A DNA stretch of 64,000 nucleotides from IMG/VR virus record IMGVR_UViG_3300021467_000006, positions 32,321 through 96,320 of that record. The stretch is one strand, 5' to 3'. The first letter of the stretch is position 1. Every line of letters starts with the position of its first letter. The DNA is from a virus. Positions 1 through 64,000 of the stretch are shown piece after piece. The position numbers and the translations under genes are program-made. Under the pieces are notes generated by a model. It searched no databases. It was given only the letters and a program-made list of their open reading frames with translations, and was not told the DNA's origin.

Positions 1-2127
1 AATAGAGCTATTGATAAAATGCTCTATGGGGGATTACCTTTTGGGCATCTTCATGAATTTTTTGGATTATCACAAACAGGCAAATGTGTAACTCCAGATA
101 CTTATCTTTTCAGCCCTGATTATGGCTTCATAATGATAGATGATATTATTTTCCCACCTTCTGGTTATAATCTCATAACGGGTAGATACTTCACAAAAAT
201 GAAAGATTTCCTACCTCCTAATTATTGGTGGGAATTGGATTATAAAATCTGTATAGAAGGAAAACAAAAACCGGAAGAAGTAGATAAGATATATTTTGCA
301 AAAAATGAAAAAGTCATAAGAATCATAACTTATAATGGATTCACAATAGCAGGCACTCCAGATCATAAAATAGAGGTTATAGATAAAAATGGAAAAGTAA
401 TAGATAAAGAACTACGAGAAATCACAAAAGATGATGAAATCAAAATAGAATTACCCAATGTAACTGAATGTCCTGGAAATAATAAACTGCCTAAATATGA
501 AATAGTAGATGAAGAAGCAATAATAGATTATTCCATATTAACAGAATTGCCTGTTGAATTGACCAATGATCTGGTAAGTTTAATAGCTTTATTGCTTACG
601 TTTTATGAATATAAAGATGGGGTTATATCTACCTTACCTACACAACAGTTTTCTTTGAATCAAATGAAAAGCGCAGATATACGCAAAACATTCAGGTTAT
701 TGCTATCCAGAGTAATAAATGTAAGCAATGAAGAACTAGATCCAAGCGAGAATATAACCCAACAATTAATACCTTATTTGTTGAATATTGGAGTAGCCTT
801 GAATTTTCCTATAGGAGCCAGATTTGTACCTTTCTGCTTATTAAGAGCTTCTAAGGATAAGATATTACGTTTCATAATAGAATTCATGGCTCTGAATGGA
901 AGAATGGAAAAGAAGAAATATTCTGTATTTTCTTTCTCATTTTATATACTTTATTTCATAAAGCTATATTTGGAATCATTAGGAATACAATCTAGAGGCT
1001 TTTATACATCTTCTGATGAAGATAAAGATTTTAGATATATAAATGTAATAACCCCTTTCCAAATGACCAGGTTAAGCCTTAAATTCGATAGGCAAAATAT
1101 AGCTAAATTATTGAATCTTGTGGATGTAGACTTTATAGAGGAAAATTATCCTTCTAAATTTGCTTTAATGGTACAGTATGCTCATCCATATTTGGAAAAG
1201 GATTTAAGTTATGTAAAAACAACGCATGATAAAGTATATAAAATACAGAAATATAAAAGCGATGTTCTTGATATAGAAATGCCAATACAGCATAAATATC
1301 TTGCTAATGGTTTTGTATCTCATAATTCGTTTTTCTTACAGAAAGCGCTTGCAAATGCCCAAAAACAATATCCTCCTACAATTGGAATTATTTTAGATAG
1401 GGAAAAAGCATATACTACAAAGAGGGCTGAATTTCTAGGTATTGAAACTGATAAAGTTATACTAGCTAAACCAGCTTCCATACCAACCCCTGAAGCAGCA
1501 AAGGATTTCATATTAGGAACTGTCAATAAAATAAGAGATAAAGATCCTGATATGCACTATCACATTGTTGTTCTTATTGACTCCTTGGCTGCTTTTATGC
1601 CTAAAGGTCTAAAGGGTGAAGATATGGGCAAAAAAGCAAAAGCCATCCATGCTGCTTTCAGGGAATTGTTGGTAATTGATTCCAAGACAATGATTCTATT
1701 TTCCAATCATGTAACATTCAATCCCAATGCAATGTTTACCAGTCCTAAAACGAAAGCATGTGGCACTGCACCTGATTATCTCAGAACCTGTGGTATAGCT
1801 CTGGATGCAAAAAAACCCATAAAAATAGGTACTAAACAGGTAGGGGTATATTTAGAAGTTATTGTGGATAAAACACGCCGTGGCCCCAGTTTCTCACGCA
1901 CAGTTATTCCTTTCTTTTTTGCTACAGGAGTTCCAGAATGGGGTGGTTATGATAGATATTTAGCATTTGAAGGAGTATTAACTCCTACCAATAAGCAAAA
2001 ATTCAATAAAATAACAGATAATAGCTTTGAATATATCTATGAAGATAAAGATACCGGTGAAAAATATAAAATAAAGGCCGGTAATGAAAAACAATTAATA
2101 GCATTATGCAAGAAATTCAATCTTTAA
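1..2127 (+). CDS. RecA/UvsX-like recombinase with in-frame intein, 5' partial
   Basis: Homologous-recombination ATPase that would form filaments on single-stranded DNA. The reading frame is open back to base 1 and reads a typical RecA-family lead-in (GGLPFGHLHEFFG) into the Walker A, so the true start lies upstream of the window; ATG 19 is probably internal. Walker A is GLSQTGK, interrupted after Lys by an intein, and resumes with S-F-F-L at 1327. Walker B is VVLIDSL near 1570. The C-terminal part has the RecA core (EAKDFILGTV, SNHVTFNP, KTRRGPSFSR). It starts a recombination block with gp47/gp46-like genes. Family assignment is firm; RecA versus UvsX type is not settled. Confidence 0.85.
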   Translation, partial: NRAIDKMLYGGLPFGHLHEFFGLSQTGKCVTPDTYLFSPDYGFIMIDDIIFPPSGYNLITGRYFTKMKDFLPPNYWWELDYKICIEGKQKPEEVDKIYFAKNEKVIRIITYNGFTIAGTPDHKIEVIDKNGKVIDKELREITKDDEIKIELPNVTECPGNNKLPKYEIVDEEAIIDYSILTELPVELTNDLVSLIALLLTFYEYKDGVISTLPTQQFSLNQMKSADIRKTFRLLLSRVINVSNEELDPSENITQQLIPYLLNIGVALNFPIGARFVPFCLLRASKDKILRFIIEFMALNGRMEKKKYSVFSFSFYILYFIKLYLESLGIQSRGFYTSSDEDKDFRYINVITPFQMTRLSLKFDRQNIAKLLNLVDVDFIEENYPSKFALMVQYAHPYLEKDLSYVKTTHDKVYKIQKYKSDVLDIEMPIQHKYLANGFVSHNSFFLQKALANAQKQYPPTIGIILDREKAYTTKRAEFLGIETDKVILAKPASIPTPEAAKDFILGTVNKIRDKDPDMHYHIVVLIDSLAAFMPKGLKGEDMGKKAKAIHAAFRELLVIDSKTMILFSNHVTFNPNAMFTSPKTKACGTAPDYLRTCGIALDAKKPIKIGTKQVGVYLEVIVDKTRRGPSFSRTVIPFFFATGVPEWGGYDRYLAFEGVLTPTNKQKFNKITDNSFEYIYEDKDTGEKYKIKAGNEKQLIALCKKFNL
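85..1326 (+). other. Intein in the Walker A (P-loop) of the recombinase, about 414 aa
   Basis: The first intein residue is Cys (codon at 85), the last two are His-Asn (1321-1326), and the following extein residue is Ser: the classical splice-junction chemistry. N-terminal block CVTPDTYLF and C-terminal block KYLANGFVSHN are Hint-domain motifs; a block-B-like TPDH with Thr and His lies near residue 118. The middle (about residues 184-300) matches the spacing of a two-motif LAGLIDADG homing endonuclease. Its second motif reads roughly EFMALNG where LFDADG is expected, so the catalytic aspartate is replaced by Asn. Splicing probably restores GLSQTGK-SFF. Confidence 0.9.
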
Positions 2128-2139
2128 AAGGAGGTTATA

Positions 2140-2421
2140 ATGACAGAAACAAATTTAAAAGATTATGAAATTTTAGAAGAATTTAAAGATTTCAATGTAA
2201 CTGTTTTAATAAATAAAGAATATAATAAAGTTCTTGTTATGCTGGGTTATAGAGGATTAACAATAGAATTCAAACTCATAGAATTCATAACAATCATAAC
2301 TACTCTTGCTCAAGCTGCTTCTAAGTTAGATATATCCAGAATAAACATGGAAAGTGAAATCGCAAATTTAGAACAAGAACTAAAAGAAGCTGTAAGTCTG
2401 ATAAAAGAAGGTAAGAAATAG
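2140..2421 (+). CDS. Hypothetical protein with C-terminal coiled coil
   Basis: A 93-residue protein of no recognised family. The C-terminal third (about residues 65-93) is charged and heptad-like. A strong ribosome site (AAAGGAGG) lies 7 bases before the ATG. It sits between the recombinase and the gp47-like nuclease, and its stop codon directly abuts the next start at 2422, so it is translated with the recombination genes and may be an accessory to them. That role is inferred from position only. Confidence 0.75.
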   Translation: MTETNLKDYEILEEFKDFNVTVLINKEYNKVLVMLGYRGLTIEFKLIEFITIITTLAQAASKLDISRINMESEIANLEQELKEAVSLIKEGKK

Positions 2422-3459
2422 ATGTTAATAGTTGGAGATCTGCACGCTAAAAGGAACTATATATATGATGAAGAACATATCTCTAAGGATAGGTTCTTAA
2501 GATGCTTTACTTTGCTTTTTGAAAAACTAGCAAAATTAGCTATAAAACTAGATGAAGATACTGTTATCTTTACAGGGGATATTATTGATACTTCTGAAAC
2601 AATAGATGCTGTTGTTTTTGATACAGTTACAACAAATTTTGAAACTTTAAAAAATACCATAGAGAATATTTTTATTCTCTGCGGAAATCATGATAGAGTT
2701 AAAGTAAAAAATTATGATTTTACACCTCTTGATATTTTTAGATATATTCATATCCACGTTATTACTCATCCCTCAGTATATATGAAAAATGTGTATTTTT
2801 TACCTTATGGTTATGATGTTCATAATTTTGATAAAAATGAACATTATGAAATTATGATAACACATTTAGCTAATAAATTATCTTCTCCTTTCGATAAAGA
2901 AGCCATAAACCCTGCTATTCTTCCTGCAGATATCATAATAAATGGGCATATTCATAAAACCGAACAATTCAAACTAAAAAACAATAAAACATTCATAAAC
3001 ATTGGAGTTCCTTATCCAACAAGAAAAGGGGAAGAAAAGTGGAAAAACAGGATAATACAGATAAAAGATGGTAAAATAAAATCGCATCCGCTTCATATAC
3101 ATAAAGTTCAATATAAAAAAGTAGAAGATCTTTCATTAATAACAAAAATAAAACCAGATAAAAATTATGAAATAAATACATTATATCTTACAATTCCAAC
3201 TTCAGAAGATATTTCTAATGATGAAATAAAATCTAATTTAGAAGGTTTCGATTCTATATATATTTTCAGGGAAAAGAAAGCTGTAGTTAAAAATCATGAA
3301 AAAGTTATGATAAATAAATTATCTAAAACCAAGCTATTTAGAAGCCTTCTAAAAGAATTTCATTCCGATTATCTTGATAAAAAACTCATGTATAAATATG
3401 GAATGAATATAATAAAAGAGGTAGATCAGGAATATGGCGAAAGCTCTGATATCCTGTAA
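2422..3459 (+). CDS. SbcD/Mre11/gp47-like exonuclease subunit (metallophosphoesterase)
   Basis: Calcineurin-like metallophosphoesterase of 345 aa. Metal-binding motifs in order are GDLH (residues 5-8), GDIID (about 53-57), GNHD (about 93-96), THLAN (about 150) and GHIH (175-178). This is the pattern of SbcD, Mre11 and phage T4 gp47, the nuclease partner of a Rad50-like ATPase. That ATPase is encoded just downstream (4161-6068), separated by one gene that overlaps this one by 26 bases. Expected role: DNA end processing for recombination-dependent replication. The C-terminal capping region is divergent. Confidence 0.88.
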   Translation: MLIVGDLHAKRNYIYDEEHISKDRFLRCFTLLFEKLAKLAIKLDEDTVIFTGDIIDTSETIDAVVFDTVTTNFETLKNTIENIFILCGNHDRVKVKNYDFTPLDIFRYIHIHVITHPSVYMKNVYFLPYGYDVHNFDKNEHYEIMITHLANKLSSPFDKEAINPAILPADIIINGHIHKTEQFKLKNNKTFINIGVPYPTRKGEEKWKNRIIQIKDGKIKSHPLHIHKVQYKKVEDLSLITKIKPDKNYEINTLYLTIPTSEDISNDEIKSNLEGFDSIYIFREKKAVVKNHEKVMINKLSKTKLFRSLLKEFHSDYLDKKLMYKYGMNIIKEVDQEYGESSDIL

Positions 3460-4219
3460 GAATTGTGGTAAAGAAAAAGAAGTCATAATAACCGCTAAAG
3501 ACAGCCTTCCTAAATTCTGTAGTAGAGAATGTTCAATAGAATATATGAAAGGAAAATCTCATCCTCCTAAGAGAATCTGGACTAAAAAGCAGGATGATCT
3601 CATAAGATTTGCTTATAGCAATTTCAAAACTTCTACAAAAGCCTTAGATTATTTGCAGGAACAGGATGTATTTAAAGGTTATAAAAGAATTACATTATCA
3701 AAAAGAGCAACAAAATTAGGAATAGCCAAGAACATCAAAACAACCAAAAAGCTGACTAAAGAAGAAATAGAAATAATAGAGAGATTTATAGGAACTAAAT
3801 CCGCAAAAGAAATAGCAAGGATGTTAAGAAGGAAGGGATATAATAGAACCTGGCGGACAATACAATACTATTGCAATAAACGAGGAAATAGCTATAAACT
3901 CGATTATTATACTTTAGAAGAAGTCAGAGAGATCCTAGGTTTTCCATCCAGAAAGCAGATGTATAAATGGTTAGAAGATGGCTTATTAATATATGGAGGA
4001 AAGGATGGAAAAAAGCATGTTATAAAACCCATAGCAATAGCTAAATTCATACGAGAATATCCTTTTGAATTGATAAGATATAAAGTGGATTTACCCTTTG
4101 TGGTTGCTTTATTAGACGAATTTAAACCGCACCAAACTAAGAATTGGAGTTGTAAAAAACATGAATTTAAAATTCATACGACTGAAAGCAAGGAACTTCA
4201 GAAGCCTGAAGAATATTGA
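3434..4219 (+). CDS. Multi-module DNA-binding protein (zinc finger, SANT/HTH-like, MerR/excisionase-like)
   Basis: 261 aa. The N-terminus has a CxxC...CxxxC zinc finger (Cys 8, 11, 29, 33). Next come two helix-turn-helix-like segments: a SANT/Myb-like stretch beginning W-T-K-K-Q-D-D-L near residue 50, and another beginning LTKEEIEIIERF near 105. The C-terminal part (about 160-240) reads like a MerR or excisionase winged helix (YTLEEVREILGFPSR). The gene overlaps both gp47-like (26 bases) and gp46-like (59 bases) genes, so it is translationally tied to them. It may recruit the nuclease to DNA or regulate it; that is inference. Confidence 0.7.
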   Translation: MAKALISCKNCGKEKEVIITAKDSLPKFCSRECSIEYMKGKSHPPKRIWTKKQDDLIRFAYSNFKTSTKALDYLQEQDVFKGYKRITLSKRATKLGIAKNIKTTKKLTKEEIEIIERFIGTKSAKEIARMLRRKGYNRTWRTIQYYCNKRGNSYKLDYYTLEEVREILGFPSRKQMYKWLEDGLLIYGGKDGKKHVIKPIAIAKFIREYPFELIRYKVDLPFVVALLDEFKPHQTKNWSCKKHEFKIHTTESKELQKPEEY

Positions 4220-6068
4220 TATAGATTTAGACCATCAAACAATAAGGCAAATAATAGGTATAAATGAAGATGAAGGCGGTTCTAATGGTAGTGGAAAGAG
4301 TAATATTTTACAGGCTTTTTGTTGGTGTTTATATGGAGAAACCTTTCCAAAATTACAGGCAGATGCAGTATTAAATGATAAATTAAAACGTGATTGTGAA
4401 GTATCTGTAGAATTCATAAGAAATAATAAGCATTATAAAGTAATAAGATATAGAAATCATAAAGAATACTCCAATAAGCTAAGAATTTTTGAGGATAATG
4501 TTGATATATCTTTTCATAAAGTCAATCAGGATTTCCTCAATAGCCTTCTTGGATTAAATTTCAAGTTGTTTCATTTCTGCAATATCTTTCAAATAGAAAG
4601 AGATTCCCTTTTTAAGATGACTGAATCGAAAAGGAAGATGTTCTTCGAGGAATTTATACAGGATATAAAATTCTTCAGGGTATTTTGTTTCGATAAGACC
4701 AAGGAATATATAAAAGAAAAAGAAGATAAATTGCAGGAATTAAATACTGATCTACAGAAAATAGATACTACTTTATTTATGTTAGATGATTCTCTAAAGC
4801 ATAAAGAAGCTAAATTAAATACATTAAAAAAAGGGCTAAAAAACGATTATGATAAATTGAATGAACAGGAAAAGAAGCTAAAGAATAAATTAGAAACTAT
4901 TTCTGAAGAAATGAATAAACTAAAGAAACTTATAAATAATGATAGAATTTCCAAATTGATGAATGATCTAACATTTTTGAAATCTGAAATACAGGAAGCT
5001 ACCAAAAATAAAATGGAGTTGGAATTCAAAATAAAAAGATATGAAGATGAATTGGATATACTGCAGAAGAATTTAGATTCCATAAGTAAAGATTTGCTCA
5101 GATATTCCAAAGGAATTTGCCCTTTCTGTTTTACCGATTTAAAGAAGTATAAATCCAAGAAACTGCAAAAGCATATAAATAAGTTAGAAAAACAACAAAA
5201 AGAATTTAAAAACAAGATATCCGAAAGTATAAATAATGCTACTGAAACACAAAAAGAATATGAAAAAACATTGAAAGAAATATCTTCTGATGAAGAACTG
5301 GCAGAAAAAATAGAGAAAGAAATAGAAGCAATAAACGCAGAAAATATAAATGCTAGGATGAAATATGATGATTATAACTATATGAAAGTCAAAATAGAAT
5401 CCGAAATAGATTTAATAGCTGATAAGAAGGAATTACTTTTAGCAAAGAAAAAAGAAATAAAAAATCTGAGGGATGAAATAATCGAACTGGAAGGCAAAAT
5501 AAACAAAATTAAAAATAATGAAAAAGAAATCAATTCAACTGTAAAAACAATAAAAAGCGATCTAGAGCATTTAAATATATTAAAACAGCTATTCAGAGTA
5601 TCCTTACCAAATAAACTTATATCTTCTTTTGTGGATATGTTTGAGTATTATATGAATAAATTTATCAATATGATGGAATTTCAAACTTTTAATATAGTAA
5701 TGGAACCAGAAAAGAACACTGAAGGAGAAATAACCAAGATACCGATATATGTTATCAGGTATGATGGCATACCTAAGAATTTTAATGAGCTTTCAGGCGG
5801 AGAGAGGCAAAGATTAATACTTGCAGAAATACTTGCAATAAAACAAATAGTAGAAGAGTTGGTTGATGTATCATACAATATATTATGGCTAGATGAGATC
5901 TTGGACATTTCCCTGGATACCGCTGGATCTACAAAAATAAAAGATTTATTAATCAAAATACGAGAAAAGCAGGGGTATTCAATAGAATTAATCTCTCATT
6001 CTCAGGATTTAATCTTTGAAAACAAATTAATAATTAGAAAAAGAGATGGTTGGAGCACAATAAGCTAA
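4161..6068 (+). CDS. SbcC/Rad50/gp46-like ATPase of the recombination nuclease
   Basis: SMC-like ABC ATPase of 635 aa. Walker A is GGSNGSGKS (about residues 39-47), followed by long heptad-rich coiled coils (about 170-520). A CPFC zinc hook sits at about 320-323 at the coil tip. The ABC signature is LSGGERQRL (about 543-551), Walker B is ILWLDEILD (about 574) and the switch is SHSQD. This is the partner of the SbcD/gp47-like protein: ATP-driven DNA end resection. The start overlaps the previous gene by 59 bases. All key motifs are intact. Confidence 0.93.
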   Translation: MNLKFIRLKARNFRSLKNIDIDLDHQTIRQIIGINEDEGGSNGSGKSNILQAFCWCLYGETFPKLQADAVLNDKLKRDCEVSVEFIRNNKHYKVIRYRNHKEYSNKLRIFEDNVDISFHKVNQDFLNSLLGLNFKLFHFCNIFQIERDSLFKMTESKRKMFFEEFIQDIKFFRVFCFDKTKEYIKEKEDKLQELNTDLQKIDTTLFMLDDSLKHKEAKLNTLKKGLKNDYDKLNEQEKKLKNKLETISEEMNKLKKLINNDRISKLMNDLTFLKSEIQEATKNKMELEFKIKRYEDELDILQKNLDSISKDLLRYSKGICPFCFTDLKKYKSKKLQKHINKLEKQQKEFKNKISESINNATETQKEYEKTLKEISSDEELAEKIEKEIEAINAENINARMKYDDYNYMKVKIESEIDLIADKKELLLAKKKEIKNLRDEIIELEGKINKIKNNEKEINSTVKTIKSDLEHLNILKQLFRVSLPNKLISSFVDMFEYYMNKFINMMEFQTFNIVMEPEKNTEGEITKIPIYVIRYDGIPKNFNELSGGERQRLILAEILAIKQIVEELVDVSYNILWLDEILDISLDTAGSTKIKDLLIKIREKQGYSIELISHSQDLIFENKLIIRKRDGWSTIS

Positions 6069-6076
6069 TTTTATGC

Positions 6077-6105
6077 TTGACAAAACTTTAAATCCGTAGT
6101 ATTAT
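6077..6105 (+). promoter_or_regulatory. Sigma70-type promoter
   Basis: TTGACA at 6077-6082, a 17-base spacer and TATTAT at 6100-6105, followed 40 bases later by the first gene of a new cluster (6149). Consensus -35 and ideal spacing make this a convincing promoter recognised by host RNA polymerase. Confidence 0.7.
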
Positions 6106-6148
6106 TTGAGCCAACATTAAGAGATATAAAACAAAAAAGGAGTTAATT

Positions 6149-6394
6149 ATGGTTTTTCAACAGTTTTTCTTATTAGGAATTATATTCTTTTTAATCATAA
6201 TTTTAATACCCTTCCATAAGAAAAACAAATTTCCGCTAATAAATTTAGATACTGAACCACAAATAGATTGGGCAACATATATTCAATTACTAAGAAGAAA
6301 AGAAAGGGAGGATAAAAATGTTATTGAAAGGAAAAGCATGTTTTCGAGGATTAGGGAAAAACTTGAGAGAAGAAATCAAAAAGATCCAGCCTGA
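6149..6394 (+). CDS. Small single-pass membrane protein
   Basis: 81 aa. Residues about 5-23 are a strongly hydrophobic helix followed by a basic stretch (HKKNK), predicting a membrane anchor with a charged cytoplasmic tail rich in Arg, Lys and Glu. A ribosome site (AAAAGGAG) precedes the ATG, and this is the first gene after the promoter at 6077-6105. The last 77 bases overlap the next gene. No family recognised. Confidence 0.65.
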   Translation: MVFQQFFLLGIIFFLIIILIPFHKKNKFPLINLDTEPQIDWATYIQLLRRKEREDKNVIERKSMFSRIREKLERRNQKDPA

Positions 6395-6704
6395 TTCAAT
6401 AAAATGCCAAATAAATTATGATGGAAGATATGTAGTATTTGTCATTTATAAAGATAACAAGTCTTACGTTGGAACCGCAATTTGCAGCGTTTTGGATGTT
6501 TTTGATGAATATGAGGGTAAAAACAAAGCTGCTGGAAGAGCAGTAAAAGCATATAAAAAAGGCGAAAGCTCTGAAAAGGTTAGAAGGGATTTTTATGATT
6601 TCCCTAATGGCTGGACTGTAAGACAGGTTATAAATGTTATCAGCCATCCTTTCAGCCATAAATCTTTGGTATTAGATAAAGAAGAAGTGTATATAGGATA
6701 CTAA
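6318..6704 (+). CDS. Hypothetical protein, paralogue of the next gene
   Basis: 128 aa, with a strong ribosome site (GGGAGG) 7 bases upstream. Residues about 30-115 align with the neighbour at 6708-7097: both share the patterns IYKD, AICSxLD, NKAxGRAxxAY and a W-T-x-x-Q near the end. The two look like a tandem duplication. Function unknown; the size suggests an early host-takeover type protein, but nothing in the sequence proves it. Confidence 0.7.
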   Translation: MLLKGKACFRGLGKNLREEIKKIQPDSIKCQINYDGRYVVFVIYKDNKSYVGTAICSVLDVFDEYEGKNKAAGRAVKAYKKGESSEKVRRDFYDFPNGWTVRQVINVISHPFSHKSLVLDKEEVYIGY

Positions 6705-6707
6705 ATT

Positions 6708-7097
6708 ATGTTTATTAAAATCCGAAATAAGTATTTTAAATATATAAATAAGAAGCTAAAGAAAAAATTAAAAGAGATAAATCCAGATCATGTGAATATT
6801 GGAGTTAATGGGAACATAACTACATGTGAAATATATAAAGATGGAGGCGTAGCAATAGGTTTAGCTATATGTAGTACTTTAGACATCTTTGATATGAGAA
6901 TAGGTGTTAATAAGGCTGTAGGGAGGGCTATCAGAGCTTATGTTACTAAACACCACAGTGGTAGAATAAGAAAGAGCTATGATGCCTTCCCTAAGACTTG
7001 GACGTTAGAACAGGCAAGAAACGTATTAAAGGTAGATTCTTTTTTCAAATCAAGATTTTTCAACTATATCCCAAAGGGAAGAATACCTCCCGCATAA
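6708..7097 (+). CDS. Hypothetical protein, paralogue of the previous gene
   Basis: 129 aa, starting 3 bases after the previous stop. It shares a basic N-terminus and the core (IYKDGG, LAICSTLDIFD, NKAVGRAIRAY, FPKTWTLEQ) with the protein from 6318-6704. The duplicated pair differ at both ends. Function not recognised. Confidence 0.68.
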   Translation: MFIKIRNKYFKYINKKLKKKLKEINPDHVNIGVNGNITTCEIYKDGGVAIGLAICSTLDIFDMRIGVNKAVGRAIRAYVTKHHSGRIRKSYDAFPKTWTLEQARNVLKVDSFFKSRFFNYIPKGRIPPA

Positions 7098-7108
7098 AGG
7101 GTAGCAGT

Positions 7109-7423
7109 ATGAACTCAAAAGAATTTCATATGAGAAAGGGCAGATTTTTTATATCTACCGATCTCCTCAATGATAATAGATCTCTAAAAATTATGATTAG
7201 GGCTTTCATTTGGTTACAGTTCATACCAATTGATGTAAGATGGGATTTCATACATCATAGATTTGAATATACAGGCTATTCACCTAGATTTGAACCAATC
7301 GAGGAGGGCAGCATTATGCCTGTTTATGTATTAAAAACTAATATAATCAAAAACAAATTAAAATTTAATCTCAAAAAAATAGGTATTATTGATTTTTCTG
7401 TTGACATGAGTTTAAGTTCATAG
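7109..7423 (+). CDS. Hypothetical protein, 104 aa
   Basis: The frame is open further upstream, but ATG 7109 is chosen because it follows an AAAGGG ribosome site and avoids a long overlap with the previous gene. It has a basic N-terminus, a hydrophobic centre (IMIRAFIWLQF) and no recognised domain. The end of the gene contains the TTGACA of the promoter for the downstream RNA array. Confidence 0.55.
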   Translation: MNSKEFHMRKGRFFISTDLLNDNRSLKIMIRAFIWLQFIPIDVRWDFIHHRFEYTGYSPRFEPIEEGSIMPVYVLKTNIIKNKLKFNLKKIGIIDFSVDMSLSS

Positions 7424-7429
7424 TATATT
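7401..7429 (+). promoter_or_regulatory. Strong sigma70-type promoter for the small-RNA array
   Basis: Consensus TTGACA at 7401-7406, exactly 17 bases, then TATATT at 7424-7429; a second TATAAT overlaps at 7429-7434. The predicted start is near 7436, just before the first structured RNA at 7445. This architecture supports high expression of the RNAs. Confidence 0.8.
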
Positions 7430-7444
7430 ATAATTCAAGTTGAT

Positions 7445-7537
7445 GGGTAGGCAAGTTCTTAACTGCCTTGGTAAAAATTTATTTGTTACATTTTTTCAGC
7501 CAATCCTAAACCTCCTGGCAGAGCCACTTGCCTACTC
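7445..7537 (+). ncRNA. Y-RNA-like structured RNA 1
   Basis: A perfect 10-bp closing stem (7447-7456 with 7526-7535, extendable to 12 bp with a G-U pair) leads into an asymmetric internal loop (7457-7462 against 7522-7525). A second stem follows (CTGCC 7463-7467 with GGCAG 7517-7521), capped by a large pyrimidine-rich loop. A long terminal helix with an internal loop and a pyrimidine-rich apical region is the general plan of Y RNAs, which bind Ro60; a Ro60-like gene follows. The class is inferred from layout and context, not from a database match. Confidence 0.6.
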
Positions 7538-7545
7538 AAATATCA

Positions 7546-7595
7546 AGGTTGGTTACAGCAAACAAAATGCCATGCGGAGGCTCTAACACCAACCT
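7546..7595 (+). ncRNA. Small structured RNA 2 (Ro60-associated family)
   Basis: 8-bp closing stem (7546-7553 with 7588-7595) followed by the family motif TACAGCAA at 7554-7561. A possible 3-bp D-arm-like hairpin GCA-N7-TGC follows. The 3' side ends in CCTG, as in units 3, 5 and 6. At 50 bases it is the shortest unit. Confidence 0.5.
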
Positions 7596-7620
7596 GTTTT
7601 AAAAAATTATTAACAATTAA

Positions 7621-7680
7621 GGCTGACTGCAGCAAATATAATCAATGGTTTTCAGAGGTTCGATCCCTCAAAAGTCAGCC
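7621..7680 (+). ncRNA. tRNA-like structured RNA 3
   Basis: 8-bp acceptor-like stem (GGCTGACT 7621-7628 with 7673-7680). The family motif TGCAGCAA sits at 7628-7635. A T-arm mimic has stem GAGG/CCTC (7655-7658, 7666-7669) and the canonical T-loop TTCGATC. The interior is too short for D and anticodon arms, so this is a tRNA mimic rather than a tRNA. Bacterial YrlA Y RNAs are known to contain such a tRNA-like module. Confidence 0.6.
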
Positions 7681-7691
7681 TGTAAAAAGTT

Positions 7692-7758
7692 AGCGGGAAC
7701 TGGATGGCAGATGTTTTTCTACCCGAAAAATAGGATGGTTCGATTCCATCTTCCCGCT
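7692..7758 (+). ncRNA. tRNA-like structured RNA 4
   Basis: Eight-bp acceptor-like stem (7692-7699 with 7751-7758). A perfect 5-bp T-arm (GATGG/CCATC, loop TTCGATT, 7734-7750) abuts the acceptor exactly as in tRNA. An anticodon-like hairpin is T5/A5 with loop CTACCCG (7714-7730). The D-arm is reduced to a 3-bp CTG/CAG hairpin. The anticodon loop has a pyrimidine after the would-be ACC anticodon and no encoded CCA, so a decoding tRNA is unlikely. Confidence 0.6.
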
Positions 7759-7768
7759 CTTAAAAACA

Positions 7769-7830
7769 AGGGAGGTTACAGCAAGTTCTATGCAACTTAG
7801 CCTCATAAGCTAACCAGAAAATGCCTCCCT
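7769..7830 (+). ncRNA. tRNA-like structured RNA 5 with CAT anticodon-arm mimic
   Basis: Closing stem AGGGAGG (7769-7775) with 7824-7830. Family motif TACAGCAA at 7777-7784. D-arm-like GCA-N7-TGC at 7781-7793. A perfect 5-bp anticodon-arm-like hairpin TTAGC/GCTAA (7797-7801, 7809-7813) has the 7-base loop CTCATAA, identical in form to a CAT (Met/Ile2) anticodon loop. No T-arm can be drawn. It ends CCCTG like its siblings. Confidence 0.58.
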
Positions 7831-7852
7831 GTTCTTATGAAAATAAAGGCCA

Positions 7853-7918
7853 AGGCTGGGTACAGCAAACTTACGCTTATATAGCATCGGACTTTCGAAC
7901 TGATCTATAACCCAGCCT
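7853..7918 (+). ncRNA. Structured RNA 6 with bulged helix
   Basis: 9-bp closing stem (7853-7861 with 7910-7918), then the family motif TACAGCAA at 7861-7868 and a small AGC/GCT arm. A 10-bp hairpin (7880-7884 and 7886-7890 with 7900-7909) carries a single bulged C at 7885 and stacks directly on the closing stem. A bulged-C helix is a feature of Ro60-binding Y RNA stems. The Ro60-like gene starts 36 bases downstream. Confidence 0.58.
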
Positions 7919-7954
7919 GTTTATTAACCTTTTTAACAAATAGGAGGTCTCTCC

Positions 7955-9406
7955 ATGTTTTCCAAAACCCATGAAGGTGGAACTCAGTATCCCTTCTCTT
8001 TAGATCATCATTTAGAATTCTTCTCTAAAGCAGGCTCCCTTTTTAAGAAAAGAGAATCTTTTTATGGATCTGAAGAATCAGCTCTTTCTCTTTTCCAGAA
8101 AATGTGGGTAGTAGATGAAGAGTTATCTATGAAACTGCTCTTTTGGCTGAGAGATTGCAGAGGTGGAGCTGGAAATAGATCCGGTTTTAGAGAATGTATC
8201 AATTGGTTAGCTACCTATGATCCTAGCCTGCCTTTTGATTTTCCAAATTACAAATGGGTAAAAGCCAACTTACATCTAATCCCAAAGTATGGAAGATGGG
8301 ATGACTTGAAGGCTTTATTTGGAACTACTTTGGAAGAGAAAGCTGCAAAATTCTGGGCTGAAGCTTTAAAGAAAAGAGACATTCTTGCAGCTAAATGGGC
8401 TAAAAGGCATTATAAGCCTCTTCAAAAAGCATTAAATACCAACGAAGCTAGATTAAGGAAGATGCTTTCTAGAATTAGAAAGAATCATATAGTTGAGTAC
8501 AAATTGTGCTCTAATCTCTGGAAAGAGATTGAATATCCTAAAGTACCTTCTGTAGCAATGGCAAGATATACAAATGCTTTTGCCAGGCATGATGAAGAAG
8601 GCTTCAGGAAATTCAAAGAAGACTTAAGAAAAGGAAAGGTAGAAATCAAAGCTTCTGTACTTTTCCCCCACGATTGCGTCAGAACTGTAAGAAGTGGAGA
8701 CGCAGAAATAGCAGATGCTCAGTTTGAAGCTCTTCCTAATTATCTGGATGGTAATAAAGAGCGTATTATCGTAATTTCTGATACTTCAGGATCTATGAGT
8801 ATTCGAGTATCTGGTTCTGTCAGGGCTGTAGATATCTCTATTGGAATGGCATTGTATTGCTCTGCCAAGATTCCTAAAGATAATCCTTTCCATAAGAAAT
8901 TCATTGCATTCTGCTCTGAAGGTAGTTTTAAGGATTGGAATGGAATGAAATTTTCAGAAGCAGTAACAAGTGGAGAGATATTTGATGGTGCCATAGGTGG
9001 AACTAGAATTGATAAAGCTCTTGATTTGATACTCAAAACAGCAAGATTCTTCAATCTCACTAATGAGCAAATGCCTACTTGCTTGCTTATTGTTTCGGAT
9101 ATGCAATTTCATGAAGGTTTATCACAATGGAATTGGGGCAAAAAAGACTTCACTCCCGAATTAGTACAAACAGAAGTCAATAAAGCACTAAAGAGATGGG
9201 ATAAAGCTGGGTATAAAAGACCTAAGATAATCTACTGGAATACCGCTGGTTATGCTGGGTCTCCAGAAACAGTCAGAGCTGAAAATACAGCTTTGGTATC
9301 TGGTTTTAGTCCATCTATACTTAAAGCTATTTTCTCTGCTTCAGAATTCACACCTTATACAATTATGTTAGAAGCTATCAAGAAGTATAAAATCAATAAA
9401 CCTTAA
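7955..9406 (+). CDS. Ro60-like RNA-binding protein (TROVE/DUF2828-type repeats plus von Willebrand A)
   Basis: 483 aa. The N-terminal two thirds are helical and resemble the Ro60/TROVE-related DUF2828 family (LLFWLRDCRGGAGNR, IPKYGRWDDL, a VPSVAMARY segment, LFPHDCVR). The C-terminal part is a von Willebrand A domain with MIDAS motif DTSGS (residues 276-280), a GGTRID loop and IVSDMQF. Ro60 binds Y RNAs and misfolded RNA and, in bacteria, can tether Y RNA to exoribonuclease. The ribosome site is TAGGAGG. It is the only protein gene in a unit with six small structured RNAs. Orthology to Ro60 versus a wider DUF2828 role remains open. Confidence 0.82.
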   Translation: MFSKTHEGGTQYPFSLDHHLEFFSKAGSLFKKRESFYGSEESALSLFQKMWVVDEELSMKLLFWLRDCRGGAGNRSGFRECINWLATYDPSLPFDFPNYKWVKANLHLIPKYGRWDDLKALFGTTLEEKAAKFWAEALKKRDILAAKWAKRHYKPLQKALNTNEARLRKMLSRIRKNHIVEYKLCSNLWKEIEYPKVPSVAMARYTNAFARHDEEGFRKFKEDLRKGKVEIKASVLFPHDCVRTVRSGDAEIADAQFEALPNYLDGNKERIIVISDTSGSMSIRVSGSVRAVDISIGMALYCSAKIPKDNPFHKKFIAFCSEGSFKDWNGMKFSEAVTSGEIFDGAIGGTRIDKALDLILKTARFFNLTNEQMPTCLLIVSDMQFHEGLSQWNWGKKDFTPELVQTEVNKALKRWDKAGYKRPKIIYWNTAGYAGSPETVRAENTALVSGFSPSILKAIFSASEFTPYTIMLEAIKKYKINKP

Positions 9407-9407
9407 C

Positions 9408-9434
9408 AAAAGGCGGGTTAAATCCCGCCTTTTT
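9408..9434 (+). terminator. Rho-independent terminator after the Ro60-like gene
   Basis: Perfect 9-bp stem AAAGGCGGG/CCCGCCTTT with a 6-base loop, followed by a T-run (TTTTT). It closes the RNA array plus Ro60 transcription unit that begins at the 7401 promoter. Confidence 0.9.
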
Positions 9435-9453
9435 AATATAAGGAGAATTGAAT

Positions 9454-9825
9454 ATGCTCTCGTATAAAACTCTGGATAGAATAGAAGAATATACCTCTTT
9501 ATTTTCTCTCATAATCATAACAATAGCGACTATGGCAATTATGGTTTGTTTAATAACAATAACCATGAATGCCATCTGCAAGATAACTTCTACTCCTATA
9601 CAGATAATCCTAATAATAGCCATAATATTAGATATAGTAGTTATCCTATTAAAATACATAATAAATACAATATTGGATATTTTATTTATGAAGAAAACAA
9701 CTAAAATAATCGAGGGAGGAAATAATAAAGATGTCATTATCTTTAGGAAACCAGGTAGAAACAATATCGAAGCTATTCATTCTGGAAAGAAACAAAGAAA
9801 ATTTCAAGAAAGCAACAACACTTAA
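9454..9825 (+). CDS. Small two-helix membrane protein
   Basis: Start at ATG 9454 is preferred over the in-frame TTG at 9448 because AAGGAG sits at the right distance. Two long hydrophobic segments (about residues 15-38 and 43-70) are rich in Ile, followed by a basic, soluble tail. The final 95 bases overlap the next gene. No family recognised. Confidence 0.6.
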   Translation: MLSYKTLDRIEEYTSLFSLIIITIATMAIMVCLITITMNAICKITSTPIQIILIIAIILDIVVILLKYIINTILDILFMKKTTKIIEGGNNKDVIIFRKPGRNNIEAIHSGKKQRKFQESNNT

Positions 9826-9982
9826 AATAGTGGGATATGATATATCTGGAGCACAAATAGCAGGTTTTGAGATACCTAAAGAAAACACAGACAAAGTTAA
9901 AACTTTAATAATAGAAGAAATGGAATCGCAGATAAAAATTTTAAAAGAGATCAGGAGTAACAATGAGACCAAGTTGGCATGA
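9731..9982 (+). CDS. Hypothetical protein, 83 aa
   Basis: A strong ribosome site (GGGAGG) precedes the ATG. Small soluble protein with a beta-rich centre (TLKIVGYDISGAQIAGFEI) and a helical, charged C-terminus. It overlaps the dCMP deaminase gene by 20 bases, suggesting translational coupling. Function unknown. Confidence 0.65.
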   Translation: MSLSLGNQVETISKLFILERNKENFKKATTLKIVGYDISGAQIAGFEIPKENTDKVKTLIIEEMESQIKILKEIRSNNETKLA

Positions 9983-10508
9983 ATATTTTATGTTAATAGC
10001 AAAAGTAGTCGCTACCCGATCTACATGCAATTCCCGTCCAATTGGAGCTGTTATAGTAAAAGATAACCGTATTCTAGCTACTGGCTACAACGGAGCTATT
10101 CCTAAAGCAACTCATTGTACAAGTCTGTTGATGGGCAAAGAGCCTTTCTGCATGAGAAGATATATGAAAGCTGAAGAACACAGCAAAATGGATTATTGCG
10201 TAGCTGTTCATGCAGAGGCTAATGCTGTGGCTCAAGCTGCAAAGATGGGAACAAGTATAGAGGGAGCTTCTATTTATTGCACAGTTTCTCCTTGTTATTC
10301 ATGTTTCAAATTATTAGCTTCTGCAGGTATAAAAAACATATTTTATGAATTGGGATATTCATCTAAGGACAAAAAAAGAGATAAATTCTGGAAGGAACAA
10401 ATTAAGAAATCAGGAATAAATATGAAGCAAATAACAATTAATGAAAATTCTATGAAATATATGTTGGAGATGATTCAGGGAATAACATCATTAAGAAGGT
10501 TTAAATGA
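9963..10508 (+). CDS. Deoxycytidylate (dCMP) deaminase-like enzyme
   Basis: Cytidine/deoxycytidylate deaminase family zinc enzyme, 181 aa. It has the proton-shuttle motif HAEANA (His 83, Glu 85) and zinc ligands in PCYSC (about residues 110-114). An N-terminal SxNxRxxGAVIV-like start and an insert with CT...C and a further Cys match phage and bacterial dCMP deaminases. Expected reaction: dCMP to dUMP, feeding dTTP synthesis during phage replication. No thymidylate synthase is seen in the window. Confidence 0.88.
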   Translation: MRPSWHEYFMLIAKVVATRSTCNSRPIGAVIVKDNRILATGYNGAIPKATHCTSLLMGKEPFCMRRYMKAEEHSKMDYCVAVHAEANAVAQAAKMGTSIEGASIYCTVSPCYSCFKLLASAGIKNIFYELGYSSKDKKRDKFWKEQIKKSGINMKQITINENSMKYMLEMIQGITSLRRFK

Positions 10509-10520
10509 GGAGGAGACAAA

Positions 10521-10718
10521 ATGGATGAATTGCAAGAAAAAATAACAATAGAAATCCCAGAAACTGCTTTTATAGAATTAATTTTAGGTTATGTAAGAGA
10601 AAAGATGGAAATAAATATAGAAGATCCAGAAATAGAAATAAGATATTCTAAAGGATTAAATAATCCAGGAAATATGATTGTTTCAGTCCACGGTAAGGCC
10701 ATCAAAAGGAACCTATAA
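10521..10718 (+). CDS. Hypothetical protein, 65 aa
   Basis: Preceded by GAGGAGG 7 bases before the ATG. Acidic small protein (runs of Ile, Glu) with no recognised domain. The next gene starts immediately after its stop. Confidence 0.6.
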   Translation: MDELQEKITIEIPETAFIELILGYVREKMEINIEDPEIEIRYSKGLNNPGNMIVSVHGKAIKRNL

Positions 10719-10922
10719 ATGAGATATTTTTCTTGTAGAGATCTGCTATCTGGAAATATTAGTTCTCTTAAGGTTGGTGACAGAATAGTAGGTATTGGAT
10801 TTGTTCAAACAGAAAGAGAAGCACAATTGATAAAAGATCTCTGCAAAACTATAAAAAATTGTCATGATAAAACATGGAGTAAAAATATAAAAAGGAAGAG
10901 AAGAGGCTGTTATGAATATTAA
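10719..10922 (+). CDS. Hypothetical basic protein, 67 aa
   Basis: Starts directly after the previous stop. It has a beta-like N-terminal half (SLKVGDRIVGIGFVQ) and a basic C-terminus (KRKRRG). The end overlaps the lysozyme-like gene by 11 bases. No family recognised. Confidence 0.55.
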   Translation: MRYFSCRDLLSGNISSLKVGDRIVGIGFVQTEREAQLIKDLCKTIKNCHDKTWSKNIKRKRRGCYEY

Positions 10923-11268
10923 GAAAATCATAAAAAAACATTATAACTTCTATAAAAAACCTCAATTAATTCAACTTGTACCTACTTTAGAGATTCATAT
11001 TGGATATGGATTGAATTTAACAAAAACAGGAATAGACAGAGATATAGCTGAAGAATTATTAAGCAGGGAAATTACAAAAATATGGAGGCATCTAAGAGCT
11101 AAATATAATTGGTGGGAAGATTTAGATCATGATACTCAAACAAAGCTCTTATTCATAGTTTATGATTCTTATGGTTATGATTTAAATGAGGAAATAATAG
11201 ATTCTATAGAGAAAGGAGAATTGGATATAATTGATAACATTTTCAACCAGATTTTAGAAGGAGCTTGA
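10912..11268 (+). CDS. GH24 lysozyme-like protein lacking the usual catalytic Glu
   Basis: 118 aa. The stretch IHIGYGLNLTKTGI followed by AEELLSREI and a helical W-rich segment matches the TIGYGxNLTxxGI...A..LL.xDI signature of GH24 phage lysozymes. The normal N-terminal EGxRxxxYxD segment with the catalytic Glu is missing: only about 28 residues precede the motif and none fits. It is far from the lysis cluster at 18 kb. It could be a repurposed or inactive lysozyme fold; a second, truncated endolysin is the alternative. Confidence 0.55.
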   Translation: MNIKKIIKKHYNFYKKPQLIQLVPTLEIHIGYGLNLTKTGIDRDIAEELLSREITKIWRHLRAKYNWWEDLDHDTQTKLLFIVYDSYGYDLNEEIIDSIEKGELDIIDNIFNQILEGA

Positions 11269-11269
11269 A

Positions 11270-11626
11270 ATGATGACTCTACACAGACTTCCTCTAAATT
11301 GTTTCACTAAAAGAAGTAACCTCTTAAGCAGTTTGAATTATTGTAACAGGTTTATGGATTATTTAGTAGACGTTCTGGATGTTACAGAAATAGGAAGGAT
11401 AGCACATTTAATTGGCGGTGCAAGCTGGAATGGTAAAGAACCAGGAGTATCCATAACCAGCATGTATATAGAAAGCGGGTCTCAATTACATACATGGCCT
11501 GAAAAGAATGAATTCTATCTAGATATAACATCCTGTAAAGAATTTTCCAATGCAGTAGTCATTACTGCTGTAGAAAACTTCTTTGATGCGGAGGTGACAG
11601 AATTGTGCGTTATATTGAAGGAATAA
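11270..11626 (+). CDS. SpeD-like S-adenosylmethionine decarboxylase homologue
   Basis: 118 aa, the usual length of prokaryotic class 1b AdoMet decarboxylase. The motif ESGSQLHTWPE (68-78) matches the family's ESHxxIHTWPE: Glu 68, the pyruvoyl-forming Ser 69, and catalytic His 74 are present. DITSC (Cys 89) matches DVFTC. The His normally after the processing Ser is Gly here. The family makes the aminopropyl donor for spermidine synthesis, but phage homologues can prefer arginine or ornithine. No spermidine synthase is seen nearby. Confidence 0.75.
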   Translation: MMTLHRLPLNCFTKRSNLLSSLNYCNRFMDYLVDVLDVTEIGRIAHLIGGASWNGKEPGVSITSMYIESGSQLHTWPEKNEFYLDITSCKEFSNAVVITAVENFFDAEVTELCVILKE

Positions 11627-12015
11627 GAGTTTGGGGAGGTTCTTTTTTAGAATTAGTTCTGAAAGAGAATAACTGGGATTTGAAGAAAGCTAAAAAGAAT
11701 TTAGAGAAGGAATATTATGAAACTTCAACTACAAGAATGGCTAAAAGATGGGGTTTTCATTATCAAACAGTATATAACACAATAAAGAAACTGGGGATAA
11801 AAATAAAGCCCAAAGGATGGGCAGGCACTAAAACCAGATTCCAATTAAAGGTGGAGGAATTTGGTGGTTATGAAAAAATGATGGAAAAATTCAAATATGA
11901 AAGGTTAGTGGATATTGCAAGGAAGTTAGGCTTTTCAGGTTGCTATACTAAGAATTGCTTATTAAAAGCCGGATATGATTGGGATAAAAACAAAGGAGAG
12001 TGGATAAAGCTATGA
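11605..12015 (+). CDS. HTH DNA-binding protein, first of a paralogous pair
   Basis: 136 aa with a GTG start behind GGAGG. The central segment TTRMAKRWGFHYQTVYNTIKKLGIKIK is a helix-turn-helix. A second HTH-like part (VDIARKLGF) lies near residue 100. It aligns along its length with the next protein (12012-12407). The two may bind related DNA sites, for example the repeated 18-bp dyads, but this is inference. Overlaps the SpeD-like gene by 22 bases. Confidence 0.65.
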   Translation: MRYIEGIRVWGGSFLELVLKENNWDLKKAKKNLEKEYYETSTTRMAKRWGFHYQTVYNTIKKLGIKIKPKGWAGTKTRFQLKVEEFGGYEKMMEKFKYERLVDIARKLGFSGCYTKNCLLKAGYDWDKNKGEWIKL

Positions 12016-12407
12016 TAGAAATAAAAAACGGTACTTTCCTTAAATTAGCGTTGGAAGAATGTGGCAATGATTTAGAAGCTCTCAAAGAAAGATTAAGCAA
12101 AGAATATGACAAATATGGAACTACAAAAATGGCTGAAAAGTGGGGATATCATCCAAATACTATATGGATGGCCTTGAAAAGATTAGGAATAAAAATAAAG
12201 GAAAAGGGATGGCAGGAATACCATGAAACACGTATGAAAAAAGCATTAAAAGAAATTGGAGGCATAGAAACACTGCTTAAAACAAGAGAGAAGACAAAAG
12301 ACATAGCTACAAAGATGGGTATTTCTCCGCAGTATTTAAATAATTTTATGTGGAAACATGGTTATAAGAGATCAAGAAGAGAAAAAAGATGGGTAAAAGC
12401 AAGCTAG
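12012..12407 (+). CDS. HTH DNA-binding protein, second of a paralogous pair
   Basis: 131 aa. ATG 12012 is chosen over GTG 12000 because the AAAGGAG site lies only one base before the GTG. It has the same layout as its neighbour: FLKLALEECGNDLE, an HTH with TTKMAEKWGYHPNTIW, then KDIATKMGISPQYLNNF as a second HTH. Basic C-terminus. Tandem duplication with divergence. Confidence 0.65.
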   Translation: MIEIKNGTFLKLALEECGNDLEALKERLSKEYDKYGTTKMAEKWGYHPNTIWMALKRLGIKIKEKGWQEYHETRMKKALKEIGGIETLLKTREKTKDIATKMGISPQYLNNFMWKHGYKRSRREKRWVKAS

Positions 12408-12428
12408 GAATTGATAAGGAGGGAAGCA

Positions 12429-12734
12429 ATGGATGATAAGCCACCATTCAAACCGGAGAATAAAAAACTTTACCAAAAAGCACTGAACAAATGGGGAATG
12501 GAATTTCAGTTATTAATGTTGATGGAAGAATGCTCAGAATTGATTACCGCTACTTCAAAGGTCTTTAGATATAATAACCTGGAGGTAATAGATAGGCTTG
12601 CTGAAGAAATAGCTGATGTTGAAATAATGATCGAACAGATAAAATATGCCATTGGCTTACAAGAAGCATGTAGGTTGCACAAAGAGAAGAAAATTTACAG
12701 ACTTTCAAAGCTATTGGAGGAAAGAGATGAATGA
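12429..12734 (+). CDS. MazG-like nucleotide pyrophosphohydrolase fold protein
   Basis: 101 aa. ATG 12429 follows AAGGAGGG. Helices carry the MazG/all-alpha NTP-PPase pattern: LLMLMEECSELI (EExxE-like) and EEIADVEIMIEQ (ExxD). These acidic residues would bind magnesium in an enzyme cleaving NTPs to NMP and pyrophosphate. Phage MazG proteins clean nucleotide pools or alarmones; the substrate cannot be read from sequence. Confidence 0.72.
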   Translation: MDDKPPFKPENKKLYQKALNKWGMEFQLLMLMEECSELITATSKVFRYNNLEVIDRLAEEIADVEIMIEQIKYAIGLQEACRLHKEKKIYRLSKLLEERDE

Positions 12735-12936
12735 ATACTCTACTATGGATAATATGAGTGAAATCATAAAAAAGGGTTTTAAATCCAAACAAGAAGCGAT
12801 TAATTACATGGCTGCTTACCCTGAGAAACATATGCCGTCATTCTTTGTTAAGGAAATAAGGGAATATGAACTCTGGGATTGTTTTGTCAAACAGGCTAAA
12901 AAGAAGAAAGATAAAGCGAGGAAAAGAGATGAGTAG
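12727..12936 (+). CDS. Hypothetical protein, 69 aa
   Basis: ATG 12727 follows TTGGAGGAAAG and overlaps the MazG-like gene by 8 bases; upstream in-frame starts would overlap it much more. Soluble, with a basic C-terminus (KKKKDKARKRD). The end overlaps the next gene by 8 bases. No family recognised. Confidence 0.58.
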   Translation: MNEYSTMDNMSEIIKKGFKSKQEAINYMAAYPEKHMPSFFVKEIREYELWDCFVKQAKKKKDKARKRDE

Positions 12937-13123
12937 TAGTTGGAGAATAATAATTGGAATGTTTCTAATCATGCTGCCTCTTATGGTTAGTTTGGGATAT
13001 AGTGTCTGGTCATTGGGTTTAAGACAGACGATTTTAATTATGTTGTTAGTCGTTTCCATATTAGGATGTGTGGGTGGTGGACTTTATCTCTTACAAAATG
13101 GCAATGAAGAGGAGGGAGAATAA
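12929..13123 (+). CDS. Small membrane protein with two transmembrane helices
   Basis: ATG 12929 is chosen by its GAGGAAAAG site and an 8-base overlap with the previous gene. 64 aa: hydrophobic helices at about residues 6-26 and 30-52 with a short acidic tail (GNEEEGE). Its small size and two helices resemble holin-like or superinfection proteins; function unassigned. Confidence 0.58.
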   Translation: MSSSWRIIIGMFLIMLPLMVSLGYSVWSLGLRQTILIMLLVVSILGCVGGGLYLLQNGNEEEGE

Positions 13124-13124
13124 G

Positions 13125-13247
13125 ATGAGTACAGATGATACATACGAGAAAGAAATTAAATATGATAAAGAGAAAGCCAGAAAGATTCTTATGAAGATAT
13201 TCGAGTGTAAAGAAACTAATACAAAAAAGGAAGAGGATGAGAAATGA
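13125..13247 (+). CDS. Very small charged protein, 40 aa
   Basis: ATG 13125 lies 2 bases after the previous stop, behind a GGAGGG site, and the stop overlaps the next start (ATGA). Lys/Glu-rich, likely one amphipathic helix. Coding status rests on ribosome site and tight packing. Confidence 0.5.
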   Translation: MSTDDTYEKEIKYDKEKARKILMKIFECKETNTKKEEDEK

Positions 13248-13615
13248 AGAAAATTAAAGATATAGCAATATGGATATTATTTCAATTAATAGCAATAACA
13301 TTGCTTTATTTGGCGGGAGTCAAGGATGTAAAAGGCGCTGAAAATGTCTTAAAATTTATCATAGCTATTAATTGTGTTTTTTCTATTCTTATCCTTATTT
13401 TAGTTACTAAGGAAGATGAGAGAGTTATTTCAACATTAGCTAATAAATATAGAATCCCTTACGCAATTGACATGATTTACAGCTTACTTTTTGCATGTGC
13501 TTTAGCATGGTTTGGCTATACAGTCTTAGCTATAGTAGATTTTGTAGCTGGCTTAGCCCAAATAGGCACATCTCAAGAAGTAGAGAAGTTAAAAAAAGGA
13601 GAAAAATGTGAATAA
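13244..13615 (+). CDS. Multi-pass membrane protein
   Basis: 123 aa with about four hydrophobic segments (residues about 8-26, 38-56, 72-90, 92-108). GGAAGAGGA precedes the ATG, and the start overlaps the preceding stop. No recognised family; it lies in a run of small membrane proteins (12929, 13244, 13991) that may act on the host envelope. Confidence 0.6.
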   Translation: MKKIKDIAIWILFQLIAITLLYLAGVKDVKGAENVLKFIIAINCVFSILILILVTKEDERVISTLANKYRIPYAIDMIYSLLFACALAWFGYTVLAIVDFVAGLAQIGTSQEVEKLKKGEKCE

Positions 13616-13931
13616 TGAGAATCAATATGAAGCAATAACAGAGACAATTTTGGTAGACATGACAAAAAAAGAAGAAATTTGGAAGCAAGTTAAACGAATG
13701 GAAGAGGTCTTCAACGAACACGAAAAAGTCAACGATGATTATCACATGGCCAGAGCTACAATGCTGGCTAACTTTGGAGAAAAAGGAAGCATAAGAAAAG
13801 GGTTAATCAATTCTAATCAAACATTAACACAAATGATCGTTGAAGCCTTGGGTTGTTTAGTGGAAAAGGTCAATCAATATGAAGGGGCTATTATAGAAAA
13901 AGAAGAGACAAAAAGATTAATAAAATTGTAA
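13608..13931 (+). CDS. Hypothetical helical protein, 107 aa
   Basis: GTG start at 13608 with an AAAAGGAG site, overlapping the previous gene by 8 bases. Charged and mostly helical with a possible coiled coil in the first half. Function unknown. Confidence 0.58.
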   Translation: MNNENQYEAITETILVDMTKKEEIWKQVKRMEEVFNEHEKVNDDYHMARATMLANFGEKGSIRKGLINSNQTLTQMIVEALGCLVEKVNQYEGAIIEKEETKRLIKL

Positions 13932-13990
13932 TTCCCTTATAATAAAAGAAAGGGGAAAATAAATAAATTCAATTATTGCAAAGGAGAGGA

Positions 13991-14167
13991 ATGAAATACT
14001 TTCTACAACAACTTATAGCACTCCTGCTTATTGATTCTCCAGTACTTGTACTTCTTTATTATGCAATAGCTGAGGAAGTCCTTATACCTACACGGTTCAT
14101 GGTTCTTAATTTTGCCATATTAGTCACGTTGGGAATATTTATATATCCTTTTGGAGGGAAGAGATGA
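13991..14167 (+). CDS. Small membrane protein, 58 aa
   Basis: ATG 13991 follows AAAGGAGAGG; the frame extends to a TTG at 13976, which lies before the ribosome site. Two hydrophobic segments (about residues 5-24 and 34-52). The stop overlaps the next start (ATGA). Confidence 0.55.
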   Translation: MKYFLQQLIALLLIDSPVLVLLYYAIAEEVLIPTRFMVLNFAILVTLGIFIYPFGGKR

Positions 14168-14472
14168 GCAGTTTTTTCTGTGAATATTGTGGGAAGGAAA
14201 TAATTGACACTGAGAATGGTTATATCACTGGATGTGAACATTATCCAATAGAAGAAAAATCCCAGCAACTAGATCCCAAAATGGAGGTATTATTAATAGA
14301 TATGCAAGAAGCTATAAAACCTAATTTAGAATATAAAATCATAACTGGAAATATTACAAAACTACAAACAATGCTAAATCAATGGCGTCACATGTATGAA
14401 TTAAATATCATTCAAATGATACAATATAAACAAGGATTAGCCATTTTATTGACAAGAAGGAGGATTAAATAA
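14164..14472 (+). CDS. Hypothetical zinc-binding protein, 102 aa
   Basis: N-terminal FCEYCGKEI with a following C-x-H (GCEHYP) suggests a small zinc site; the rest is helical. Translationally coupled to both neighbours by 1-4 base overlaps. Function unknown. Confidence 0.6.
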   Translation: MSSFFCEYCGKEIIDTENGYITGCEHYPIEEKSQQLDPKMEVLLIDMQEAIKPNLEYKIITGNITKLQTMLNQWRHMYELNIIQMIQYKQGLAILLTRRRIK

Positions 14473-14867
14473 TGGGTGAATACATTATATATCTGAAAGA
14501 AGGGGAAGCTATAGATTACAACATGGCCGAGGATGGAAAATATAAACCTGATTATAGAGGAAAAATAGTTGTTCCTTCAGAAATGAGAAGTGATGGATTA
14601 TGGCCTGTATATTTCTATAAAAATGGTTCTATGTATGCCTCTATAGATCCCAATCTACTCACCGAATTCATTGAGCCTCTAATTAAAAAATTAGAAGCGC
14701 AAAAAACAGAATATGAACATGAACATAAAATAGAAGAGCTACATAAAAAATTAGAAAAGGAAACCTCTGCAAGCGAAAATATTGCAAAGATACAAGGTTT
14801 ATTGAGATTATTGGATAAAGTTAATCCAGATGATTTAATACGTCTGAAGAAGGAAGGGATTTTATAA
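14472..14867 (+). CDS. Hypothetical protein with C-terminal coiled coil
   Basis: 131 aa. The N-terminal 65 residues are beta-rich (GKIVVPSEM, PVYFYKNGSMY); residues about 70-110 are a charged heptad-like helix. Starts on the last base of the preceding stop codon. No family recognised. Confidence 0.6.
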   Translation: MGEYIIYLKEGEAIDYNMAEDGKYKPDYRGKIVVPSEMRSDGLWPVYFYKNGSMYASIDPNLLTEFIEPLIKKLEAQKTEYEHEHKIEELHKKLEKETSASENIAKIQGLLRLLDKVNPDDLIRLKKEGIL

Positions 14868-14879
14868 AGGGGTCTAATA

Positions 14880-15392
14880 ATGATATTTAGGGGATTAGAT
14901 ATACCATATGGCAAGATTTCTGAGAAAACAAAAATAGATAAGCAATATCTATCAAATCTATTTTTAGATAATTATAAAGGAGAAATATCTATAATTGAAG
15001 ATGCAAGCCAAGATAGAATAGAATTAATGGAAATAATCACTCTCCAACCAAGGATAGCTATTAAAAAAGCGATTAACTATCCTCTTAATTGGTATGGCAG
15101 CCATGCTAAAATAGGTGAAGAAGCTGTAGAAAGATACTATAATGACAATTTATACTTAGTAATAGATCTCTGGATATCTAAAGAAATAAGAAAAGTTTTC
15201 GATAAGTATAAGAAAATCATATTAGCTGATGCTCAAGGAGTTATTGTTAAATATATTAATTACTCATGGGCAGACAAGCAAATATTAGATTATTGGTGGA
15301 TTACAATTTCACAACGAGATTATGATTTTTCGCAGTTAAAATCATCTGCAACATATTTTGTAGAAGCAAAATATAAAATAGGTATTATCTAG
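14880..15392 (+). CDS. Hypothetical protein, 170 aa
   Basis: Ribosome site AAAGGGG before ATG 14880. Soluble alpha/beta protein with no motif I recognise; the first 35 residues could form an HTH-like fold (ISEKTKIDKQYLSNLFL). Confidence 0.6.
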   Translation: MIFRGLDIPYGKISEKTKIDKQYLSNLFLDNYKGEISIIEDASQDRIELMEIITLQPRIAIKKAINYPLNWYGSHAKIGEEAVERYYNDNLYLVIDLWISKEIRKVFDKYKKIILADAQGVIVKYINYSWADKQILDYWWITISQRDYDFSQLKSSATYFVEAKYKIGII

Positions 15393-15413
15393 ATCTATAA
15401 AAAAGGATTGGAA

Positions 15414-15779
15414 ATGAAAACATTTACTTGTCTGAAATGTGGAGGAAAATATATTCCAAAACAAGGAACGTTAAAAGACCTGGAATTCTGCGGGTTTATA
15501 TTAACAGTAAAAGATGTTGAATATTATGAATGCGAAAAATGTGGTAGGCTACTATTTTCCTCAGAAACTGCTGAAAAGATAGAAAAAGAGTTTTCTAAAG
15601 TTAAAAAAGAAGAAGGGTGTAAAGCATGTAAATATTCCTATTCTGGTTATTTCAAATACCTTAAAGGAAATGTCTGCATACATAACACAATAATAAAATA
15701 TTACCCCAAAGGAAGGATATTAAATCCTGATTTTAAAATACCTTCTTGGTGTCCACTTTTAAAAGGAGTTAAAACATGA
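15414..15779 (+). CDS. Zinc-ribbon protein (YgiT/MqsA N-terminal-like)
   Basis: ATG 15414 is preferred over the in-frame TTG at 15408. 121 aa. CLKCGG and CEKCGR about 35 residues apart form a four-cysteine zinc finger of the YgiT type seen at the N-terminus of MqsA-like antitoxins. A second cysteine set (CKACKY, C-x-H, WCP) follows. A regulatory role is possible, but no partner toxin is visible. Confidence 0.6.
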   Translation: MKTFTCLKCGGKYIPKQGTLKDLEFCGFILTVKDVEYYECEKCGRLLFSSETAEKIEKEFSKVKKEEGCKACKYSYSGYFKYLKGNVCIHNTIIKYYPKGRILNPDFKIPSWCPLLKGVKT

Positions 15780-16252
15780 AGATACATCCAAAAGATATGC
15801 TATTAGAACCAACAAACAATGAAGATCTTTTAAAATATCCCAGAGATATGATGGAAATTGAAGAAGAAGCCCGAAAAGCCTTTAAAGCTAAAGAGCTGAG
15901 AGAAGAATATCTCGAATCTATCAAAAATAAAAAAGAAAGAAGAATAGTTCTGCAGAAGGAAAGGACATTGGAAGATGTATTATTAAGCGTAACAAAACTA
16001 TATCCAAACGGTTGTACTGTTAATTTCATAATAGAGGGAAGGAAGGTATATATTAAATATGGTTGTCATGGTTTTACAGCTTTCTTTTCTTTTAGTGGTG
16101 ATGAGAAATTATTTATTGATTGGTTCGAAGAAAATAAAGACGATAAAGAAAGGGTTAGGGTAGATCATATAATACATCCTAAAATCTTAGCAGAACTTAG
16201 AAAGAGAGTATATCAATGCCCTATATGTGGAGGGGAAATATATTCAATGTAA
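15776..16252 (+). CDS. Hypothetical protein with C-terminal CPxC motif
   Basis: 158 aa, overlapping the previous stop by 4 bases. Charged helical N-terminal half, beta-rich centre, and a terminal CPICGG half zinc-knuckle. Function unknown. Confidence 0.6.
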   Translation: MKIHPKDMLLEPTNNEDLLKYPRDMMEIEEEARKAFKAKELREEYLESIKNKKERRIVLQKERTLEDVLLSVTKLYPNGCTVNFIIEGRKVYIKYGCHGFTAFFSFSGDEKLFIDWFEENKDDKERVRVDHIIHPKILAELRKRVYQCPICGGEIYSM

Positions 16253-16279
16253 AAGTAACTGATTAAAAAGGAGTATAAA

Positions 16280-16741
16280 ATGCGTAAACCTTGTGCTTTC
16301 AACAGGAATTCTTACTTGATACATGTTTCGGATTTTGAAAAACTTTTGGTTTCAGAAGCAGATATCGAATTGAAAGAATTCGATTATAATCCAAAAGATC
16401 TTGCTCTGGAATTGGCTTATACAAGATATCTGCTAGCAAAAGCTGAAAAGGAACTTGGTAAGAAACTAGATTTTGACGAATCTTATCCCATAAGGAACAA
16501 ATCAGGCAAAAGGGGAAGAGAGGAAGTAGATGTTGAAATACCTAACTCAGATGTAGTTGTTAAGATAACCTCTGAAGGCAATGGGATAATGTGGGAATGG
16601 AAAAATATAGAAAATATCAAATTGACTTTCCATAGAAGCGAATGGCCTTTGCATCCACGTTCTGAGTTCTCTTTTGAAGAATTACGGGAAATATCGCTTA
16701 CATCAGCTTATATTGTTGTTGAGTTCTTTGAGCCTCATTAA
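16280..16741 (+). CDS. Hypothetical protein, 153 aa
   Basis: Ribosome site AAAAAGGAG. Acidic soluble protein; the second half has beta strands (VVVKITSEG, IKLTFHRSEW). No recognised family. Confidence 0.6.
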   Translation: MRKPCAFNRNSYLIHVSDFEKLLVSEADIELKEFDYNPKDLALELAYTRYLLAKAEKELGKKLDFDESYPIRNKSGKRGREEVDVEIPNSDVVVKITSEGNGIMWEWKNIENIKLTFHRSEWPLHPRSEFSFEELREISLTSAYIVVEFFEPH

Positions 16742-16752
16742 TAGGATGAATT

Positions 16753-16872
16753 ATGTTTATATTAAAATTATTTTGTATTTTATTATGGGCATTTATATGT
16801 ATCTTTAAACTCTGTATTATAGTTATTGTAGCGGTGTGTGTAGCAATTGGAGTTATTGGAATACGAGGATAG
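16753..16872 (+). CDS. Very small membrane protein, 39 aa
   Basis: ATG 16753 with ATAGGA upstream. Almost entirely hydrophobic (Ile, Val, Cys, Leu), predicting one or two membrane helices, ending in IRG. Support is the ribosome site and fit between neighbours. Confidence 0.45.
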   Translation: MFILKLFCILLWAFICIFKLCIIVIVAVCVAIGVIGIRG

Positions 16873-16875
16873 TGA

Positions 16876-16947
16876 ATGATGGAATCTAATACCATTTTAG
16901 ATTGTTTATTATCGGTATTTATGCAGCTATTGGGGATAGAAATATGA
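16876..16947 (+). CDS. Possible 23-aa leader peptide
   Basis: ATG 16876 opens a short frame whose stop overlaps the ATG of the next gene (ATGA at 16944). It may only serve translational coupling. Weak evidence. Confidence 0.25.
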   Translation: MMESNTILDCLLSVFMQLLGIEI

Positions 16948-17165
16948 ATAAGGAATTAATAAAATGGACTTGCAAATATTGCTCTGCATATTTTGAATTT
17001 TATATGCATAAAAATTCAGATCAACCCCGTATTATCTCTGAAGATAGAATAATGATTCGGGAAACTACATTGTATTGCCCTTGGTGTGGAACACCTGTAA
17101 AAATAAGAGGAAAAATAGCTAAAATAATTATGGAAGATGCAAAATCTAAATTTATTGTTTCATAA
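16944..17165 (+). CDS. Small zinc-ribbon protein
   Basis: ATG 16944 behind TTGGGGA. 73 aa with CKYC near the start and CPWC about 40 residues later, a two-knuckle zinc ribbon with aromatic strands between. Last rightward gene before the junction. Function unknown. Confidence 0.6.
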   Translation: MNKELIKWTCKYCSAYFEFYMHKNSDQPRIISEDRIMIRETTLYCPWCGTPVKIRGKIAKIIMEDAKSKFIVS

Positions 17166-17411
17166 AAATAAACCATTCATTAATATCGTTATTTCATAAC
17201 AGGCATAACGCCTAATATATAAAAAATCATAATAATATCATAATAACTATACATTACTCCATATATCCCCTTATTATCACTCTTAGCTCTTAACACCCTA
17301 ACCTGTAGTTATCTAACATCATCCTATATGTTATCATTCTAACTGTTATCATGTTATCATATTTCATAATTTTTCATAATAACCCTATATCTTCACTGGT
17401 GGTGAATTAGA

Positions 17412-17491
17412 GAATTATCCCCCCTATATATGCTACTATATAGGGGGAGATTATTATAGCCTTATAGTAGCATATATAAGGGGGATAATTC
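17412..17491. repeat. 29-bp inverted repeat with nested palindrome
   Basis: Arms 17412-17440 and 17463-17491 are reverse complements with one mismatch (17479), separated by 22 bases. Inside, an 11-bp perfect palindrome (17420-17430 with 17437-17447, C5TATATA/TATATAG5) offers an alternative hairpin. Two mutually exclusive folds are possible. Confidence 0.85.
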
Positions 17492-17505
17492 TTTAATAAT
17501 AAAAA

Positions 17506-17523
17506 TCATAATAATTATTATGA
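17506..17523. repeat. 18-bp dyad, copy 1
   Basis: TCATAA-TAATTA-TTATGA, a perfect palindrome. Half-sites TCATAA/TTATGA with 6-base spacer recur at 17585, 17621, 49049, 63805 and 63970. Likely operator-type site. Confidence 0.6.
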
Positions 17524-17584
17524 AAAATATATATTAGACGTTATGTCGGGAATGATATAAGTGTTTTCTATATTAACTAAAAAA

Positions 17585-17602
17585 TCATAATAAAAATTAT
17601 GA
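17585..17602. repeat. 18-bp dyad, copy 2
   Basis: TCATAA-TAAAAA-TTATGA; same half-sites and 6-base spacing as copy 1. Confidence 0.6.
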
Positions 17603-17620
17603 AATTTATTGTTATGAAAA

Positions 17621-17638
17621 TCATAATAATTATTATGA
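17621..17638. repeat. 18-bp dyad, copy 3
   Basis: TCATAA-TAATTA-TTATGA, identical to copy 1. A further half-site TTATGA lies just before it (17612-17617). Confidence 0.6.
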
Positions 17639-17694
17639 AAAAATTATGATGGTTTTTCTTCACTGTATGGAGCCATCGTCGAATCAGCATTTAA

Positions 17695-17841
17695 GCGCTG
17701 GACTGGGGTGGTGTGGCCTCCCAGGTCTGGCTTTACAGGCCATTCGCTGTTGCATATCCCCCAACAGCGAATCCCCAGCCTATCCCCTGCCTTTCGGCAC
17801 CAGGACGGGGTGCCCTCTTAAAGGGCAAATCTGGGCAGCGC
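17695..17841. ncRNA. GC-rich structured RNA candidate of unknown class
   Basis: A GC-rich island in very AT-rich surroundings. A long-range stem GCGCTG (17695-17700) with CAGCGC (17836-17841) closes a domain. Inside it are an 11-bp perfect hairpin (17742-17752 with 17762-17772), TGCC/GGCA (17788-17799) and TGCCCT/AGGGCA (17811-17827). Strand is undecided because base pairing is symmetric. No known RNA family is recognised. A 110-codon plus frame crosses it but looks spurious. Confidence 0.45.
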
Positions 17842-17890
17842 CACTTTTACAGCGAGGAGACGCCAGCCTCGGCTCATATACATCCATATC

Positions 17891-18070
17891 CTATAAAAAT
17901 ACAGATGTATCCTCAGAGCCTTTAGAGGGGATACCAGATGACGGGATATGTGTAGAAAAAAGAAAACCCCCTAAGTGAGTGATGCTTAGAGGGCTATAAG
18001 AAGGAATAGCACAAAAACTCAGTTTATCTGAGTTATTGTCGTTTATATAACTTGTCATTTCTTCACTCAT
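17891..18070 (-). CDS. Possible 59-aa protein at the end of the late operon
   Basis: ATG at 18070 has a good AAGGAAGGA site. The frame runs through both terminator hairpins and the product has no recognisable domain. It may be a real last gene or chance. Confidence 0.3.
   Translation of the reverse strand: MSEEMTSYINDNNSDKLSFCAIPSYSPLSITHLGGFLFSTHIPSSGIPSKGSEDTSVFL
17955..17993 (-). terminator. Rho-independent terminator ending the late operon
   Basis: On the minus strand, stem CCC-(T)-CTAAG / CTTAG-GGG with a one-base bulge is followed by TTTTCTTTTTT. It faces the leftward genes. Confidence 0.75.
18012..18034 (-). terminator. Weak rho-independent terminator
   Basis: Minus-strand stem AACTCAG/CTGAGTT with a 5-base loop, then TTTTTG. 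Upstream of the stronger terminator, so the two act in series. Confidence 0.5.
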
Positions 18071-18131
18071 AATTGCTATTCCTTCCTTGTTTATTACTTC
18101 AATAATTGCTTAACATATTAATTTATAAGAG

Positions 18132-18758
18132 TCAAGACTTTTCTGTATAAAAAATATGATTTCCAAACCTACCTAGTTTCTTTAATTTCAACCACCAACC
18201 ATGAGGCTTAAATCCAACTGCATGATAATAGAGAGGCTTACCAACAAAATCTTCAAATAATCCTAAATATACATTAATGGCAATTCCTTGATGCTCTTGC
18301 CATAGAGTATCTTGCTTTTTCCAGTGTCCTATCATGGATTTGATTCTGCTCTTATTTCCAAAACAACTGAACTGTAACGCACCATTTGTTGTTGTAGAAA
18401 GCATTACTCCCCGCCACCCTATACCAAAGTACTTCTTACGTGCTAAAACTCGATTCCTGACAGTTAAACCTACCCCTACCTTGCTTTCCCAGGGTTCTCC
18501 TTCAGCCTCTCCAATCAATAGCATGGTGAGCAATTCAAGATCGCTGTATCTATTAAATATTGCTATATGCTTATCACAAATTCTACCTGTCACACCTTTC
18601 TCCAGCCTTCTAACAAAAAATTCTATATCCGAGATGGCATCATTGACTTCTTTTGCGGACTCTGAATGTTTATCTCTGGTTCTAGATAATTTCCTACACA
18701 CCAATTTAAGTCCGGTGGTAGCATTCCGCACGTGATGCTTGGTATATTGAGTAGTCAT
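18132..18758 (-). CDS. Endolysin, SleB-type cell wall hydrolase
   Basis: 208 aa. The C-terminal domain (about 75-205) matches SleB/Hydrolase_2 proteins: LLIGEAEGEPWESKVGVGLTVRNRV with the catalytic-type Glu, a QFSCF segment, PLYYHAVG and a final GNHIFY. Members cleave peptidoglycan as lytic transglycosylase/amidase-like enzymes. The N-terminal 70 residues are basic and helical, possibly for wall targeting. Last firm gene of the late operon, right after spanin- and holin-like genes, so it is the probable lysis enzyme. Confidence 0.85.
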   Translation of the reverse strand: MTTQYTKHHVRNATTGLKLVCRKLSRTRDKHSESAKEVNDAISDIEFFVRRLEKGVTGRICDKHIAIFNRYSDLELLTMLLIGEAEGEPWESKVGVGLTVRNRVLARKKYFGIGWRGVMLSTTTNGALQFSCFGNKSRIKSMIGHWKKQDTLWQEHQGIAINVYLGLFEDFVGKPLYYHAVGFKPHGWWLKLKKLGRFGNHIFYTEKS

Positions 18759-19114
18759 CTCTCTCCGCTACTGCCCCTCGCCTGAGCTTCTATTAGACTC
18801 TTCAGACAATTTATATCTTCTTTCATTTCTTTTCGCATCGTTTTAGTTTCTTTGAATAGCATGTCGAATTTCTGTTCAAGTCTCTCAATAGCAGCATCCC
18901 GCATTTCCAGATCTTTTTGCTGTATTTCCATATCCTTTTTATGCAATTCCATGCATCCTTCTCTCAATTTTTTACATTTCTCTTCATGATCTTCCCTGAA
19001 AGATTCGAATTCTGATCTAAAGAGGAAGGCTTTTCTTAAAGCAGTGACTATTGATAAAGTTATAATAACAATAGTCAATACTATCCCTAAAAACCATTGG
19101 CCCCAATCTTCCAT
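18755..19114 (-). CDS. Membrane-anchored coiled-coil protein (spanin/holin-associated)
   Basis: 119 aa. One hydrophobic helix at about residues 8-27, then a long charged coiled coil (about 35-105). This topology is that of inner-membrane spanin subunits (Rz-like) and some holin accessory proteins. It overlaps the endolysin start by 4 bases. An outer-membrane lipoprotein partner is not evident. Confidence 0.55.
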   Translation of the reverse strand: MEDWGQWFLGIVLTIVIITLSIVTALRKAFLFRSEFESFREDHEEKCKKLREGCMELHKKDMEIQQKDLEMRDAAIERLEQKFDMLFKETKTMRKEMKEDINCLKSLIEAQARGSSGER

Positions 19115-19122
19115 CTATCCAA

Positions 19123-19353
19123 TTACCTCTTTGCAATAGAATAGCCCATTATAGCACCAAATACCCCTGATAGTGCCATTTTATACCATTCTAGTATTCC
19201 TGTCACAACCTCTCCTTCTGCATTGGCTAATCTAGCAACATAATGTGCCAATATTATAACAAGCAAAAACCCTATAGTTTTATCGTTGCTTAAAACCTCA
19301 TTTATTCCATCAGAAATAGTTTTCATTGTTTTAGGAATCCAATCATAATTCAT
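19123..19353 (-). CDS. Holin-like protein
   Basis: 76 aa with two hydrophobic helices (about residues 27-45 and 56-73) and a short basic end (AKR). Position just upstream of spanin-like and endolysin genes supports a holin that opens the inner membrane. Assignment rests on size, topology and context. Confidence 0.6.
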   Translation of the reverse strand: MNYDWIPKTMKTISDGINEVLSNDKTIGFLLVIILAHYVARLANAEGEVVTGILEWYKMALSGVFGAIMGYSIAKR

Positions 19354-19448
19354 TTGTTACCTCCATGTATCCATAGATAAATAGCAGCAAATAACAAAGA
19401 AAAACCAGCTATATATAAACTACATAAGATTCCATATATCATATCCAT
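19350..19448 (-). CDS. Very small membrane protein, 32 aa
   Basis: ATG at 19448 has a perfect GGAGGG site, and the stop overlaps the holin-like start (ATGA). One hydrophobic helix (YIAGFSLLFAAIYLWI). Possibly an antiholin or lysis regulator; position only. Confidence 0.5.
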   Translation of the reverse strand: MDMIYGILCSLYIAGFSLLFAAIYLWIHGGNK

Positions 19449-19717
19449 TGTATTCCCTCCAAACCTTGAAACATTTCTATATATTCCAATTCTCTTCCCT
19501 TTACAGGTCTGAAATAGATATCGTCATTTATCATTGCTTTGAATATTTCTTTAGGATTTTTTAATTCCTTCATTGTAGATGCTTGATAGAATCTTGTTCC
19601 TAAATTCTGTTCTTCAATAATGGTTGCTATAATAGCAGTTATTTCTGATTGTATTGTTTGAACTATTTCAGGATTTCCTGAAGAAATCATGATTTTCAAC
19701 AAATCTTCACCTTTCAT
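19439..19717 (-). CDS. Hypothetical protein, 92 aa
   Basis: Soluble, mostly helical with an aromatic C-terminal part; no recognised domain. Start codon preceded by a TAGGAA site. Lies in the run of small genes before the lysis cluster. Confidence 0.6.
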   Translation of the reverse strand: MKGEDLLKIMISSGNPEIVQTIQSEITAIIATIIEEQNLGTRFYQASTMKELKNPKEIFKAMINDDIYFRPVKGRELEYIEMFQGLEGIQWI

Positions 19718-19719
19718 GT

Positions 19720-19935
19720 TTATATTCCTAACCTAATCATAATTCCCAACATAAACCCAACTACAAATTCCATTAGATCTCCAACTGTAGAAACAGGGTT
19801 TTCCGGTTCTTTTACCTCATATATTGTATAGGAAATTATGATTATTATTCCTAACCAGAAAGGAACAATAGCCGAAATAAAACCAAAAACAGCATGTCCT
19901 AATGATCTTTTATCATCAAATAGATATGTCTTCAT
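19720..19935 (-). CDS. Small membrane protein, 71 aa
   Basis: Two hydrophobic stretches (about residues 14-36 and 53-70) with a charged loop rich in Glu and Pro. Overlaps the preceding gene (19916-20134) by 20 bases. Could belong to the lysis group. Confidence 0.55.
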   Translation of the reverse strand: MKTYLFDDKRSLGHAVFGFISAIVPFWLGIIIIISYTIYEVKEPENPVSTVGDLMEFVVGFMLGIMIRLGI

Positions 19936-20134
19936 TTTCCATTTCCTGCATAATTTTGGATTCTATTAGCTTTATTTCACGCAATAAATGCACTCTTGCT
20001 AAATAACAAGCCATCTGAGCCAGAGAATTATTAACATATACCCCCTGTACTTCTCCTTCCAGACGTATTTCTACTTCTCCTTTTGCAGTTTCAAATTTCC
20101 TCAGCATTTTATAAAGGTCTGTTAGATTTTTCAT
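19916..20134 (-). CDS. Hypothetical protein, 72 aa
   Basis: Small helical protein with a central beta hairpin-like part (GEVEIRLEGEVQGVYV). GAGG lies 7 bases before the ATG. No family recognised. Confidence 0.58.
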   Translation of the reverse strand: MKNLTDLYKMLRKFETAKGEVEIRLEGEVQGVYVNNSLAQMACYLARVHLLREIKLIESKIMQEMENEDISI

Positions 20135-20144
20135 AATAACCTCG

Positions 20145-20672
20145 TTATGATTTTTTTATGTTATACAATTTACCATTCCACCATTTAGGAATATCACCAG
20201 GCCAAGCTGCATAGTTATTCATGATTTTACGTTCTAAGCCATTTATTATCCATACATAATCTACAAATTCAGAGCATATGAATTTTTCGGGATTTCTTTC
20301 TGGATGGGTAAAAGCACTTTTTAATAATGCTGAATAATCATAACCTTTATTATGAGAAAGCAATAGGAAGGCTGTTTTAAAAATAGTCAATGTATTCCAT
20401 CTGTTTAATCCTTCTGGAACAAATAAGTCTACCTGTTCAGAAGGTTCATTTTTCAACATTTCTTCTAAATCATTAAATTCCAAACCATGTTCAAATGCTT
20501 CTATTAAAAATACTTTGTCCTTCAATAAATCATATTTATCAAACCTAATAATCAGAGAAGCATGGCTGTATTCAGTCCATTTCTTTATTACTTCTGAAAT
20601 AAGAAAGGAATTCTTCCATAAAATACAGCTTCCGGTTACCATTTTAGGTTTTAATGATTCAAAGTTATTCAT
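20145..20672 (-). CDS. NlpC/P60-like (YiiX-type) permuted papain-fold protein
   Basis: 175 aa. The order GSCILW ... YSHASL (His 37) ... LIEA ... YDYSALLKSAF ... FICSEFVDYVW (Cys 133) ... PGDIPKWW matches the circularly permuted YiiX/NlpC-P60 superfamily, with His before Cys. Enzymes of this fold cleave peptide or ester bonds in cell wall or lipids. It may help cell entry or lysis; specificity unknown. Confidence 0.75.
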   Translation of the reverse strand: MNNFESLKPKMVTGSCILWKNSFLISEVIKKWTEYSHASLIIRFDKYDLLKDKVFLIEAFEHGLEFNDLEEMLKNEPSEQVDLFVPEGLNRWNTLTIFKTAFLLLSHNKGYDYSALLKSAFTHPERNPEKFICSEFVDYVWIINGLERKIMNNYAAWPGDIPKWWNGKLYNIKKS

Positions 20673-20674
20673 GA

Positions 20675-21220
20675 TTATCCAAATAATAATGAAGATTCAA
20701 TTATTTTAGAATCATATCTATAAATGTTTATTAATCTATCGCTACATTCTTTCCATGTATTGCTAAAGTGCTTGCCCTTTCTCTCTCCTATTTTCTTCCA
20801 ACCCATAGCTTTCCAAAATAAATTGGATTCTAAATCGTAAGCACAACCACAACTAAAGGATAGGGTTTGAACATTGCTCTTTCCATATTCTAAAACTTCA
20901 GTTAGTAACATTCTTCCTCTTTGCATCATTCTAGCATCTTCCTGAAGGCATATTTGGGCTATTTTACCTATTCTTATTTTGGAAAGGGGATTACCAAAAG
21001 ATGCAAGGACAAAACCAACTAAATCACCATTTATTTCACAAACATATAATTTATCATTACATCTATCAGACCATCTATTTTTGCTAGGTTTTAATCCTGT
21101 TATAGCAGCTTCATATGCTTGTTTAGGTATAAAACCTATGCTAAAACTATTCTTTTTAGATAAATCTATTATATATTTTAGATCTTCTAATCTTGCTGGT
21201 CTTACTAACTCATCAGACAT
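20675..21220 (-). CDS. GNAT-family N-acetyltransferase
   Basis: 181 aa. ATG 21220 is preferred to the in-frame TTG 21226. N-terminal VRPARLEDLKYIIDL and the VGFVLASFGN strand-loop are typical GNAT motifs. The acetyl-CoA loop is less canonical (EDARMMQRGRMLL). Similar proteins are common in phage late regions. Substrate unknown. Confidence 0.72.
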   Translation of the reverse strand: MSDELVRPARLEDLKYIIDLSKKNSFSIGFIPKQAYEAAITGLKPSKNRWSDRCNDKLYVCEINGDLVGFVLASFGNPLSKIRIGKIAQICLQEDARMMQRGRMLLTEVLEYGKSNVQTLSFSCGCAYDLESNLFWKAMGWKKIGERKGKHFSNTWKECSDRLINIYRYDSKIIESSLLFG

Positions 21221-21222
21221 GT

Positions 21223-21519
21223 TCAATGCTCTCTTAATCCTTTAGGTTTCTCTGCTTTTATTTGCAATTTCCATCTATTCTTTCCGCAGCCATATCTGCA
21301 AATTGCTTTGGTAACTACAAACTTTTGTCTGCATTCGAACCATGTTACTTCTACCCAAGCACCAACACCACAATTCCTACAAATTATTCTCAGCCACGGC
21401 CTCTCATCCAACTCTATAACATCAAATTTTTCAAACAGGCTTTCTGGATATGTTTCTGATTTGTTTAATAGCCACTCTCTAGGGTCTTCATCTTCTATAT
21501 AATGTAGCTGAAAACGCAC
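21223..21519 (-). CDS. Small zinc-finger protein, 98 aa
   Basis: GTG start at 21519 with a TTGGAG site. CRNCG and CRYGCG about 35 residues apart suggest a zinc ribbon. Part of a cluster of small cysteine proteins (21223-22429). Function unknown. Confidence 0.6.
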   Translation of the reverse strand: MRFQLHYIEDEDPREWLLNKSETYPESLFEKFDVIELDERPWLRIICRNCGVGAWVEVTWFECRQKFVVTKAICRYGCGKNRWKLQIKAEKPKGLREH

Positions 21520-21522
21520 TAT

Positions 21523-21801
21523 TCACTCCAAATAATACATCCATCTAGCAAAGCTATCCCTAACTTTAGGTTCAGGACGTAATAAATTCCCATAAATAAC
21601 ATAAATACCGCTTTTCCTATGAAAAGTATTATGATGTTTTAAAATGCTGTATAATTTACCTTCTGAGTAAAGAAGCAAATATATATCCATATTACCCTTA
21701 TTAAAATGCACTTTTGAGCAAATTTCTGGATCATAAACAATACATCTAGCAATATACTGTTCTAGCTCATCACTATATTCTTCTACTTCTACTCTCTTCA
21801 T
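21523..21801 (-). CDS. Hypothetical protein, 92 aa
   Basis: Acidic, beta-rich small protein (MDIYLLLYSEGKLYSILKHH). No family recognised; packed between zinc-finger genes. Confidence 0.58.
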   Translation of the reverse strand: MKRVEVEEYSDELEQYIARCIVYDPEICSKVHFNKGNMDIYLLLYSEGKLYSILKHHNTFHRKSGIYVIYGNLLRPEPKVRDSFARWMYYLE

Positions 21802-21829
21802 GGCTTAAATAATGGTAAAATTAATTAAT

Positions 21830-22048
21830 TTATCTGGTAGTATTTGTAGCTGTGTTTGATGTCTCAAAGTCATAACATTTTTCTAATTCATATAGGGTTC
21901 CTGGAATAAGCTCTGACCAAGAATGTCCGCAATGCTCACATACATAATAATACCATGTTGGATGAGTAGGTTTCTTGGCTTGTAAAAGTCTTTGTGCCTT
22001 ACAATTAGGACACGTGGTATATGTCTTATACTTTGTATTATAATTCAT
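21830..22048 (-). CDS. Zinc-ribbon protein, 72 aa
   Basis: CPNCKA near residue 13 and CEHCGHSW near residue 38 form a typical four-cysteine ribbon. A strong site (GGAAGGAG) precedes ATG 22048. The start overlaps the previous stop. Confidence 0.65.
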   Translation of the reverse strand: MNYNTKYKTYTTCPNCKAQRLLQAKKPTHPTWYYYVCEHCGHSWSELIPGTLYELEKCYDFETSNTATNTTR

Positions 22049-22212
22049 TACTGCTCCTTCCTACACATCCTCAATGCCTTCGAGAGGCAAGTCTCACAAA
22101 GGTTGTATGTCTTTGTCCTGGTGAAGAAGAAGCTCTCCACCAGAATGTTGATCTGGATGCACTCTTTCTCCTGACCGCATTGGTTACAGATTGCTATGCC
22201 TACGTTCTTCAT
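22048..22212 (-). CDS. Small zinc-finger protein, 54 aa
   Basis: ATG at 22212 has an AGGAGAG site 5 bases upstream. CNQCG ... CETC with a hydrophobic strand between suggests a treble-clef or ribbon. Overlaps its upstream neighbour by 29 bases and its downstream one by a base. Confidence 0.6.
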   Translation of the reverse strand: MKNVGIAICNQCGQEKECIQINILVESFFFTRTKTYNLCETCLSKALRMCRKEQ

Positions 22213-22429
22213 ACTTTCTCTCCTGTACTATCTTCTGACCAAAGTGTCTTCTTGGATTCCCACACATCCAACAAGAACACCTTGGCCTGCTGTTCACTAG
22301 AATGCTTAGTTCTTTCTCGCTTGGCGAATACCAGGTGATTTCCCTAGCTAATCGCTTCATCAATCGCTGTCTGTTGTATCGTCTTTGTGCTCTAGGTTTT
22401 ATATTTTTCACTGCTAACTTATTCATCAT
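22184..22429 (-). CDS. Conserved phage CxCxMCGNPR zinc-motif protein
   Basis: 81 aa from ATG 22429. It contains CSCWMCGNPRRHFG followed by a charged helix ending EERRHSNL, a motif I recall from many small phage proteins of unknown role. Basic, so possibly nucleic-acid binding. The frame extends upstream to 22549, but that part overlaps a better gene in another frame. Confidence 0.65.
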   Translation of the reverse strand: MMNKLAVKNIKPRAQRRYNRQRLMKRLAREITWYSPSEKELSILVNSRPRCSCWMCGNPRRHFGQKIVQERKYEERRHSNL

Positions 22430-22568
22430 TATTTTCTTCATCTCCCCAGTCTGGAATAACCAATTGACCATTTGTCTTGATGACATTCCTAATAGCAACA
22501 AAGCACATATACTCGTCAACAGATACAAAATGATTATCATGAGATTCAATATTCTCTATATTTTCCAT
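22419..22568 (-). CDS. Small acidic protein, 49 aa
   Basis: ATG at 22568 behind AAAGGAG (10 bases). Acidic protein ending DWGDEENNDE; its stop overlaps the start of the CxCxMCGNPR gene. No family recognised. Confidence 0.5.
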   Translation of the reverse strand: MENIENIESHDNHFVSVDEYMCFVAIRNVIKTNGQLVIPDWGDEENNDE

Positions 22569-22635
22569 CGCTAGCTTGCTCCTTTTCGAGTTAACAGTGG
22601 AAGTATGTATCTGATCCTATCTCTCCCTCAATTAA

Positions 22636-22720
22636 GACTGGCTAGTGGTTGCAAACCCACGGGACGCCGGCCTTTTGCTTCCACTGAGGGGGATTCCCGA
22701 CCGCTAGGGTCTAGCCAGTC
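22636..22720 (-). ncRNA. Structured RNA candidate
   Basis: A perfect 10-bp stem GACTGGCTAG/CTAGCCAGTC (22636-22645 with 22711-22720) encloses GC-rich sequence. A smaller hairpin near 22646-22662 (on the minus strand GTGG...CCAC with loop-like TTTGCAA) stacks against the closing stem like a T-arm. It lies between two genes, directly after the stop at 22725. Could also be an attenuator or processing element. Class unknown. Confidence 0.45.
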
Positions 22721-22724
22721 CGTC

Positions 22725-22949
22725 TTACACAATCTTTCCCTCATTGCTTAGTTCATCACAAATATCCATTGCTAATTTTGGCGGTATTTGCAACTGTTCT
22801 ACTATTTCTGCTAGGTCAACAGTTCCCTTATCATCTATATAATCAGCTATAACCCTTTTGAGAGAGTTTGATTCTTTTTCAGTCACAAATACATCCTTTT
22901 CACAATCAACAACGATACAAGGTTTGCCTCTTCTTCTCTTTACCTTCAC
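22725..22949 (-). CDS. Small HTH-like basic protein, 74 aa
   Basis: GTG start with a GGAGG site. Basic N-terminus (KVKRRRGK) then a helical part with a winged-helix look (VDLAEIVEQLQIPPKLAMDI). May bind nucleic acid. It sits between two GC-rich structured elements. Confidence 0.6.
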   Translation of the reverse strand: MKVKRRRGKPCIVVDCEKDVFVTEKESNSLKRVIADYIDDKGTVDLAEIVEQLQIPPKLAMDICDELSNEGKIV

Positions 22950-22964
22950 CTTGGCCTCCCTGAT

Positions 22965-23033
22965 GGAGCGGGTTGCAGGAACTGCCCCTGCTCATCCCGT
23001 TGGTTAGGGATGCTCGCTGACCGAACCCGCTTC
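22965..23033 (-). ncRNA. tRNA-like structured RNA candidate
   Basis: 10-bp closing stem with one G-U (22965-22974 with 23024-23033). A 5-bp T-arm-like hairpin GCAGG/CCTGC with 7-base loop (22975-22991) stacks on it, and an anticodon-arm-like hairpin CATCCC/GGGATG (22993-22998, 23007-23012) follows. The layout mimics tRNA without matching tRNA consensus. The minus strand is assumed from its neighbours. Confidence 0.45.
23010..23031. repeat. GC-rich direct repeat flanking the ART-like gene, left copy
   Basis: ATGCTC-N4-ACCGAACCCGC; same as 23455-23476 apart from the N4 and one further base. The gene between is AT-rich. Confidence 0.6.
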
Positions 23034-23042
23034 TATCTTATA

Positions 23043-23450
23043 CTATGCAGAAAGATCAATTTTTACCCACCCAGTGATTAATTTAGGATGAACATAAGTT
23101 ACTTTTACTTCATCCTTTCCTTGCAAATTTACAAAATATACATATCCAATTCTATTTGGTTTCCAAATTTTACCAAGCAAATCACAAGCCTCTATTTCAA
23201 GGAGTCCTATAAAATTACCACCATACTTTGCATAACTAATAGCCATGTTAAAATCATCCGTCAGATAGACGTGTAAATGCTTTAACTTTGCTTGGACATA
23301 TTCAGAAATTCTCTTCTTAAATTTACATTTTAGTTGGCCACAAAAAGAATACTTCTCTATTACATTATTTATGGTTTGTTTCACATCAATTGGTTTTAAA
23401 CCAGTAATTAAAACTTCATTAGGAGAAATTTTTGTTCCATGATATAGCAT
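23043..23450 (-). CDS. ADP-ribosyltransferase-fold protein
   Basis: 135 aa from ATG 23450; upstream codons in frame would overlap the previous gene and encode GC-rich repeat sequence. LYHGTKIS at the start, GLKP, then VYLTDDFNMAISYA and a late VHPKLITGW match the H-Y-(E) layout of small ART-fold enzymes (LYHGT...GLxP...VYLTxDxxxAxxYA). The final acidic catalytic residue is not clear. Flanked by direct repeats and AT-rich against a GC-richer background, it looks like an inserted gene. Target unknown. Confidence 0.6.
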   Translation of the reverse strand: MLYHGTKISPNEVLITGLKPIDVKQTINNVIEKYSFCGQLKCKFKKRISEYVQAKLKHLHVYLTDDFNMAISYAKYGGNFIGLLEIEACDLLGKIWKPNRIGYVYFVNLQGKDEVKVTYVHPKLITGWVKIDLSA

Positions 23451-23454
23451 TAGA

Positions 23455-23476
23455 ATGCTCACCAACCGAACCCGCC
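23455..23476. repeat. GC-rich direct repeat flanking the ART-like gene, right copy
   Basis: Partner of 23010-23031, lying just upstream of the ART-like start and just downstream of the stop at 23477. Confidence 0.6.
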
Positions 23477-23782
23477 TTAATCCTTCTTCTGCAACAACCC
23501 AGCCACTATCGGTAGTGCTATTTGTGCTAACTGCAACCATCCTCCACCGCCTGCACTACCAACTATGCCCGCAATTACATTCATTACATCCTTGATCTGG
23601 AGCTCGCCGAGGTTGATGCCTTGCTGATCTAGCAACTTGGCAATAGCGCTCAAGTCTAGTCCTTGTGGCTGAGCGTAGAACTGTTGCTCGCCAATTTTGA
23701 TACTACGGACTTGGGCCTCAGCTGGAATGTCTAGCTGGGTTGTAATTGCATGTGTTACGACTACTTCTATGTCCTGTGGCAT
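23477..23782 (-). CDS. Hypothetical protein with hydrophobic glycine-rich C-terminus
   Basis: 101 aa with ribosome site GGAGGG. Beta-rich N-terminal half, then a hydrophobic Gly/Ile/Leu stretch (about 65-97) ending in QKKD that could be membrane-active. Directly downstream of the fibre cassette. No family recognised. Confidence 0.58.
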   Translation of the reverse strand: MPQDIEVVVTHAITTQLDIPAEAQVRSIKIGEQQFYAQPQGLDLSAIAKLLDQQGINLGELQIKDVMNVIAGIVGSAGGGGWLQLAQIALPIVAGLLQKKD

Positions 23783-23791
23783 GTTGCCCTC

Positions 23792-26026
23792 CTATCTAAA
23801 ATTGGCTTGGCCTGAGTAATAGTGCTTACTTCGATGTTCTGTATATGAAATATCGTCCCATTCTATGGTGTACTGCCCATCCGCTGTTGCAGGACTTTTC
23901 TTATGAGTGTATGTACAACTTAATGCAGGCGACTCATTTCCTTGAGTGTCTACAGCCGTAACTACATATTGAGTAGTGCCACTAGTATTTCCTAGCCAAT
24001 CTACCCAAGAACATTTGCCACTTTGGCACCATCCCTTTGGTATTGAGGCTATTCTATTCTGTTGGTTGATAGCAGGGATCGAACCATCTTCAGCATAAAT
24101 ATTGTAATAACGTATCAGTTCTGGGTAGTTAGAATTGTAACTGGTATAAAAGTCACTGGAGCCTGGGTCATCAAGGTCGCCAGGGCTAGATGGATAAACT
24201 GTATCTTGCGAACCTGTACCACTACCATCACTTACGGTGATGGTATATATGTTAGATAAAGTACGGCTTTCAAGACCAGACCACTCAATAGACGTGACAG
24301 CATAATACCATGTTCCGTCACCTGGGGTGTCTGTTGCTTCCCAGTAAGAATCGCCTGACCAGGTGCCATCGCTGAAATCATAACGACTAAAAATATCATA
24401 ACTAACTGTCGTTATGGGTTCCCATGTCGATTTATCAGTAGAACGCCATAATCTAAACTCTTTTATCTCTCTTGGCGGAGGCGGATCATCTGAGTCTTGA
24501 TTTGGCCAACCCCTACTTGTATAGCCTCGTGGTGATGTTGTAGATAGCCTCCAATCCCATCGAATAGTGACAACTCCATTGGTTGCGCTACAGGTAGTAA
24601 TTTCAGGCGGGTGTGGAAATTCTGCAATTACCACAAAAAGGTCACGCACTCCAGTAGAACTTAGCCAGTCAGACCCCACAGCTATTTTCGTGCCATCGGG
24701 GCTTTGCCCAGGCTTAGTGAACTCGTTAGCTGTTTCAGAATGTAGATATGCCAATATGTAGTGGTCTGCATTATTAGTTGAATTGTATTTAGTTATGCAA
24801 ACATTTACTGCCGGACTACCACATGTATGTGCAGCGTAATCTGTCCAACCTGTCCACGCATGATATTGGGTGCCTCCAGGCGTAGTGTAAAGCGCCGTTT
24901 GTGTAGAGTTTTCCACATCAAAGACTCCTGGACTAACTGGAGAAGCATCAGTGTCAGAAAATGCTATATGAGTACCCCATCTATCAGTAACTCCATGGCT
25001 CCAGTAGTCACTAACGAAGTCAGGCAAAGTGCCTGCATTACCATTAACGCATTGAATCTCTTTCTGTGCATCTGTTCCTTCCCACCAGTCGTAAGGGCTA
25101 GTATGATCTACTGTGTGATTCGGAGCGTTATTGTCTGTACCCCATGGTCTCATCCGCCACCAGTCAGCAGCAGTGTGTAAGAGATAAATCCAATATCCTT
25201 GAGAACTGTTCCCTGTAAACATTTCATCATGCCAATCACCCTGTCCAGTAGACGGAGTATTCGCCCAATATGTATCTAATGAGGGTTGGCTGTAACTTAA
25301 TTTGAGTTGACGGGAGCTGGAAGGCTCGATTTGAACAATGTAAAATGGTTCGTTTTCAGCCCAAGTACTGGTTAAGTAGTAGAGGCCATCAGAAGTGATA
25401 GCGTCTTTCATGCCTCCAGTTCTTAATGAAGTAGTGTCACCAGCTATCATGTCTACTATGAGAGTTGAGCTTACCGAAGTGTCACTAATGACTTCTCTAT
25501 ACACTGCATTCTGATCTTTACCAGAGACACCGTTATCATTATATGCTATTGCGTATGCTATGTCTGGAATGGTCGGAGACCAGTCAAAGTATGGTCTCCT
25601 GATGTCTGTTGTACTCACAGATCCATTGATGGGACGCCAATAAGTTCCATCGCTTCTAGCGACATACCACGGATAACCTGTGTTTCTAGTGAACGCTCCT
25701 GTTTCGACCTCTTGCACAAATGCAATTCTTTTTCCATCAGCAGACCAAGGTTGCCAGCCATATTCCGTAACTGACCGAACAGTGTTTACATCAGGAAGTT
25801 GTGACCAAAGAATAACTTCATGGGACGTTGTTGTGTCTTGGTAGATACATAGTTGTGGTTGCCTTATGTAATAGTTATTTGAGTCTTCTCCACTATAATA
25901 TGTATTGCTTCCCTTTCTGGAGGAACGTGCCTCTAACTCGTCTAAATTTTCATACGCAAAAACATTTACTGCAAACAACAAACTCATAAAGAATAAGATT
26001 GTTAAAGTTATCCTTACTGATCGCAT
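23792..26026 (-). CDS. Signal-peptide protein with TolB/WD-like propeller repeats and fibronectin-like domains
   Basis: 744 aa from ATG 26026. The N-terminus is a Sec signal peptide (RSVRITLTILFFMSLLFAVNVFA, cleavage near AxA-Y). Repeats such as WSADGKRIAFVQ and SPDGTKIAVGSDW are TolB/PD40 beta-propeller motifs. The second half has fibronectin-III-like strands (EFRLWRSTDKSTWEPI, QYVVTAVDTQGNESP). Likely an extracellular or surface-associated adhesin-like protein. The signal peptide is odd for a virion protein. Confidence 0.65.
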   Translation of the reverse strand: MRSVRITLTILFFMSLLFAVNVFAYENLDELEARSSRKGSNTYYSGEDSNNYYIRQPQLCIYQDTTTSHEVILWSQLPDVNTVRSVTEYGWQPWSADGKRIAFVQEVETGAFTRNTGYPWYVARSDGTYWRPINGSVSTTDIRRPYFDWSPTIPDIAYAIAYNDNGVSGKDQNAVYREVISDTSVSSTLIVDMIAGDTTSLRTGGMKDAITSDGLYYLTSTWAENEPFYIVQIEPSSSRQLKLSYSQPSLDTYWANTPSTGQGDWHDEMFTGNSSQGYWIYLLHTAADWWRMRPWGTDNNAPNHTVDHTSPYDWWEGTDAQKEIQCVNGNAGTLPDFVSDYWSHGVTDRWGTHIAFSDTDASPVSPGVFDVENSTQTALYTTPGGTQYHAWTGWTDYAAHTCGSPAVNVCITKYNSTNNADHYILAYLHSETANEFTKPGQSPDGTKIAVGSDWLSSTGVRDLFVVIAEFPHPPEITTCSATNGVVTIRWDWRLSTTSPRGYTSRGWPNQDSDDPPPPREIKEFRLWRSTDKSTWEPITTVSYDIFSRYDFSDGTWSGDSYWEATDTPGDGTWYYAVTSIEWSGLESRTLSNIYTITVSDGSGTGSQDTVYPSSPGDLDDPGSSDFYTSYNSNYPELIRYYNIYAEDGSIPAINQQNRIASIPKGWCQSGKCSWVDWLGNTSGTTQYVVTAVDTQGNESPALSCTYTHKKSPATADGQYTIEWDDISYTEHRSKHYYSGQANFR

Positions 26027-26757
26027 CCTAACCACCCTGTTGAGCTGACATCTACATGGTCAATATAATAATGAATTGGGATATTGGTAGCGTTATCTCC
26101 ATACTGTCCTAATTTAATCCTCTGAAAATCTGTCTCTGGATTATTTGTGCCACTACCTTGAGAAATGCCATCTATCTTCCATTCCCAGTTATTACTAGAG
26201 TTATCCCAATATGCTTCAACACAATATGTTGTTCCAGTGGAAATGGTATATGTATCTCTTGAAGCGTATCCGCTCCAAAGTTGCAGCTCAAGGTTGCCAC
26301 TGGTTTTGGCTAATTTTATTGCTGCATTCGAAGCGTCCCCCACTGAGTCAGTACTTCTTGGGACAAATATATAATAACTGTCTCCATCAGCTAAGCTCTC
26401 CGATTCTAGGTAGAATATGAATCTTACATATATTGCTGAATGGCTAGTTGAAAGATCTGTATATGTATGTGCCCTAGAATAAGTACCAGTAGGAATCTCT
26501 ATTTCTAACCATTCCCCGTCAAAACCGCATTCAGAAGAACCAGGAGTAGTATTTTCGTCTTCATCAACCGTACCCCCACTAATATTCTCAGTCCAAGTAT
26601 TATCATATCCAGTTGAATCAAATGTCTCATTGAGTAGGTCACCAGATGAAAACGTACCACAAGATGTTCCTCCACCACTAGGAAAGTTCCTGACTACAAT
26701 CATCCCAGAGCAGAACAAGAAAATTAAGCATATGAATGGTATCAGTAGCTTTCTCAT
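26014..26757 (-). CDS. Signal-peptide protein with LamG/concanavalin-like domain
   Basis: 247 aa. Hydrophobic N-terminus LLIPFICLIFLFCSGM contains a lipobox-like FCSG, so a lipoprotein is possible. The rest is a jelly-roll lectin-like domain (FDSTGYDNTW, AIYVRFIFYLES, YYIDHVDVSS). It may bind glycans. Overlaps the propeller gene by 13 bases. Confidence 0.65.
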   Translation of the reverse strand: MRKLLIPFICLIFLFCSGMIVVRNFPSGGGTSCGTFSSGDLLNETFDSTGYDNTWTENISGGTVDEDENTTPGSSECGFDGEWLEIEIPTGTYSRAHTYTDLSTSHSAIYVRFIFYLESESLADGDSYYIFVPRSTDSVGDASNAAIKLAKTSGNLELQLWSGYASRDTYTISTGTTYCVEAYWDNSSNNWEWKIDGISQGSGTNNPETDFQRIKLGQYGDNATNIPIHYYIDHVDVSSTGWLGCDQ

Positions 26758-26759
26758 AA

Positions 26760-29717
26760 TTACTTCTCCACCTTAAGAGCTGCTGTTACCCGCTGTATTG
26801 ATGTAGCATTACCTTCAACCACAAAAGCAAGGATATCTCCAGCGCTGATTGATGTTGTCCAACCTGTCAATGTCGGATCTTCATACTTAACGCCGGAGGA
26901 TATAGCTGGCGTGGCACTAGCCGTTATCGAGTCCCCATTCACGGGATGTGTGCTTCCGGCATCAAAGTCTGAGTAAGTACATTTCCAAATGTCCACGGTT
27001 ACTGAGCCCGATTGATCTGCTAGTAAAGTAACGCTCTTGATGGTGCAGTTATAAGGCACTCTGATGTAGAGCTTTTCTCCATCAGTGAGTGCAGAGCCGC
27101 CACCATCTAAAATGACGTTAATTGAGTCGGTAACAACATCGGAGCCATCTAACATATTATCTTCATCTACATTGGTTAAGCTGTTACCAGTGCCATTAGC
27201 GTCAAAAGTTGTGTTTGTGAATGTCTTAGAGTCGCTGGCATAAGCAGATAACTCACTTTGCACATAAGCCGTAGTTGCAATACTGGTATCATTGTCATTA
27301 GCACTGGCTGTAGGTGCCGTTGGGTCACCGGTTAAGGCAGGAGAAGCCAATGGAGCTTTGGCATCGAGTTGGGTCTGGATGGCAGAAGTCACACCATCAA
27401 GATAGCCAAATTCTGTATTGTCCACGCTTCCACCAGCTATCTTGGTTGCGTCTATGGCAGCCGAAGCGTTGATATCTGTGTTAACTATTGCTCCGTCAGC
27501 TATTAGGGCACTAGTAATTACTCCAGTCATGTTAGAATCAATAAGGTACTGCCCCCAATCAGAGCCATCGTAGAACTCAAACCTGTTCTCCGCTTCATCA
27601 TAATTAAGCCAGCCTTCTGACGGCGAACCAGTAGTAAAACCATTCGTGTTACTCACGTCTATATAATGAGAACCGTCAGCGGAGGTGGTCTCGAACCCAG
27701 TTGCCTTGACAACCTTGTTAAACGTAAAATCGTCGTCTGTGATCGTGAGACTTGGGTCTGTTCCGGTTCCGGTATCCCAAGTCCAAGATTTAGAAGCATC
27801 TGTGTTAGTACCAAAAGTGGTGTCATCTATTTCCGTAGTATCTAGAGCAATAGTTACATTCCCACCTGCTCCACCATCGGTGATATCCAATGCCGTACCT
27901 TCAGTAAGCACTCGCTCTGCAGAAAGAGTTGCGTTTGTGGATAGAGTTACATATTCAGCGTCAGTTGGTGCACCTGAACTAGGAGGCACAGCCCATGTGC
28001 CATCGCCCCTAAGAAAATCAGAAGTAGATCCACTGAGCTTCGGAAGTAGCCCATGATAGCTTGTGGTTGCATTGAGATCAGTATTGTCGTCAGGTGTACC
28101 AAAGTCATCTAGTTTAGTAGTTGTCAAGGCCAATGTACCACTTGTGGATGGCAACGTAATGTTTATGTCTGAGGTGGGGTCATCAGTAGGAGCTATAATA
28201 CTGAGTTCATTAGTATCATCAGTGGTTCCCTCCCATATGAGCATCGTGGTTCCAGTTGAGACCACTCCATCCGTGAAAGCTGCACCAGATGAGAAGGCTG
28301 GGCCTACATCTGTAATATCACCACTTCCGCTAGGGGTTCCCCAACTTGGTGCAGATGTGGCACCATTGCTCATCAAATATGTACCAGAAGAACCAAGGGC
28401 AAGTTCGGTTATATTTCCAGAACCATTACTGTAAAACAGCCTCCACGCTGTAGGAGACGCTAATGTCTGTAAATCACTGTCAAGTGCTCCATTTGCAACT
28501 GAACCAGATGCGGAAATAGTCAAATCATCAGCTACTTCATTGTCTGCCCAAGGGTTAGCAGTATTAACCCAGTTAGCTGTTATTGTCTCAGCTTCGTCTA
28601 GCATGGCTATTGAGTCAACATCAGAAAGATCAGAACTGCTTATTTGAGTTCCATTTATCTGATAAACAGCCCCGCTGGGCAGATTCAAGTTTCCAGTGTC
28701 ATCAATCGTAACATTGGAGTTCTGGATCATCTTCCCGTCAGTTCCGTCAAACCTTGCTATTGCATTATCCGTAGAAGAAGAAGGACCTGTTACGTCCCCA
28801 GTACCAGACACAGCATCTGGCACCCAATAAGTACCGTTCCATTTAATTACATCGCCTGTGGATGGTGTGCCACTGATAAAGTCATGTAGACTGATATCAT
28901 TAGCATCATCACCTCCAGTTGCGATATTAAGAACGGGTTGATCTATTTTATTATTATCAAGCCCATCACCAGCTAATAAATCAGGATCAAGTGAATTACT
29001 CACTTCTAATGATTGGTCAGAAATAATTAAGCCATTTCCAGGCATCAATGTGCTAACTGCCCCGTCCGAATCATCCCAAAAGAGAATTGCATCAGTATTA
29101 GGGTCAGTTAGATTTGCTATATCATCCAACCAATCATCATAAGCCTGTACATCTGTTCCTATTTCTAAGCCTAAGTTAGTCCTAGCCGTAGCCGCATTAC
29201 TAGCTCCAGTACCACCATCTGCTATTGCTACATCAGTAGAACCAGGTGCATAATAGTCGGTTCCAGCTACTCCAGCGGAATAACCACTTTCATTCCCAGC
29301 CCCTTTTACCAATCCGTTGATACCAGAAGCCAGCGAATCAAGATCAGAATCAGCAGGTTGGTAGGTACTGGACAAATCAGGAATCATATCTTCATGAATC
29401 TTAACTAATCGCCATACTCCACCACTTGAGTAGTCATCCGGTCTTATCACATTCGGTGAGCTCTCTGCATCCGTGCCGTCAGCATCAAAGATATACTCGT
29501 AAACTGTGACTGTAGTGCCGGAAATTACTGTTACTATGGCAGAGTCACCATCAGCCAAGTCATCCGAGTTAGGTGCCCCACTTGCTGTGATATCCAGTGC
29601 ATCTAAGGCTCCGGTTCCTCCACCAGTTAACGCTGTACAACCATAACGGTTAGCTGCGTAACTCTGGCTACAAACTAGGATAAAAAAAGCTAAAATCAAA
29701 AACAGAATCTTTTTCAT
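26760..29717 (-). CDS. Tail-fibre-like protein with signal peptide
   Basis: 985 aa. N-terminal Sec signal peptide ([20 protein letters not shown]). The body has classic phage fibre repeats: [17 protein letters not shown] near residue 170 and [18 protein letters not shown] with a following [10 protein letters not shown] near 810, plus many Gly/Ser/Asp/Thr-rich beta repeats. The C-terminal about 110 residues form a separate beta domain ([19 protein letters not shown] at the end). Probable receptor-binding fibre; export by Sec is unusual. Confidence 0.78.
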
Positions 29718-29728
29718 ATTACACGCTC

Positions 29729-31531
29729 CTATAAGTCTTGGAATGTTATTCCTCCTGTATCTTTATAGTTTATCCCTGCTCCATCCATGAATGTCATATA
29801 TCCAGCCTGAGATGGCGGAGCTGGTGTTGAGGCTAAAGCATACATCCTCTGCATATGCCACCTTCTCCCATCCCACCACAATGCCTTCCTCTCGTCACAT
29901 CCAATGTCAGGCGTGCCGAGGATTGGTTGCTTGTCTATGTCCAAGACTGTCTCGTGGAAGCCTGAGATGGTTGTGCCTGCGTTGATGCAGGGAGAGTTGT
30001 GAGAGAGTCTGAAACCAGATAGCAACGGGTCAGACTGGATATTACCATCTATAGTATCACCATTGCTATCGGACGTATTCCAGGTAGACACTGACATAGC
30101 AGTGCCACGGTAATAGATGACGTTAGCAATACCAGATTTATAAACACAATTATTCTCAAATGTGTTGTTCAGAATATCAGAAGCGTTATCAACTACGATG
30201 CCATAGTTATCAAGGCTATCTTTCGAGTCCAAACCACAGTTATAGACGATGTTGTTAGAGATAATGTTATCCTCTTTATTGTTAGCATCTGTTCTAAGCC
30301 TAATTCCAGCTTCATCACAGTTGAGAATGGTGTTATTGGCTATTTTATTATCATGGCAGACATTAGAACCATAACCCTGTAATTCAATGCCTTGGGCTGT
30401 ACCGTAGCTATAGCAAGGCGAATTGCTAATTGTATCTATGAGATTATAAGCAAATATGTTATGATCGCCGTTGATTTGATTTCTTACAGTAGTATTTAAT
30501 ATACAGTTTCTAACAATCTCGTTATACTGAGTTTTGGTATCCGGCCCGCTAACACTAAATCCCCGCATATAGGAAACATTTGCACCAATTATAACGTTGT
30601 CCGAGATAGTGTTGTACTTGACGCCGTTACCAGTAGAGGTAGCAGTAAGCCCAACACCGCAATGACCCCAATTGGAAATGGTGCAATTGGTTACGTTGCA
30701 ATGTTCAGCACCTTGATAAAGTGTGATTCCATCGTTTAGGTTTATATCTTCGTGGTCATAAGTTCCGTTAAAGCCGGATGATATAGTACAATTCACAATA
30801 TCAATATAAGTAGATGAATCTGGAGTGGAGTCCTGTTGTATTTGCACGCCCTTGACAGCACCATAACCAATTGTACAATTCTCCACAATGGCATGATCTA
30901 CATTGACTAAATATAGACAGGCAGAATACCCACCACGAAGTTCAATGTTCTTGATCTTGATGTATTGTCTGGCTTCCGCATATAAGGCGTAACTAGATGA
31001 ACTACCCTTCATTGACGAATATTCATCGGCCGGATTCTGGGTAGCGTAGACATATAAAGTACTTGAACCAGTATCGTAATACCATTTATAGGTAAAGTTG
31101 ACTGTAGTGGAGGACGTAGCTAAAATTGCCTCATCACCATCTAAATACAGTCGTCCTGGACGAGGGCTATAGCTCATAGACCAAATATTATTGCCATTAT
31201 CTGTCCAATTAGAGGACTCATCCCAACCGGTAAGTTCATTTATTACATTGATAATAATTGTGTCGCCCTCTCTACCCTCAAGAGTAACATATCCGGTAGC
31301 ATCACCTACATCATTACTGCGCCATACTACTTTATCGAATTCAGCAGTTCCTCCTGGAGTACTTGCTAAAACTCTAATCTTGTCGTTCGGCCCTAAGTCT
31401 TCTCCATCAAATGCTGCTTGTATGTCTGTATAGTCGCATCCACTAGAACATACAGTATAGGTAGTCGCCCACCCCACCACGGGCAACAGCAAAAGCATTA
31501 TCAAGGTTACGAGAAAAAACGCTTTCTTCAT
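29729..31531 (-). CDS. Right-handed beta-helix protein with signal peptide
   Basis: 600 aa. Signal peptide [21 protein letters not shown]. The body has the Asn/Ile ladder of parallel beta-helix proteins ([35 protein letters not shown]) and begins YTDIQAAFD, as in pectate-lyase-like folds. The C-terminal tail ([15 protein letters not shown]) is distinct. A polysaccharide-binding or degrading tailspike-like role is plausible; no catalytic site is assigned. Confidence 0.72.
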
Positions 31532-31569
31532 TTAAGCCTCCACCGAGCAAATTGTCAGCGAACAAATTG

Positions 31570-32052
31570 CTACGGATAATAAACATCAAACACAATCGTA
31601 ATGGTTGCCTTCTTCGAATCTCCCATCCCTGAGAGGGAAATTGTCATGCTATCCCAAACATGAGTCCAGTCCAGGTAGATGCTTGTTGCAGAGCTGTTAC
31701 TTAGGTTTGTGCCTTGTCCGCCTGTAAGAATCTCTCTTCCATTGCTGTCTTTGATGCTTAGGTCAAAATTATCATCAGGAGTATCTGTTCCGTCTGGTTC
31801 AACAACTATGCAACTATATCCTGCAATATCCAACATCCCCAAGTCGCTGATGGTGATGAAGGCATCTCCATCTCCATTAGAAGTAGCTTCTAATGTAAGT
31901 TTATATCTATTATTGCCATAATATTGTAATCCTGCTTGTGGATTGGTAGGAGACCATGTTCCCGAACTAACTGTATAACTTCCAAGAAGGGCAAAAGAAT
32001 AAACAGGCAGGAATAAACTGAAAACCAATAAAAAGAGCATTACTTTCTTCAT
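31570..32052 (-). CDS. Small secreted beta protein, 160 aa
   Basis: Start at ATG 32052, 8 bases after AGGAG; earlier in-frame starts lack a site. Signal peptide MKKVMLFLLVFSLFLPVYSFA. The mature part is beta-rich with no recognised family. First gene of the signal-peptide cassette, just behind a promoter-like sequence. Confidence 0.62.
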   Translation of the reverse strand: MKKVMLFLLVFSLFLPVYSFALLGSYTVSSGTWSPTNPQAGLQYYGNNRYKLTLEATSNGDGDAFITISDLGMLDIAGYSCIVVEPDGTDTPDDNFDLSIKDSNGREILTGGQGTNLSNSSATSIYLDWTHVWDSMTISLSGMGDSKKATITIVFDVYYP

Positions 32053-32081
32053 TTTCATCTCTCCTATATAAAAGTTATGAT

Positions 32082-32111
32082 AAACTATCAAATCATGAAA
32101 TTTAGTGTCAA
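32082..32111 (-). promoter_or_regulatory. Candidate promoter of the signal-peptide cassette
   Basis: On the minus strand TTGACA (32111-32106), an 18-base spacer, then TAGTTT (32087-32082), 30 bases before the start at 32052, in one of the few intergenic gaps of the late operon. Confidence 0.45.
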
Positions 32112-32129
32112 ATTGCTAATAAATTATAT

Positions 32130-32420
32130 TTAATTACCCAATCCATACTCATCTATTTTTATAGGTATCAACCTTGGAGTTCCTGAAAAAGACCTTGTGT
32201 AATAAATGGGTAATTTTAATTTTGTATCTGGGGTTCCAAATACAAATACCTTATCTCCTACTTTATAATCATAAAAATCCGTAGGTTGAACTTTTGTACC
32301 ATCCTTTAGTGTTATCAATTTATTTATATTATCTTCATTTTCTATAGAAACTACTTCACTGTAATAAAATTGTGTTGTCCTTATTGGTTTTTGTACATAT
32401 TGTTTTTCTGCATCAGCCAT
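32130..32420 (-). CDS. Small baseplate-type OB/SH3-like protein, 96 aa
   Basis: Contains VGDKVFVFGTPDTKLKLP, a motif shared with the 34232 protein (LGVVILGTPNIFIPLP), in a small beta-barrel-like sequence. Probably a virion tip protein by location. Family name not assigned. Confidence 0.55.
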   Translation of the reverse strand: MADAEKQYVQKPIRTTQFYYSEVVSIENEDNINKLITLKDGTKVQPTDFYDYKVGDKVFVFGTPDTKLKLPIYYTRSFSGTPRLIPIKIDEYGLGN

Positions 32421-32422
32421 CT

Positions 32423-33463
32423 CTATTCCTCTTCTGCAGTATCCACAACATAATAAAGAACATCACCAAAATAATTTTGAATTATTAAAGAAGAAGTTGT
32501 AATACCTGGAATTGGAGCTGCTCTAAAACTTCTTCTCCAAGCATACTGAAACTTTCTACCTCCTAATATCAATATTTTATGAGCGGTTACGCTACCACCT
32601 ATAACTTTAAAGTTTAATCTATAAAAAGGCTTAGGCTCTACAGAAAACCAATATTCATACATTTCCCCACATTTACTCTCTTCTGGAGGAAATTCCATCC
32701 TAACAATCAGTGATGGTATCCTCTCATTCTCACCAAATAAAGAAGATTCTTCTGTGGTATAAATCATTTCTATCGAACAATCCAAATCATCAAAATATGT
32801 CTTATTTGTAACATATGCGATAATATCTCTTTCATTATCACTACTTTCAGCTTTCGGGAACATACCTATTTTAAATACCTCAGCTCCCAATCTAGGCAAT
32901 GCTTGCATAATATTTCCAGTTATGTTTTCATATTCATCATCTTCTACAACATCATGTTCTTCATCTGTAACATATGCAACCACTTGGACTCTCAATGCCT
33001 CTTCTTGAGCTTTGTTATATAAATTTTCTAATTGAGTTATTTCATAATTAAATATGTTTTTGTATAATGATGCACTATTTTCACAATATTTTTCATAATT
33101 CTCCCTTAAATCTTTTATACTTTCTTCAGTATCCTTCCATACTTTATATCTCAAGTTATCATCAGAAAAATATCTACTACCGCTTATCCATTGGATATAT
33201 TTGGATATCCATACATAAGAAGAACCCAACATTTTATTTTCTAATTGGTCAGCAGTATAAAATACTGAAGAAGCATAGGTTTGGATGTTATGAAAATGTC
33301 TATAGACATTATAGACATAATTCCTTAAATCAAAAAATATATCCACTCTATTTTCAGTAGTAGAACTTCCTTCATCTCCAGGTGTATTTACTTCACAAAC
33401 ACCTCTAACTGGGCAAATTCCTTTAGGATGCACATATGTTGTCATTCTAATTTCTTTAGCCAT
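32423..33463 (-). CDS. Tail-tip structural protein, 346 aa
   Basis: Helical N-terminal half (long Tyr/Asn-rich helices, about 40-170) and beta-rich C-terminal half. Four Cys in total. No recognised family; placed between baseplate-like genes, so a virion component is likely. Confidence 0.55.
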   Translation of the reverse strand: MAKEIRMTTYVHPKGICPVRGVCEVNTPGDEGSSTTENRVDIFFDLRNYVYNVYRHFHNIQTYASSVFYTADQLENKMLGSSYVWISKYIQWISGSRYFSDDNLRYKVWKDTEESIKDLRENYEKYCENSASLYKNIFNYEITQLENLYNKAQEEALRVQVVAYVTDEEHDVVEDDEYENITGNIMQALPRLGAEVFKIGMFPKAESSDNERDIIAYVTNKTYFDDLDCSIEMIYTTEESSLFGENERIPSLIVRMEFPPEESKCGEMYEYWFSVEPKPFYRLNFKVIGGSVTAHKILILGGRKFQYAWRRSFRAAPIPGITTSSLIIQNYFGDVLYYVVDTAEEE

Positions 33464-33467
33464 AATA

Positions 33468-34235
33468 TCAATCTATAGTAAACCAATCATTTGCAAGGCC
33501 ATCTTGATCGCTTTGCAAGTAAGGAGAAGGTGGTATCAATTTTAATTCATGACGGCCTCGTGTTAATTTCCCTATATAACAATATCCATTATCATCAGTT
33601 ACACCTACTGTTTTACCATCAACCTGAACTATAGTTCCTGGAACTACGGTTTCGGTGGTAAAATCTTTTACTACAATACTACAACTTGGGTTATCTTCAT
33701 CCTCGTCTTCTTCAGATAATAATGTTATTATCTGATTAGCAACAATGTTGTCATTATTTACAAAGTAAATGCATACATTTTTTTCTGGATAATCTGATGG
33801 TATTGATTTCAGGGTATAATAATAAACCTCAAAAGAATAAGTTATTTTAAAATATCCAAAATAATTACCAGAAGGTAGAATAATTCTTCTACCATCAAAA
33901 GTTACATTCCCATTATTCTGCCCTAACCACTTATATTCAGATATACTGGAAGGTAGATACCTTAAAGTAATCTCATTTGTATCAGAATATTTCTTATCTA
34001 TGGCAAAATATTCCGTTATGGTATCTCCAGAAGTTCCTGAAGGAGATAGAGACCCAGAAGAAGTCCATGTCTCCTTAATATTTGAAGAAGTAATAATAGA
34101 TAATACTATTGGTTCTCCTGGAGAAAAACTCATTTTACCATTATTTTTATCAGGATCTATCTCTATATATAAATACCCGTCTTTTCCTTGAGGAGTTGAT
34201 TCAAAATCTATAACATATGTAGCTAAAATGCTCAT
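33468..34235 (-). CDS. Tail-tip protein with duplicated beta domain and PEGA/carboxypeptidase-regulatory-like end
   Basis: 255 aa. The N-terminal about 165 residues align with the 34788 protein (start LATYVxDF, then a W-x-G...I/VTY core). The C-terminal 70 residues (VVPGTIVQVDGKTVGVTDDNGYCYIG) resemble a carboxypeptidase-regulatory-like beta sandwich, common in surface proteins. Baseplate or fibre-attachment role inferred. Confidence 0.58.
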   Translation of the reverse strand: MSILATYVIDFESTPQGKDGYLYIEIDPDKNNGKMSFSPGEPIVLSIITSSNIKETWTSSGSLSPSGTSGDTITEYFAIDKKYSDTNEITLRYLPSSISEYKWLGQNNGNVTFDGRRIILPSGNYFGYFKITYSFEVYYYTLKSIPSDYPEKNVCIYFVNNDNIVANQIITLLSEEDEDEDNPSCSIVVKDFTTETVVPGTIVQVDGKTVGVTDDNGYCYIGKLTRGRHELKLIPPSPYLQSDQDGLANDWFTID

Positions 34236-34480
34236 ATATATACCTTCTTAGTGGTTAAATTTTTAGTAGGTAATGGTATAAAAATATTTGGAGTACCCAA
34301 AATAACCACACCTAAATCACCTTTTTTAACATTCAGGTTATCCTGAATCTTAGTTTTAACTATTTCTCCAGAATTTAATTTCACAAAATAATCATTACCG
34401 GAGATATCACTTATCATGCCTTCTATGGTATTAGATGTTTTGAAGATATCAGTTAAAACTTTAGTTAAATGGGTCTGCAT
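34232..34480 (-). CDS. Small baseplate-type OB/SH3-like protein, 82 aa
   Basis: Small beta protein with GDLGVVILGTPNIFIPLP, similar to the 32130 product. Overlaps both neighbours (4 and 20 bases). Likely a tail-tip component. Confidence 0.52.
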   Translation of the reverse strand: MQTHLTKVLTDIFKTSNTIEGMISDISGNDYFVKLNSGEIVKTKIQDNLNVKKGDLGVVILGTPNIFIPLPTKNLTTKKVYI

Positions 34481-34787
34481 ATTCTCCCTCTACATTCATA
34501 TTTACAGAAACACCCTTATTTTTATCAATATTTATAGTCATAGAAGTTATTCTGTATTTGGAATTAACTTCTGGATTATCACAATAAATACCAACAATAT
34601 CCCCATCCATTAACCCCCTATAAGGCACTGAAAGTTTATATTGTTTATATCTATAATACCAGCTATATAATTCTTGCTTACCTACAATTACAGCTTGAGG
34701 TTCTGTAGTAATTAAGGGGCTGGAAATAGTAGTTTTACGCTTTTCTTCTCCAGAACCTGTTTTCTGTATGACTATAGAAACAGCCAT
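34461..34787 (-). CDS. Tail hub-associated protein, 108 aa
   Basis: Beta-rich (YRGLMDGDIVGIYCDNPEVN) and directly downstream of hub-type genes. No family recognised; position supports a tail-tip role. Confidence 0.5.
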   Translation of the reverse strand: MAVSIVIQKTGSGEEKRKTTISSPLITTEPQAVIVGKQELYSWYYRYKQYKLSVPYRGLMDGDIVGIYCDNPEVNSKYRITSMTINIDKNKGVSVNMNVEGEYADPFN

Positions 34788-35264
34788 CTATATAGCCTCC
34801 ACCCAGATTAAAACAGGATCAAAATTACCAGAAACGCTGGAAAATATAATTGGAAGATATTTAGCTGTATAAGTCACATTCCCTATTCCCATACTCTTAG
34901 TCTGAGAATATATGGTAGAAGATACCCCAGCATTATAAGTTATAGATCCCAAATCTGTACCATACCATTCAATAGAAGCACTCTCTATAGTATGGGATAC
35001 ACTACCTTCACCATTTGTAAAAGTAACATCCTCTTCAAACGTATCCGTAGTTACTGACCCTGCAGTTATAGACCCATTTGTAGCATGAACACTAACTGAA
35101 TCTAATAAACTACTTGGAGATCCATATAATCTCAGATAAATTGTATCCCCAGGATAAAAACTGGTTCTACCATTATTATCATCTGACTCTATTGCAAGGG
35201 TAAGACTACCAGCTTCTCCTTCATCAAAATCCAATACATAAGTAGCAAGGATTCTTTCTGTCAT
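34788..35264 (-). CDS. Tail-tip beta-domain protein, 158 aa
   Basis: The whole protein is one copy of the domain also at the N-terminus of 33468-34235 and at the C-terminus of 35265-39332 (LATYVLDF, YPGDTIYLRLY, EWYGTDLGSITYNAG). Abuts the 1355-residue gene. Probable structural module. Confidence 0.55.
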   Translation of the reverse strand: MTERILATYVLDFDEGEAGSLTLAIESDDNNGRTSFYPGDTIYLRLYGSPSSLLDSVSVHATNGSITAGSVTTDTFEEDVTFTNGEGSVSHTIESASIEWYGTDLGSITYNAGVSSTIYSQTKSMGIGNVTYTAKYLPIIFSSVSGNFDPVLIWVEAI

Positions 35265-38200
35265 TTATACCTCCTTGGCTATTACAAAAAGAACAGAATC
35301 TTCATCGAGATCTTGAGCATACCATAAATCATAAGCAGTATTATAAGTTATTGAAACTATACCTTCAGTTCTATCTCCCGAAGGAGTCAATTTCAATGTA
35401 TTCTCCCTTTCTGGATCTACAGTTATAGTTCCTGGGTTTAATCCTATCCATGAATATGAAACTATATTTAATATTGGATATTGTGTAGTTCCTTTAGAAG
35501 AAACTATTTCTACTTCCTCAGTTATTTCTTCGGTTATTGTTCCTTGGTATGTCAATGATCCATCTGTTGTCCTAAATTCATAAAAAGAATCTGGATAACC
35601 CGATTCATTATAATCAGGAATTGCAGTTAAATACACTCTGAAATAGATAGCATCTCCTAAGGTAGGAGAAGGTGGAGTCTTATCAGGATCTAAAACTATT
35701 GTTCCACTTACATTGCTTTCCTGTTTAGTAGATGTATCTGTTTCAACTAATACTGCATTATATCCACTTTCCTGTATTTCACTCTCACTTAATGAAATAA
35801 TATTATCATAATAATCAAAATCATAATCAGTTGTTTCACTTTCTATTTCATCTGGATTATATGGATATTTATATCTTATTATTAATTCGCCTTGCTTTCC
35901 ACATCTAACTATACCTCCACCAGCTTTAGCAATAGCATCTATAACCTGTATTTTAGTTTTACCTGCTATTTCAAATGTATTTTCCGGTATAAAATAATCA
36001 AAAATATTATATTCTAGGGTAAAACCAGAAGCTAAATTAGCTATAACATCACTAGCCACTCCTGAAGATAAATATTGATCTGTTAATTTCGTGGAATAAG
36101 GCTCTGAAAGTATAGCTGTTTTACTCCTTCCCCATATTTTTATAACTCTTTTGCCAAAAGATGCACTAAATTCACGTTTTTCTAGCAAGAAATAATAATC
36201 ATCTATACCTATTTTTATATGTATCCTTAATGTTTCAGAACCATCAGGCTCCAATAATGACCATAATGATAAATCTGATATTTCTGCATCGAAAGAGTTG
36301 GTAAAATAGTTTTCCGATAAAGTAATAGAAATATTTTCCACACTATCTTTAATAGACTGCCCATCTAAAAATATATCAAAATCACCTGTAGAAGCACTAG
36401 CTCCTTCATCAGCTACAAGATCAAAGTCTCCCAAATGAAGAGGATCTGATTTTCCTAATGTTGTTATTAGAGAGTAATCTTTTAAGAGTGGGTTTATTGA
36501 TAAAATGTCATTTATGATTTTTATGTTTTTCTTTAATTCATCTCCAATATAATTAATAATATCTATAGTTTTAAAGGTTTTTTCATCAATAGAATTTAGT
36601 AATGTAGTTAAAATCAAAATCTCATCAAAGTTTAAACTATTAATCAAATCATAGTATTTTTCTACAGGATCATAACCTAGTTTATTGAGCAAATTCATTA
36701 ATCTTAGTTTATCTTCTATGATATGATTAACTAAATTCCGGTATAAAATATAAATTATAGAATTCTTAACATTATAGAACTTTATACTCTGTATGAGGTT
36801 TTTAATATTATATAATACTTTTAATGAGATAGTATTTAGAAATGAAAAATCCTTATATAAACTAAAATGTATCTTCCAAGCCAATTCTCTTAACATTTGT
36901 TGAAGATTTACTTTCCAAGCAATAGTTTGAGAAGAAGTTTCAAGCCCTATTTGCCAAGCAATTATATTTTGTAGAAAAGATTCTATAGTTCCTATAGTAA
37001 TCAAATTGTTAAACAACGATTCTTTTACTGTACTTATCCAATCAGAAGACCTAGCAGTCTTAGAAATCCTCAATAAAGCTATTAAATCTTCCCAATAATC
37101 ATCCCCAGCATCTGAATATTTTCTCCCTATAATATGCCCTACAGAAGATAAATCCGCAGACCCAACAGCAGAATTGGCATCTGTTCCATCAGAAGAGGCA
37201 TCTATATATAAATTGATAGTATAGTCGTCCAAAACCCCCACAACATAATGGTCGTTATTGTCTGCTATAGTCGTAGTAGATATAGCTTGCACATCATCAC
37301 CACCATCATCTTGCTTCCACAGTCTCAAATAGTTAGAACTATCTTTCCTGAAATGTATTGTAGGTGTTTCACCGGAAGTTCGTGCCCCATATATAGTAGA
37401 CCAAGTAGTCGTGTCATCGGTTTTGACAAGGGCTTCAACTGTGAAATCACTATCTCCCAAGATATCTAAATAACCTTTATCATTACCTATAGATATGTAA
37501 TCATCTGTTCCATCAAAATTTTGACCACCAGCAAAAGATGAAGTGGTTTCTTGAGGCTCATTAGCTCCCTTCTTAGTAAGTATTTTTCGCTCTTCTGTAA
37601 GAAGTTCATCCCTCAAATACTGCGTCTTATATTTAAAATTATGAATATCTACTAAATCTTCTATGGTATATATCTTACCCGTATCATGTGTTCCAAAGAA
37701 AAATCTATCTCCATCCCATGCAAAACCTTCTCCCTCTTCAGAAATATTAGTTTTATATTCAACAGTATCAATAGTTCCATCATCTCTTAATAAAAGCTCA
37801 AATATAGAAACTTGAGAGCCATTGTCTGCTAATAAAAATAACCTACCATCAACATAATCCATCCCTTGTGGAATACCTACCCCACTATGAGACCATACAT
37901 TCCCCAAAGTGTAAGTTCCATCAGAATGAAGAGTTACCTCTCTAACCTTAAAAGCATAAGGAGAAGTTGTCTCTGAGGTAAAAACATAAATCGTATTCCC
38001 TTCCTTATAAGCTATTTCTCCCCCTTCTCCATAATCCACAGATGATAAATCCCACTCCTGTTGTTTAGTACCTGTTTTAGTTATTTCCCATACCTCATAG
38101 GGCTCGGAACCTCCCGAACAAAAAAGTAGCGTATCATTATCTTCATGAATATCCCCTCCCGCTGCATGTGGTGGGCCTGAAAAAGAGGTAACATCTGTAC

Positions 38201-39332
38201 CGTCATACTCAAATTTATATATAGTACCATCTACTCCAGCACCGTTATCCTTACCCCAATAAAAATATGTACCATCCGCAGCTAAACCTTGATTCCCATA
38301 ATTAGAGGATTTCGTCAGATAAGTATATAAATCAAAAGAGTCTACCATAGAGGTAGCTAAAAGAAAGTCATTATCCCATACACCCGAAGCCATGTAGCTT
38401 CCAGCCCTACCAACATAACCACTAGCCCGTTCACAAGAAGAAACAACAAAATCTTCAAAATAGCCAGATACAGAAGGATAATCTCCACCACAAGAAAATT
38501 CTAAAGCTACCACAGCACTATCTGAATACATTGTGATCTCACCCAGTGAAATCCAATCTCCAGTAGTCTTGTAATAATATCTTGTTAAATCTCCTTCACG
38601 AACCAAACGTAGCGTAAAATCAGTATCTGTCACATTATCCCAATCCAAATTGGTAGAAGTCCCTTTGTTGTATCTCGATTTAATAAACTGCTGCCCTATT
38701 GTCGAATCGTATCCTCTTCCAACATAACACCAATGACCTCCTCTATCAGGAAAATGTAGTACTAAATTCATTACCCACCAATTAGTAGAAGGAGTAGAAT
38801 CTAAATGACCTTTTACCTGGATATCAAAATCTCCCCATAATACAGATTTCAATATAATTCTATTCCTTCGGTTGCTTGAAGAGACTGAAATAGATAATCT
38901 ATTAGATTGTATCGTTGGATTACCTTTACATACTCGCCATTTCAATATATCAGGAGGATCACCGTCTACACCCGTAAAATCATCAGATAAGTCAGTAGGA
39001 GAAGGATGCCATCTTTGGTCATCAGCATCTTCATCATAATATAAATAGATTTTTGTATCAGATGAGCTGGATACATCGGGAATTCCTACAACTATCCAAC
39101 CATCATTAGAGTCAGACTCCCATCTCTGAACATTTACAAATAATCTTGTAGTACCATCTTCTTTAGATATAGCAATTTTTTCATAATGAGATCCTACTTT
39201 ACTAAACACATCAGATAAACCACTAGCAGACATATCTATATCTAGAGGAAAATAACTTATATCACTCCCAACTTTTGTACTATCTATAGTTAGAGGTATC
39301 CTGTTTTTAAATCCAGGCAAAAATCCAGCCAT
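35265..39332 (-). CDS. Large tail hub/tip protein with DUF2341-, LamG- and hub-like modules
   Basis: 1355 aa. Order: N-terminal DUF2341-like part (FKNRIPLTIDSTK, DTKIYLYYDED, about 1-115), a beta region, a propeller-like region, and a LamG/concanavalin domain (FDGTDDYISIG ... IGRKYSDAGDD, about 605-770). A long helical stretch (about 785-965) follows, then a hub region resembling tail protein gpD/gp27 (FDAEISDLSLW, IKIGIDDYYFLLEKREF, GKTKIQVIDAIAKAGGG, about 990-1215). The C-terminal 140 residues are the shared beta domain. Probable tail-tip and adhesin fusion. Confidence 0.65.
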   Translation of the reverse strand: MAGFLPGFKNRIPLTIDSTKVGSDISYFPLDIDMSASGLSDVFSKVGSHYEKIAISKEDGTTRLFVNVQRWESDSNDGWIVVGIPDVSSSSDTKIYLYYDEDADDQRWHPSPTDLSDDFTGVDGDPPDILKWRVCKGNPTIQSNRLSISVSSSNRRNRIILKSVLWGDFDIQVKGHLDSTPSTNWWVMNLVLHFPDRGGHWCYVGRGYDSTIGQQFIKSRYNKGTSTNLDWDNVTDTDFTLRLVREGDLTRYYYKTTGDWISLGEITMYSDSAVVALEFSCGGDYPSVSGYFEDFVVSSCERASGYVGRAGSYMASGVWDNDFLLATSMVDSFDLYTYLTKSSNYGNQGLAADGTYFYWGKDNGAGVDGTIYKFEYDGTDVTSFSGPPHAAGGDIHEDNDTLLFCSGGSEPYEVWEITKTGTKQQEWDLSSVDYGEGGEIAYKEGNTIYVFTSETTSPYAFKVREVTLHSDGTYTLGNVWSHSGVGIPQGMDYVDGRLFLLADNGSQVSIFELLLRDDGTIDTVEYKTNISEEGEGFAWDGDRFFFGTHDTGKIYTIEDLVDIHNFKYKTQYLRDELLTEERKILTKKGANEPQETTSSFAGGQNFDGTDDYISIGNDKGYLDILGDSDFTVEALVKTDDTTTWSTIYGARTSGETPTIHFRKDSSNYLRLWKQDDGGDDVQAISTTTIADNNDHYVVGVLDDYTINLYIDASSDGTDANSAVGSADLSSVGHIIGRKYSDAGDDYWEDLIALLRISKTARSSDWISTVKESLFNNLITIGTIESFLQNIIAWQIGLETSSQTIAWKVNLQQMLRELAWKIHFSLYKDFSFLNTISLKVLYNIKNLIQSIKFYNVKNSIIYILYRNLVNHIIEDKLRLMNLLNKLGYDPVEKYYDLINSLNFDEILILTTLLNSIDEKTFKTIDIINYIGDELKKNIKIINDILSINPLLKDYSLITTLGKSDPLHLGDFDLVADEGASASTGDFDIFLDGQSIKDSVENISITLSENYFTNSFDAEISDLSLWSLLEPDGSETLRIHIKIGIDDYYFLLEKREFSASFGKRVIKIWGRSKTAILSEPYSTKLTDQYLSSGVASDVIANLASGFTLEYNIFDYFIPENTFEIAGKTKIQVIDAIAKAGGGIVRCGKQGELIIRYKYPYNPDEIESETTDYDFDYYDNIISLSESEIQESGYNAVLVETDTSTKQESNVSGTIVLDPDKTPPSPTLGDAIYFRVYLTAIPDYNESGYPDSFYEFRTTDGSLTYQGTITEEITEEVEIVSSKGTTQYPILNIVSYSWIGLNPGTITVDPERENTLKLTPSGDRTEGIVSITYNTAYDLWYAQDLDEDSVLFVIAKEV

Positions 39333-39341
39333 ATTTAATCC

Positions 39342-39839
39342 TTAAGGTTCTAGATATTCTACTACAATAGTTGTGTTGTCATTAGGATCTGTCGAAGCAC
39401 CAGCATTTACGACTCTTTTAAACCATATATAATTCTTATCTCCAGACGCCATATTCCCCAAATCCAATTTATTACTGGAATCCCTAAATGTGAAAGTTGT
39501 TTCTTCCCAACCAGTTTGATCTGGAGCTGTATCCTCGTCAGCTATGGTAGTAGGGGAAGAAGGATTCTTCCCCTCCCAAGCTATTTGAATAGAAGTATCT
39601 GAAGAAGAAGTATCTGAATCAAAATAGACTTTTACAGAGTTATAAGAAGCCCCATTGGCATATAAGACTAAACACCTGTACTCAGTATCTCCAGAAGAAG
39701 CCTCCGAAGCTAATACGTCATCAAACAAATTATTCATTGCAGTGGAATTGAGTTGTGTTGCACTCATGCTGCCACCAAGAGATTCGTTTGGATCTCCATT
39801 ATCTGAACCTGAATATGTATATCTCCATTCTAAAGGCAT
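39342..39839 (-). CDS. Virion structural protein, 165 aa
   Basis: Beta-rich, low-charge protein. Its LNSTAMNNLFDDV...EYRCLVLYA part and C-terminal NYIWFKRVVNAGAS...TTIVVEY resemble the matching parts of the 341-residue neighbour, suggesting a duplicated domain. Role in the tail tip inferred. Confidence 0.55.
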   Translation of the reverse strand: MPLEWRYTYSGSDNGDPNESLGGSMSATQLNSTAMNNLFDDVLASEASSGDTEYRCLVLYANGASYNSVKVYFDSDTSSSDTSIQIAWEGKNPSSPTTIADEDTAPDQTGWEETTFTFRDSSNKLDLGNMASGDKNYIWFKRVVNAGASTDPNDNTTIVVEYLEP

Positions 39840-39849
39840 TTATTTCTCC

Positions 39850-40875
39850 TTAAGCTGATTCCCCATAAATACCAACAACAACTGTATTGTTGGCTTTACT
39901 ATTTGCTCCGGCTGGAACTACTTCTTTCATCCAAACTGCCTCACTAGCTGGATACAATTCAAAAACCAATGTGTCACCACTAGCCCATGTGCCCGTCCAA
40001 CCTGCAGAAGGAACTGTAAAATAAGGTGTAGAAGTATTTGGGTTAGAAGGAGAAAAATCAGATGAAGTAGTTCCAGATCCTAAACTTCCCAAATAACTAC
40101 CAGAGGCATCAAAAGCCGTAGCGGAAGTAAAAGTCAAAGTTATCGTATCTCTAACTGAGCCTTTATTATCCCCTGTTATTGGATGATTAGCATCATCGAA
40201 ATCCCCATCGCCAGCCGTAGTTGCTACCACCGAATCAGTATAAGCATGTAGATCTCCTAAATCCAAATAAATGGCAATTCTGGTATAATAGGTAATTCCA
40301 CCGTCATCATATGAAATTGGATAATCATACTGTAACTGGCTATCCAATCCAATTGTGGCAACACTTCCAGACCAACTTATAGAGTCTATCTCATTAAATT
40401 CGCTATGGTGTGTAGTATCAGATTCATCTTTGAGATTAGTTATATATAATTTATCTCCTGAAGCTAGTACTCCATTTAAGTCGGTTTGAAAGAAATTTAC
40501 TTCTATAGAGGTAGCTCCGGCACTGGCAGCAGAATTCAGTCTTCCAGTTCCATAAAACTTGTAGCTGGAATCAATATCATTCTGAGTATCTGTAGCCGTA
40601 CCTGTAGCAATCCTGAAATAATCATCTCCAGTGCTCAACTTATCTATGAAGAAAGCTACATTATACAAGGTATCCTGCTCATCATCTATATTATGAACAA
40701 AGATTTTTCTATATCTGGTTAATCCAGCTACCCTCTCAGCATTGGTAACACGAGGAAAAACATTATATAAGGTATTATCAGTTACCTGGGTATAACTCTC
40801 CCTACCTCCATTGTTATTGCCGTCTGTATTTACAGAGGCTTTAAATAAAACTATTTCTGATGTAGATACTGGCAT
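39850..40875 (-). CDS. Virion structural protein, 341 aa
   Basis: Acidic, Ser/Thr/Asp-rich beta protein with no recognised family. Its N-terminus (NTLYNVFPRV...LTRYRKIFVHN) and C-terminus (AVWMKEVVPAGANS) match the 165-residue neighbour, with an inserted central domain. Confidence 0.55.
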   Translation of the reverse strand: MPVSTSEIVLFKASVNTDGNNNGGRESYTQVTDNTLYNVFPRVTNAERVAGLTRYRKIFVHNIDDEQDTLYNVAFFIDKLSTGDDYFRIATGTATDTQNDIDSSYKFYGTGRLNSAASAGATSIEVNFFQTDLNGVLASGDKLYITNLKDESDTTHHSEFNEIDSISWSGSVATIGLDSQLQYDYPISYDDGGITYYTRIAIYLDLGDLHAYTDSVVATTAGDGDFDDANHPITGDNKGSVRDTITLTFTSATAFDASGSYLGSLGSGTTSSDFSPSNPNTSTPYFTVPSAGWTGTWASGDTLVFELYPASEAVWMKEVVPAGANSKANNTVVVGIYGESA

Positions 40876-40884
40876 TTTTAACTC

Positions 40885-41088
40885 CTATTTATTTTCCATT
40901 TGTTTATTTAAAACCCTAGGTTGAGGCGGAGGTACTGCCCCTCCACACATTGTAAATAGTCCTTCCGGCCTAAATACGCATGAGAAATCTCTTGGGTTAG
41001 CGAAAATAATCTCTACTTTTCTTATTTTATTATCCTCAGTTAGATCTAGATGAAATTCCATACCTCTTCTAACATCTTCAATAACCAT
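40885..41088 (-). CDS. Hypothetical protein, 67 aa
   Basis: Small protein (VRRGMEFHLDLTEDNKIRKVEI) ending in a Pro-rich stretch. Between tail-tip genes; no family recognised. Confidence 0.52.
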   Translation of the reverse strand: MVIEDVRRGMEFHLDLTEDNKIRKVEIIFANPRDFSCVFRPEGLFTMCGGAVPPPQPRVLNKQMENK

Positions 41089-41089
41089 T

Positions 41090-41470
41090 TCATACCTCCA
41101 ATAATTTTATAGTTCCATACATATAATCGTCATCTCCTAAGTTATTCCTATTTATAAGTGGTTTAAAATCCAAAACAGGCGGATCATTAAATCTAAAAAT
41201 AACTTCATAAGAAGTATTACCATATACCAAAGTTATAGGGCTATTGACTTCTATTAAACTTTTCAATTGTTTATAAGTAGCATATGTTATCCAACCACTT
41301 TCTCTTGTAGCCACCAAATTTATAGGTTTTCCTGCAGTAGCTTCAACAGCATAATAACAGATCCTACCCCCTAAAGTTCTAGTAATAAAACCAGAAAAAG
41401 GTTCCCAAGAGAAATTATTCTCTATAACCATTTCATTAGATAATGCTATACCACCTAATGTTATACTCAT
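41090..41470 (-). CDS. Distal-tail-like small protein, 126 aa
   Basis: Directly follows the tape measure gene (4-base overlap), the place where distal tail or minor tail proteins lie. Beta-rich; no motif firm enough for a name. Confidence 0.55.
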   Translation of the reverse strand: MSITLGGIALSNEMVIENNFSWEPFSGFITRTLGGRICYYAVEATAGKPINLVATRESGWITYATYKQLKSLIEVNSPITLVYGNTSYEVIFRFNDPPVLDFKPLINRNNLGDDDYMYGTIKLLEV

Positions 41471-44400
41471 ATCGACATAAGCCTCTCTTTTTCAAGTCGC
41501 TCTACAAACATATCAACTATTTCCTTATCACCAAACAAAGGAAATTGTGTTCCACCTAGATTCAAATTTACATTTACTATTTCTTTAGGTTTGGATTCTT
41601 GCACTACTCCTCCTGCCTGCATTTTAGGAAAAGAAGCGTTGAAAACCAATCCCTCATTTATACTCTTAAAAAATCCAAGACCTAAATTCTTAACAATTTC
41701 CTTTCTTACAACAAATTCACCAGGTTCTAACCATGTAGGAACTACATCCCCGCCCCCATATCCAGGAATCCAACCACCTGTAGATTTACCTTCCCCTTTT
41801 GAAACTGCTATAGAAATCTTAGCTTTCCTATTTATATCATCAAGCAATTTGCTTACATCTTTGAGTTTGGTTATTACAGAATCCAAATTGTCTTTAATAA
41901 CTAATTTAGGTTCTGATTCCACTATCTTTTTTATAAGAGCCTCAAATTTAGGAACTATTTCAGTATCAATATTATCCTTAATTTCCAATTGTCCTTGCTT
42001 CTCTAAGCTCTTCTTAACAGCATCCATAGCCGATCTCATCTCTGTAACCAAAGAGTTGAGAGATTTTTCCATCATATTTATTTGAGCTTCAAGAGTGGTC
42101 TTCTGATCTTCAAGTACAGAATCCTTCACATCTGAAAGGTCTTTCATCAATGCTTTGATTCTATGTGAAAGAGATCTAACTTGAGCTTCACTTAACTTTG
42201 TAGTAGATAGAAAGGAAGATTTAAGAGCATTTAATCTTTGTTCAGCTTCTCTTAGATAAACCTTTCCCTTTCCTTCATCAGCATAAAGTCTAGCTTCACT
42301 CAATAAAGAGCTAATACTTCTGGCTTCTCTTTTTAATCTATCGAAGGTACTTCTGGAAGTACCCTCCATCTTCCTCAGTTTCTCACGTACAGCGTTATCG
42401 AAACTCTTTAAAGACAACTCCAGAGAAACTTCATTCTGTTGAAGTTGGACATTTATATCATTTAATTGTTGATATAATTTCTGAAGAGCAGATGTTTCAT
42501 CTTTTACTAGCTGATCTATGGTATTTTTATAATTAGTTGCAGCTTTACTCATCTCAGAGTAAAGCCTAGTTTCTTGCTCTGCTCTCCAAGCATTTATCTT
42601 ATTTATAGTCTCAGCATTGCCTTTAGCCAGTTCCAACTGCCTTTTATAAGATTGTTCCATCAATTGCATTCGAGCAGTTATAGAACCTATATCTACAAGA
42701 TAAGTTTGTTTGGCTTGTAATGCTTTTTGCTGGTTTATCTGGATCTTTTGAACATTGGTTAGTTCGTTCAACTTCTTTGTATAATCCACGATACCCCAAG
42801 CAACCTGTTCTCTAATCAGATTCAATTTCTGTAAAGTATGAGAATATTGCAAAGTAAGAGTTTGAACATCTTGGAGCGGTTTCATAGTATTTTTAAAATT
42901 AACAGTAGTTCTGGATAATGTTGTATCCATATCAGAAAACTGTTTCTGAAGCACATTAATAGAAGTTACTAGGGATTTTATCTGAATATCCTCATCTTCC
43001 AATAGGCTTACAAATCTCTGAACCGCTCCCCCCTCAGTAGCAGGTAAGATTCCTTCATCTATAAGGGTACTAAATGCTACCTTCAAAGCATCTATATCTT
43101 CAGACGTACTAACAAATTGTGTAGATAACTCTACAAACAATTTGGGATATTTAGCTAATTCTTTTATATTTTTTGTGTCTATAAAAGTTAGGTCTTTTAT
43201 AGACCCCCCTTCATATTTTAATATATTTAAGAAATTTTTAAGTGATTTTGTATAATCATTTATTGTCTTATTTGAAGAATATAACTTTTTAGCAAATTCA
43301 GGGCCTGCAAGCTCAACAACTTTTATGAAATCATAAAGTTGCTTGCTCATATCTTTTGTAATGCCTGTTAATTCAACATTTTGGTCTCTAAGTGATTTAA
43401 GCCACTCTGAAGATAGGGGAGATCCTAATAATTTTTGAATGTTAGAAATAGCTTTATTTAAATCACCTACATCCGGTAGACCTAATACCACATCAGCTTC
43501 AGTGAAAGGAGTAGCCAATTCATCTCTGTAGTTTTTATAGCTTTTCAATATCTGTATTAATTCCTTATTCTGTTCTTCATAAGTATCTCTTAGCTTCCTA
43601 TTGGCTTCAGCTTGTTTTTCTAATGCATCTGAAAATTCAACTATCCTCCGTACTCTTTCTATTTCTATATTACGCTTTATAGAATCATTCAGAAGTTCTT
43701 GTGCCTTCCTAAGAGTATTAGTGGTATCAGCACCTGTAACTATCTCGGCATTATATTCCTTCATTAACTTATTATATTCTTCTAGGGGAACTAAACCTGC
43801 TTTGTACGCCTTAGTTACTGCCTGAATAAATAAGCCTGCCCTTTCCAACCCTCTTATCTCGGCTACAGTATCATTAAAATTACTCATAGACAGGCTTAAC
43901 TCATCTATCCTTTTCTTTGCTGATTCAGCAGCTAAAACTATTTCACCTACCGTCTTGGTAAATTTTATAGCCCCTTCTGGGGTTATTTCCATTTTTCTAA
44001 GACCTGTAAGAGCATCAATAAAATGCGTAATGGTAGGCACTAAATCCACAAATACCGCTTTTATGCTATTCCAGAATATAGTTAATCTAGCCTGCAAACT
44101 TTCACTAGCAATAGCAGCCAGAGAAGCAGCACGGGCATAATTATTAAAAGATGTACTCAACTGTGCAACCTTTTCAGCATTGGATACAAGAACTGCGATT
44201 CCAGAAGCACCTCTTCTTCCAAACGCTCTAAATGCATCTGCAGCAGAAAATCCTGCCTTCTTAAGAGTGTTCAATATTTGAGTTATTGTATGTAATTGGG
44301 GGTCTACATCCTCTATAGTCAATCCTAAATTGCTTAATGTATCTATAAGCCTATTAGAGGGTCTTAATAATTCGGCAAACATAGCTCTCATAGAAGTACC

Positions 44401-47244
44401 GGACGTAGAAGCTCTAATACCAGCATCAGCCATCGTACCCAAAATAGCAGCAGTTTCTTCCAGAGTTACATTTATTTGGGGGGCAATACCTGTAATATAA
44501 TTGAAAGAAGTATTCAATCTATCCACAGTTAATCGAGTGCTGTTTATTGCAGAAGTAAAAATATTTGCAACATCAGCAGCATTGGAAGTTTCAAGATTCC
44601 ATGCCTGCATAGCAGATAACATTAAATTAACGGTGTCTGAAAGTTCAGATCCGGTTGCAACAGCAAGCTGGGAAGTAGAAGTTATAAGTGCAATTGATTC
44701 TTGAGCTGTATAACCTGCCTGACCTATTTTTATCAAAGCATCTGCTATATCAGTAGCAGCAAGAGCATATCTCATTGAGAGGTCAACCACCGTATCCGTT
44801 GCCAAATCTACAGCTTCTGTAGTAGCTAGGGTAATAGTCTGGAACTTTTTCATCTTGTCTTCAAGTTCCACTATTGTTTTAGTTACATCGCTAAAAATTC
44901 TCCTTAACTCCCATAAAGTCCTATAAAGCAGGAATACCCCAACCAACCTAAAATTAAAAAACCCAGATAGAGCAGAACCTGCTCCAATTATAGTTCCCCT
45001 TGTTTTTTCAGCTTCAGTCTCAGTCTGTCTTAAGATACTTCTTACTACCCCTAAAGATCTCTCTAATTTTTGTGTATTATTCTTCCATTCCCTAGTAAGA
45101 GTTCCATTTGCAGCAACAAACTTGGTAGTTGTCTTCAATATATTAAGAATCTGTTGCTCTCTAGCTCTAAGTTCTGCAGTAGTTCTTAATTCTTCTATAC
45201 CAGTGGTTAATTGCTCTATTTTCTCTTTCGTTATGGAATCCAAAATCTTTTTAGATTCTATTCTGGATCTTACTTCCTTTTCTACACCTCTAACGGTTCT
45301 ATCGGAAATATCTGATAATTGCTTTGTAGCTGCTAAGGTTTCATCTACAACCTGTTTTCTTTCCTTTATTAGCCTTAAAACTCTCTCGGCATTTTTAGTT
45401 TCTTCTTCAGATCCTCCAGAAACCTTTAGATTTTTCAAATATTGTTCTTGAGCTACAAGCAAATTATTTAATTTTTCTTGTTCGGCCACTAATAAAGTAT
45501 AAGCAGATTTTTCAGTAGATAATTGTGTGTTTATCCTACCTAATAAAACCTGCTGTTCTGTAGTAAGATTAGCTTGCTGTAATAATTCATCTCTAAGTCT
45601 TACTTGAGATTGTTCATTCAATAACCCAAGCTCATACTGAAGCTGCAAAGATCTTATAGATTGCTCTCTTGCAGTAGTTATAGCTTGTTCTATTTTTTCT
45701 CTATTTATACCAAAAGCCTCAATTAACCTATTAGCTTCTAAGTCTTTAGCATAAGAATCCGCTATTAATTTCCTCAACTTTGAAATATTTGATTCTATAT
45801 TATATTGGCTTTCTAATTGAACATTTATTTCTGCAAGAGTAGAAACTGCTTTTTTTATGCTTTTATCTAAATCTATACCTAAAGAAGCTCTGGATTTCTG
45901 AATAAGAAGATCATAATAATCCACAACCTGAGAAATAGAATATACTCTTTTATTTTCAAATTTTATTAATTCTGCTTCTATTTCAAGTTCTTTCTTCCTC
46001 TGCCTAAGCGTGGCAACTGTTTCAGCAGTTATAGTTTTCCCTAAAGAATACGCTTCTTTTAAGAGAATATTTACCAAATCTAATTCTGATCTAATTTTCT
46101 CTATAGAACCTTTAGATTTTAAAGATTCAACATAAAAAGAAGCCCAATCTTTTGTAGATAAATTAAGGGTATTTAACACATCTTTTAATGAAAGATTATA
46201 TTTCTGAGCATAAAGAGAAGTTTGCTTTAATAAGTTTATGGCTTCCTGTTCTGAAGCTAAACCTGCTCTGACCACATTAGCTCTGACTTGAAGAGCTTGT
46301 AATTCAATATCTCTATATTGGACAATCTGCTTTATGTTTTTAACTTCAGTAGCGCTTAGGTCATAACCAGCCTTAGCTAATGAAATTATTTGATTGCGTA
46401 CACTTTCTGCCATCCTTGGAACATATTGAAATTCCGATTTAATGAGTCCTAAAGTCTTCGATAGTTCCGCTCTGGTTCTTCCTAATTTCTCTAATATCCC
46501 TGAATATGCACCTCCTAATTGTTGTACAGGAGTTGCCACTATATTTCTGGAAGCATAAAATTGTTCTGTTTTCTTATTGAGAAGATCAAATTCCCGAATG
46601 AGTTGTTGTAACCCAACGAGAGCAGTTTTAGAACCAAAATTAAGTTTCCGTAGATTTTCTACAGCTTTTAAAAATGCCGTTTTTGATTTATCATCCCCCA
46701 ATTTAAGGGCTTCAATCATCCTATCTATAGATGGAATAACTCTACCACGAAGTTCTTTATCTAACTGAGGAGATAATTTCACATTTGATAAAGTAGCTTT
46801 CACACTTTCCATTCTAGAAGCTACTTCACCAAGAGATTCTTGTATTTTAATATTTTCTTCTACACCTACTTTTCCATATTTATGATAAAGAGAAGTAGAG
46901 CTATCTATTAATTTGTTAAGATTCCCAAAAGCAACTCCAACTTCTGCATAATGGGAATGTACATCTTCAATATTTTTTATTAGAGTTTTAATACCAGGAA
47001 GAAATTTTTTACCGCTTATACCTAAATCCAGACCAGAACTTATATCTTGAGCTAGAGTTCTAAACTGTTTCCGAAAAGCACTTATATATTTATAAGTATT
47101 ACTGAAGGGATCACCTTTTATTGCCCCTTCAATATTAATTGATTTCAATGAGGATTCTAAAGCCTGTGCTGCTTTTGATGCTTTATTAGAAGCTCTATCC
47201 TCAAAATCAAGCGCTAAAGTTGCTATTAATTCAGCTACCGTCAT
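41467..47244 (-). CDS. Tape measure protein
   Basis: 1925 aa, the longest gene here. Mostly long amphipathic helices, with a phage minor tail (TP901/PhageMin_Tail-like) core around residues 765-1080 that contains a hydrophobic segment (FRLVGVFLLYRTLW) and repeated NIFTSAIN/GTMADAGIRAS motifs. The C-terminal part has a Gly-rich GGWIPGYGGGDVVP segment typical of tape measure ends. It sets tail length and helps DNA ejection. The start overlaps the chaperone frame by 4 bases. Confidence 0.9.
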   Translation of the reverse strand: MTVAELIATLALDFEDRASNKASKAAQALESSLKSINIEGAIKGDPFSNTYKYISAFRKQFRTLAQDISSGLDLGISGKKFLPGIKTLIKNIEDVHSHYAEVGVAFGNLNKLIDSSTSLYHKYGKVGVEENIKIQESLGEVASRMESVKATLSNVKLSPQLDKELRGRVIPSIDRMIEALKLGDDKSKTAFLKAVENLRKLNFGSKTALVGLQQLIREFDLLNKKTEQFYASRNIVATPVQQLGGAYSGILEKLGRTRAELSKTLGLIKSEFQYVPRMAESVRNQIISLAKAGYDLSATEVKNIKQIVQYRDIELQALQVRANVVRAGLASEQEAINLLKQTSLYAQKYNLSLKDVLNTLNLSTKDWASFYVESLKSKGSIEKIRSELDLVNILLKEAYSLGKTITAETVATLRQRKKELEIEAELIKFENKRVYSISQVVDYYDLLIQKSRASLGIDLDKSIKKAVSTLAEINVQLESQYNIESNISKLRKLIADSYAKDLEANRLIEAFGINREKIEQAITTAREQSIRSLQLQYELGLLNEQSQVRLRDELLQQANLTTEQQVLLGRINTQLSTEKSAYTLLVAEQEKLNNLLVAQEQYLKNLKVSGGSEEETKNAERVLRLIKERKQVVDETLAATKQLSDISDRTVRGVEKEVRSRIESKKILDSITKEKIEQLTTGIEELRTTAELRAREQQILNILKTTTKFVAANGTLTREWKNNTQKLERSLGVVRSILRQTETEAEKTRGTIIGAGSALSGFFNFRLVGVFLLYRTLWELRRIFSDVTKTIVELEDKMKKFQTITLATTEAVDLATDTVVDLSMRYALAATDIADALIKIGQAGYTAQESIALITSTSQLAVATGSELSDTVNLMLSAMQAWNLETSNAADVANIFTSAINSTRLTVDRLNTSFNYITGIAPQINVTLEETAAILGTMADAGIRASTSGTSMRAMFAELLRPSNRLIDTLSNLGLTIEDVDPQLHTITQILNTLKKAGFSAADAFRAFGRRGASGIAVLVSNAEKVAQLSTSFNNYARAASLAAIASESLQARLTIFWNSIKAVFVDLVPTITHFIDALTGLRKMEITPEGAIKFTKTVGEIVLAAESAKKRIDELSLSMSNFNDTVAEIRGLERAGLFIQAVTKAYKAGLVPLEEYNKLMKEYNAEIVTGADTTNTLRKAQELLNDSIKRNIEIERVRRIVEFSDALEKQAEANRKLRDTYEEQNKELIQILKSYKNYRDELATPFTEADVVLGLPDVGDLNKAISNIQKLLGSPLSSEWLKSLRDQNVELTGITKDMSKQLYDFIKVVELAGPEFAKKLYSSNKTINDYTKSLKNFLNILKYEGGSIKDLTFIDTKNIKELAKYPKLFVELSTQFVSTSEDIDALKVAFSTLIDEGILPATEGGAVQRFVSLLEDEDIQIKSLVTSINVLQKQFSDMDTTLSRTTVNFKNTMKPLQDVQTLTLQYSHTLQKLNLIREQVAWGIVDYTKKLNELTNVQKIQINQQKALQAKQTYLVDIGSITARMQLMEQSYKRQLELAKGNAETINKINAWRAEQETRLYSEMSKAATNYKNTIDQLVKDETSALQKLYQQLNDINVQLQQNEVSLELSLKSFDNAVREKLRKMEGTSRSTFDRLKREARSISSLLSEARLYADEGKGKVYLREAEQRLNALKSSFLSTTKLSEAQVRSLSHRIKALMKDLSDVKDSVLEDQKTTLEAQINMMEKSLNSLVTEMRSAMDAVKKSLEKQGQLEIKDNIDTEIVPKFEALIKKIVESEPKLVIKDNLDSVITKLKDVSKLLDDINRKAKISIAVSKGEGKSTGGWIPGYGGGDVVPTWLEPGEFVVRKEIVKNLGLGFFKSINEGLVFNASFPKMQAGGVVQESKPKEIVNVNLNLGGTQFPLFGDKEIVDMFVERLEKERLMSI

Positions 47245-47675
47245 TTATCTTTTCCTTCTTTAGGTATCACAGGAACTAAGGATAACAATTGATCCAATAC
47301 CTTCTTAGCCTTTTCTTCTTTTTTTGGTTTTTGCTTTTTAAGCGATTCGATACTCTGTTTATTGAAAAATCTTATTAATTTATCCCATCTTTTTGCAGCA
47401 TCTTTAAAAGCCTTTTTGCTTGTAGAAGTAATTTGTAATGTTATTGCTGCTCCTATGGTAGTGGCTAAATTCGCCAAAAAATCATATTTCTTTCGTGTTT
47501 CTTGTCTTATTATAGAATCATAGAAAGCATAGACTTGCGATATTGAGTAGGTATTTAAAATATCGTGGTAGGAATGTCCGTTTGATATAAGCACCTGGAA
47601 TATATCAGTTATGAATAATACTAATTGCTCTCTCTTACCTCCAGGTGCTCCTTCTCGGTAAAGAGAGCTGAAATA
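47241..47675 (-). CDS. Tail assembly chaperone, downstream frame made by -1 frameshift
   Basis: The frame ending at 47241 is open well upstream of its only plausible start (GTG 47594). It continues without stop to the slippery A-AAA-AAT at 47681-47675, reading YFSSLYREGAPGGKREQ then LVLFITDIF, a coherent chaperone continuation. This is the G/GT arrangement of long-tailed phages: a minority of ribosomes make the extended fusion needed for tail assembly around the tape measure. The GTG start is the alternative. Confidence 0.75.
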   Translation of the reverse strand, partial: YFSSLYREGAPGGKREQLVLFITDIFQVLISNGHSYHDILNTYSISQVYAFYDSIIRQETRKKYDFLANLATTIGAAITLQITSTSKKAFKDAAKRWDKLIRFFNKQSIESLKKQKPKKEEKAKKVLDQLLSLVPVIPKEGKDK

Positions 47676-48055
47676 TTTTTTAGGAAACCAAGATTAATGT
47701 AGAAAATAGTGGCCATTATAAGCATCCCTTTTTCTACAGGCCATTCTTTGATTTCCTCCTCTGTAGCTTCTGGGCAAGCAAGAGATATGAGCTTAATCAT
47801 ATCTTTTGCTGCTATCATATATAATTTTATGAAATCTCCTTTAAACTCCAGTTTCTCAGGGAAACCATCTTTGAAGATTTCTCTCTCTTCTATTTCTTTA
47901 TAAATTCTTTCCAGTATTGGTGTCAATTCCAAGAACTGACCAAAAGTATAAGGTCTTACTTTTACATCATCTATTTCTACTTCTCTTGTTAATTGGGTTT
48001 TAATATCTTCTGAAAATTCTTTATCAACATCTTTAGACTTCTTTTTCTTAGCCAT
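47621..48055 (-). CDS. Tail assembly chaperone (G-like)
   Basis: 144 aa, located between tail tube and tape measure genes. Contains DVKVRPYTFGQFLELTPIL, as in tail chaperone/GP13-like proteins. Near its end lies the slippery heptamer A-AAA-AAT (47681-47675) in the correct frame; without slippage it ends ...HLEVRESN. Acts as a cytoplasmic chaperone for tail assembly. Confidence 0.75.
   Translation of the reverse strand: MAKKKKSKDVDKEFSEDIKTQLTREVEIDDVKVRPYTFGQFLELTPILERIYKEIEEREIFKDGFPEKLEFKGDFIKLYMIAAKDMIKLISLACPEATEEEIKEWPVEKGMLIMATIFYINLGFLKNISALFTEKEHLEVRESN
47675..47681 (-). promoter_or_regulatory. -1 programmed frameshift site
   Basis: Heptamer A-AAA-AAT, read from 47681 to 47675 within codons CTA-AAA-AAT of the upstream chaperone frame. 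A -1 shift enters the downstream open frame. Confidence 0.7.
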
Positions 48056-48079
48056 ATTTTACACCTCATTACGATTTTT

Positions 48080-48101
48080 TAAAAAGGGGCTAAAAGCCCC
48101 T
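48080..48101 (-). terminator. Terminator after the tail tube gene
   Basis: Minus-strand stem AGGGGC/GCCCCT with loop TTTTA, followed by TTTTT. It lies between the major tail protein gene and the chaperone gene. Confidence 0.8.
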
Positions 48102-48116
48102 ATTTTCACATCTCAA

Positions 48117-48977
48117 TTAAAAGAAATCAATATAGCCATATGGACAGCTTACAGCAGATGAATCAAAAGTATGGCTAAAGGTTTCATCTTTGAGAACTTC
48201 GATTTCAAAAGTACCAGACATCCAATCATCAGCACCAAAACCAAGATCTCCAGAAGGCTTAATGGAACATTTAGGAATATGATATTTCCACTGTCTACCA
48301 ACAGTAGTAGGAAATACCATCAGCATTGCACCTTCGGCAGTGATTGCATTTTCATCAAATACCGTAATACCTACAATATAGGTATAACTCACAGTAATAC
48401 TAGAACCGCTATCTGGAGCAGTCTCATAATCCAATACAATAGCCCCTGAGCCATAATCAATGGTTCCAGTACTGCTTCCACTTGCAGGAGAAAGGGTTCC
48501 ACCACCATCATCAGTCATATCAAGATCAGAGGAACTGATTGTAGCAGTCACTGTAACTGTAGTAGGAGATATTGGAATATTACCCAAAGTGAATTCGAAA
48601 TGAGTCTCAGTACCATCTGGAGCAGCACCAGAATCTTCATCAGTTAGAGCCTTGGTCTGGTTAGCACCATAGAAGAACCTTCTCATGTTATCAGCATCAA
48701 ATTCATCAAAAGTCATAGAGAGGCTGATTGTCTGCTCAATGATAATTGATTTATCTTTCTGTTTCTTACCTGCAGTAACCGTAAAATGATCCAGAGAATC
48801 CGTACCCAATGTCAATGACATATCCGCTGCATTACCGAGATAATAATACTTTTTATCATAAGTACCGGTTCCAGCATAGGCATTCTCAAGGATCGTCAAT
48901 CCCGAGGAACCTGTTGTACCATAAAAATACAACAGAGGCATTCCAAGGGAGTAATTATTTGTATGTTTTGAAGCCAT
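48117..48977 (-). CDS. Major tail (tube) protein with inserted Ig-like domain
   Basis: 286 aa at the standard tail tube position upstream of chaperones and tape measure. Tube-like core (LGNAADMSLTLGTD, TISLSMTFDEFD, MSGTFEIEVL). Residues about 117-205 are an inserted beta domain (TVTVTATI ... TIDYGSGAIVLDYE ... ITVSYTY) that matches an insert in the neck protein at 50861-51865. A terminator directly follows, as for highly expressed genes. Confidence 0.8.
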   Translation of the reverse strand: MASKHTNNYSLGMPLLYFYGTTGSSGLTILENAYAGTGTYDKKYYYLGNAADMSLTLGTDSLDHFTVTAGKKQKDKSIIIEQTISLSMTFDEFDADNMRRFFYGANQTKALTDEDSGAAPDGTETHFEFTLGNIPISPTTVTVTATISSSDLDMTDDGGGTLSPASGSSTGTIDYGSGAIVLDYETAPDSGSSITVSYTYIVGITVFDENAITAEGAMLMVFPTTVGRQWKYHIPKCSIKPSGDLGFGADDWMSGTFEIEVLKDETFSHTFDSSAVSCPYGYIDFF

Positions 48978-49048
48978 ATTTATTACCTCCGTTTAGTTTG
49001 TTAAATCCGAGAGACTTTATTTAGTTTAATATATCCAATAGTTTAACA

Positions 49049-49066
49049 TCATAATTTTTGTTATGA
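49049..49066. repeat. 18-bp dyad in the late operon
   Basis: TCATAA-TTTTTG-TTATGA, overlapping the end of the basic protein gene (stop at 49061) and upstream of the tail tube gene. Same half-sites and spacing as the 17.5-kb cluster. Confidence 0.5.
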
Positions 49067-49327
49067 TTTTTTTCTCCTTCTTGTTGTTTTCTTTTTAACT
49101 TTTTTAACTGCTTTCTTTCTGCTAGTACGTTTCTTATTAGTAACTTTAACTTTCGTTTTCACTTCTTTAGCAGCTTGTAATGCTCTTTGTTCTTCTTTTA
49201 TTCTTTCTTCTACTTTCTTTAAAGCCCTTTTTAATCTTTTCTTGTCTTTTTTAATAGCTTCTGCATTAATAAGCACTCTTGCATCATCCTCAGCCTGCCA
49301 ATCTGCCTCACTTTTTACTCTTGCCAT
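49061..49327 (-). CDS. Very basic protein, 88 aa
   Basis: Lys/Arg-rich coiled-coil N-terminal half, then a KKRTSRKKAVKKVKKKTTRR-type tail like histone H1 or nucleoid proteins. Possibly packages with DNA or aids assembly; no family recognised. Third of three basic proteins in the head-tail region. Confidence 0.6.
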   Translation of the reverse strand: MARVKSEADWQAEDDARVLINAEAIKKDKKRLKRALKKVEERIKEEQRALQAAKEVKTKVKVTNKKRTSRKKAVKKVKKKTTRRRKKS

Positions 49328-49338
49328 AGTTTATCCTT

Positions 49339-49779
49339 TCATAAATTCAATACATCATAAATTATACTATTAAACCACACATAATTAGTAAAAGTTTGTC
49401 TGCCTTTCTCATCTAAATAATAAGGAACAGGAGTACCACTGCCTATATAAGATATAGAATTTGGGGATAATATACCTCCCCTTTTATCAAATACAAAAGT
49501 TAATAACTCAGCAGTTTTAAATGCTTTTAATTTATCAATAGAACGTACTATGAAGTCAAATGAAGGATTATAACAGGGTGTATTTCTTAACCTATTAGGT
49601 CTGGATCTGGGCATTATAATAATTACATCATCTGGAGTTTCTGGAAAAAAGAAAAAAAATAGATTTGTACCTAAAACCAATTCTTCTCCCCAAATAGATA
49701 TGAATTTAGAACCTATATTATCTTCTGAGATATTATGAATCCCCTCAAAAAATGTTCTTAAATCTTCAACAAAACCCAT
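49339..49779 (-). CDS. Tail terminator/minor tail-like protein, 146 aa
   Basis: Lies between HK97 gp10-like and tail tube genes, where tail terminator proteins occur. Alpha/beta (ELVLGTNLFFFFFPETP, CYNPSFDFIVRS). The assignment is positional. Confidence 0.55.
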   Translation of the reverse strand: MGFVEDLRTFFEGIHNISEDNIGSKFISIWGEELVLGTNLFFFFFPETPDDVIIIMPRSRPNRLRNTPCYNPSFDFIVRSIDKLKAFKTAELLTFVFDKRGGILSPNSISYIGSGTPVPYYLDEKGRQTFTNYVWFNSIIYDVLNL

Positions 49780-50529
49780 TTATTTAACTCTTTGGTCAAA
49801 TCTTTTAAATATGATATTTCTATCCCTTTTAAGTTCTGGAATAACTTTATTGAGAATATCCTTAAAATCTCCAGATGATTGAATCATCGCCCTTTCTAAC
49901 CATTTAGGGCCTACAGGCCATGATGCATAACGAGGCTTCCAATCCAATCTTTCATGCAAAAACATAGCAATATCAAATTGCTCAGGTCTTCTACCTGATT
50001 TAGAAAAATCCTCTATAATCTCACCTTTTACCCTATGAAAAGTTATAGCAAATGTGCTTCTTTTTAATTTATAGGCTTGTGCAGATTGAAAAAACCCAGA
50101 AAGATCTGCAAACTGAGTAGTAAATCTACCTAAACCATCTGCAGAGCAAGTACCTACTATTTTGCTATTATAATATAATTTAGCTGAACTTCTTAAGGTT
50201 CCTGTATCAAAAGGGGCATAACTTATAGCTTTTTCATATGTAGCTTTCATAACTTCATACATTCTATTTAATGCTATTTTCACACTTGTAGCTGCAACAG
50301 TAGATATTATTTTCTTCAATATTACATCAAAACCCGCCCTTAATTTACCTCCAGCAATCTGCCAATCTTTTGTTATAAAAGTAGGAAGAGGCTTATCTGC
50401 AAAAAGTCCTCTTCTGGAATCCATATATTTACCTTCAATTTCATATAAACCTAATCTTAGGGCAGAAGTATAGTTTATTCTTTTTAATTCTTTCTCAAAT
50501 TTATCATCAAATTCCATTAATTTAGGCAT
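49780..50529 (-). CDS. HK97 gp10-like neck/tail completion protein
   Basis: 249 aa. Contains APFDTGTLRSSA, the PxDTGxLRxS motif of HK97 gp10-type proteins, and a later MFLHERLDWKPRYAS with HE, matching the family's YAxxxE pattern. Joins head connector to tail. Longer than typical gp10, with about 100 extra N-terminal residues. Confidence 0.75.
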   Translation of the reverse strand: MPKLMEFDDKFEKELKRINYTSALRLGLYEIEGKYMDSRRGLFADKPLPTFITKDWQIAGGKLRAGFDVILKKIISTVAATSVKIALNRMYEVMKATYEKAISYAPFDTGTLRSSAKLYYNSKIVGTCSADGLGRFTTQFADLSGFFQSAQAYKLKRSTFAITFHRVKGEIIEDFSKSGRRPEQFDIAMFLHERLDWKPRYASWPVGPKWLERAMIQSSGDFKDILNKVIPELKRDRNIIFKRFDQRVK

Positions 50530-50861
50530 TAAACTAATCCTAATTTGAGAAAATCTATATTGCCACCAAAATCAGTACCCTCATAAATATCCATAACTTT
50601 ATATTCTACATTATTATATTTCACAATATATCCATAATCTATAGATATATCGGAAATTTCTGAATAAGGAATATAACAAGCAGCTTTATATATTATATTT
50701 TCTTGAGCCCTATAATCGGGTATGTAATCCCTAGTTACTTCTATACCCCTAACAAACCTGCATTTTACACCAGTTTTGATTTCAGTTTTGGTTTCTTGCC
50801 CAAAACCATCTTGAGAAAAAGAATATATATCTACAATATGTGGAGTATAGCCTTCTAACAT
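50529..50861 (-). CDS. Head closure protein (Hc1-like), 110 aa
   Basis: Beta-barrel-like (VDIYSFSQDGFGQET, VKCRFVRG, YIVKYNNVEYKVMDI), typical of head closure proteins between connector and gp10-like genes. One-base overlaps on both sides. Assignment by pattern and order. Confidence 0.68.
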   Translation of the reverse strand: MLEGYTPHIVDIYSFSQDGFGQETKTEIKTGVKCRFVRGIEVTRDYIPDYRAQENIIYKAACYIPYSEISDISIDYGYIVKYNNVEYKVMDIYEGTDFGGNIDFLKLGLV

Positions 50862-51865
50862 TATGCTCTACCTAAACCTAATACTTTTTTGCCTATGTAT
50901 TCATTCAGATAATAAAAAGCATCAGGACAAAAAAGATTCTTTAAAGTTACTGGATCGCTTGAGTATGACGCAAAAACATCACCTATCTTATACTGAATAA
51001 CTCCAGCATGTCTTTTTATAAGATCTTGAGTAGTGGAATTAGTAGTTAAATAAGAAGCCTGCTTAGCCGTAGCAAGACGTATATTATAAGGAAGTTGAGG
51101 AATCAGATATAAAGTATCATCGCTTCCAATATCTATTGTGAAAGGCTCGGTAATAATCAAGCCATTAAAAATATCCAATTTCTCAACTTTCTTACCTATG
51201 CCCGCATTGACTCCATCAGTTATTACAAAAGCAGCGTCATTTTCATACAATTTATAATCCTCTATTGAAGACTCTGAAACAGATGAAGAGGTAAAGCTAT
51301 CATATTGAATAGAGGCATGATAACGATATGAAATAGTATAATCTTCAGAATCATCTATTTCATAATTAAAAGTTATGGAAAGATCACCTGTATCATAATC
51401 AAGACTGGAAGAGGATACATAAATAGGATTATAAAAAGGATTGGAAGACGAGCCAGTATCCCTGAGAACAACTTGAGTTGAAGTTCCGTCTATCAGCAAA
51501 TAAACAGTTATTTCAACACTACCCTGTCTAACAACCGTATTAAGAGTTTTAGATATAGATGTATCTCCAGCAGTAGCAGTATCTGTAATGGTTGCTTCTG
51601 TGCCCTGAAAAATAGAAGTAGGGGTTACTGTAATATAATCAAAATAGTCACGAGGAAATTCAAGAGCTTGGGCTGTTATCAACTTTTCACCATAAAAATT
51701 GATGCTATCAATCAACTGTGTAGCCAATCGCAAAGCATTCTCTTTGATATATGAATCATAAGCCAACCAGGTTGTATCTGCTACTAAAAGAGCATCGGCT
51801 TCTGAAACAGAAATATAGGATTCGGCATTTATTGTACCCTGTAAAGAATTAAGACTCATCTCCAA
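50861..51865 (-). CDS. Head-tail adaptor with inserted beta domain
   Basis: 334 aa. The adaptor (gp6/Ad1-like) fold is split: residues 1-78 (ALRLATQLIDSINFYGEKL, ALEFPRD) and the last about 70 (IPQLPYNIRLATAKQASYL). Between them about 180 residues are a beta domain (EITVYLLIDGT, LDYDTGDLSITFNYEI, YTISYRY) like the insert in the tail tube protein. The insert probably decorates the neck exterior. Confidence 0.7.
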   Translation of the reverse strand: MEMSLNSLQGTINAESYISVSEADALLVADTTWLAYDSYIKENALRLATQLIDSINFYGEKLITAQALEFPRDYFDYITVTPTSIFQGTEATITDTATAGDTSISKTLNTVVRQGSVEITVYLLIDGTSTQVVLRDTGSSSNPFYNPIYVSSSSLDYDTGDLSITFNYEIDDSEDYTISYRYHASIQYDSFTSSSVSESSIEDYKLYENDAAFVITDGVNAGIGKKVEKLDIFNGLIITEPFTIDIGSDDTLYLIPQLPYNIRLATAKQASYLTTNSTTQDLIKRHAGVIQYKIGDVFASYSSDPVTLKNLFCPDAFYYLNEYIGKKVLGLGRA

Positions 51866-51876
51866 TCCTTATTAAA

Positions 51877-52149
51877 TTATTTCTTCTTCCTTCCACGTTT
51901 TTTCATCTTCCTGAAAGTTCTGGCTAAGTTGGCTCTTCTCTTAAGCAAAGCCGTAACTTTTATCTTTTTACCTTTTACTGTAACGGTGCTCCCAACCTTC
52001 GCCTGTATAATTTTATTAAGTACAGATGTTGGGATCGTTTGGTCTTCTTTGTAACCAAGTTGTTTCTTAAGAGCACCTTTCTTGATGTTTTTAGGAATCC
52101 ATTTTTTCTTCCTAGAAGTTTTTTTCTTTTTACGTCTTTTGATTGCCAT
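51877..52149 (-). CDS. Very basic protein, 90 aa
   Basis: Lys/Arg tails at both ends (KRRKKKKTSRKKK, MKKRGRKKK) around a small core (GYKEDQTIPTSVLNKIIQAK). May condense DNA or be an internal head protein; conserved-looking core but no named family. Confidence 0.6.
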   Translation of the reverse strand: MAIKRRKKKKTSRKKKWIPKNIKKGALKKQLGYKEDQTIPTSVLNKIIQAKVGSTVTVKGKKIKVTALLKRRANLARTFRKMKKRGRKKK

Positions 52150-52151
52150 TG

Positions 52152-52430
52152 CTAATCTCCTTCAAGGAATATAATATATTTCCTCTCAGCACCCACACCC
52201 ATGACATGCACTTTTTTACCTTCCTTTACATACTTCTCAACTTCTTCCATTTTGGTTCTATCCAGAACAAGTTTCTTTCTTTTCATAACTTTCTTAGGAG
52301 CAACCTTTTCATCAAATTCTTCCTTTGTCATAGGCTCTCCTGCTTCCATAGTTTTAGGCTCTTCTCCTGCCTTCTTCAATTCCGTAGTTTTTTTAACAGT
52401 CTTTTTAACAGACTTCTTAGATCTAGCCAT
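52152..52430 (-). CDS. Lys-rich small protein, 92 aa
   Basis: N-terminal KKSVKKTVKKT tail, a charged middle, and a beta C-terminus (HVMGVGAERKYIIFLEGD). Adjacent to the major capsid gene. Possibly a head accessory protein. Confidence 0.55.
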   Translation of the reverse strand: MARSKKSVKKTVKKTTELKKAGEEPKTMEAGEPMTKEEFDEKVAPKKVMKRKKLVLDRTKMEEVEKYVKEGKKVHVMGVGAERKYIIFLEGD

Positions 52431-52440
52431 GATTCCTCCT

Positions 52441-52469
52441 TTTTAAATAAAGGGGGCTAAAAGCCCCCA
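52441..52469 (-). terminator. Terminator after the major capsid gene
   Basis: Minus-strand stem GGGGGC/GCCCCC with loop TTTTA followed by TTTATTTAAAA. Nearly the same hairpin as the one after the tail tube gene. Confidence 0.82.
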
Positions 52470-52479
52470 GTTTTACAGA

Positions 52480-53451
52480 TTACGACTGCGACAGATTGCA
52501 TCCATATACAAATCTCCAGTTCTGAACATAAATGCCAAACCTACAAATAATGGATGCTCTATAATCTTTAGTTTCGGGATCTACCCAGAAATCAATAACA
52601 GGATCGAGCTTATTGATTACATAGATACCTTTCTTGGATTGCATAAGAATCCAACCATCAGAATCAGTAAGCCTTCTCCATACAACAGGTCTAACAATAT
52701 CCCTGAGAACATTGGTTACACCAGGATTACTAGAATCAAGAGATGTAGACTTCAAGATTTCCTCTGCAGTGAACTTCAATGCAGGCGGAACCAAAAGCAC
52801 GTCAGGAACGATATCAATATCCTCATCCCTTTCATCCTTGGCATTTGTAGTGGTCATTGCTGTATAAACAGTTTTCAAATTAGCAGCATTCAGAGCAAGA
52901 GCTTGGAAATTATAATAAGTTCCACCACCTTTAGATACATGCTCATTACCAGATGCAGCAAAGAGAGGTTTTCCATCATAAATAAAATCCCCAGAAGGAT
53001 CTTGGATCAACCCAGGAATAGAATTATTGAAGATGGAATGACCTGCCGTAAAAGCACCATAATTGAATACCTTAGCAAAAGTTTTATCTCTGGTTCTTTC
53101 ATATGCATCTCTCCAGCTTGCCACTGTCTTTCTGAAGAGACCTTCAACCTGAGTATCAGAATAAAGTTCCAGAGAAAATGAAATCTGCCTACCGAAAGTC
53201 TTAGGAGCACCAAGGACGCTGTATCCTTCCATAGGAGAATCGAATTCCAGCTTATCGCCCTCTTTCTTTTCCTTAAGATCTCCCAATCCCAAAGCAGAAG
53301 TTGTCATGGTATAGGAAGCATCTTCAGGAAAATCTGTATCCTCGGCAAACAGCTCCGTCCAAGTGTCATAATTGGTCGTAGCTGCTTCCCAAAACCATCT
53401 ATATGCATTAACCTTAAGTTTTTCTGTAAAATCAGTTCTAGTTACACCCAT
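52480..53451 (-). CDS. Major capsid protein (HK97 fold, Mu gpT-like)
   Basis: 323 aa in the canonical order portal, scaffold, decoration, capsid. Contains DGKPLFAASGNEHVS, then LLVPPALKFTAEEIL, as in Mu major head (gpT) family proteins, and a C-terminal VDPETKDYRASIICRFG. Forms the icosahedral shell. No protease gene is seen nearby, so maturation cleavage is unlikely or done elsewhere. Confidence 0.85.
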   Translation of the reverse strand: MGVTRTDFTEKLKVNAYRWFWEAATTNYDTWTELFAEDTDFPEDASYTMTTSALGLGDLKEKKEGDKLEFDSPMEGYSVLGAPKTFGRQISFSLELYSDTQVEGLFRKTVASWRDAYERTRDKTFAKVFNYGAFTAGHSIFNNSIPGLIQDPSGDFIYDGKPLFAASGNEHVSKGGGTYYNFQALALNAANLKTVYTAMTTTNAKDERDEDIDIVPDVLLVPPALKFTAEEILKSTSLDSSNPGVTNVLRDIVRPVVWRRLTDSDGWILMQSKKGIYVINKLDPVIDFWVDPETKDYRASIICRFGIYVQNWRFVYGCNLSQS

Positions 53452-53484
53452 ATCTTATACCTCCAAATAATTAGCTCATAATCA

Positions 53485-53868
53485 TTATATTACCCGCACA
53501 ATAAGATCACTACCATCAATTTCAACCACTTCAAATACCACATTGGTAGTTTCATCAGTATCTACATACTGAACATTGGATGTGACCTTCACACCAAATC
53601 TAGATCCTATTGCAGGAGAACCACTTCCAGTCTTAGGCATTCTGTAAGTCTTGCCAAGAACGCTTTCTACAAGGATGGGATCATCCTGAGAAATAGTTCC
53701 GGCAGGTCTAACTGCCCAACCAAAAATAGTCACGTTACCGTCAGCAAGAGCAGCCTTACCACTGGAAATAGTTATAAAAGCCCCGCCACTATCACTAAGC
53801 ACAAGACCATTAGCAGCAGGAACTTCAATTACAGCTTCGTTTGTTCCAACCTGTACATATTTACTCAT
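53485..53868 (-). CDS. Capsid decoration-type protein, 127 aa
   Basis: Beta-rich with Gly/Ala turns, directly upstream of the capsid gene. Features FGWAVRPAGTISQDDPILVE and a C-terminal FEVVEIDGSDLIVRVI are like head-stabilising proteins. Assignment by size and place. Confidence 0.65.
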   Translation of the reverse strand: MSKYVQVGTNEAVIEVPAANGLVLSDSGGAFITISSGKAALADGNVTIFGWAVRPAGTISQDDPILVESVLGKTYRMPKTGSGSPAIGSRFGVKVTSNVQYVDTDETTNVVFEVVEIDGSDLIVRVI

Positions 53869-53871
53869 AGT

Positions 53872-54765
53872 TTATCCTCCAGCTTGTTGTTTCTTCATTT
53901 CAATTACTTCTTTCTTTATTTTCTGAATTTCAAGCCACTGCTTTATATCCATCCCAGCAATCCTGGCAGAAGCATAATCTGCAGGAGTAGCCTTAGAGAC
54001 ATCTATCTCATCGTCATCCCCACTTCTCTTAGGGGGTTTACGCTTATAATCACCATCCTTATTAGGAGGTAATTGAACAGCAACAAGATTAGAATTCGCT
54101 GGGTCTCTCAAAAACTCTGCTACAAATTCTTCCACAGTGACTTCCTTACCTTTTTTATTGATGGCATAATATTCACCATCTTCATTTCTCTTAAAGAAAT
54201 GTTTAGTCATCAAGACTATCTGCTCAGGAGAATATGCCTTTTCTTCAATGGCTATCTTCCTGATCCTACCTTCAAGAACCTGCTCATATAAAGTACTGAG
54301 CAACTGTTCTTTTTCCTGAAGTTTCTGTTCAAAAGTTTGCTTGGTAGTATTGAGTTCTTCTTCTAACTCTTCAAGTTTAGCTTTATAATCTTCCTCAACA
54401 GATTTAAGCTGAATCTTCAGTCTCTCGGATTCTGATTTGTCTTTAAGTTCCGCTTCCTGTTGTTTCTTCTTTATTTCTTCCCTAAACTTTCTGAGTTCTT
54501 CCAATTCCTCCCGCATCTTCTCAACTTTATCTTTAGGAGGAGCTGTTTTCACTACTTCTTCATATTTTGACAATTTCTCTTCCAGTTCTTTTAAACGCTT
54601 CTTCGTCCTATCTCTATCTCTTATAATACTATCAACATAGGACTTAGAGAGTTTAACATCGTCTTTATTCTTATCTTTATCTTTATCATCATTCTTATTA
54701 TCATCTAAGTTTTGATCTTTGTTCATATCTTTATCTTTCTCAGGTGGCATATCTTTTACCTCCAT
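53872..54765 (-). CDS. Scaffolding protein
   Basis: 297 aa between portal and decoration/capsid genes. Extremely charged, with an N-terminal Asp/Lys stretch (DKDKNKDD) and a long coiled coil (about 40-160), then a helical C-terminus. This is typical of phage capsid scaffolds, which bind capsid protein and are removed before packaging. Confidence 0.78.
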   Translation of the reverse strand: MEVKDMPPEKDKDMNKDQNLDDNKNDDKDKDKNKDDVKLSKSYVDSIIRDRDRTKKRLKELEEKLSKYEEVVKTAPPKDKVEKMREELEELRKFREEIKKKQQEAELKDKSESERLKIQLKSVEEDYKAKLEELEEELNTTKQTFEQKLQEKEQLLSTLYEQVLEGRIRKIAIEEKAYSPEQIVLMTKHFFKRNEDGEYYAINKKGKEVTVEEFVAEFLRDPANSNLVAVQLPPNKDGDYKRKPPKRSGDDDEIDVSKATPADYASARIAGMDIKQWLEIQKIKKEVIEMKKQQAGG

Positions 54766-54771
54766 TTATAG

Positions 54772-56361
54772 TTATTCTTGTTTATTCATAGGTCTACCTT
54801 CTCCAGTATCCTTCTTTATATCTGGAGAACCTTCTTCTTTTTCATCATAAGTTCTATCAGAAGGAGATTTATATTCTGATGATCCAAAAACACTTTGGCC
54901 GAAAGTCATTTTTACATTCCCAGCTCTCACATTTTCAACTATTTCTGATGCTTCTTTATTCTCTATCTCATCTATCACCTCCTCTTTTACACTATCAGGT
55001 GCTGATTTTAATAATTTCAAAGCAACCTCTTTAGCTAAATATTTTGTCAATTTATCTGAAATACTCTTGGAAATCACATCAAAAGTATACTTCAGATAAT
55101 CTACAAAATTTAAAACATCGAAAGATTTAGGATAAACTACTTGATATATAGATTCATCATTTACAGGCTTACCTGTCATAATTTCATAATACATTTTCAT
55201 TATTTCCATTTCAGCTTTCTCTAAATTCGAGGACTTAGAATTGAGATTAGCTTCTATGGAATAAAATTGCTGTTGTTTAGCCCTACCTGAAGAAGCAGAT
55301 ACATCAACAGCAGTACCTGCAAGACCTGCCATAATATAAATCTGCTTGATATGAGAAAGCACCATTTCCCATATAACTTCTATTTGTGAAGTATCAGGAG
55401 AAATAAATCTAGGGGGATGTCCAGCATTAGCAGGAAAGGTAAAAATAGCAGCAGTTCCAACTTTTACCAACGGGTCTTCACCTGTATGCTTCTTGGCCTC
55501 TGCTTGCTCTGCTAAAGAACCATCATCTGGACAGGTCAATTGCGAAAATGTTTGTCTTTCTATCATTTCATCAATATTTGAACACCAGTTAAATATAGCT
55601 CTATTTACATATGCTATATCTTTAATGGTAGAAAGACTTAATCCTTCATATGATTCCCCCATATTTTTCACTAAAACAACAGGTACAAAACCAAAAGGAT
55701 TATCAATTTTACTACCTACCTGTTCTCCCGTCTCCTTTTCATATTTAACCCAATAATCTCTAGTTATTAGATTCCTAATAGTAACAATTTCCCTATCTAT
55801 TGTAGGGTCTGAATCTTCATAAATATCTTCCTCTATCAATATCCAATCAAAATTGCCATGTGTGTCTACAGAAAAATCCACAACTTCTGAAGGTACATGC
55901 ATTGTAAGATAAGGATAGAGGTTGTAGTTTTTAACTATATTAAGGGGAACTTTGCTGTCTTCTGAAGTAGGGAACAATGATAAATCACGAAAGTTGAATA
56001 ATACATATACAAAACCACAAGCCCCAGAATAATTCGATACTTTTCTCATAAAAGTATCTATATCATCACCAGAACCTGTTACATTTTTTAGAAATGGAGC
56101 AAAGATTTCATTGGAAGGTCTTATGATTTCTTTAGAAAATATGAAGTTTGTGTAACTTTCTATTACAGCAGAACAATAATTTAAGTAATAAGCTCTTTCT
56201 TTTCTATTTTCAAAATCCTCATCTAATTCCAAACGGTGAGTAAATAAATTATCACCATCTATGTAATCGCTTCCTCCTTCATATGCCTCTAAAAAGAAAG
56301 ACCACTCTTCATTGTGGTCTTTATATAAAGGATGTTCTCTATCAGTTATAGCCACACTCAT
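54772..56361 (-). CDS. Portal protein
   Basis: 529 aa between large terminase and scaffold. Portal-like features are the ADP-like WSFFLEAYEGG start, NRAIFNWCSNIDEMIERQTF helix, and AKQQQFYSIEANLNSKSSNLEKAE stem helices. Forms the dodecameric DNA entry ring. Overlaps the terminase stop by 4 bases. Confidence 0.85.
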   Translation of the reverse strand: MSVAITDREHPLYKDHNEEWSFFLEAYEGGSDYIDGDNLFTHRLELDEDFENRKERAYYLNYCSAVIESYTNFIFSKEIIRPSNEIFAPFLKNVTGSGDDIDTFMRKVSNYSGACGFVYVLFNFRDLSLFPTSEDSKVPLNIVKNYNLYPYLTMHVPSEVVDFSVDTHGNFDWILIEEDIYEDSDPTIDREIVTIRNLITRDYWVKYEKETGEQVGSKIDNPFGFVPVVLVKNMGESYEGLSLSTIKDIAYVNRAIFNWCSNIDEMIERQTFSQLTCPDDGSLAEQAEAKKHTGEDPLVKVGTAAIFTFPANAGHPPRFISPDTSQIEVIWEMVLSHIKQIYIMAGLAGTAVDVSASSGRAKQQQFYSIEANLNSKSSNLEKAEMEIMKMYYEIMTGKPVNDESIYQVVYPKSFDVLNFVDYLKYTFDVISKSISDKLTKYLAKEVALKLLKSAPDSVKEEVIDEIENKEASEIVENVRAGNVKMTFGQSVFGSSEYKSPSDRTYDEKEEGSPDIKKDTGEGRPMNKQE

Positions 56362-57911
56362 CCCCCGTATGTGAGAAGCTGAAATTTTTTCTTATTTATT
56401 AATTCCATTGCACCAGCCAAAGCATCTGGGCCATCATCATTATTCACAATTCCATATAGATGTAGCTGTGTATATAATGTCAAATGATTCTTATTAAAAC
56501 GAATTGTACCATCTTTTATAAGAGGTTCTAACTTAGAGATACGAGCTTTTTTAGGTAAATTATTCTGAACAGCAATGATTGGAACATAGATTCCTTCTTC
56601 TCTTAATTCCCTTTTAAAATCATTAGTAATCAATGCCTGAAAGCCATTTGATTCAATTCCTACATATCTTATTTTATCCAGGTATTTAATAGAATATCTC
56701 TTTAATTCGCTCTTCTGATATGAAGGTGGTTTCTTCTCTACATCTGCATGTAATACAAAAACATATCCAGAATCTATATGCCTCATTAATACAATAAGAG
56801 CATAGTAATCAGATTTCTTATTTTTATTAACTGTGGGATCTAAGTAAATATATATCTCACTGTCATCAATAAGGGCTTTTATGTCTTCTTCTTCATAAAA
56901 ACTAAAGATACTCTCAGGAAAGAGAAGTGTTGATGGGTCAAATGGTTCGTTCTGTTTCTCTGAATAAAAGGAGGCTGTTCCTTCTCCAATGAGTTCTACC
57001 ATTAAATCATAGTAAGAAGATCCTTCAGGCCACATGAGGGAAACGCCTGACAACATTACCTCTTCATGTTTCTTATAGAAGATATAGGCATTTTTCTCCC
57101 TTCTCTTATCGAATCTATTTTGATATATAGCCTTCCATTTATCCCATAAGTCTTGATTCTTAGCAAAAGATAGGACAGCTTTAAACTTCTTACCATGAAA
57201 AGCAGAGAATTCTGGAGTAGTCAAAAGTTTGTTTAATAAACTAAAAGGATGTAATATAGTACCAACAACAAATATATCTACAGGTCGGTTGGGGCCTCCT
57301 GTTTTCAATACATCCTTAGAAAACCAATCAGATATATGTTCTCTATATGTTTCAGATATAATGGCATTTCTATTTTCCAAATCATCAGCTATAACCAACC
57401 CAACACGGTGTTGTTTAAATCTCCTGCCTCTAACTTTACCCATAGACCCCAATGCACGGATCATGATTTCATTTTTTGTTATTATGAATTCATCTCTCCA
57501 TTTAGTTCCTTTTCCGAATACTTCTGGATAAAAGTATTGAATCATTTCATTTGTTTCTAGCTCTCTCTTTATATCTGATAAGAAATCACTTGCTTGGGAA
57601 AATACGTCTGAAAGAATAACTATGTAATGGTAGAGATTTTTATTTCTTCTTGCAGACTCGCATATAATCCATAGAGGCCATGCAAGAGTAGTAACAGTAG
57701 ATTTACCAAAACCACGAGGGGCAGCTATAGCTTCCCTCGCATTTTTACCTATATTTTCCCTGAAGTTATTAAATAAATAATAATGAAGTGGAGAAAAGGG
57801 AATTGTGAAATAATGAGGCAGGATAGTAGCAGCAAAAGCATCTATTCTTGAAGAAAATACTTCTCTTAGGATTTCTTTTTGTGATAATTTAGGTTTTCCT
57901 GATTTAAACAT
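56358..57911 (-). CDS. Large terminase subunit
   Basis: 517 aa. ATPase Walker A APRGFGKST (about 65-73) and Walker B VGLVIADDLEN (about 175-185). The C-terminal nuclease domain has acidic residues in YIYLDPTVNKN (about 355), VGIESNG (about 420) and DDGPDALAGA near the end. Powers DNA packaging and cuts concatemers. A RuvC-like nuclease lies next to it. Confidence 0.93.
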   Translation of the reverse strand: MFKSGKPKLSQKEILREVFSSRIDAFAATILPHYFTIPFSPLHYYLFNNFRENIGKNAREAIAAPRGFGKSTVTTLAWPLWIICESARRNKNLYHYIVILSDVFSQASDFLSDIKRELETNEMIQYFYPEVFGKGTKWRDEFIITKNEIMIRALGSMGKVRGRRFKQHRVGLVIADDLENRNAIISETYREHISDWFSKDVLKTGGPNRPVDIFVVGTILHPFSLLNKLLTTPEFSAFHGKKFKAVLSFAKNQDLWDKWKAIYQNRFDKRREKNAYIFYKKHEEVMLSGVSLMWPEGSSYYDLMVELIGEGTASFYSEKQNEPFDPSTLLFPESIFSFYEEEDIKALIDDSEIYIYLDPTVNKNKKSDYYALIVLMRHIDSGYVFVLHADVEKKPPSYQKSELKRYSIKYLDKIRYVGIESNGFQALITNDFKRELREEGIYVPIIAVQNNLPKKARISKLEPLIKDGTIRFNKNHLTLYTQLHLYGIVNNDDGPDALAGAMELINKKKFQLLTYGG

Positions 57912-58405
57912 GTAAATCCATATAACCCAATAAGGACTGACTCTGCAATCCCATCATGTGGTTTTTTTGATCTTTTGGATTTTAATAATGATAAATCAGG
58001 AAAAAGGCAACTTACTTTTTCTATAGCATCTATTTTTTGCTTCTTTGTACCTTTCAACATAACCTTTTTCCATTCTTGCGGTCTTACTCTAATAAATGGA
58101 AGATTAAGACCTAAAAGAATACCATGAATTATTCCAGCATTATACATATACCTACCTGAAGAAGCTATACCTTGTTTGGGCATTGTTTGTGTTTTTTCTA
58201 TAACTGTCATAGTTGGTAGATATGTTTTAAAAATCATAATCAATTTATGATAATCCAACTTCCTTCTATTCTTCTCTTTGATAATAGGCATAACAGAAGA
58301 ATAAATTACCTTATGCTTATTTTTTGGTGTTTCAGCTATTACTGAAATACCCCCATCAAAACCAGGATCTATGCCACAAACAATAATACGTCTTTTAATC
58401 GTCAT
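57866..58405 (-). CDS. RuvC-like Holliday junction resolvase
   Basis: 179 aa; ATG 58405 follows GAAGAGG and is preferred over ATG 58426. RNase-H fold motifs are CGIDPGFDGG (first Asp), VIEKTQ (Glu) and KPHDGIAESVLIGLYG (last acidic pair). It probably resolves branched DNA before packaging. Overlaps the terminase start by 46 bases. Confidence 0.85.
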   Translation of the reverse strand: MTIKRRIIVCGIDPGFDGGISVIAETPKNKHKVIYSSVMPIIKEKNRRKLDYHKLIMIFKTYLPTMTVIEKTQTMPKQGIASSGRYMYNAGIIHGILLGLNLPFIRVRPQEWKKVMLKGTKKQKIDAIEKVSCLFPDLSLLKSKRSKKPHDGIAESVLIGLYGFTCLNQENLNYHKKKS

Positions 58406-58658
58406 AAATAGCCTCTTCACATTCATCTAGAAATTTATTGATCTGATGTTGTAACCTTGCAGTTACACTTAAAGCCTTATAGGTAGGGTCTTTAGAAAAC
58501 CAACAATATTCTACATCGCCTTCAGCATCTACAATACCCAAGACAAATATCTTCACTTCATCTTTTCTGAGTCTATTTAAAAGCCTTTTTAACATCTTAT
58601 TAGCTGGAAAGACATCGGTGAAATAAATAAGGTTGGATTTTATCTTTTCCTCAGGCAT
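58395..58658 (-). CDS. Hypothetical protein, 87 aa
   Basis: Small alpha/beta protein (VKIFVLGIVDAEGDVEYC). Precedes the RuvC-like gene with an 11-base overlap. No family recognised. Confidence 0.55.
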   Translation of the reverse strand: MPEEKIKSNLIYFTDVFPANKMLKRLLNRLRKDEVKIFVLGIVDAEGDVEYCWFSKDPTYKALSVTARLQHQINKFLDECEEAIYDD

Positions 58659-58675
58659 TTTTTCTCCAAATTATA

Positions 58676-58704
58676 TTGACTAAAGATTAAGAGTATGCTA
58701 TATT
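58676..58704 (+). promoter_or_regulatory. Sigma70-type promoter, antisense inside the late operon
   Basis: TTGACT at 58676-58681, 17-base spacer, TATATT at 58699-58704. Same -10 and spacing as the RNA-array promoter. Start expected near 58711, leading into a small RNA and terminator. Confidence 0.7.
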
Positions 58705-58710
58705 TATAAT

Positions 58711-58779
58711 GCGTTAAGCCAACGGCCATACACATGGTCACAGGACAAAGGCTGTCTATTTTAGACAGCCTTTATTTTT
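58711..58779 (+). ncRNA. Small noncoding RNA, about 70 bases
   Basis: Bounded by the promoter at 58676-58704 and the hairpin/T-run at 58747-58779. It has two hairpins: GGCCAT/ATGGTC with loop ACAC (about 58724-58739) and the 12-bp terminator stem. No start codon with a ribosome site. It lies between two leftward genes and is antisense to the late transcript. Confidence 0.65.
58747..58779 (+). terminator. Rho-independent terminator of the small RNA
   Basis: Perfect 12-bp stem (58747-58758 with 58762-58773), 3-base loop, then ATTTTT on the plus strand. The minus strand lacks a good T-run, so it mainly serves the plus-strand RNA. Confidence 0.85.
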
Positions 58780-59241
58780 GTGTTCATACCATAGATTATA
58801 TATCCTCCTGTAAGTTTTAATAAACCAACTTCCAAATTCATAACATATTATTTCTTCAGCTATATCTTTATGATTATGATAATTTATTTCATCCTGATTC
58901 TCTATCTCTTCAAAAGAAGGATTCTCCAAGGTTCTTATCCTATTAAACATTGCATGAAGCAATTCATGCGCAACTACTTCTTCATTAAAACATTCTATAG
59001 TTATATGTATTTCTCCAAGTTTAGGTCTTATTATTTTTTCGTCAGGTTTATCGTTGTAAACCATAATTATTTCCCATTCATGATTCACAACAGCGGAAGC
59101 ATTTTCAGAATTCAAAGAATTCTCCCTCAAACTCTTTAAATCTTTCCAAATAAAAACATGATAATAATGTTTTCTATCTAAAGTCTTTAATTTGAAACAA
59201 TCTAATAAATTAGTTTTATCCTTACGTCTTTTTACTGGCAT
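58756..59241 (-). CDS. Putative zinc metallopeptidase-like protein (HExxH)
   Basis: 161 aa. VAHELLHAMFN gives HExxH, followed by acidic and His residues (EEIENQ, HNHKDIAEEI), and Cys/Tyr late. HExxH plus a downstream Glu suggests a zinc peptidase such as the SprT or ImmA-like group. Substrate unknown. Confidence 0.62.
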   Translation of the reverse strand: MPVKRRKDKTNLLDCFKLKTLDRKHYYHVFIWKDLKSLRENSLNSENASAVVNHEWEIIMVYNDKPDEKIIRPKLGEIHITIECFNEEVVAHELLHAMFNRIRTLENPSFEEIENQDEINYHNHKDIAEEIICYEFGSWFIKTYRRIYNLWYEHKNKGCLK

Positions 59242-59807
59242 TAAAACTCCTTTAATAATTTAATTATTTCATCTTTTTTCATAACAAATTCATAATTTTT
59301 TACAGAAGCATAGCCTTTATTCAGATATTTAATAGCAATACCTAATGGGGAAATAATTATATAATTTCCGGTATGCCTTTCATTTGGAGTCCATAATACA
59401 ATAAGGGATGAAGAACACAAAAAAGATCTGAACCTGAAGAAGAAGGGTTTTTCGTTATCATTATTATATATAACAAAAGCCGTTCTTTTGTTTATTTTTT
59501 TCAACTCTCCATTTTCTATAGCTAATAACGCTTTTCTTAATTCATTTAGAAATCTTTTTAATTTAGGAAAACGCTTTATTTTACTATCAATAAACCTATT
59601 TATAATGGTTTCTCTTTGGATAGCATTTGCCCGTTTTTTATACCCTAAATATTTAATAATGGTAGAAGATACCGCCTGTCTGGATATACCATAATCCTTA
59701 GCAATGGAAGTTATGGTCTCTTTGCCCTCATACGCTTTCTTTATCCTTCTAGCATACTCATCTCCAAATCTTTTTTTTAGAAGTTCATATCCCAGTTTTT
59801 GACTCAT
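59241..59807 (-). CDS. HTH regulator-like protein, 188 aa
   Basis: ATG 59807 has AAGGTG 5 bases upstream; the longer frame starts with TTG. Residues about 25-65 form an HTH (TSIAKDYGISRQAVSSTIIKYLGY). The C-terminal half is alpha/beta (FVIYNNDNEKPFFFRF). May regulate late genes. It meets the HExxH gene at a shared base. Confidence 0.62.
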   Translation of the reverse strand: MSQKLGYELLKKRFGDEYARRIKKAYEGKETITSIAKDYGISRQAVSSTIIKYLGYKKRANAIQRETIINRFIDSKIKRFPKLKRFLNELRKALLAIENGELKKINKRTAFVIYNNDNEKPFFFRFRSFLCSSSLIVLWTPNERHTGNYIIISPLGIAIKYLNKGYASVKNYEFVMKKDEIIKLLKEF

Positions 59808-60054
59808 ATAACACCTTAGGTTCCTCTTGTTCTTCTTTTGGTTCAAAATATGGGCAATTATTACATTGGTTCAATACCGCAGGATCTCCATATACCTCTT
59901 TAAATCCCTTATAATCATATTCATAATCCTTAATAGCCAAACAAATATCTTTTTCCTCCCATATATTTCTTTCTATTTCTCTCTTTATGACAGAAAAATA
60001 TTTACATTCTGAGCAAAAAATTAAATTCTCCAACCTTTTTGGTTTATTATTCAT
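59785..60054 (-). CDS. Cysteine-rich small protein, paralogue of 60900-61154
   Basis: 89 aa. The pattern LIFCSECKYF ... C ... YGDP ... NNCPYFEPK is shared with the gene on the other side of the DHH phosphoesterase. Four to five cysteines suggest a zinc site. Ribosome site AAGGAG. Function unknown. Confidence 0.62.
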   Translation of the reverse strand: MNNKPKRLENLIFCSECKYFSVIKREIERNIWEEKDICLAIKDYEYDYKGFKEVYGDPAVLNQCNNCPYFEPKEEQEEPKVLYESKTGI

Positions 60055-60069
60055 AATATCTCCTTGTTT

Positions 60070-60900
60070 TTATATAAAAGGTAATGTTTTACACTGAAAA
60101 CCTGCTGCTCCTTTATGCCCTCCACCGCCGTACTTTTTAGCTATTTTTGAAACATCAACATCAGATTTGTCTGAATAGAGAGACACAGTCCATCCTCTTT
60201 CTGGGTCTAACATACAGAAAGTCAACATTGCATCATATTTTGTTGTATCCCAGATAGAATCAAATAATTGCGAATTTGTAAGCCCTTTATTGCAGCAAAT
60301 AAATTTCAATCCTTCCCATTCCAACTCAAAACCCCTTGATTTTATATATCTTTCGTTCATCACTTCTTCATATCTCAGTACTGTTTCGCCTCTTTCTACA
60401 ATCTTTTCAATTATAGAATGATCGAATAGTGATTCCCATAAAGGGATATTATATGGATTTGTATTCTCCAATCTGAGACCATATTGAAAAGGAAGGGTAT
60501 AAGGATTTCCAAACCACCAAACATCATATTCTGCTAATAACTTAATAAAATAAGGAACTGGTTCTGTAGGAAAGAAGTATTCCCAGCATAGTTGACATGC
60601 GCCTATACCATCCCTTATTAATCCATCAATAGTAATCGTGGATTTTGAATATTCATCAATAGCTGATTTATGATGATCTATCCATATAAATTTTTTACAT
60701 CTACTGGCTAACTTTTCCATTTCTGAAAATGGCTGAAGAGAAAAATCAACCATAATAATAGTATTATGTTTTTCAACAATATCCCAAGGGAATTCATCTC
60801 CGTAATCTATTCCATATAAATCACAATTAGGATGTGCTCTTTTAACAACATATCCAGAACATTTTCCATCTAAATCACTACTATGGTAAAAAGTTAACAT
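60070..60900 (-). CDS. DHH/DHHA1 phosphoesterase (NrnA-like)
   Basis: 276 aa. DHH motifs are SSDLDGKCS (Asp 9, Asp 11), VDFS (about 51) and IDHHKS (about 74-79). The C-terminal DHHA1 motif is GGGGHKGAAGF. Enzymes of this group degrade short RNA (nanoRNA) or cyclic dinucleotides such as c-di-AMP. In a phage it could recycle nucleotides or blunt cyclic-nucleotide defence signalling. The latter is inference. Confidence 0.85.
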   Translation of the reverse strand: MLTFYHSSDLDGKCSGYVVKRAHPNCDLYGIDYGDEFPWDIVEKHNTIIMVDFSLQPFSEMEKLASRCKKFIWIDHHKSAIDEYSKSTITIDGLIRDGIGACQLCWEYFFPTEPVPYFIKLLAEYDVWWFGNPYTLPFQYGLRLENTNPYNIPLWESLFDHSIIEKIVERGETVLRYEEVMNERYIKSRGFELEWEGLKFICCNKGLTNSQLFDSIWDTTKYDAMLTFCMLDPERGWTVSLYSDKSDVDVSKIAKKYGGGGHKGAAGFQCKTLPFI

Positions 60901-61154
60901 TATTTAAACCTCCATTTCTTATGTTTTTTAGGTTCAAAATATTGACAATTATTATCTTTATTTATTTCTTTTGGGTCTCCATATTCTTCCCAATATGTCC
61001 TATGATTATGCCTTAATTTTATAACTGCTTCACATATTTCAGTTTCATAAACAAGTGCTGAACCAACAAAATCCTGTTTAACACGGAAATGCATACATTC
61101 CTCGCAAAAAATAAGGTCTTTTAGCTCTTCTGGTTTATTTTCATAATTTTTCAT
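60900..61154 (-). CDS. Cysteine-rich small protein, paralogue of 59785-60054
   Basis: 84 aa from ATG 61154 (GAGGAAAGG upstream). LIFCEECMHF ... C ... YGDP ... NNCQYFEPKK aligns with the paralogue. Start and stop overlap neighbours closely. Zinc-binding predicted; role unknown. Confidence 0.62.
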   Translation of the reverse strand: MKNYENKPEELKDLIFCEECMHFRVKQDFVGSALVYETEICEAVIKLRHNHRTYWEEYGDPKEINKDNNCQYFEPKKHKKWRFK

Positions 61155-61171
61155 AATTTTACCTTTCCTCT

Positions 61172-61384
61172 TTAAGCTAAACATTTTTTAAACTCCTTAA
61201 AATAAATACCATGAATTGGTAGATCTCTAGGCTTATTTTCACATCTTATAATAATATCTTTTGTAATTAGATCTTTGCTGAATTCAAAGCTATCATTATT
61301 TTCAAGAATAGCATCTATTATTAGCTTTATATCGGGATTTATAGCTTTTTCTAATGTTTCACACGTTATTTTAAATATCCCCAT
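61172..61384 (-). CDS. Hypothetical protein, 70 aa
   Basis: Small acidic protein (IKLIIDAILENNDSFEF). Overlaps the preceding gene by 14 bases. No family recognised. Confidence 0.55.
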   Translation of the reverse strand: MGIFKITCETLEKAINPDIKLIIDAILENNDSFEFSKDLITKDIIIRCENKPRDLPIHGIYFKEFKKCLA

Positions 61385-61634
61385 TGTTAAATACCTCCTT
61401 TTTTAATACTTCAAAATGCTCAAAGAACATATTACCATGCAGATATTCAGCTCCTATTTTAGCATCCTCACATATTGCCATAAGCTCTGAAGAAGGTAAT
61501 TTCTCGCTTAATAAATGCAATAGAATAACAATATATTCCTCTTTTGCTTTGCTTTCTGGTATGTATGCATCTATAATTGCAAGATTATTGAAATATCTGC
61601 ATTTATCTTGTATATCTTTAAATATATCAGACAC
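61371..61634 (-). CDS. Hypothetical helical protein, 87 aa
   Basis: Helical, Glu/Lys-rich; overlaps the HTH gene by 8 bases. No domain recognised. Confidence 0.55.
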   Translation of the reverse strand: MSDIFKDIQDKCRYFNNLAIIDAYIPESKAKEEYIVILLHLLSEKLPSSELMAICEDAKIGAEYLHGNMFFEHFEVLKKEVFNNGDI

Positions 61635-62136
61635 TTACTTTCACCTCTTTTTTGCTTAGATGTTTAACAAGCATATCCCCTATCTGATCTTTAACATCTT
61701 CAGGCAATAATTCCTCACCATCAATCACAGTTTCTGAAGCAGATAACACTGTCTGGGCATCCATTTTCCAGAGCTTCATTCTTAATTCCAACAAATTGCA
61801 GATAACCTTCATAACATCCCCAACAACATGGGGCTTTTTATATTTATGAAGCTCAATTATTTCCTTCCCTATTTTTATTTGCTTCAATATCTCCTCATCT
61901 ATTTCTATCCTTCTTAAATTCTTTGTTTCCTCGTCTATCCCCCCTATTTCGATATTCTTCAAAAACTGAACATCTTTATATACAGTAGCGGTGCTTATAT
62001 TCAGTTTCTCTGCAATCTCCGCTACCTTCAATCCCTTATCCAATAGCATCTTCACCTTGCCCAAACGCACTACTTGGGGCATCGAGACTTTTTGCTTTTT
62101 TTCATTATCATCATATATCTCTACATCATATGCCAT
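61627..62136 (-). CDS. HTH protein, possible small terminase subunit
   Basis: 169 aa, first gene of the late operon. An HTH at about residues 22-60 (VRLGKVKMLLDKGLKVAEIAEKL, NISTATVYKDV) is followed by a helical, charged C-terminal part. This resembles small terminase subunits or late regulators. The gap to the large terminase weakens the terminase call. Confidence 0.6.
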   Translation of the reverse strand: MAYDVEIYDDNEKKQKVSMPQVVRLGKVKMLLDKGLKVAEIAEKLNISTATVYKDVQFLKNIEIGGIDEETKNLRRIEIDEEILKQIKIGKEIIELHKYKKPHVVGDVMKVICNLLELRMKLWKMDAQTVLSASETVIDGEELLPEDVKDQIGDMLVKHLSKKEVKVSV

Positions 62137-62168
62137 AATTTTTCCTCATATATTATATATTTATACTC

Positions 62169-62197
62169 ACGATACTATATATTAATATTTTTGTCAA
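62169..62197 (-). promoter_or_regulatory. Late-operon promoter
   Basis: Minus strand TTGACA (62197-62192), 17-base spacer, TATCGT (62174-62169), 33 bases before ATG 62136. Drives the leftward operon. Confidence 0.65.
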
Positions 62198-62215
62198 CTC
62201 ATTTTTATTATAGAA

Positions 62216-62244
62216 TTGACCTCTTATAAACCACGCATTATAAT
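62216..62244 (+). promoter_or_regulatory. Divergent promoter for the cysteine-rich gene
   Basis: TTGACC (62216-62221), 17-base spacer, TATAAT (62239-62244), 33 bases before ATG 62278. Divergent to the late promoter. Confidence 0.75.
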
Positions 62245-62277
62245 ATCATCAAAATATATTCCCAGAGGTATTATTAT

Positions 62278-63774
62278 ATGCCAACAAGCACCGAAGATCC
62301 TTATACAATAGAATTAAGCGCTGATGAGGCACTTCTGATGCACGATGTTATAGAAGGAACTATAACTGCAATAGATAGGGATGCTAAAACTGTAGATGTA
62401 ACCCTCGATGAGCCTTATTATCCACGAAACCAAAATATTCATTATGGAAAGCTGGAAAAATATGATACTTATGAACATTATGAATCAGATCCTATAACTG
62501 AAATTTCCGGCGCAAAAATCATATATAACTGCCAATCTTCAAATTTAGATCCTACTTCCGCTTTCAATGTTAATGATAAGGTACTAATATATGCTGTAAA
62601 TGATGAATATTATTGCGTGGGATTTCCTGATGAAATAAGAAGATGCGGGCAGATACTATATATACAGTTGGATACAAAATGCCTTATCTGGGATATAGAA
62701 GGGGAGCAGCCTGTATCAATAGATGGAGTAACATGGCCTGCAGACATAAATAATCAAGCTGTAAAGGATTATATAAACAATCTCCAACCAGCTCCTGTAG
62801 CCGGAATGATAGAATATACACAATATGCCCCTCCTTGGGATTATGCCACACATAAGGTATATCTTTTCGCTCATGAAGCCTCTGGAGGGGAACCTTGGTA
62901 TATAAAACCTGATACCCCTGAATGCTGGAGCCCTGAAATAGATGGGTTCAGCTTTAGAATAAACTGCAACGAAACATGGAGCGAATCGACCTGCTATGAT
63001 CCAGGCGTTCCATGCCACCATTCTATGACTTCCACAGATTATTTAGCTAGAGAGGTTATACAATACAATTTCTTCAATAAGCACGAGATGCTGATAGATC
63101 TTGCCTATTATATGATGCATTGGAGCAGCACTTATGATGCCGAGGAATATCCCTGCCATACCTGCCAATCCACGGGGAGGGTATCGCTATTTAAAAGAAC
63201 AGGAGCTGGAGATACCTCTCCTGAAGAGTATTCCTCATGGCCTGATGCCGAGGTATCTGCATGTTGCGTGAATATGGTATATGAATCGGATCAATGCACT
63301 TCCCAACCCTGCGAAGACCCTTCCATTTTATATTGCTATGATTCTGAAAAGATACGCTCTATATCCAAATCAGTTGTCAGACCTCTGGATAAGGATTCCA
63401 ACTTCTTTGGTATCTTCTATGAGCCTCCGCAATATTCCTTAACCCACAGCGGATATTGCTCGAATCTTTATTGCTTCATAATAATAGTAGGAAGATTTAT
63501 AACCGGAGATGTTTATGGAGGCATGGGAAATTATATGCATCAATATGGCTATAATGAGTGTATTTATAACGAGGACAATTTCGTCAATAGGGTTCTGGTA
63601 TTAAAAACAGATGCTCCTGAAGAAGGAGATATAACAGATATTGATCCTTATAATTATCAAGAATATTCAACTCTGGTTCCATATATAGAAGATCTGATAG
63701 ACGCAGTAAGGGAAGGGTTATCCCCAACAGATATAACATATCCTCAGCAACTAGCAATAACAATATATACATAA
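62278..63774 (+). CDS. Cysteine-rich protein of unknown function, 498 aa
   Basis: N-terminal about 110 residues look like an OB/SH3-type barrel (VIEGTITAIDRDAKTVDVTL ... NVNDKVLIYAVNDEYYCVGF), as in tail-tip proteins. The rest is aromatic, acidic and Cys-rich (many pairs, for example SACCVN, CPCHTCQS-like) and could be disulfide or zinc stabilised. It has no signal peptide. It is the only protein gene on the plus strand in the right half, with its own promoter and GAGG site. Possibly a virion or surface protein. Confidence 0.62.
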   Translation: MPTSTEDPYTIELSADEALLMHDVIEGTITAIDRDAKTVDVTLDEPYYPRNQNIHYGKLEKYDTYEHYESDPITEISGAKIIYNCQSSNLDPTSAFNVNDKVLIYAVNDEYYCVGFPDEIRRCGQILYIQLDTKCLIWDIEGEQPVSIDGVTWPADINNQAVKDYINNLQPAPVAGMIEYTQYAPPWDYATHKVYLFAHEASGGEPWYIKPDTPECWSPEIDGFSFRINCNETWSESTCYDPGVPCHHSMTSTDYLAREVIQYNFFNKHEMLIDLAYYMMHWSSTYDAEEYPCHTCQSTGRVSLFKRTGAGDTSPEEYSSWPDAEVSACCVNMVYESDQCTSQPCEDPSILYCYDSEKIRSISKSVVRPLDKDSNFFGIFYEPPQYSLTHSGYCSNLYCFIIIVGRFITGDVYGGMGNYMHQYGYNECIYNEDNFVNRVLVLKTDAPEEGDITDIDPYNYQEYSTLVPYIEDLIDAVREGLSPTDITYPQQLAITIYT

Positions 63775-63804
63775 CAGAACATTATGTATAAAGTGTTTTA
63801 TAAA

Positions 63805-63822
63805 TCATAATATTTATTATGA
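63805..63822. repeat. 18-bp dyad
   Basis: TCATAA-TATTTA-TTATGA; 31 bases after the stop of the cysteine-rich gene. Confidence 0.6.
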
Positions 63823-63969
63823 AAATTTACCTTAATATCATCTCATAATTTTTCTGAAGAAGAGAAATAAATCCCCCCCCCTAATTATTATAGAGAATAT
63901 AATAATAATTATTATCATACCAGACAAACTAATTGATAAAAAATTATCATAACTAATATTAAAAAATTA

Positions 63970-63987
63970 TCATAATTTTTATTATGA
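63970..63987. repeat. 18-bp dyad
   Basis: TCATAA-TTTTTA-TTATGA, extended by matching A and T on each side. Confidence 0.58.
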
Positions 63988-64000
63988 TTTTTATGTATAC

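What the first reader, a model, noticed from the sequence alone, without database searches (positions are those of the whole stretch)
58676..58779. Promoter-small RNA-terminator module antisense within the late operon
TTGACT-N17-TATATT is followed after about 7 bases by a two-hairpin RNA of about 70 bases and a perfect terminator, all on the strand opposite to the surrounding genes. This is a complete sRNA gene that could regulate late transcripts or host mRNA.
Basis: partly seen in the sequence, partly recalled or inferred. Interest (0 to 1): 0.62.

Follow-up and report, generated by a model that had tools for sequence, protein, structure and literature searches.

The report
Phage antisense small-RNA gene
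A bacterial virus carries, in an optional 377-base insert within its late genes, a tiny self-contained gene that probably makes a 70-base RNA opposite to those late genes; this looks like a new example of a known kind of viral regulatory RNA, but its effect is untested.

Summary
On the + strand lies TTGACT-N17-TATATT (58676-58704) with an extended -10 (TGn). A start near 58711 and a strong intrinsic terminator (58747-58773, 12 pairs, U-rich tail) follow, and all genes around it read on the - strand. It is the only good promoter-to-terminator pair in the 96-kb phage record; shuffles give 0.017 per genome. The terminator is certain as a sequence element, the promoter likely. The first hairpin is weak (p about 0.1 in its context).

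The only close relative found (G001, terminase 95% identical) is collinear here but lacks 58401-58777. The sRNA and a genuine-looking 87-codon gene (ORF87) therefore form one accessory insert. G001 carries two other promoter-RNA-terminator units; one has a look-alike promoter and a faintly similar 5' body (p 0.02-0.04, not conclusive).

Best reading: a phage cis-antisense sRNA of the lambda OOP / P22 sar kind, covering the ORF161-ORF87 junction of the late mRNA. Expression and function are untested. A search for trans targets within the phage gave nothing beyond chance (p 0.15). No homologue was found in Rfam, GenBank phages or IMG/VR. Interest is modest. A structured-RNA array at 7.4-7.95 kb, beside an RNA-binding-protein gene, looks more interesting.

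The parts
58676..58704 (+). sigma-70-type promoter TTGACT-N17-TATATT with extended -10 (TGC before TATATT)
   Evidence: unique promoter-terminator pair
58711..58780 (+). predicted small RNA, about 67-70 nt
   Evidence: start inferred 7 nt after the -10; fold; no transcript data
58724..58739 (+). hairpin 1 GGCCAU-ACAC-AUGGUC
   Evidence: predicted fold; weak, p 0.105 in 36-nt context
58747..58779 (+). intrinsic terminator: 12-pair stem 58747-58773 and U-rich tail
   Evidence: p < 0.001 against shuffles
58401..58777 (.). accessory insert absent from relative G001/L003 (about 14 bp there)
58395..58658 (-). ORF87, coding, within the insert; function unknown
   Evidence: no family match
58756..59241 (-). 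ORF161, late-operon gene whose last 25 nt lie opposite the RNA's terminator
57866..58426 (-). RuvC-like Holliday junction resolvase gene downstream of ORF87
   Evidence: phrog_1770, E 2e-25

Best explanation
A self-contained small-RNA gene: a host-type sigma-70 promoter drives a roughly 70-nt RNA that ends at an intrinsic terminator (sequence shown; transcription inferred). It travels with ORF87 as a 377-bp accessory insert between ORF161 and the RuvC-like gene of the late operon (shown by comparison with G001; whether gained here or lost there is unknown). The most likely mode is cis-antisense control. The RNA is perfectly complementary to the late mRNA from the last 25 nt of ORF161 through about half of the ORF161-ORF87 gap. 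It would pair there early in infection or at low late-transcript levels, expose the duplex to RNase III or disturb the leader of ORF87, and so lower expression of ORF87 and possibly of downstream late genes until late transcription overwhelms it or runs over its promoter (inferred).
For: Unique promoter-terminator pair, 0.017 expected by shuffling. The promoter is TGn-extended, as are both comparable pairs in the relative, although only 3 of 68 good promoter matches in this genome are. No + strand gene lies upstream whose transcript this terminator would obviously end. The insert boundary falls at the end of the terminator on one side and at the RuvC gene start on the other, so promoter, RNA, terminator and ORF87 behave as one unit. 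ORF87 is coding. The layout resembles the published lambda OOP and P22 sar arrangements (PMC12197685, PMC7968456), and P22 sar also lies in a moron of the late region (PMC2629481).
Against: No transcript data. No homologue and no covariation test possible: the RNA is a singleton. The first hairpin is unremarkable. The sRNA does not overlap the ribosome-binding site of ORF87 (about 50 nt away), so direct RBS blocking as in sar does not apply. Host and its sigma factor are unknown.
Confidence: 0.45

Rival explanations
1. A trans-acting sRNA: the same transcript is made, but it acts by short pairing with host mRNAs (or distant phage mRNAs) through its single-stranded 5' end and hairpin-1 loop, and its antisense position is incidental.
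For: Stand-alone promoter-body-terminator layout with a U-rich 3' tail is typical of trans-acting sRNAs; unpaired 5' stretch in the fold. A look-alike unit in G001 has a faintly similar 5' body at a different site, p 0.02-0.04, which a trans function would explain better than a cis one.
Against: Best duplex with 142 phage translation starts is no better than for shuffled RNAs (p 0.15); no conservation; host unknown, so host targets untested.
Confidence: 0.25
2. Antisense promoter and terminator without a functional RNA: the unit works as a roadblock, either the + promoter interfering with late RNA polymerase or the terminator stopping + strand read-through into the operon, and the short RNA is a by-product.
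For: The body has no notable structure beyond the terminator and no conservation. The relative does without it.
Against: No + strand gene upstream needs a terminator here; the promoter sits directly before the terminator, so read-through control alone does not explain it.
Confidence: 0.2
3. Promoter is a chance match; only the hairpin is real and serves the - strand mRNA, as a 3'-end stabiliser or processing site at the end of ORF161.
For: Promoter matches in this AT-rich genome are at chance level taken alone; the - strand RNA folds as stably (-25.6 kcal/mol).
Against: The U-rich tail lies on the + side only; on the - strand the stem is followed by GUCCUGUGACC, so it is no terminator there. 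The pair is rare by chance, and the extended -10 recurs in the relative's units.
Confidence: 0.1

Closest known systems
Lambda OOP RNA (pO, antisense to cII)
   Same: Short phage RNA with its own promoter, antisense to a gene of the opposing operon; acts through RNase III cleavage of the mRNA (PMC12197685).
   Different: No sequence relation was found by Rfam (which may not hold OOP) or by blastn against GenBank phages; the flanking genes are late genes of unknown function rather than cII/O, and no activity is shown.
Phage P22 sar RNA (arc-ant intergenic antisense RNA, in the 'ant moron' of the late region)
   Same: Small antisense RNA in an intergenic region of an opposing operon (PMC7968456), carried by a variable moron among late genes (PMC2629481).
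   Different: sar covers the ant ribosome-binding site; this RNA starts about 50 nt upstream of the ORF87 start. ORF87 shows no relation to any known family.
Lambda aQ (paQ) antisense RNA
   Same: Phage antisense transcript that lowers expression of the opposing gene.
   Different: The aQ promoter is CII-activated (PMC5869508); here the promoter looks like an unaided extended -10 sigma-70 promoter.
Phage morons in general
   Same: Insert present in one phage and absent from a collinear near relative, with its own promoter and terminator (for the sRNA).
   Different: The promoter and terminator serve the RNA and not the protein gene ORF87, which reads with the late operon; base composition does not stand out (GC 0.337 against 0.324 and 0.283 in the flanks).

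Membership tests
Phage cis-antisense sRNA (OOP/sar kind) | Own promoter on the strand opposite to the target operon | tested here: met
   TTGACT-N17-TATATT with TGn, all neighbouring genes on -; sequence level only
Phage cis-antisense sRNA (OOP/sar kind) | Short RNA ended by an intrinsic terminator | tested here: met
   58747-58773 stem with U-rich tail, most stem pairs of any terminator-like site in 50-64 kb
Phage cis-antisense sRNA (OOP/sar kind) | Complementary to a gene or gene junction of the opposing mRNA | tested here: met
   By position: covers the 3' end of ORF161 and about half of the ORF161-ORF87 gap
Phage cis-antisense sRNA (OOP/sar kind) | Transcript exists and changes the level or translation of the target | not testable with these tools
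   No expression data
Phage cis-antisense sRNA (OOP/sar kind) | Sequence homology to a known RNA family (not required for the mode of action) | tested here: not met
   Rfam: nothing near a gathering score; no blastn match of the region in 50,697 phage records
Moron | Absent from a collinear close relative at the same site | tested here: met
   G001 has about 14 bp in place of 377 bp
Moron | Composition differs from the flanks | tested here: not met
   GC 0.337 against 0.324 and 0.283; only the sRNA itself is higher, 0.443. Not filed as a moron for this reason
Moron | Autonomous transcription of the protein gene | tested here: inconclusive
   No good - strand promoter for ORF87; only a 9/12 match at 58786-58758, chance level
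Type I toxin-antitoxin (antisense RNA against the leader of a small hydrophobic toxin) | Small hydrophobic membrane toxin | tested here: not met
   ORF87 is 87 aa, rich in charged residues, predicted alpha/beta at low confidence (mean pLDDT 55.7)

The most novel reading that the evidence does not exclude
This phage group carries interchangeable promoter-sRNA-terminator cassettes. Each phage has its own units at different sites (G000 window 58676-58779; G001 20524-20617 and 45916-45768). The first two have near-identical promoters (TTGACT-N17-TATATTTA) and possibly a shared 5' body (CAA...CCATACA...G.TCAC), which would mean a mobile sRNA family reshuffled among otherwise collinear phages.
Probability: 0.15. 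Interest if true: 0.5.

Novelty: new member of a known kind. Interest (0 to 1): 0.3.

Why it matters
Phage sRNAs are known mostly from a few coliphage and Salmonella phage models. A clean antisense sRNA gene in an optional insert of an uncultivated phage, with comparable units at other sites in its closest relative, would suggest that such RNAs are exchangeable accessory elements rather than fixed parts of one regulatory switch. If the RNA is not expressed, the finding reduces to an accessory terminator.

Tried and rejected
Rfam at gathering and permissive thresholds: only sub-threshold noise (McaS 20 bits against a cut-off of 42). Exact sRNA core in IMG/VR, ORF87 in IMG/VR and GenBank phages, and distant blastn of the region: nothing. 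A covariance model of the single RNA over 0.86 Mb of related loci found only itself, its own inverted terminator and two matches at E above 2. Pattern search for the shared promoter plus CCATACA..TCAC motif gave four hits; the only promoter-terminator unit among them is G001 itself, and the other three show no terminator, at least one (L174) lying inside a long reading frame. Terminase-alignment scans gave no relative between 38% and 95% identity, so no covariation test was possible. Dyad GGCCAT-N4-ATGGTC as a repressor operator: one near-copy elsewhere in the window, not pursued. Trans targets within the phage: p 0.15. A coding reading of the + RNA: only a 28-aa frame (58734-58820) with no ribosome-binding site seen in the sequence and running through the terminator. 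ORF87 structure from a single sequence was too uncertain for a fold search. Type I toxin-antitoxin rejected because ORF87 is not hydrophobic.

Full report
What is there. The window is bases 32321-96320 of a 96,320-base virus record. Genes from about 18 to 62 kb are on the - strand and include terminase (56358-57911), portal (54772-56361) and a RuvC-like resolvase (57866-58426), so this is the late operon of a tailed phage. In the gap between ORF161 (58756-59241) and ORF87 (58395-58658), the + strand reads TTGACT, 17 nt ending in TGC, TATATT (58676-58704), then a predicted start near 58711 and a terminator stem of 12 pairs at 58747-58773 with a U-rich tail.

More than chance. Promoter matches alone mean nothing here (60 found, 63.6 expected). 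A >=10/12 promoter followed within 20-150 nt by a terminator of >=8 pairs occurs once in both strands of the 96-kb record, against 0.017 per shuffled genome. Because the genome has more real terminators than shuffles do, a fairer figure conditions on those 14 terminators: about 0.7 such coincidences expected for any >=10/12 promoter, but about 0.03 for one with the extended -10, which only 3 of 68 sites have (my arithmetic, after the fact). Ranked over all terminator-like sites of both phages, this promoter and the two corresponding ones in the relative share the top score. The fold energy of the 70-mer is extreme (z -5.25), but that is the terminator; the 5' 36 nt are not unusual (p 0.105).

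Relatives. Only one close relative was found in IMG/VR, L003/G001, terminase 95% identical; the next are at 38% or less. G001 is collinear apart from orientation and the start point of the map. At this point its ORF161 homologue overlaps the RuvC homologue directly, with about 14 bp in place of window 58401-58777. The difference removes ORF87 (but for its last codons) and the whole sRNA unit. ORF87 scores as coding as strongly as accepted genes of the phage (+0.22 per codon; other frames negative) but has no relative in PHROGs, Pfam, GenBank phages or IMG/VR. Which phage changed cannot be told without an outgroup.

Similar units elsewhere. The same scan finds two promoter-RNA-terminator units in G001: + strand 20524-20617, also opposite to nearby reading frames, and - strand 45916-45768, in the divergent region between operons. 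The roughly 108-bp shortfall of the G000 alignment at the first and the roughly 840-bp shortfall at the second suggest that G000 lacks both. The first has nearly the same promoter, and its 5' body aligns as CAA...CCATACA...G.TCAC; the RNA-only similarity is p 0.04 by shuffling and 0.018 against genomic 36-mers, and promoter included 0.0003, which is inflated because both were picked for their promoters. I regard common origin as possible, not shown. A pattern scan of IMG/VR recovered only G001 as a promoter-terminator unit.

Mechanism. Shown: the sequence elements, their orientation, perfect complementarity to the late transcript over the ORF161 3' end and about half of the ORF161-ORF87 gap, and the accessory nature of the insert. 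Inferred: transcription by host sigma-70 polymerase, and antisense action on the late mRNA. The closest published parallels are lambda OOP, which directs RNase III to cII mRNA (PMC12197685), and P22 sar, an arc-ant intergenic antisense RNA (PMC7968456) that sits in a moron of the late region (PMC2629481). Unlike sar, this RNA does not cover a ribosome-binding site. A search for trans targets among 142 phage translation starts gave a best duplex no better than shuffled RNAs (p 0.15). Host targets cannot be tested without a host.

Verdict. A probable (about 0.75, my estimate) phage sRNA gene of a known kind, cis-antisense action most likely, with no expression evidence and no conservation. Interest 0.3. 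Seen in passing and probably more interesting: a conserved array of at least five small structured RNAs upstream of a phrog_850 / DUF2828 RNA-binding-protein gene at 7.4-7.95 kb.

Noticed in passing
window 7400-7950 (+), upstream of the phrog_850 / DUF2828-DUF7788 'RNA-binding protein' gene 7955-9406; G001 counterpart in L006 about 2.5-3.6 kb: Tandem array of at least five small structured RNAs behind a strong promoter-like sequence (TTGACA-N17-TATATT near 7401). Four share AAGGnnGGnTACAGCAAA-like 5' ends and complementary CC-rich 3' ends, two elements carry tRNA T-loop-like GGTTCGATCC/GGTTCGATTCC, and one is called as a 67-nt tRNA-Gly. The array is 85% identical in the relative. It may be a Y-RNA or tRNA-mimic set for a Ro60-like protein (Ro60 relation recalled, not tested).
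   Followed up: partly
window 17704-17826 (-); L010:8720-8855 (+): EGFOA RNA (RF02955, 49.8 and 44.7 bits) in both phages, near the junction of the + strand genes and the late - strand operon.
   Followed up: partly
L008 about 5960-6750 (G001 45750-46550): About 840 extra bases in G001 between divergent operons, with a promoter-RNA-double-terminator unit (45916 to 45768, -) and other stable hairpins; the 223-aa frame over it looks spurious; no Rfam match.
   Followed up: partly
G001 20400-20620 (L007 about 500-720); G000 counterpart L005 about 1780-2060 (-): Two similar terminators (GCCCTCAA...TTGAGGGC) flank the promoter-RNA unit in G001 where G000 has one; the unit may have arisen by recombination between the terminator stems.
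   Followed up: partly
window 19-2127 (+): RecA-like protein apparently interrupted by an intein (read from the translation only).
   Followed up: no
window 62216-62244 (+): The best promoter match in 50-64 kb (TTGACC-N17-TATAAT, 11/12) directly upstream of the + strand 498-aa gene 62278-63774, divergent from the late operon.
   Followed up: no
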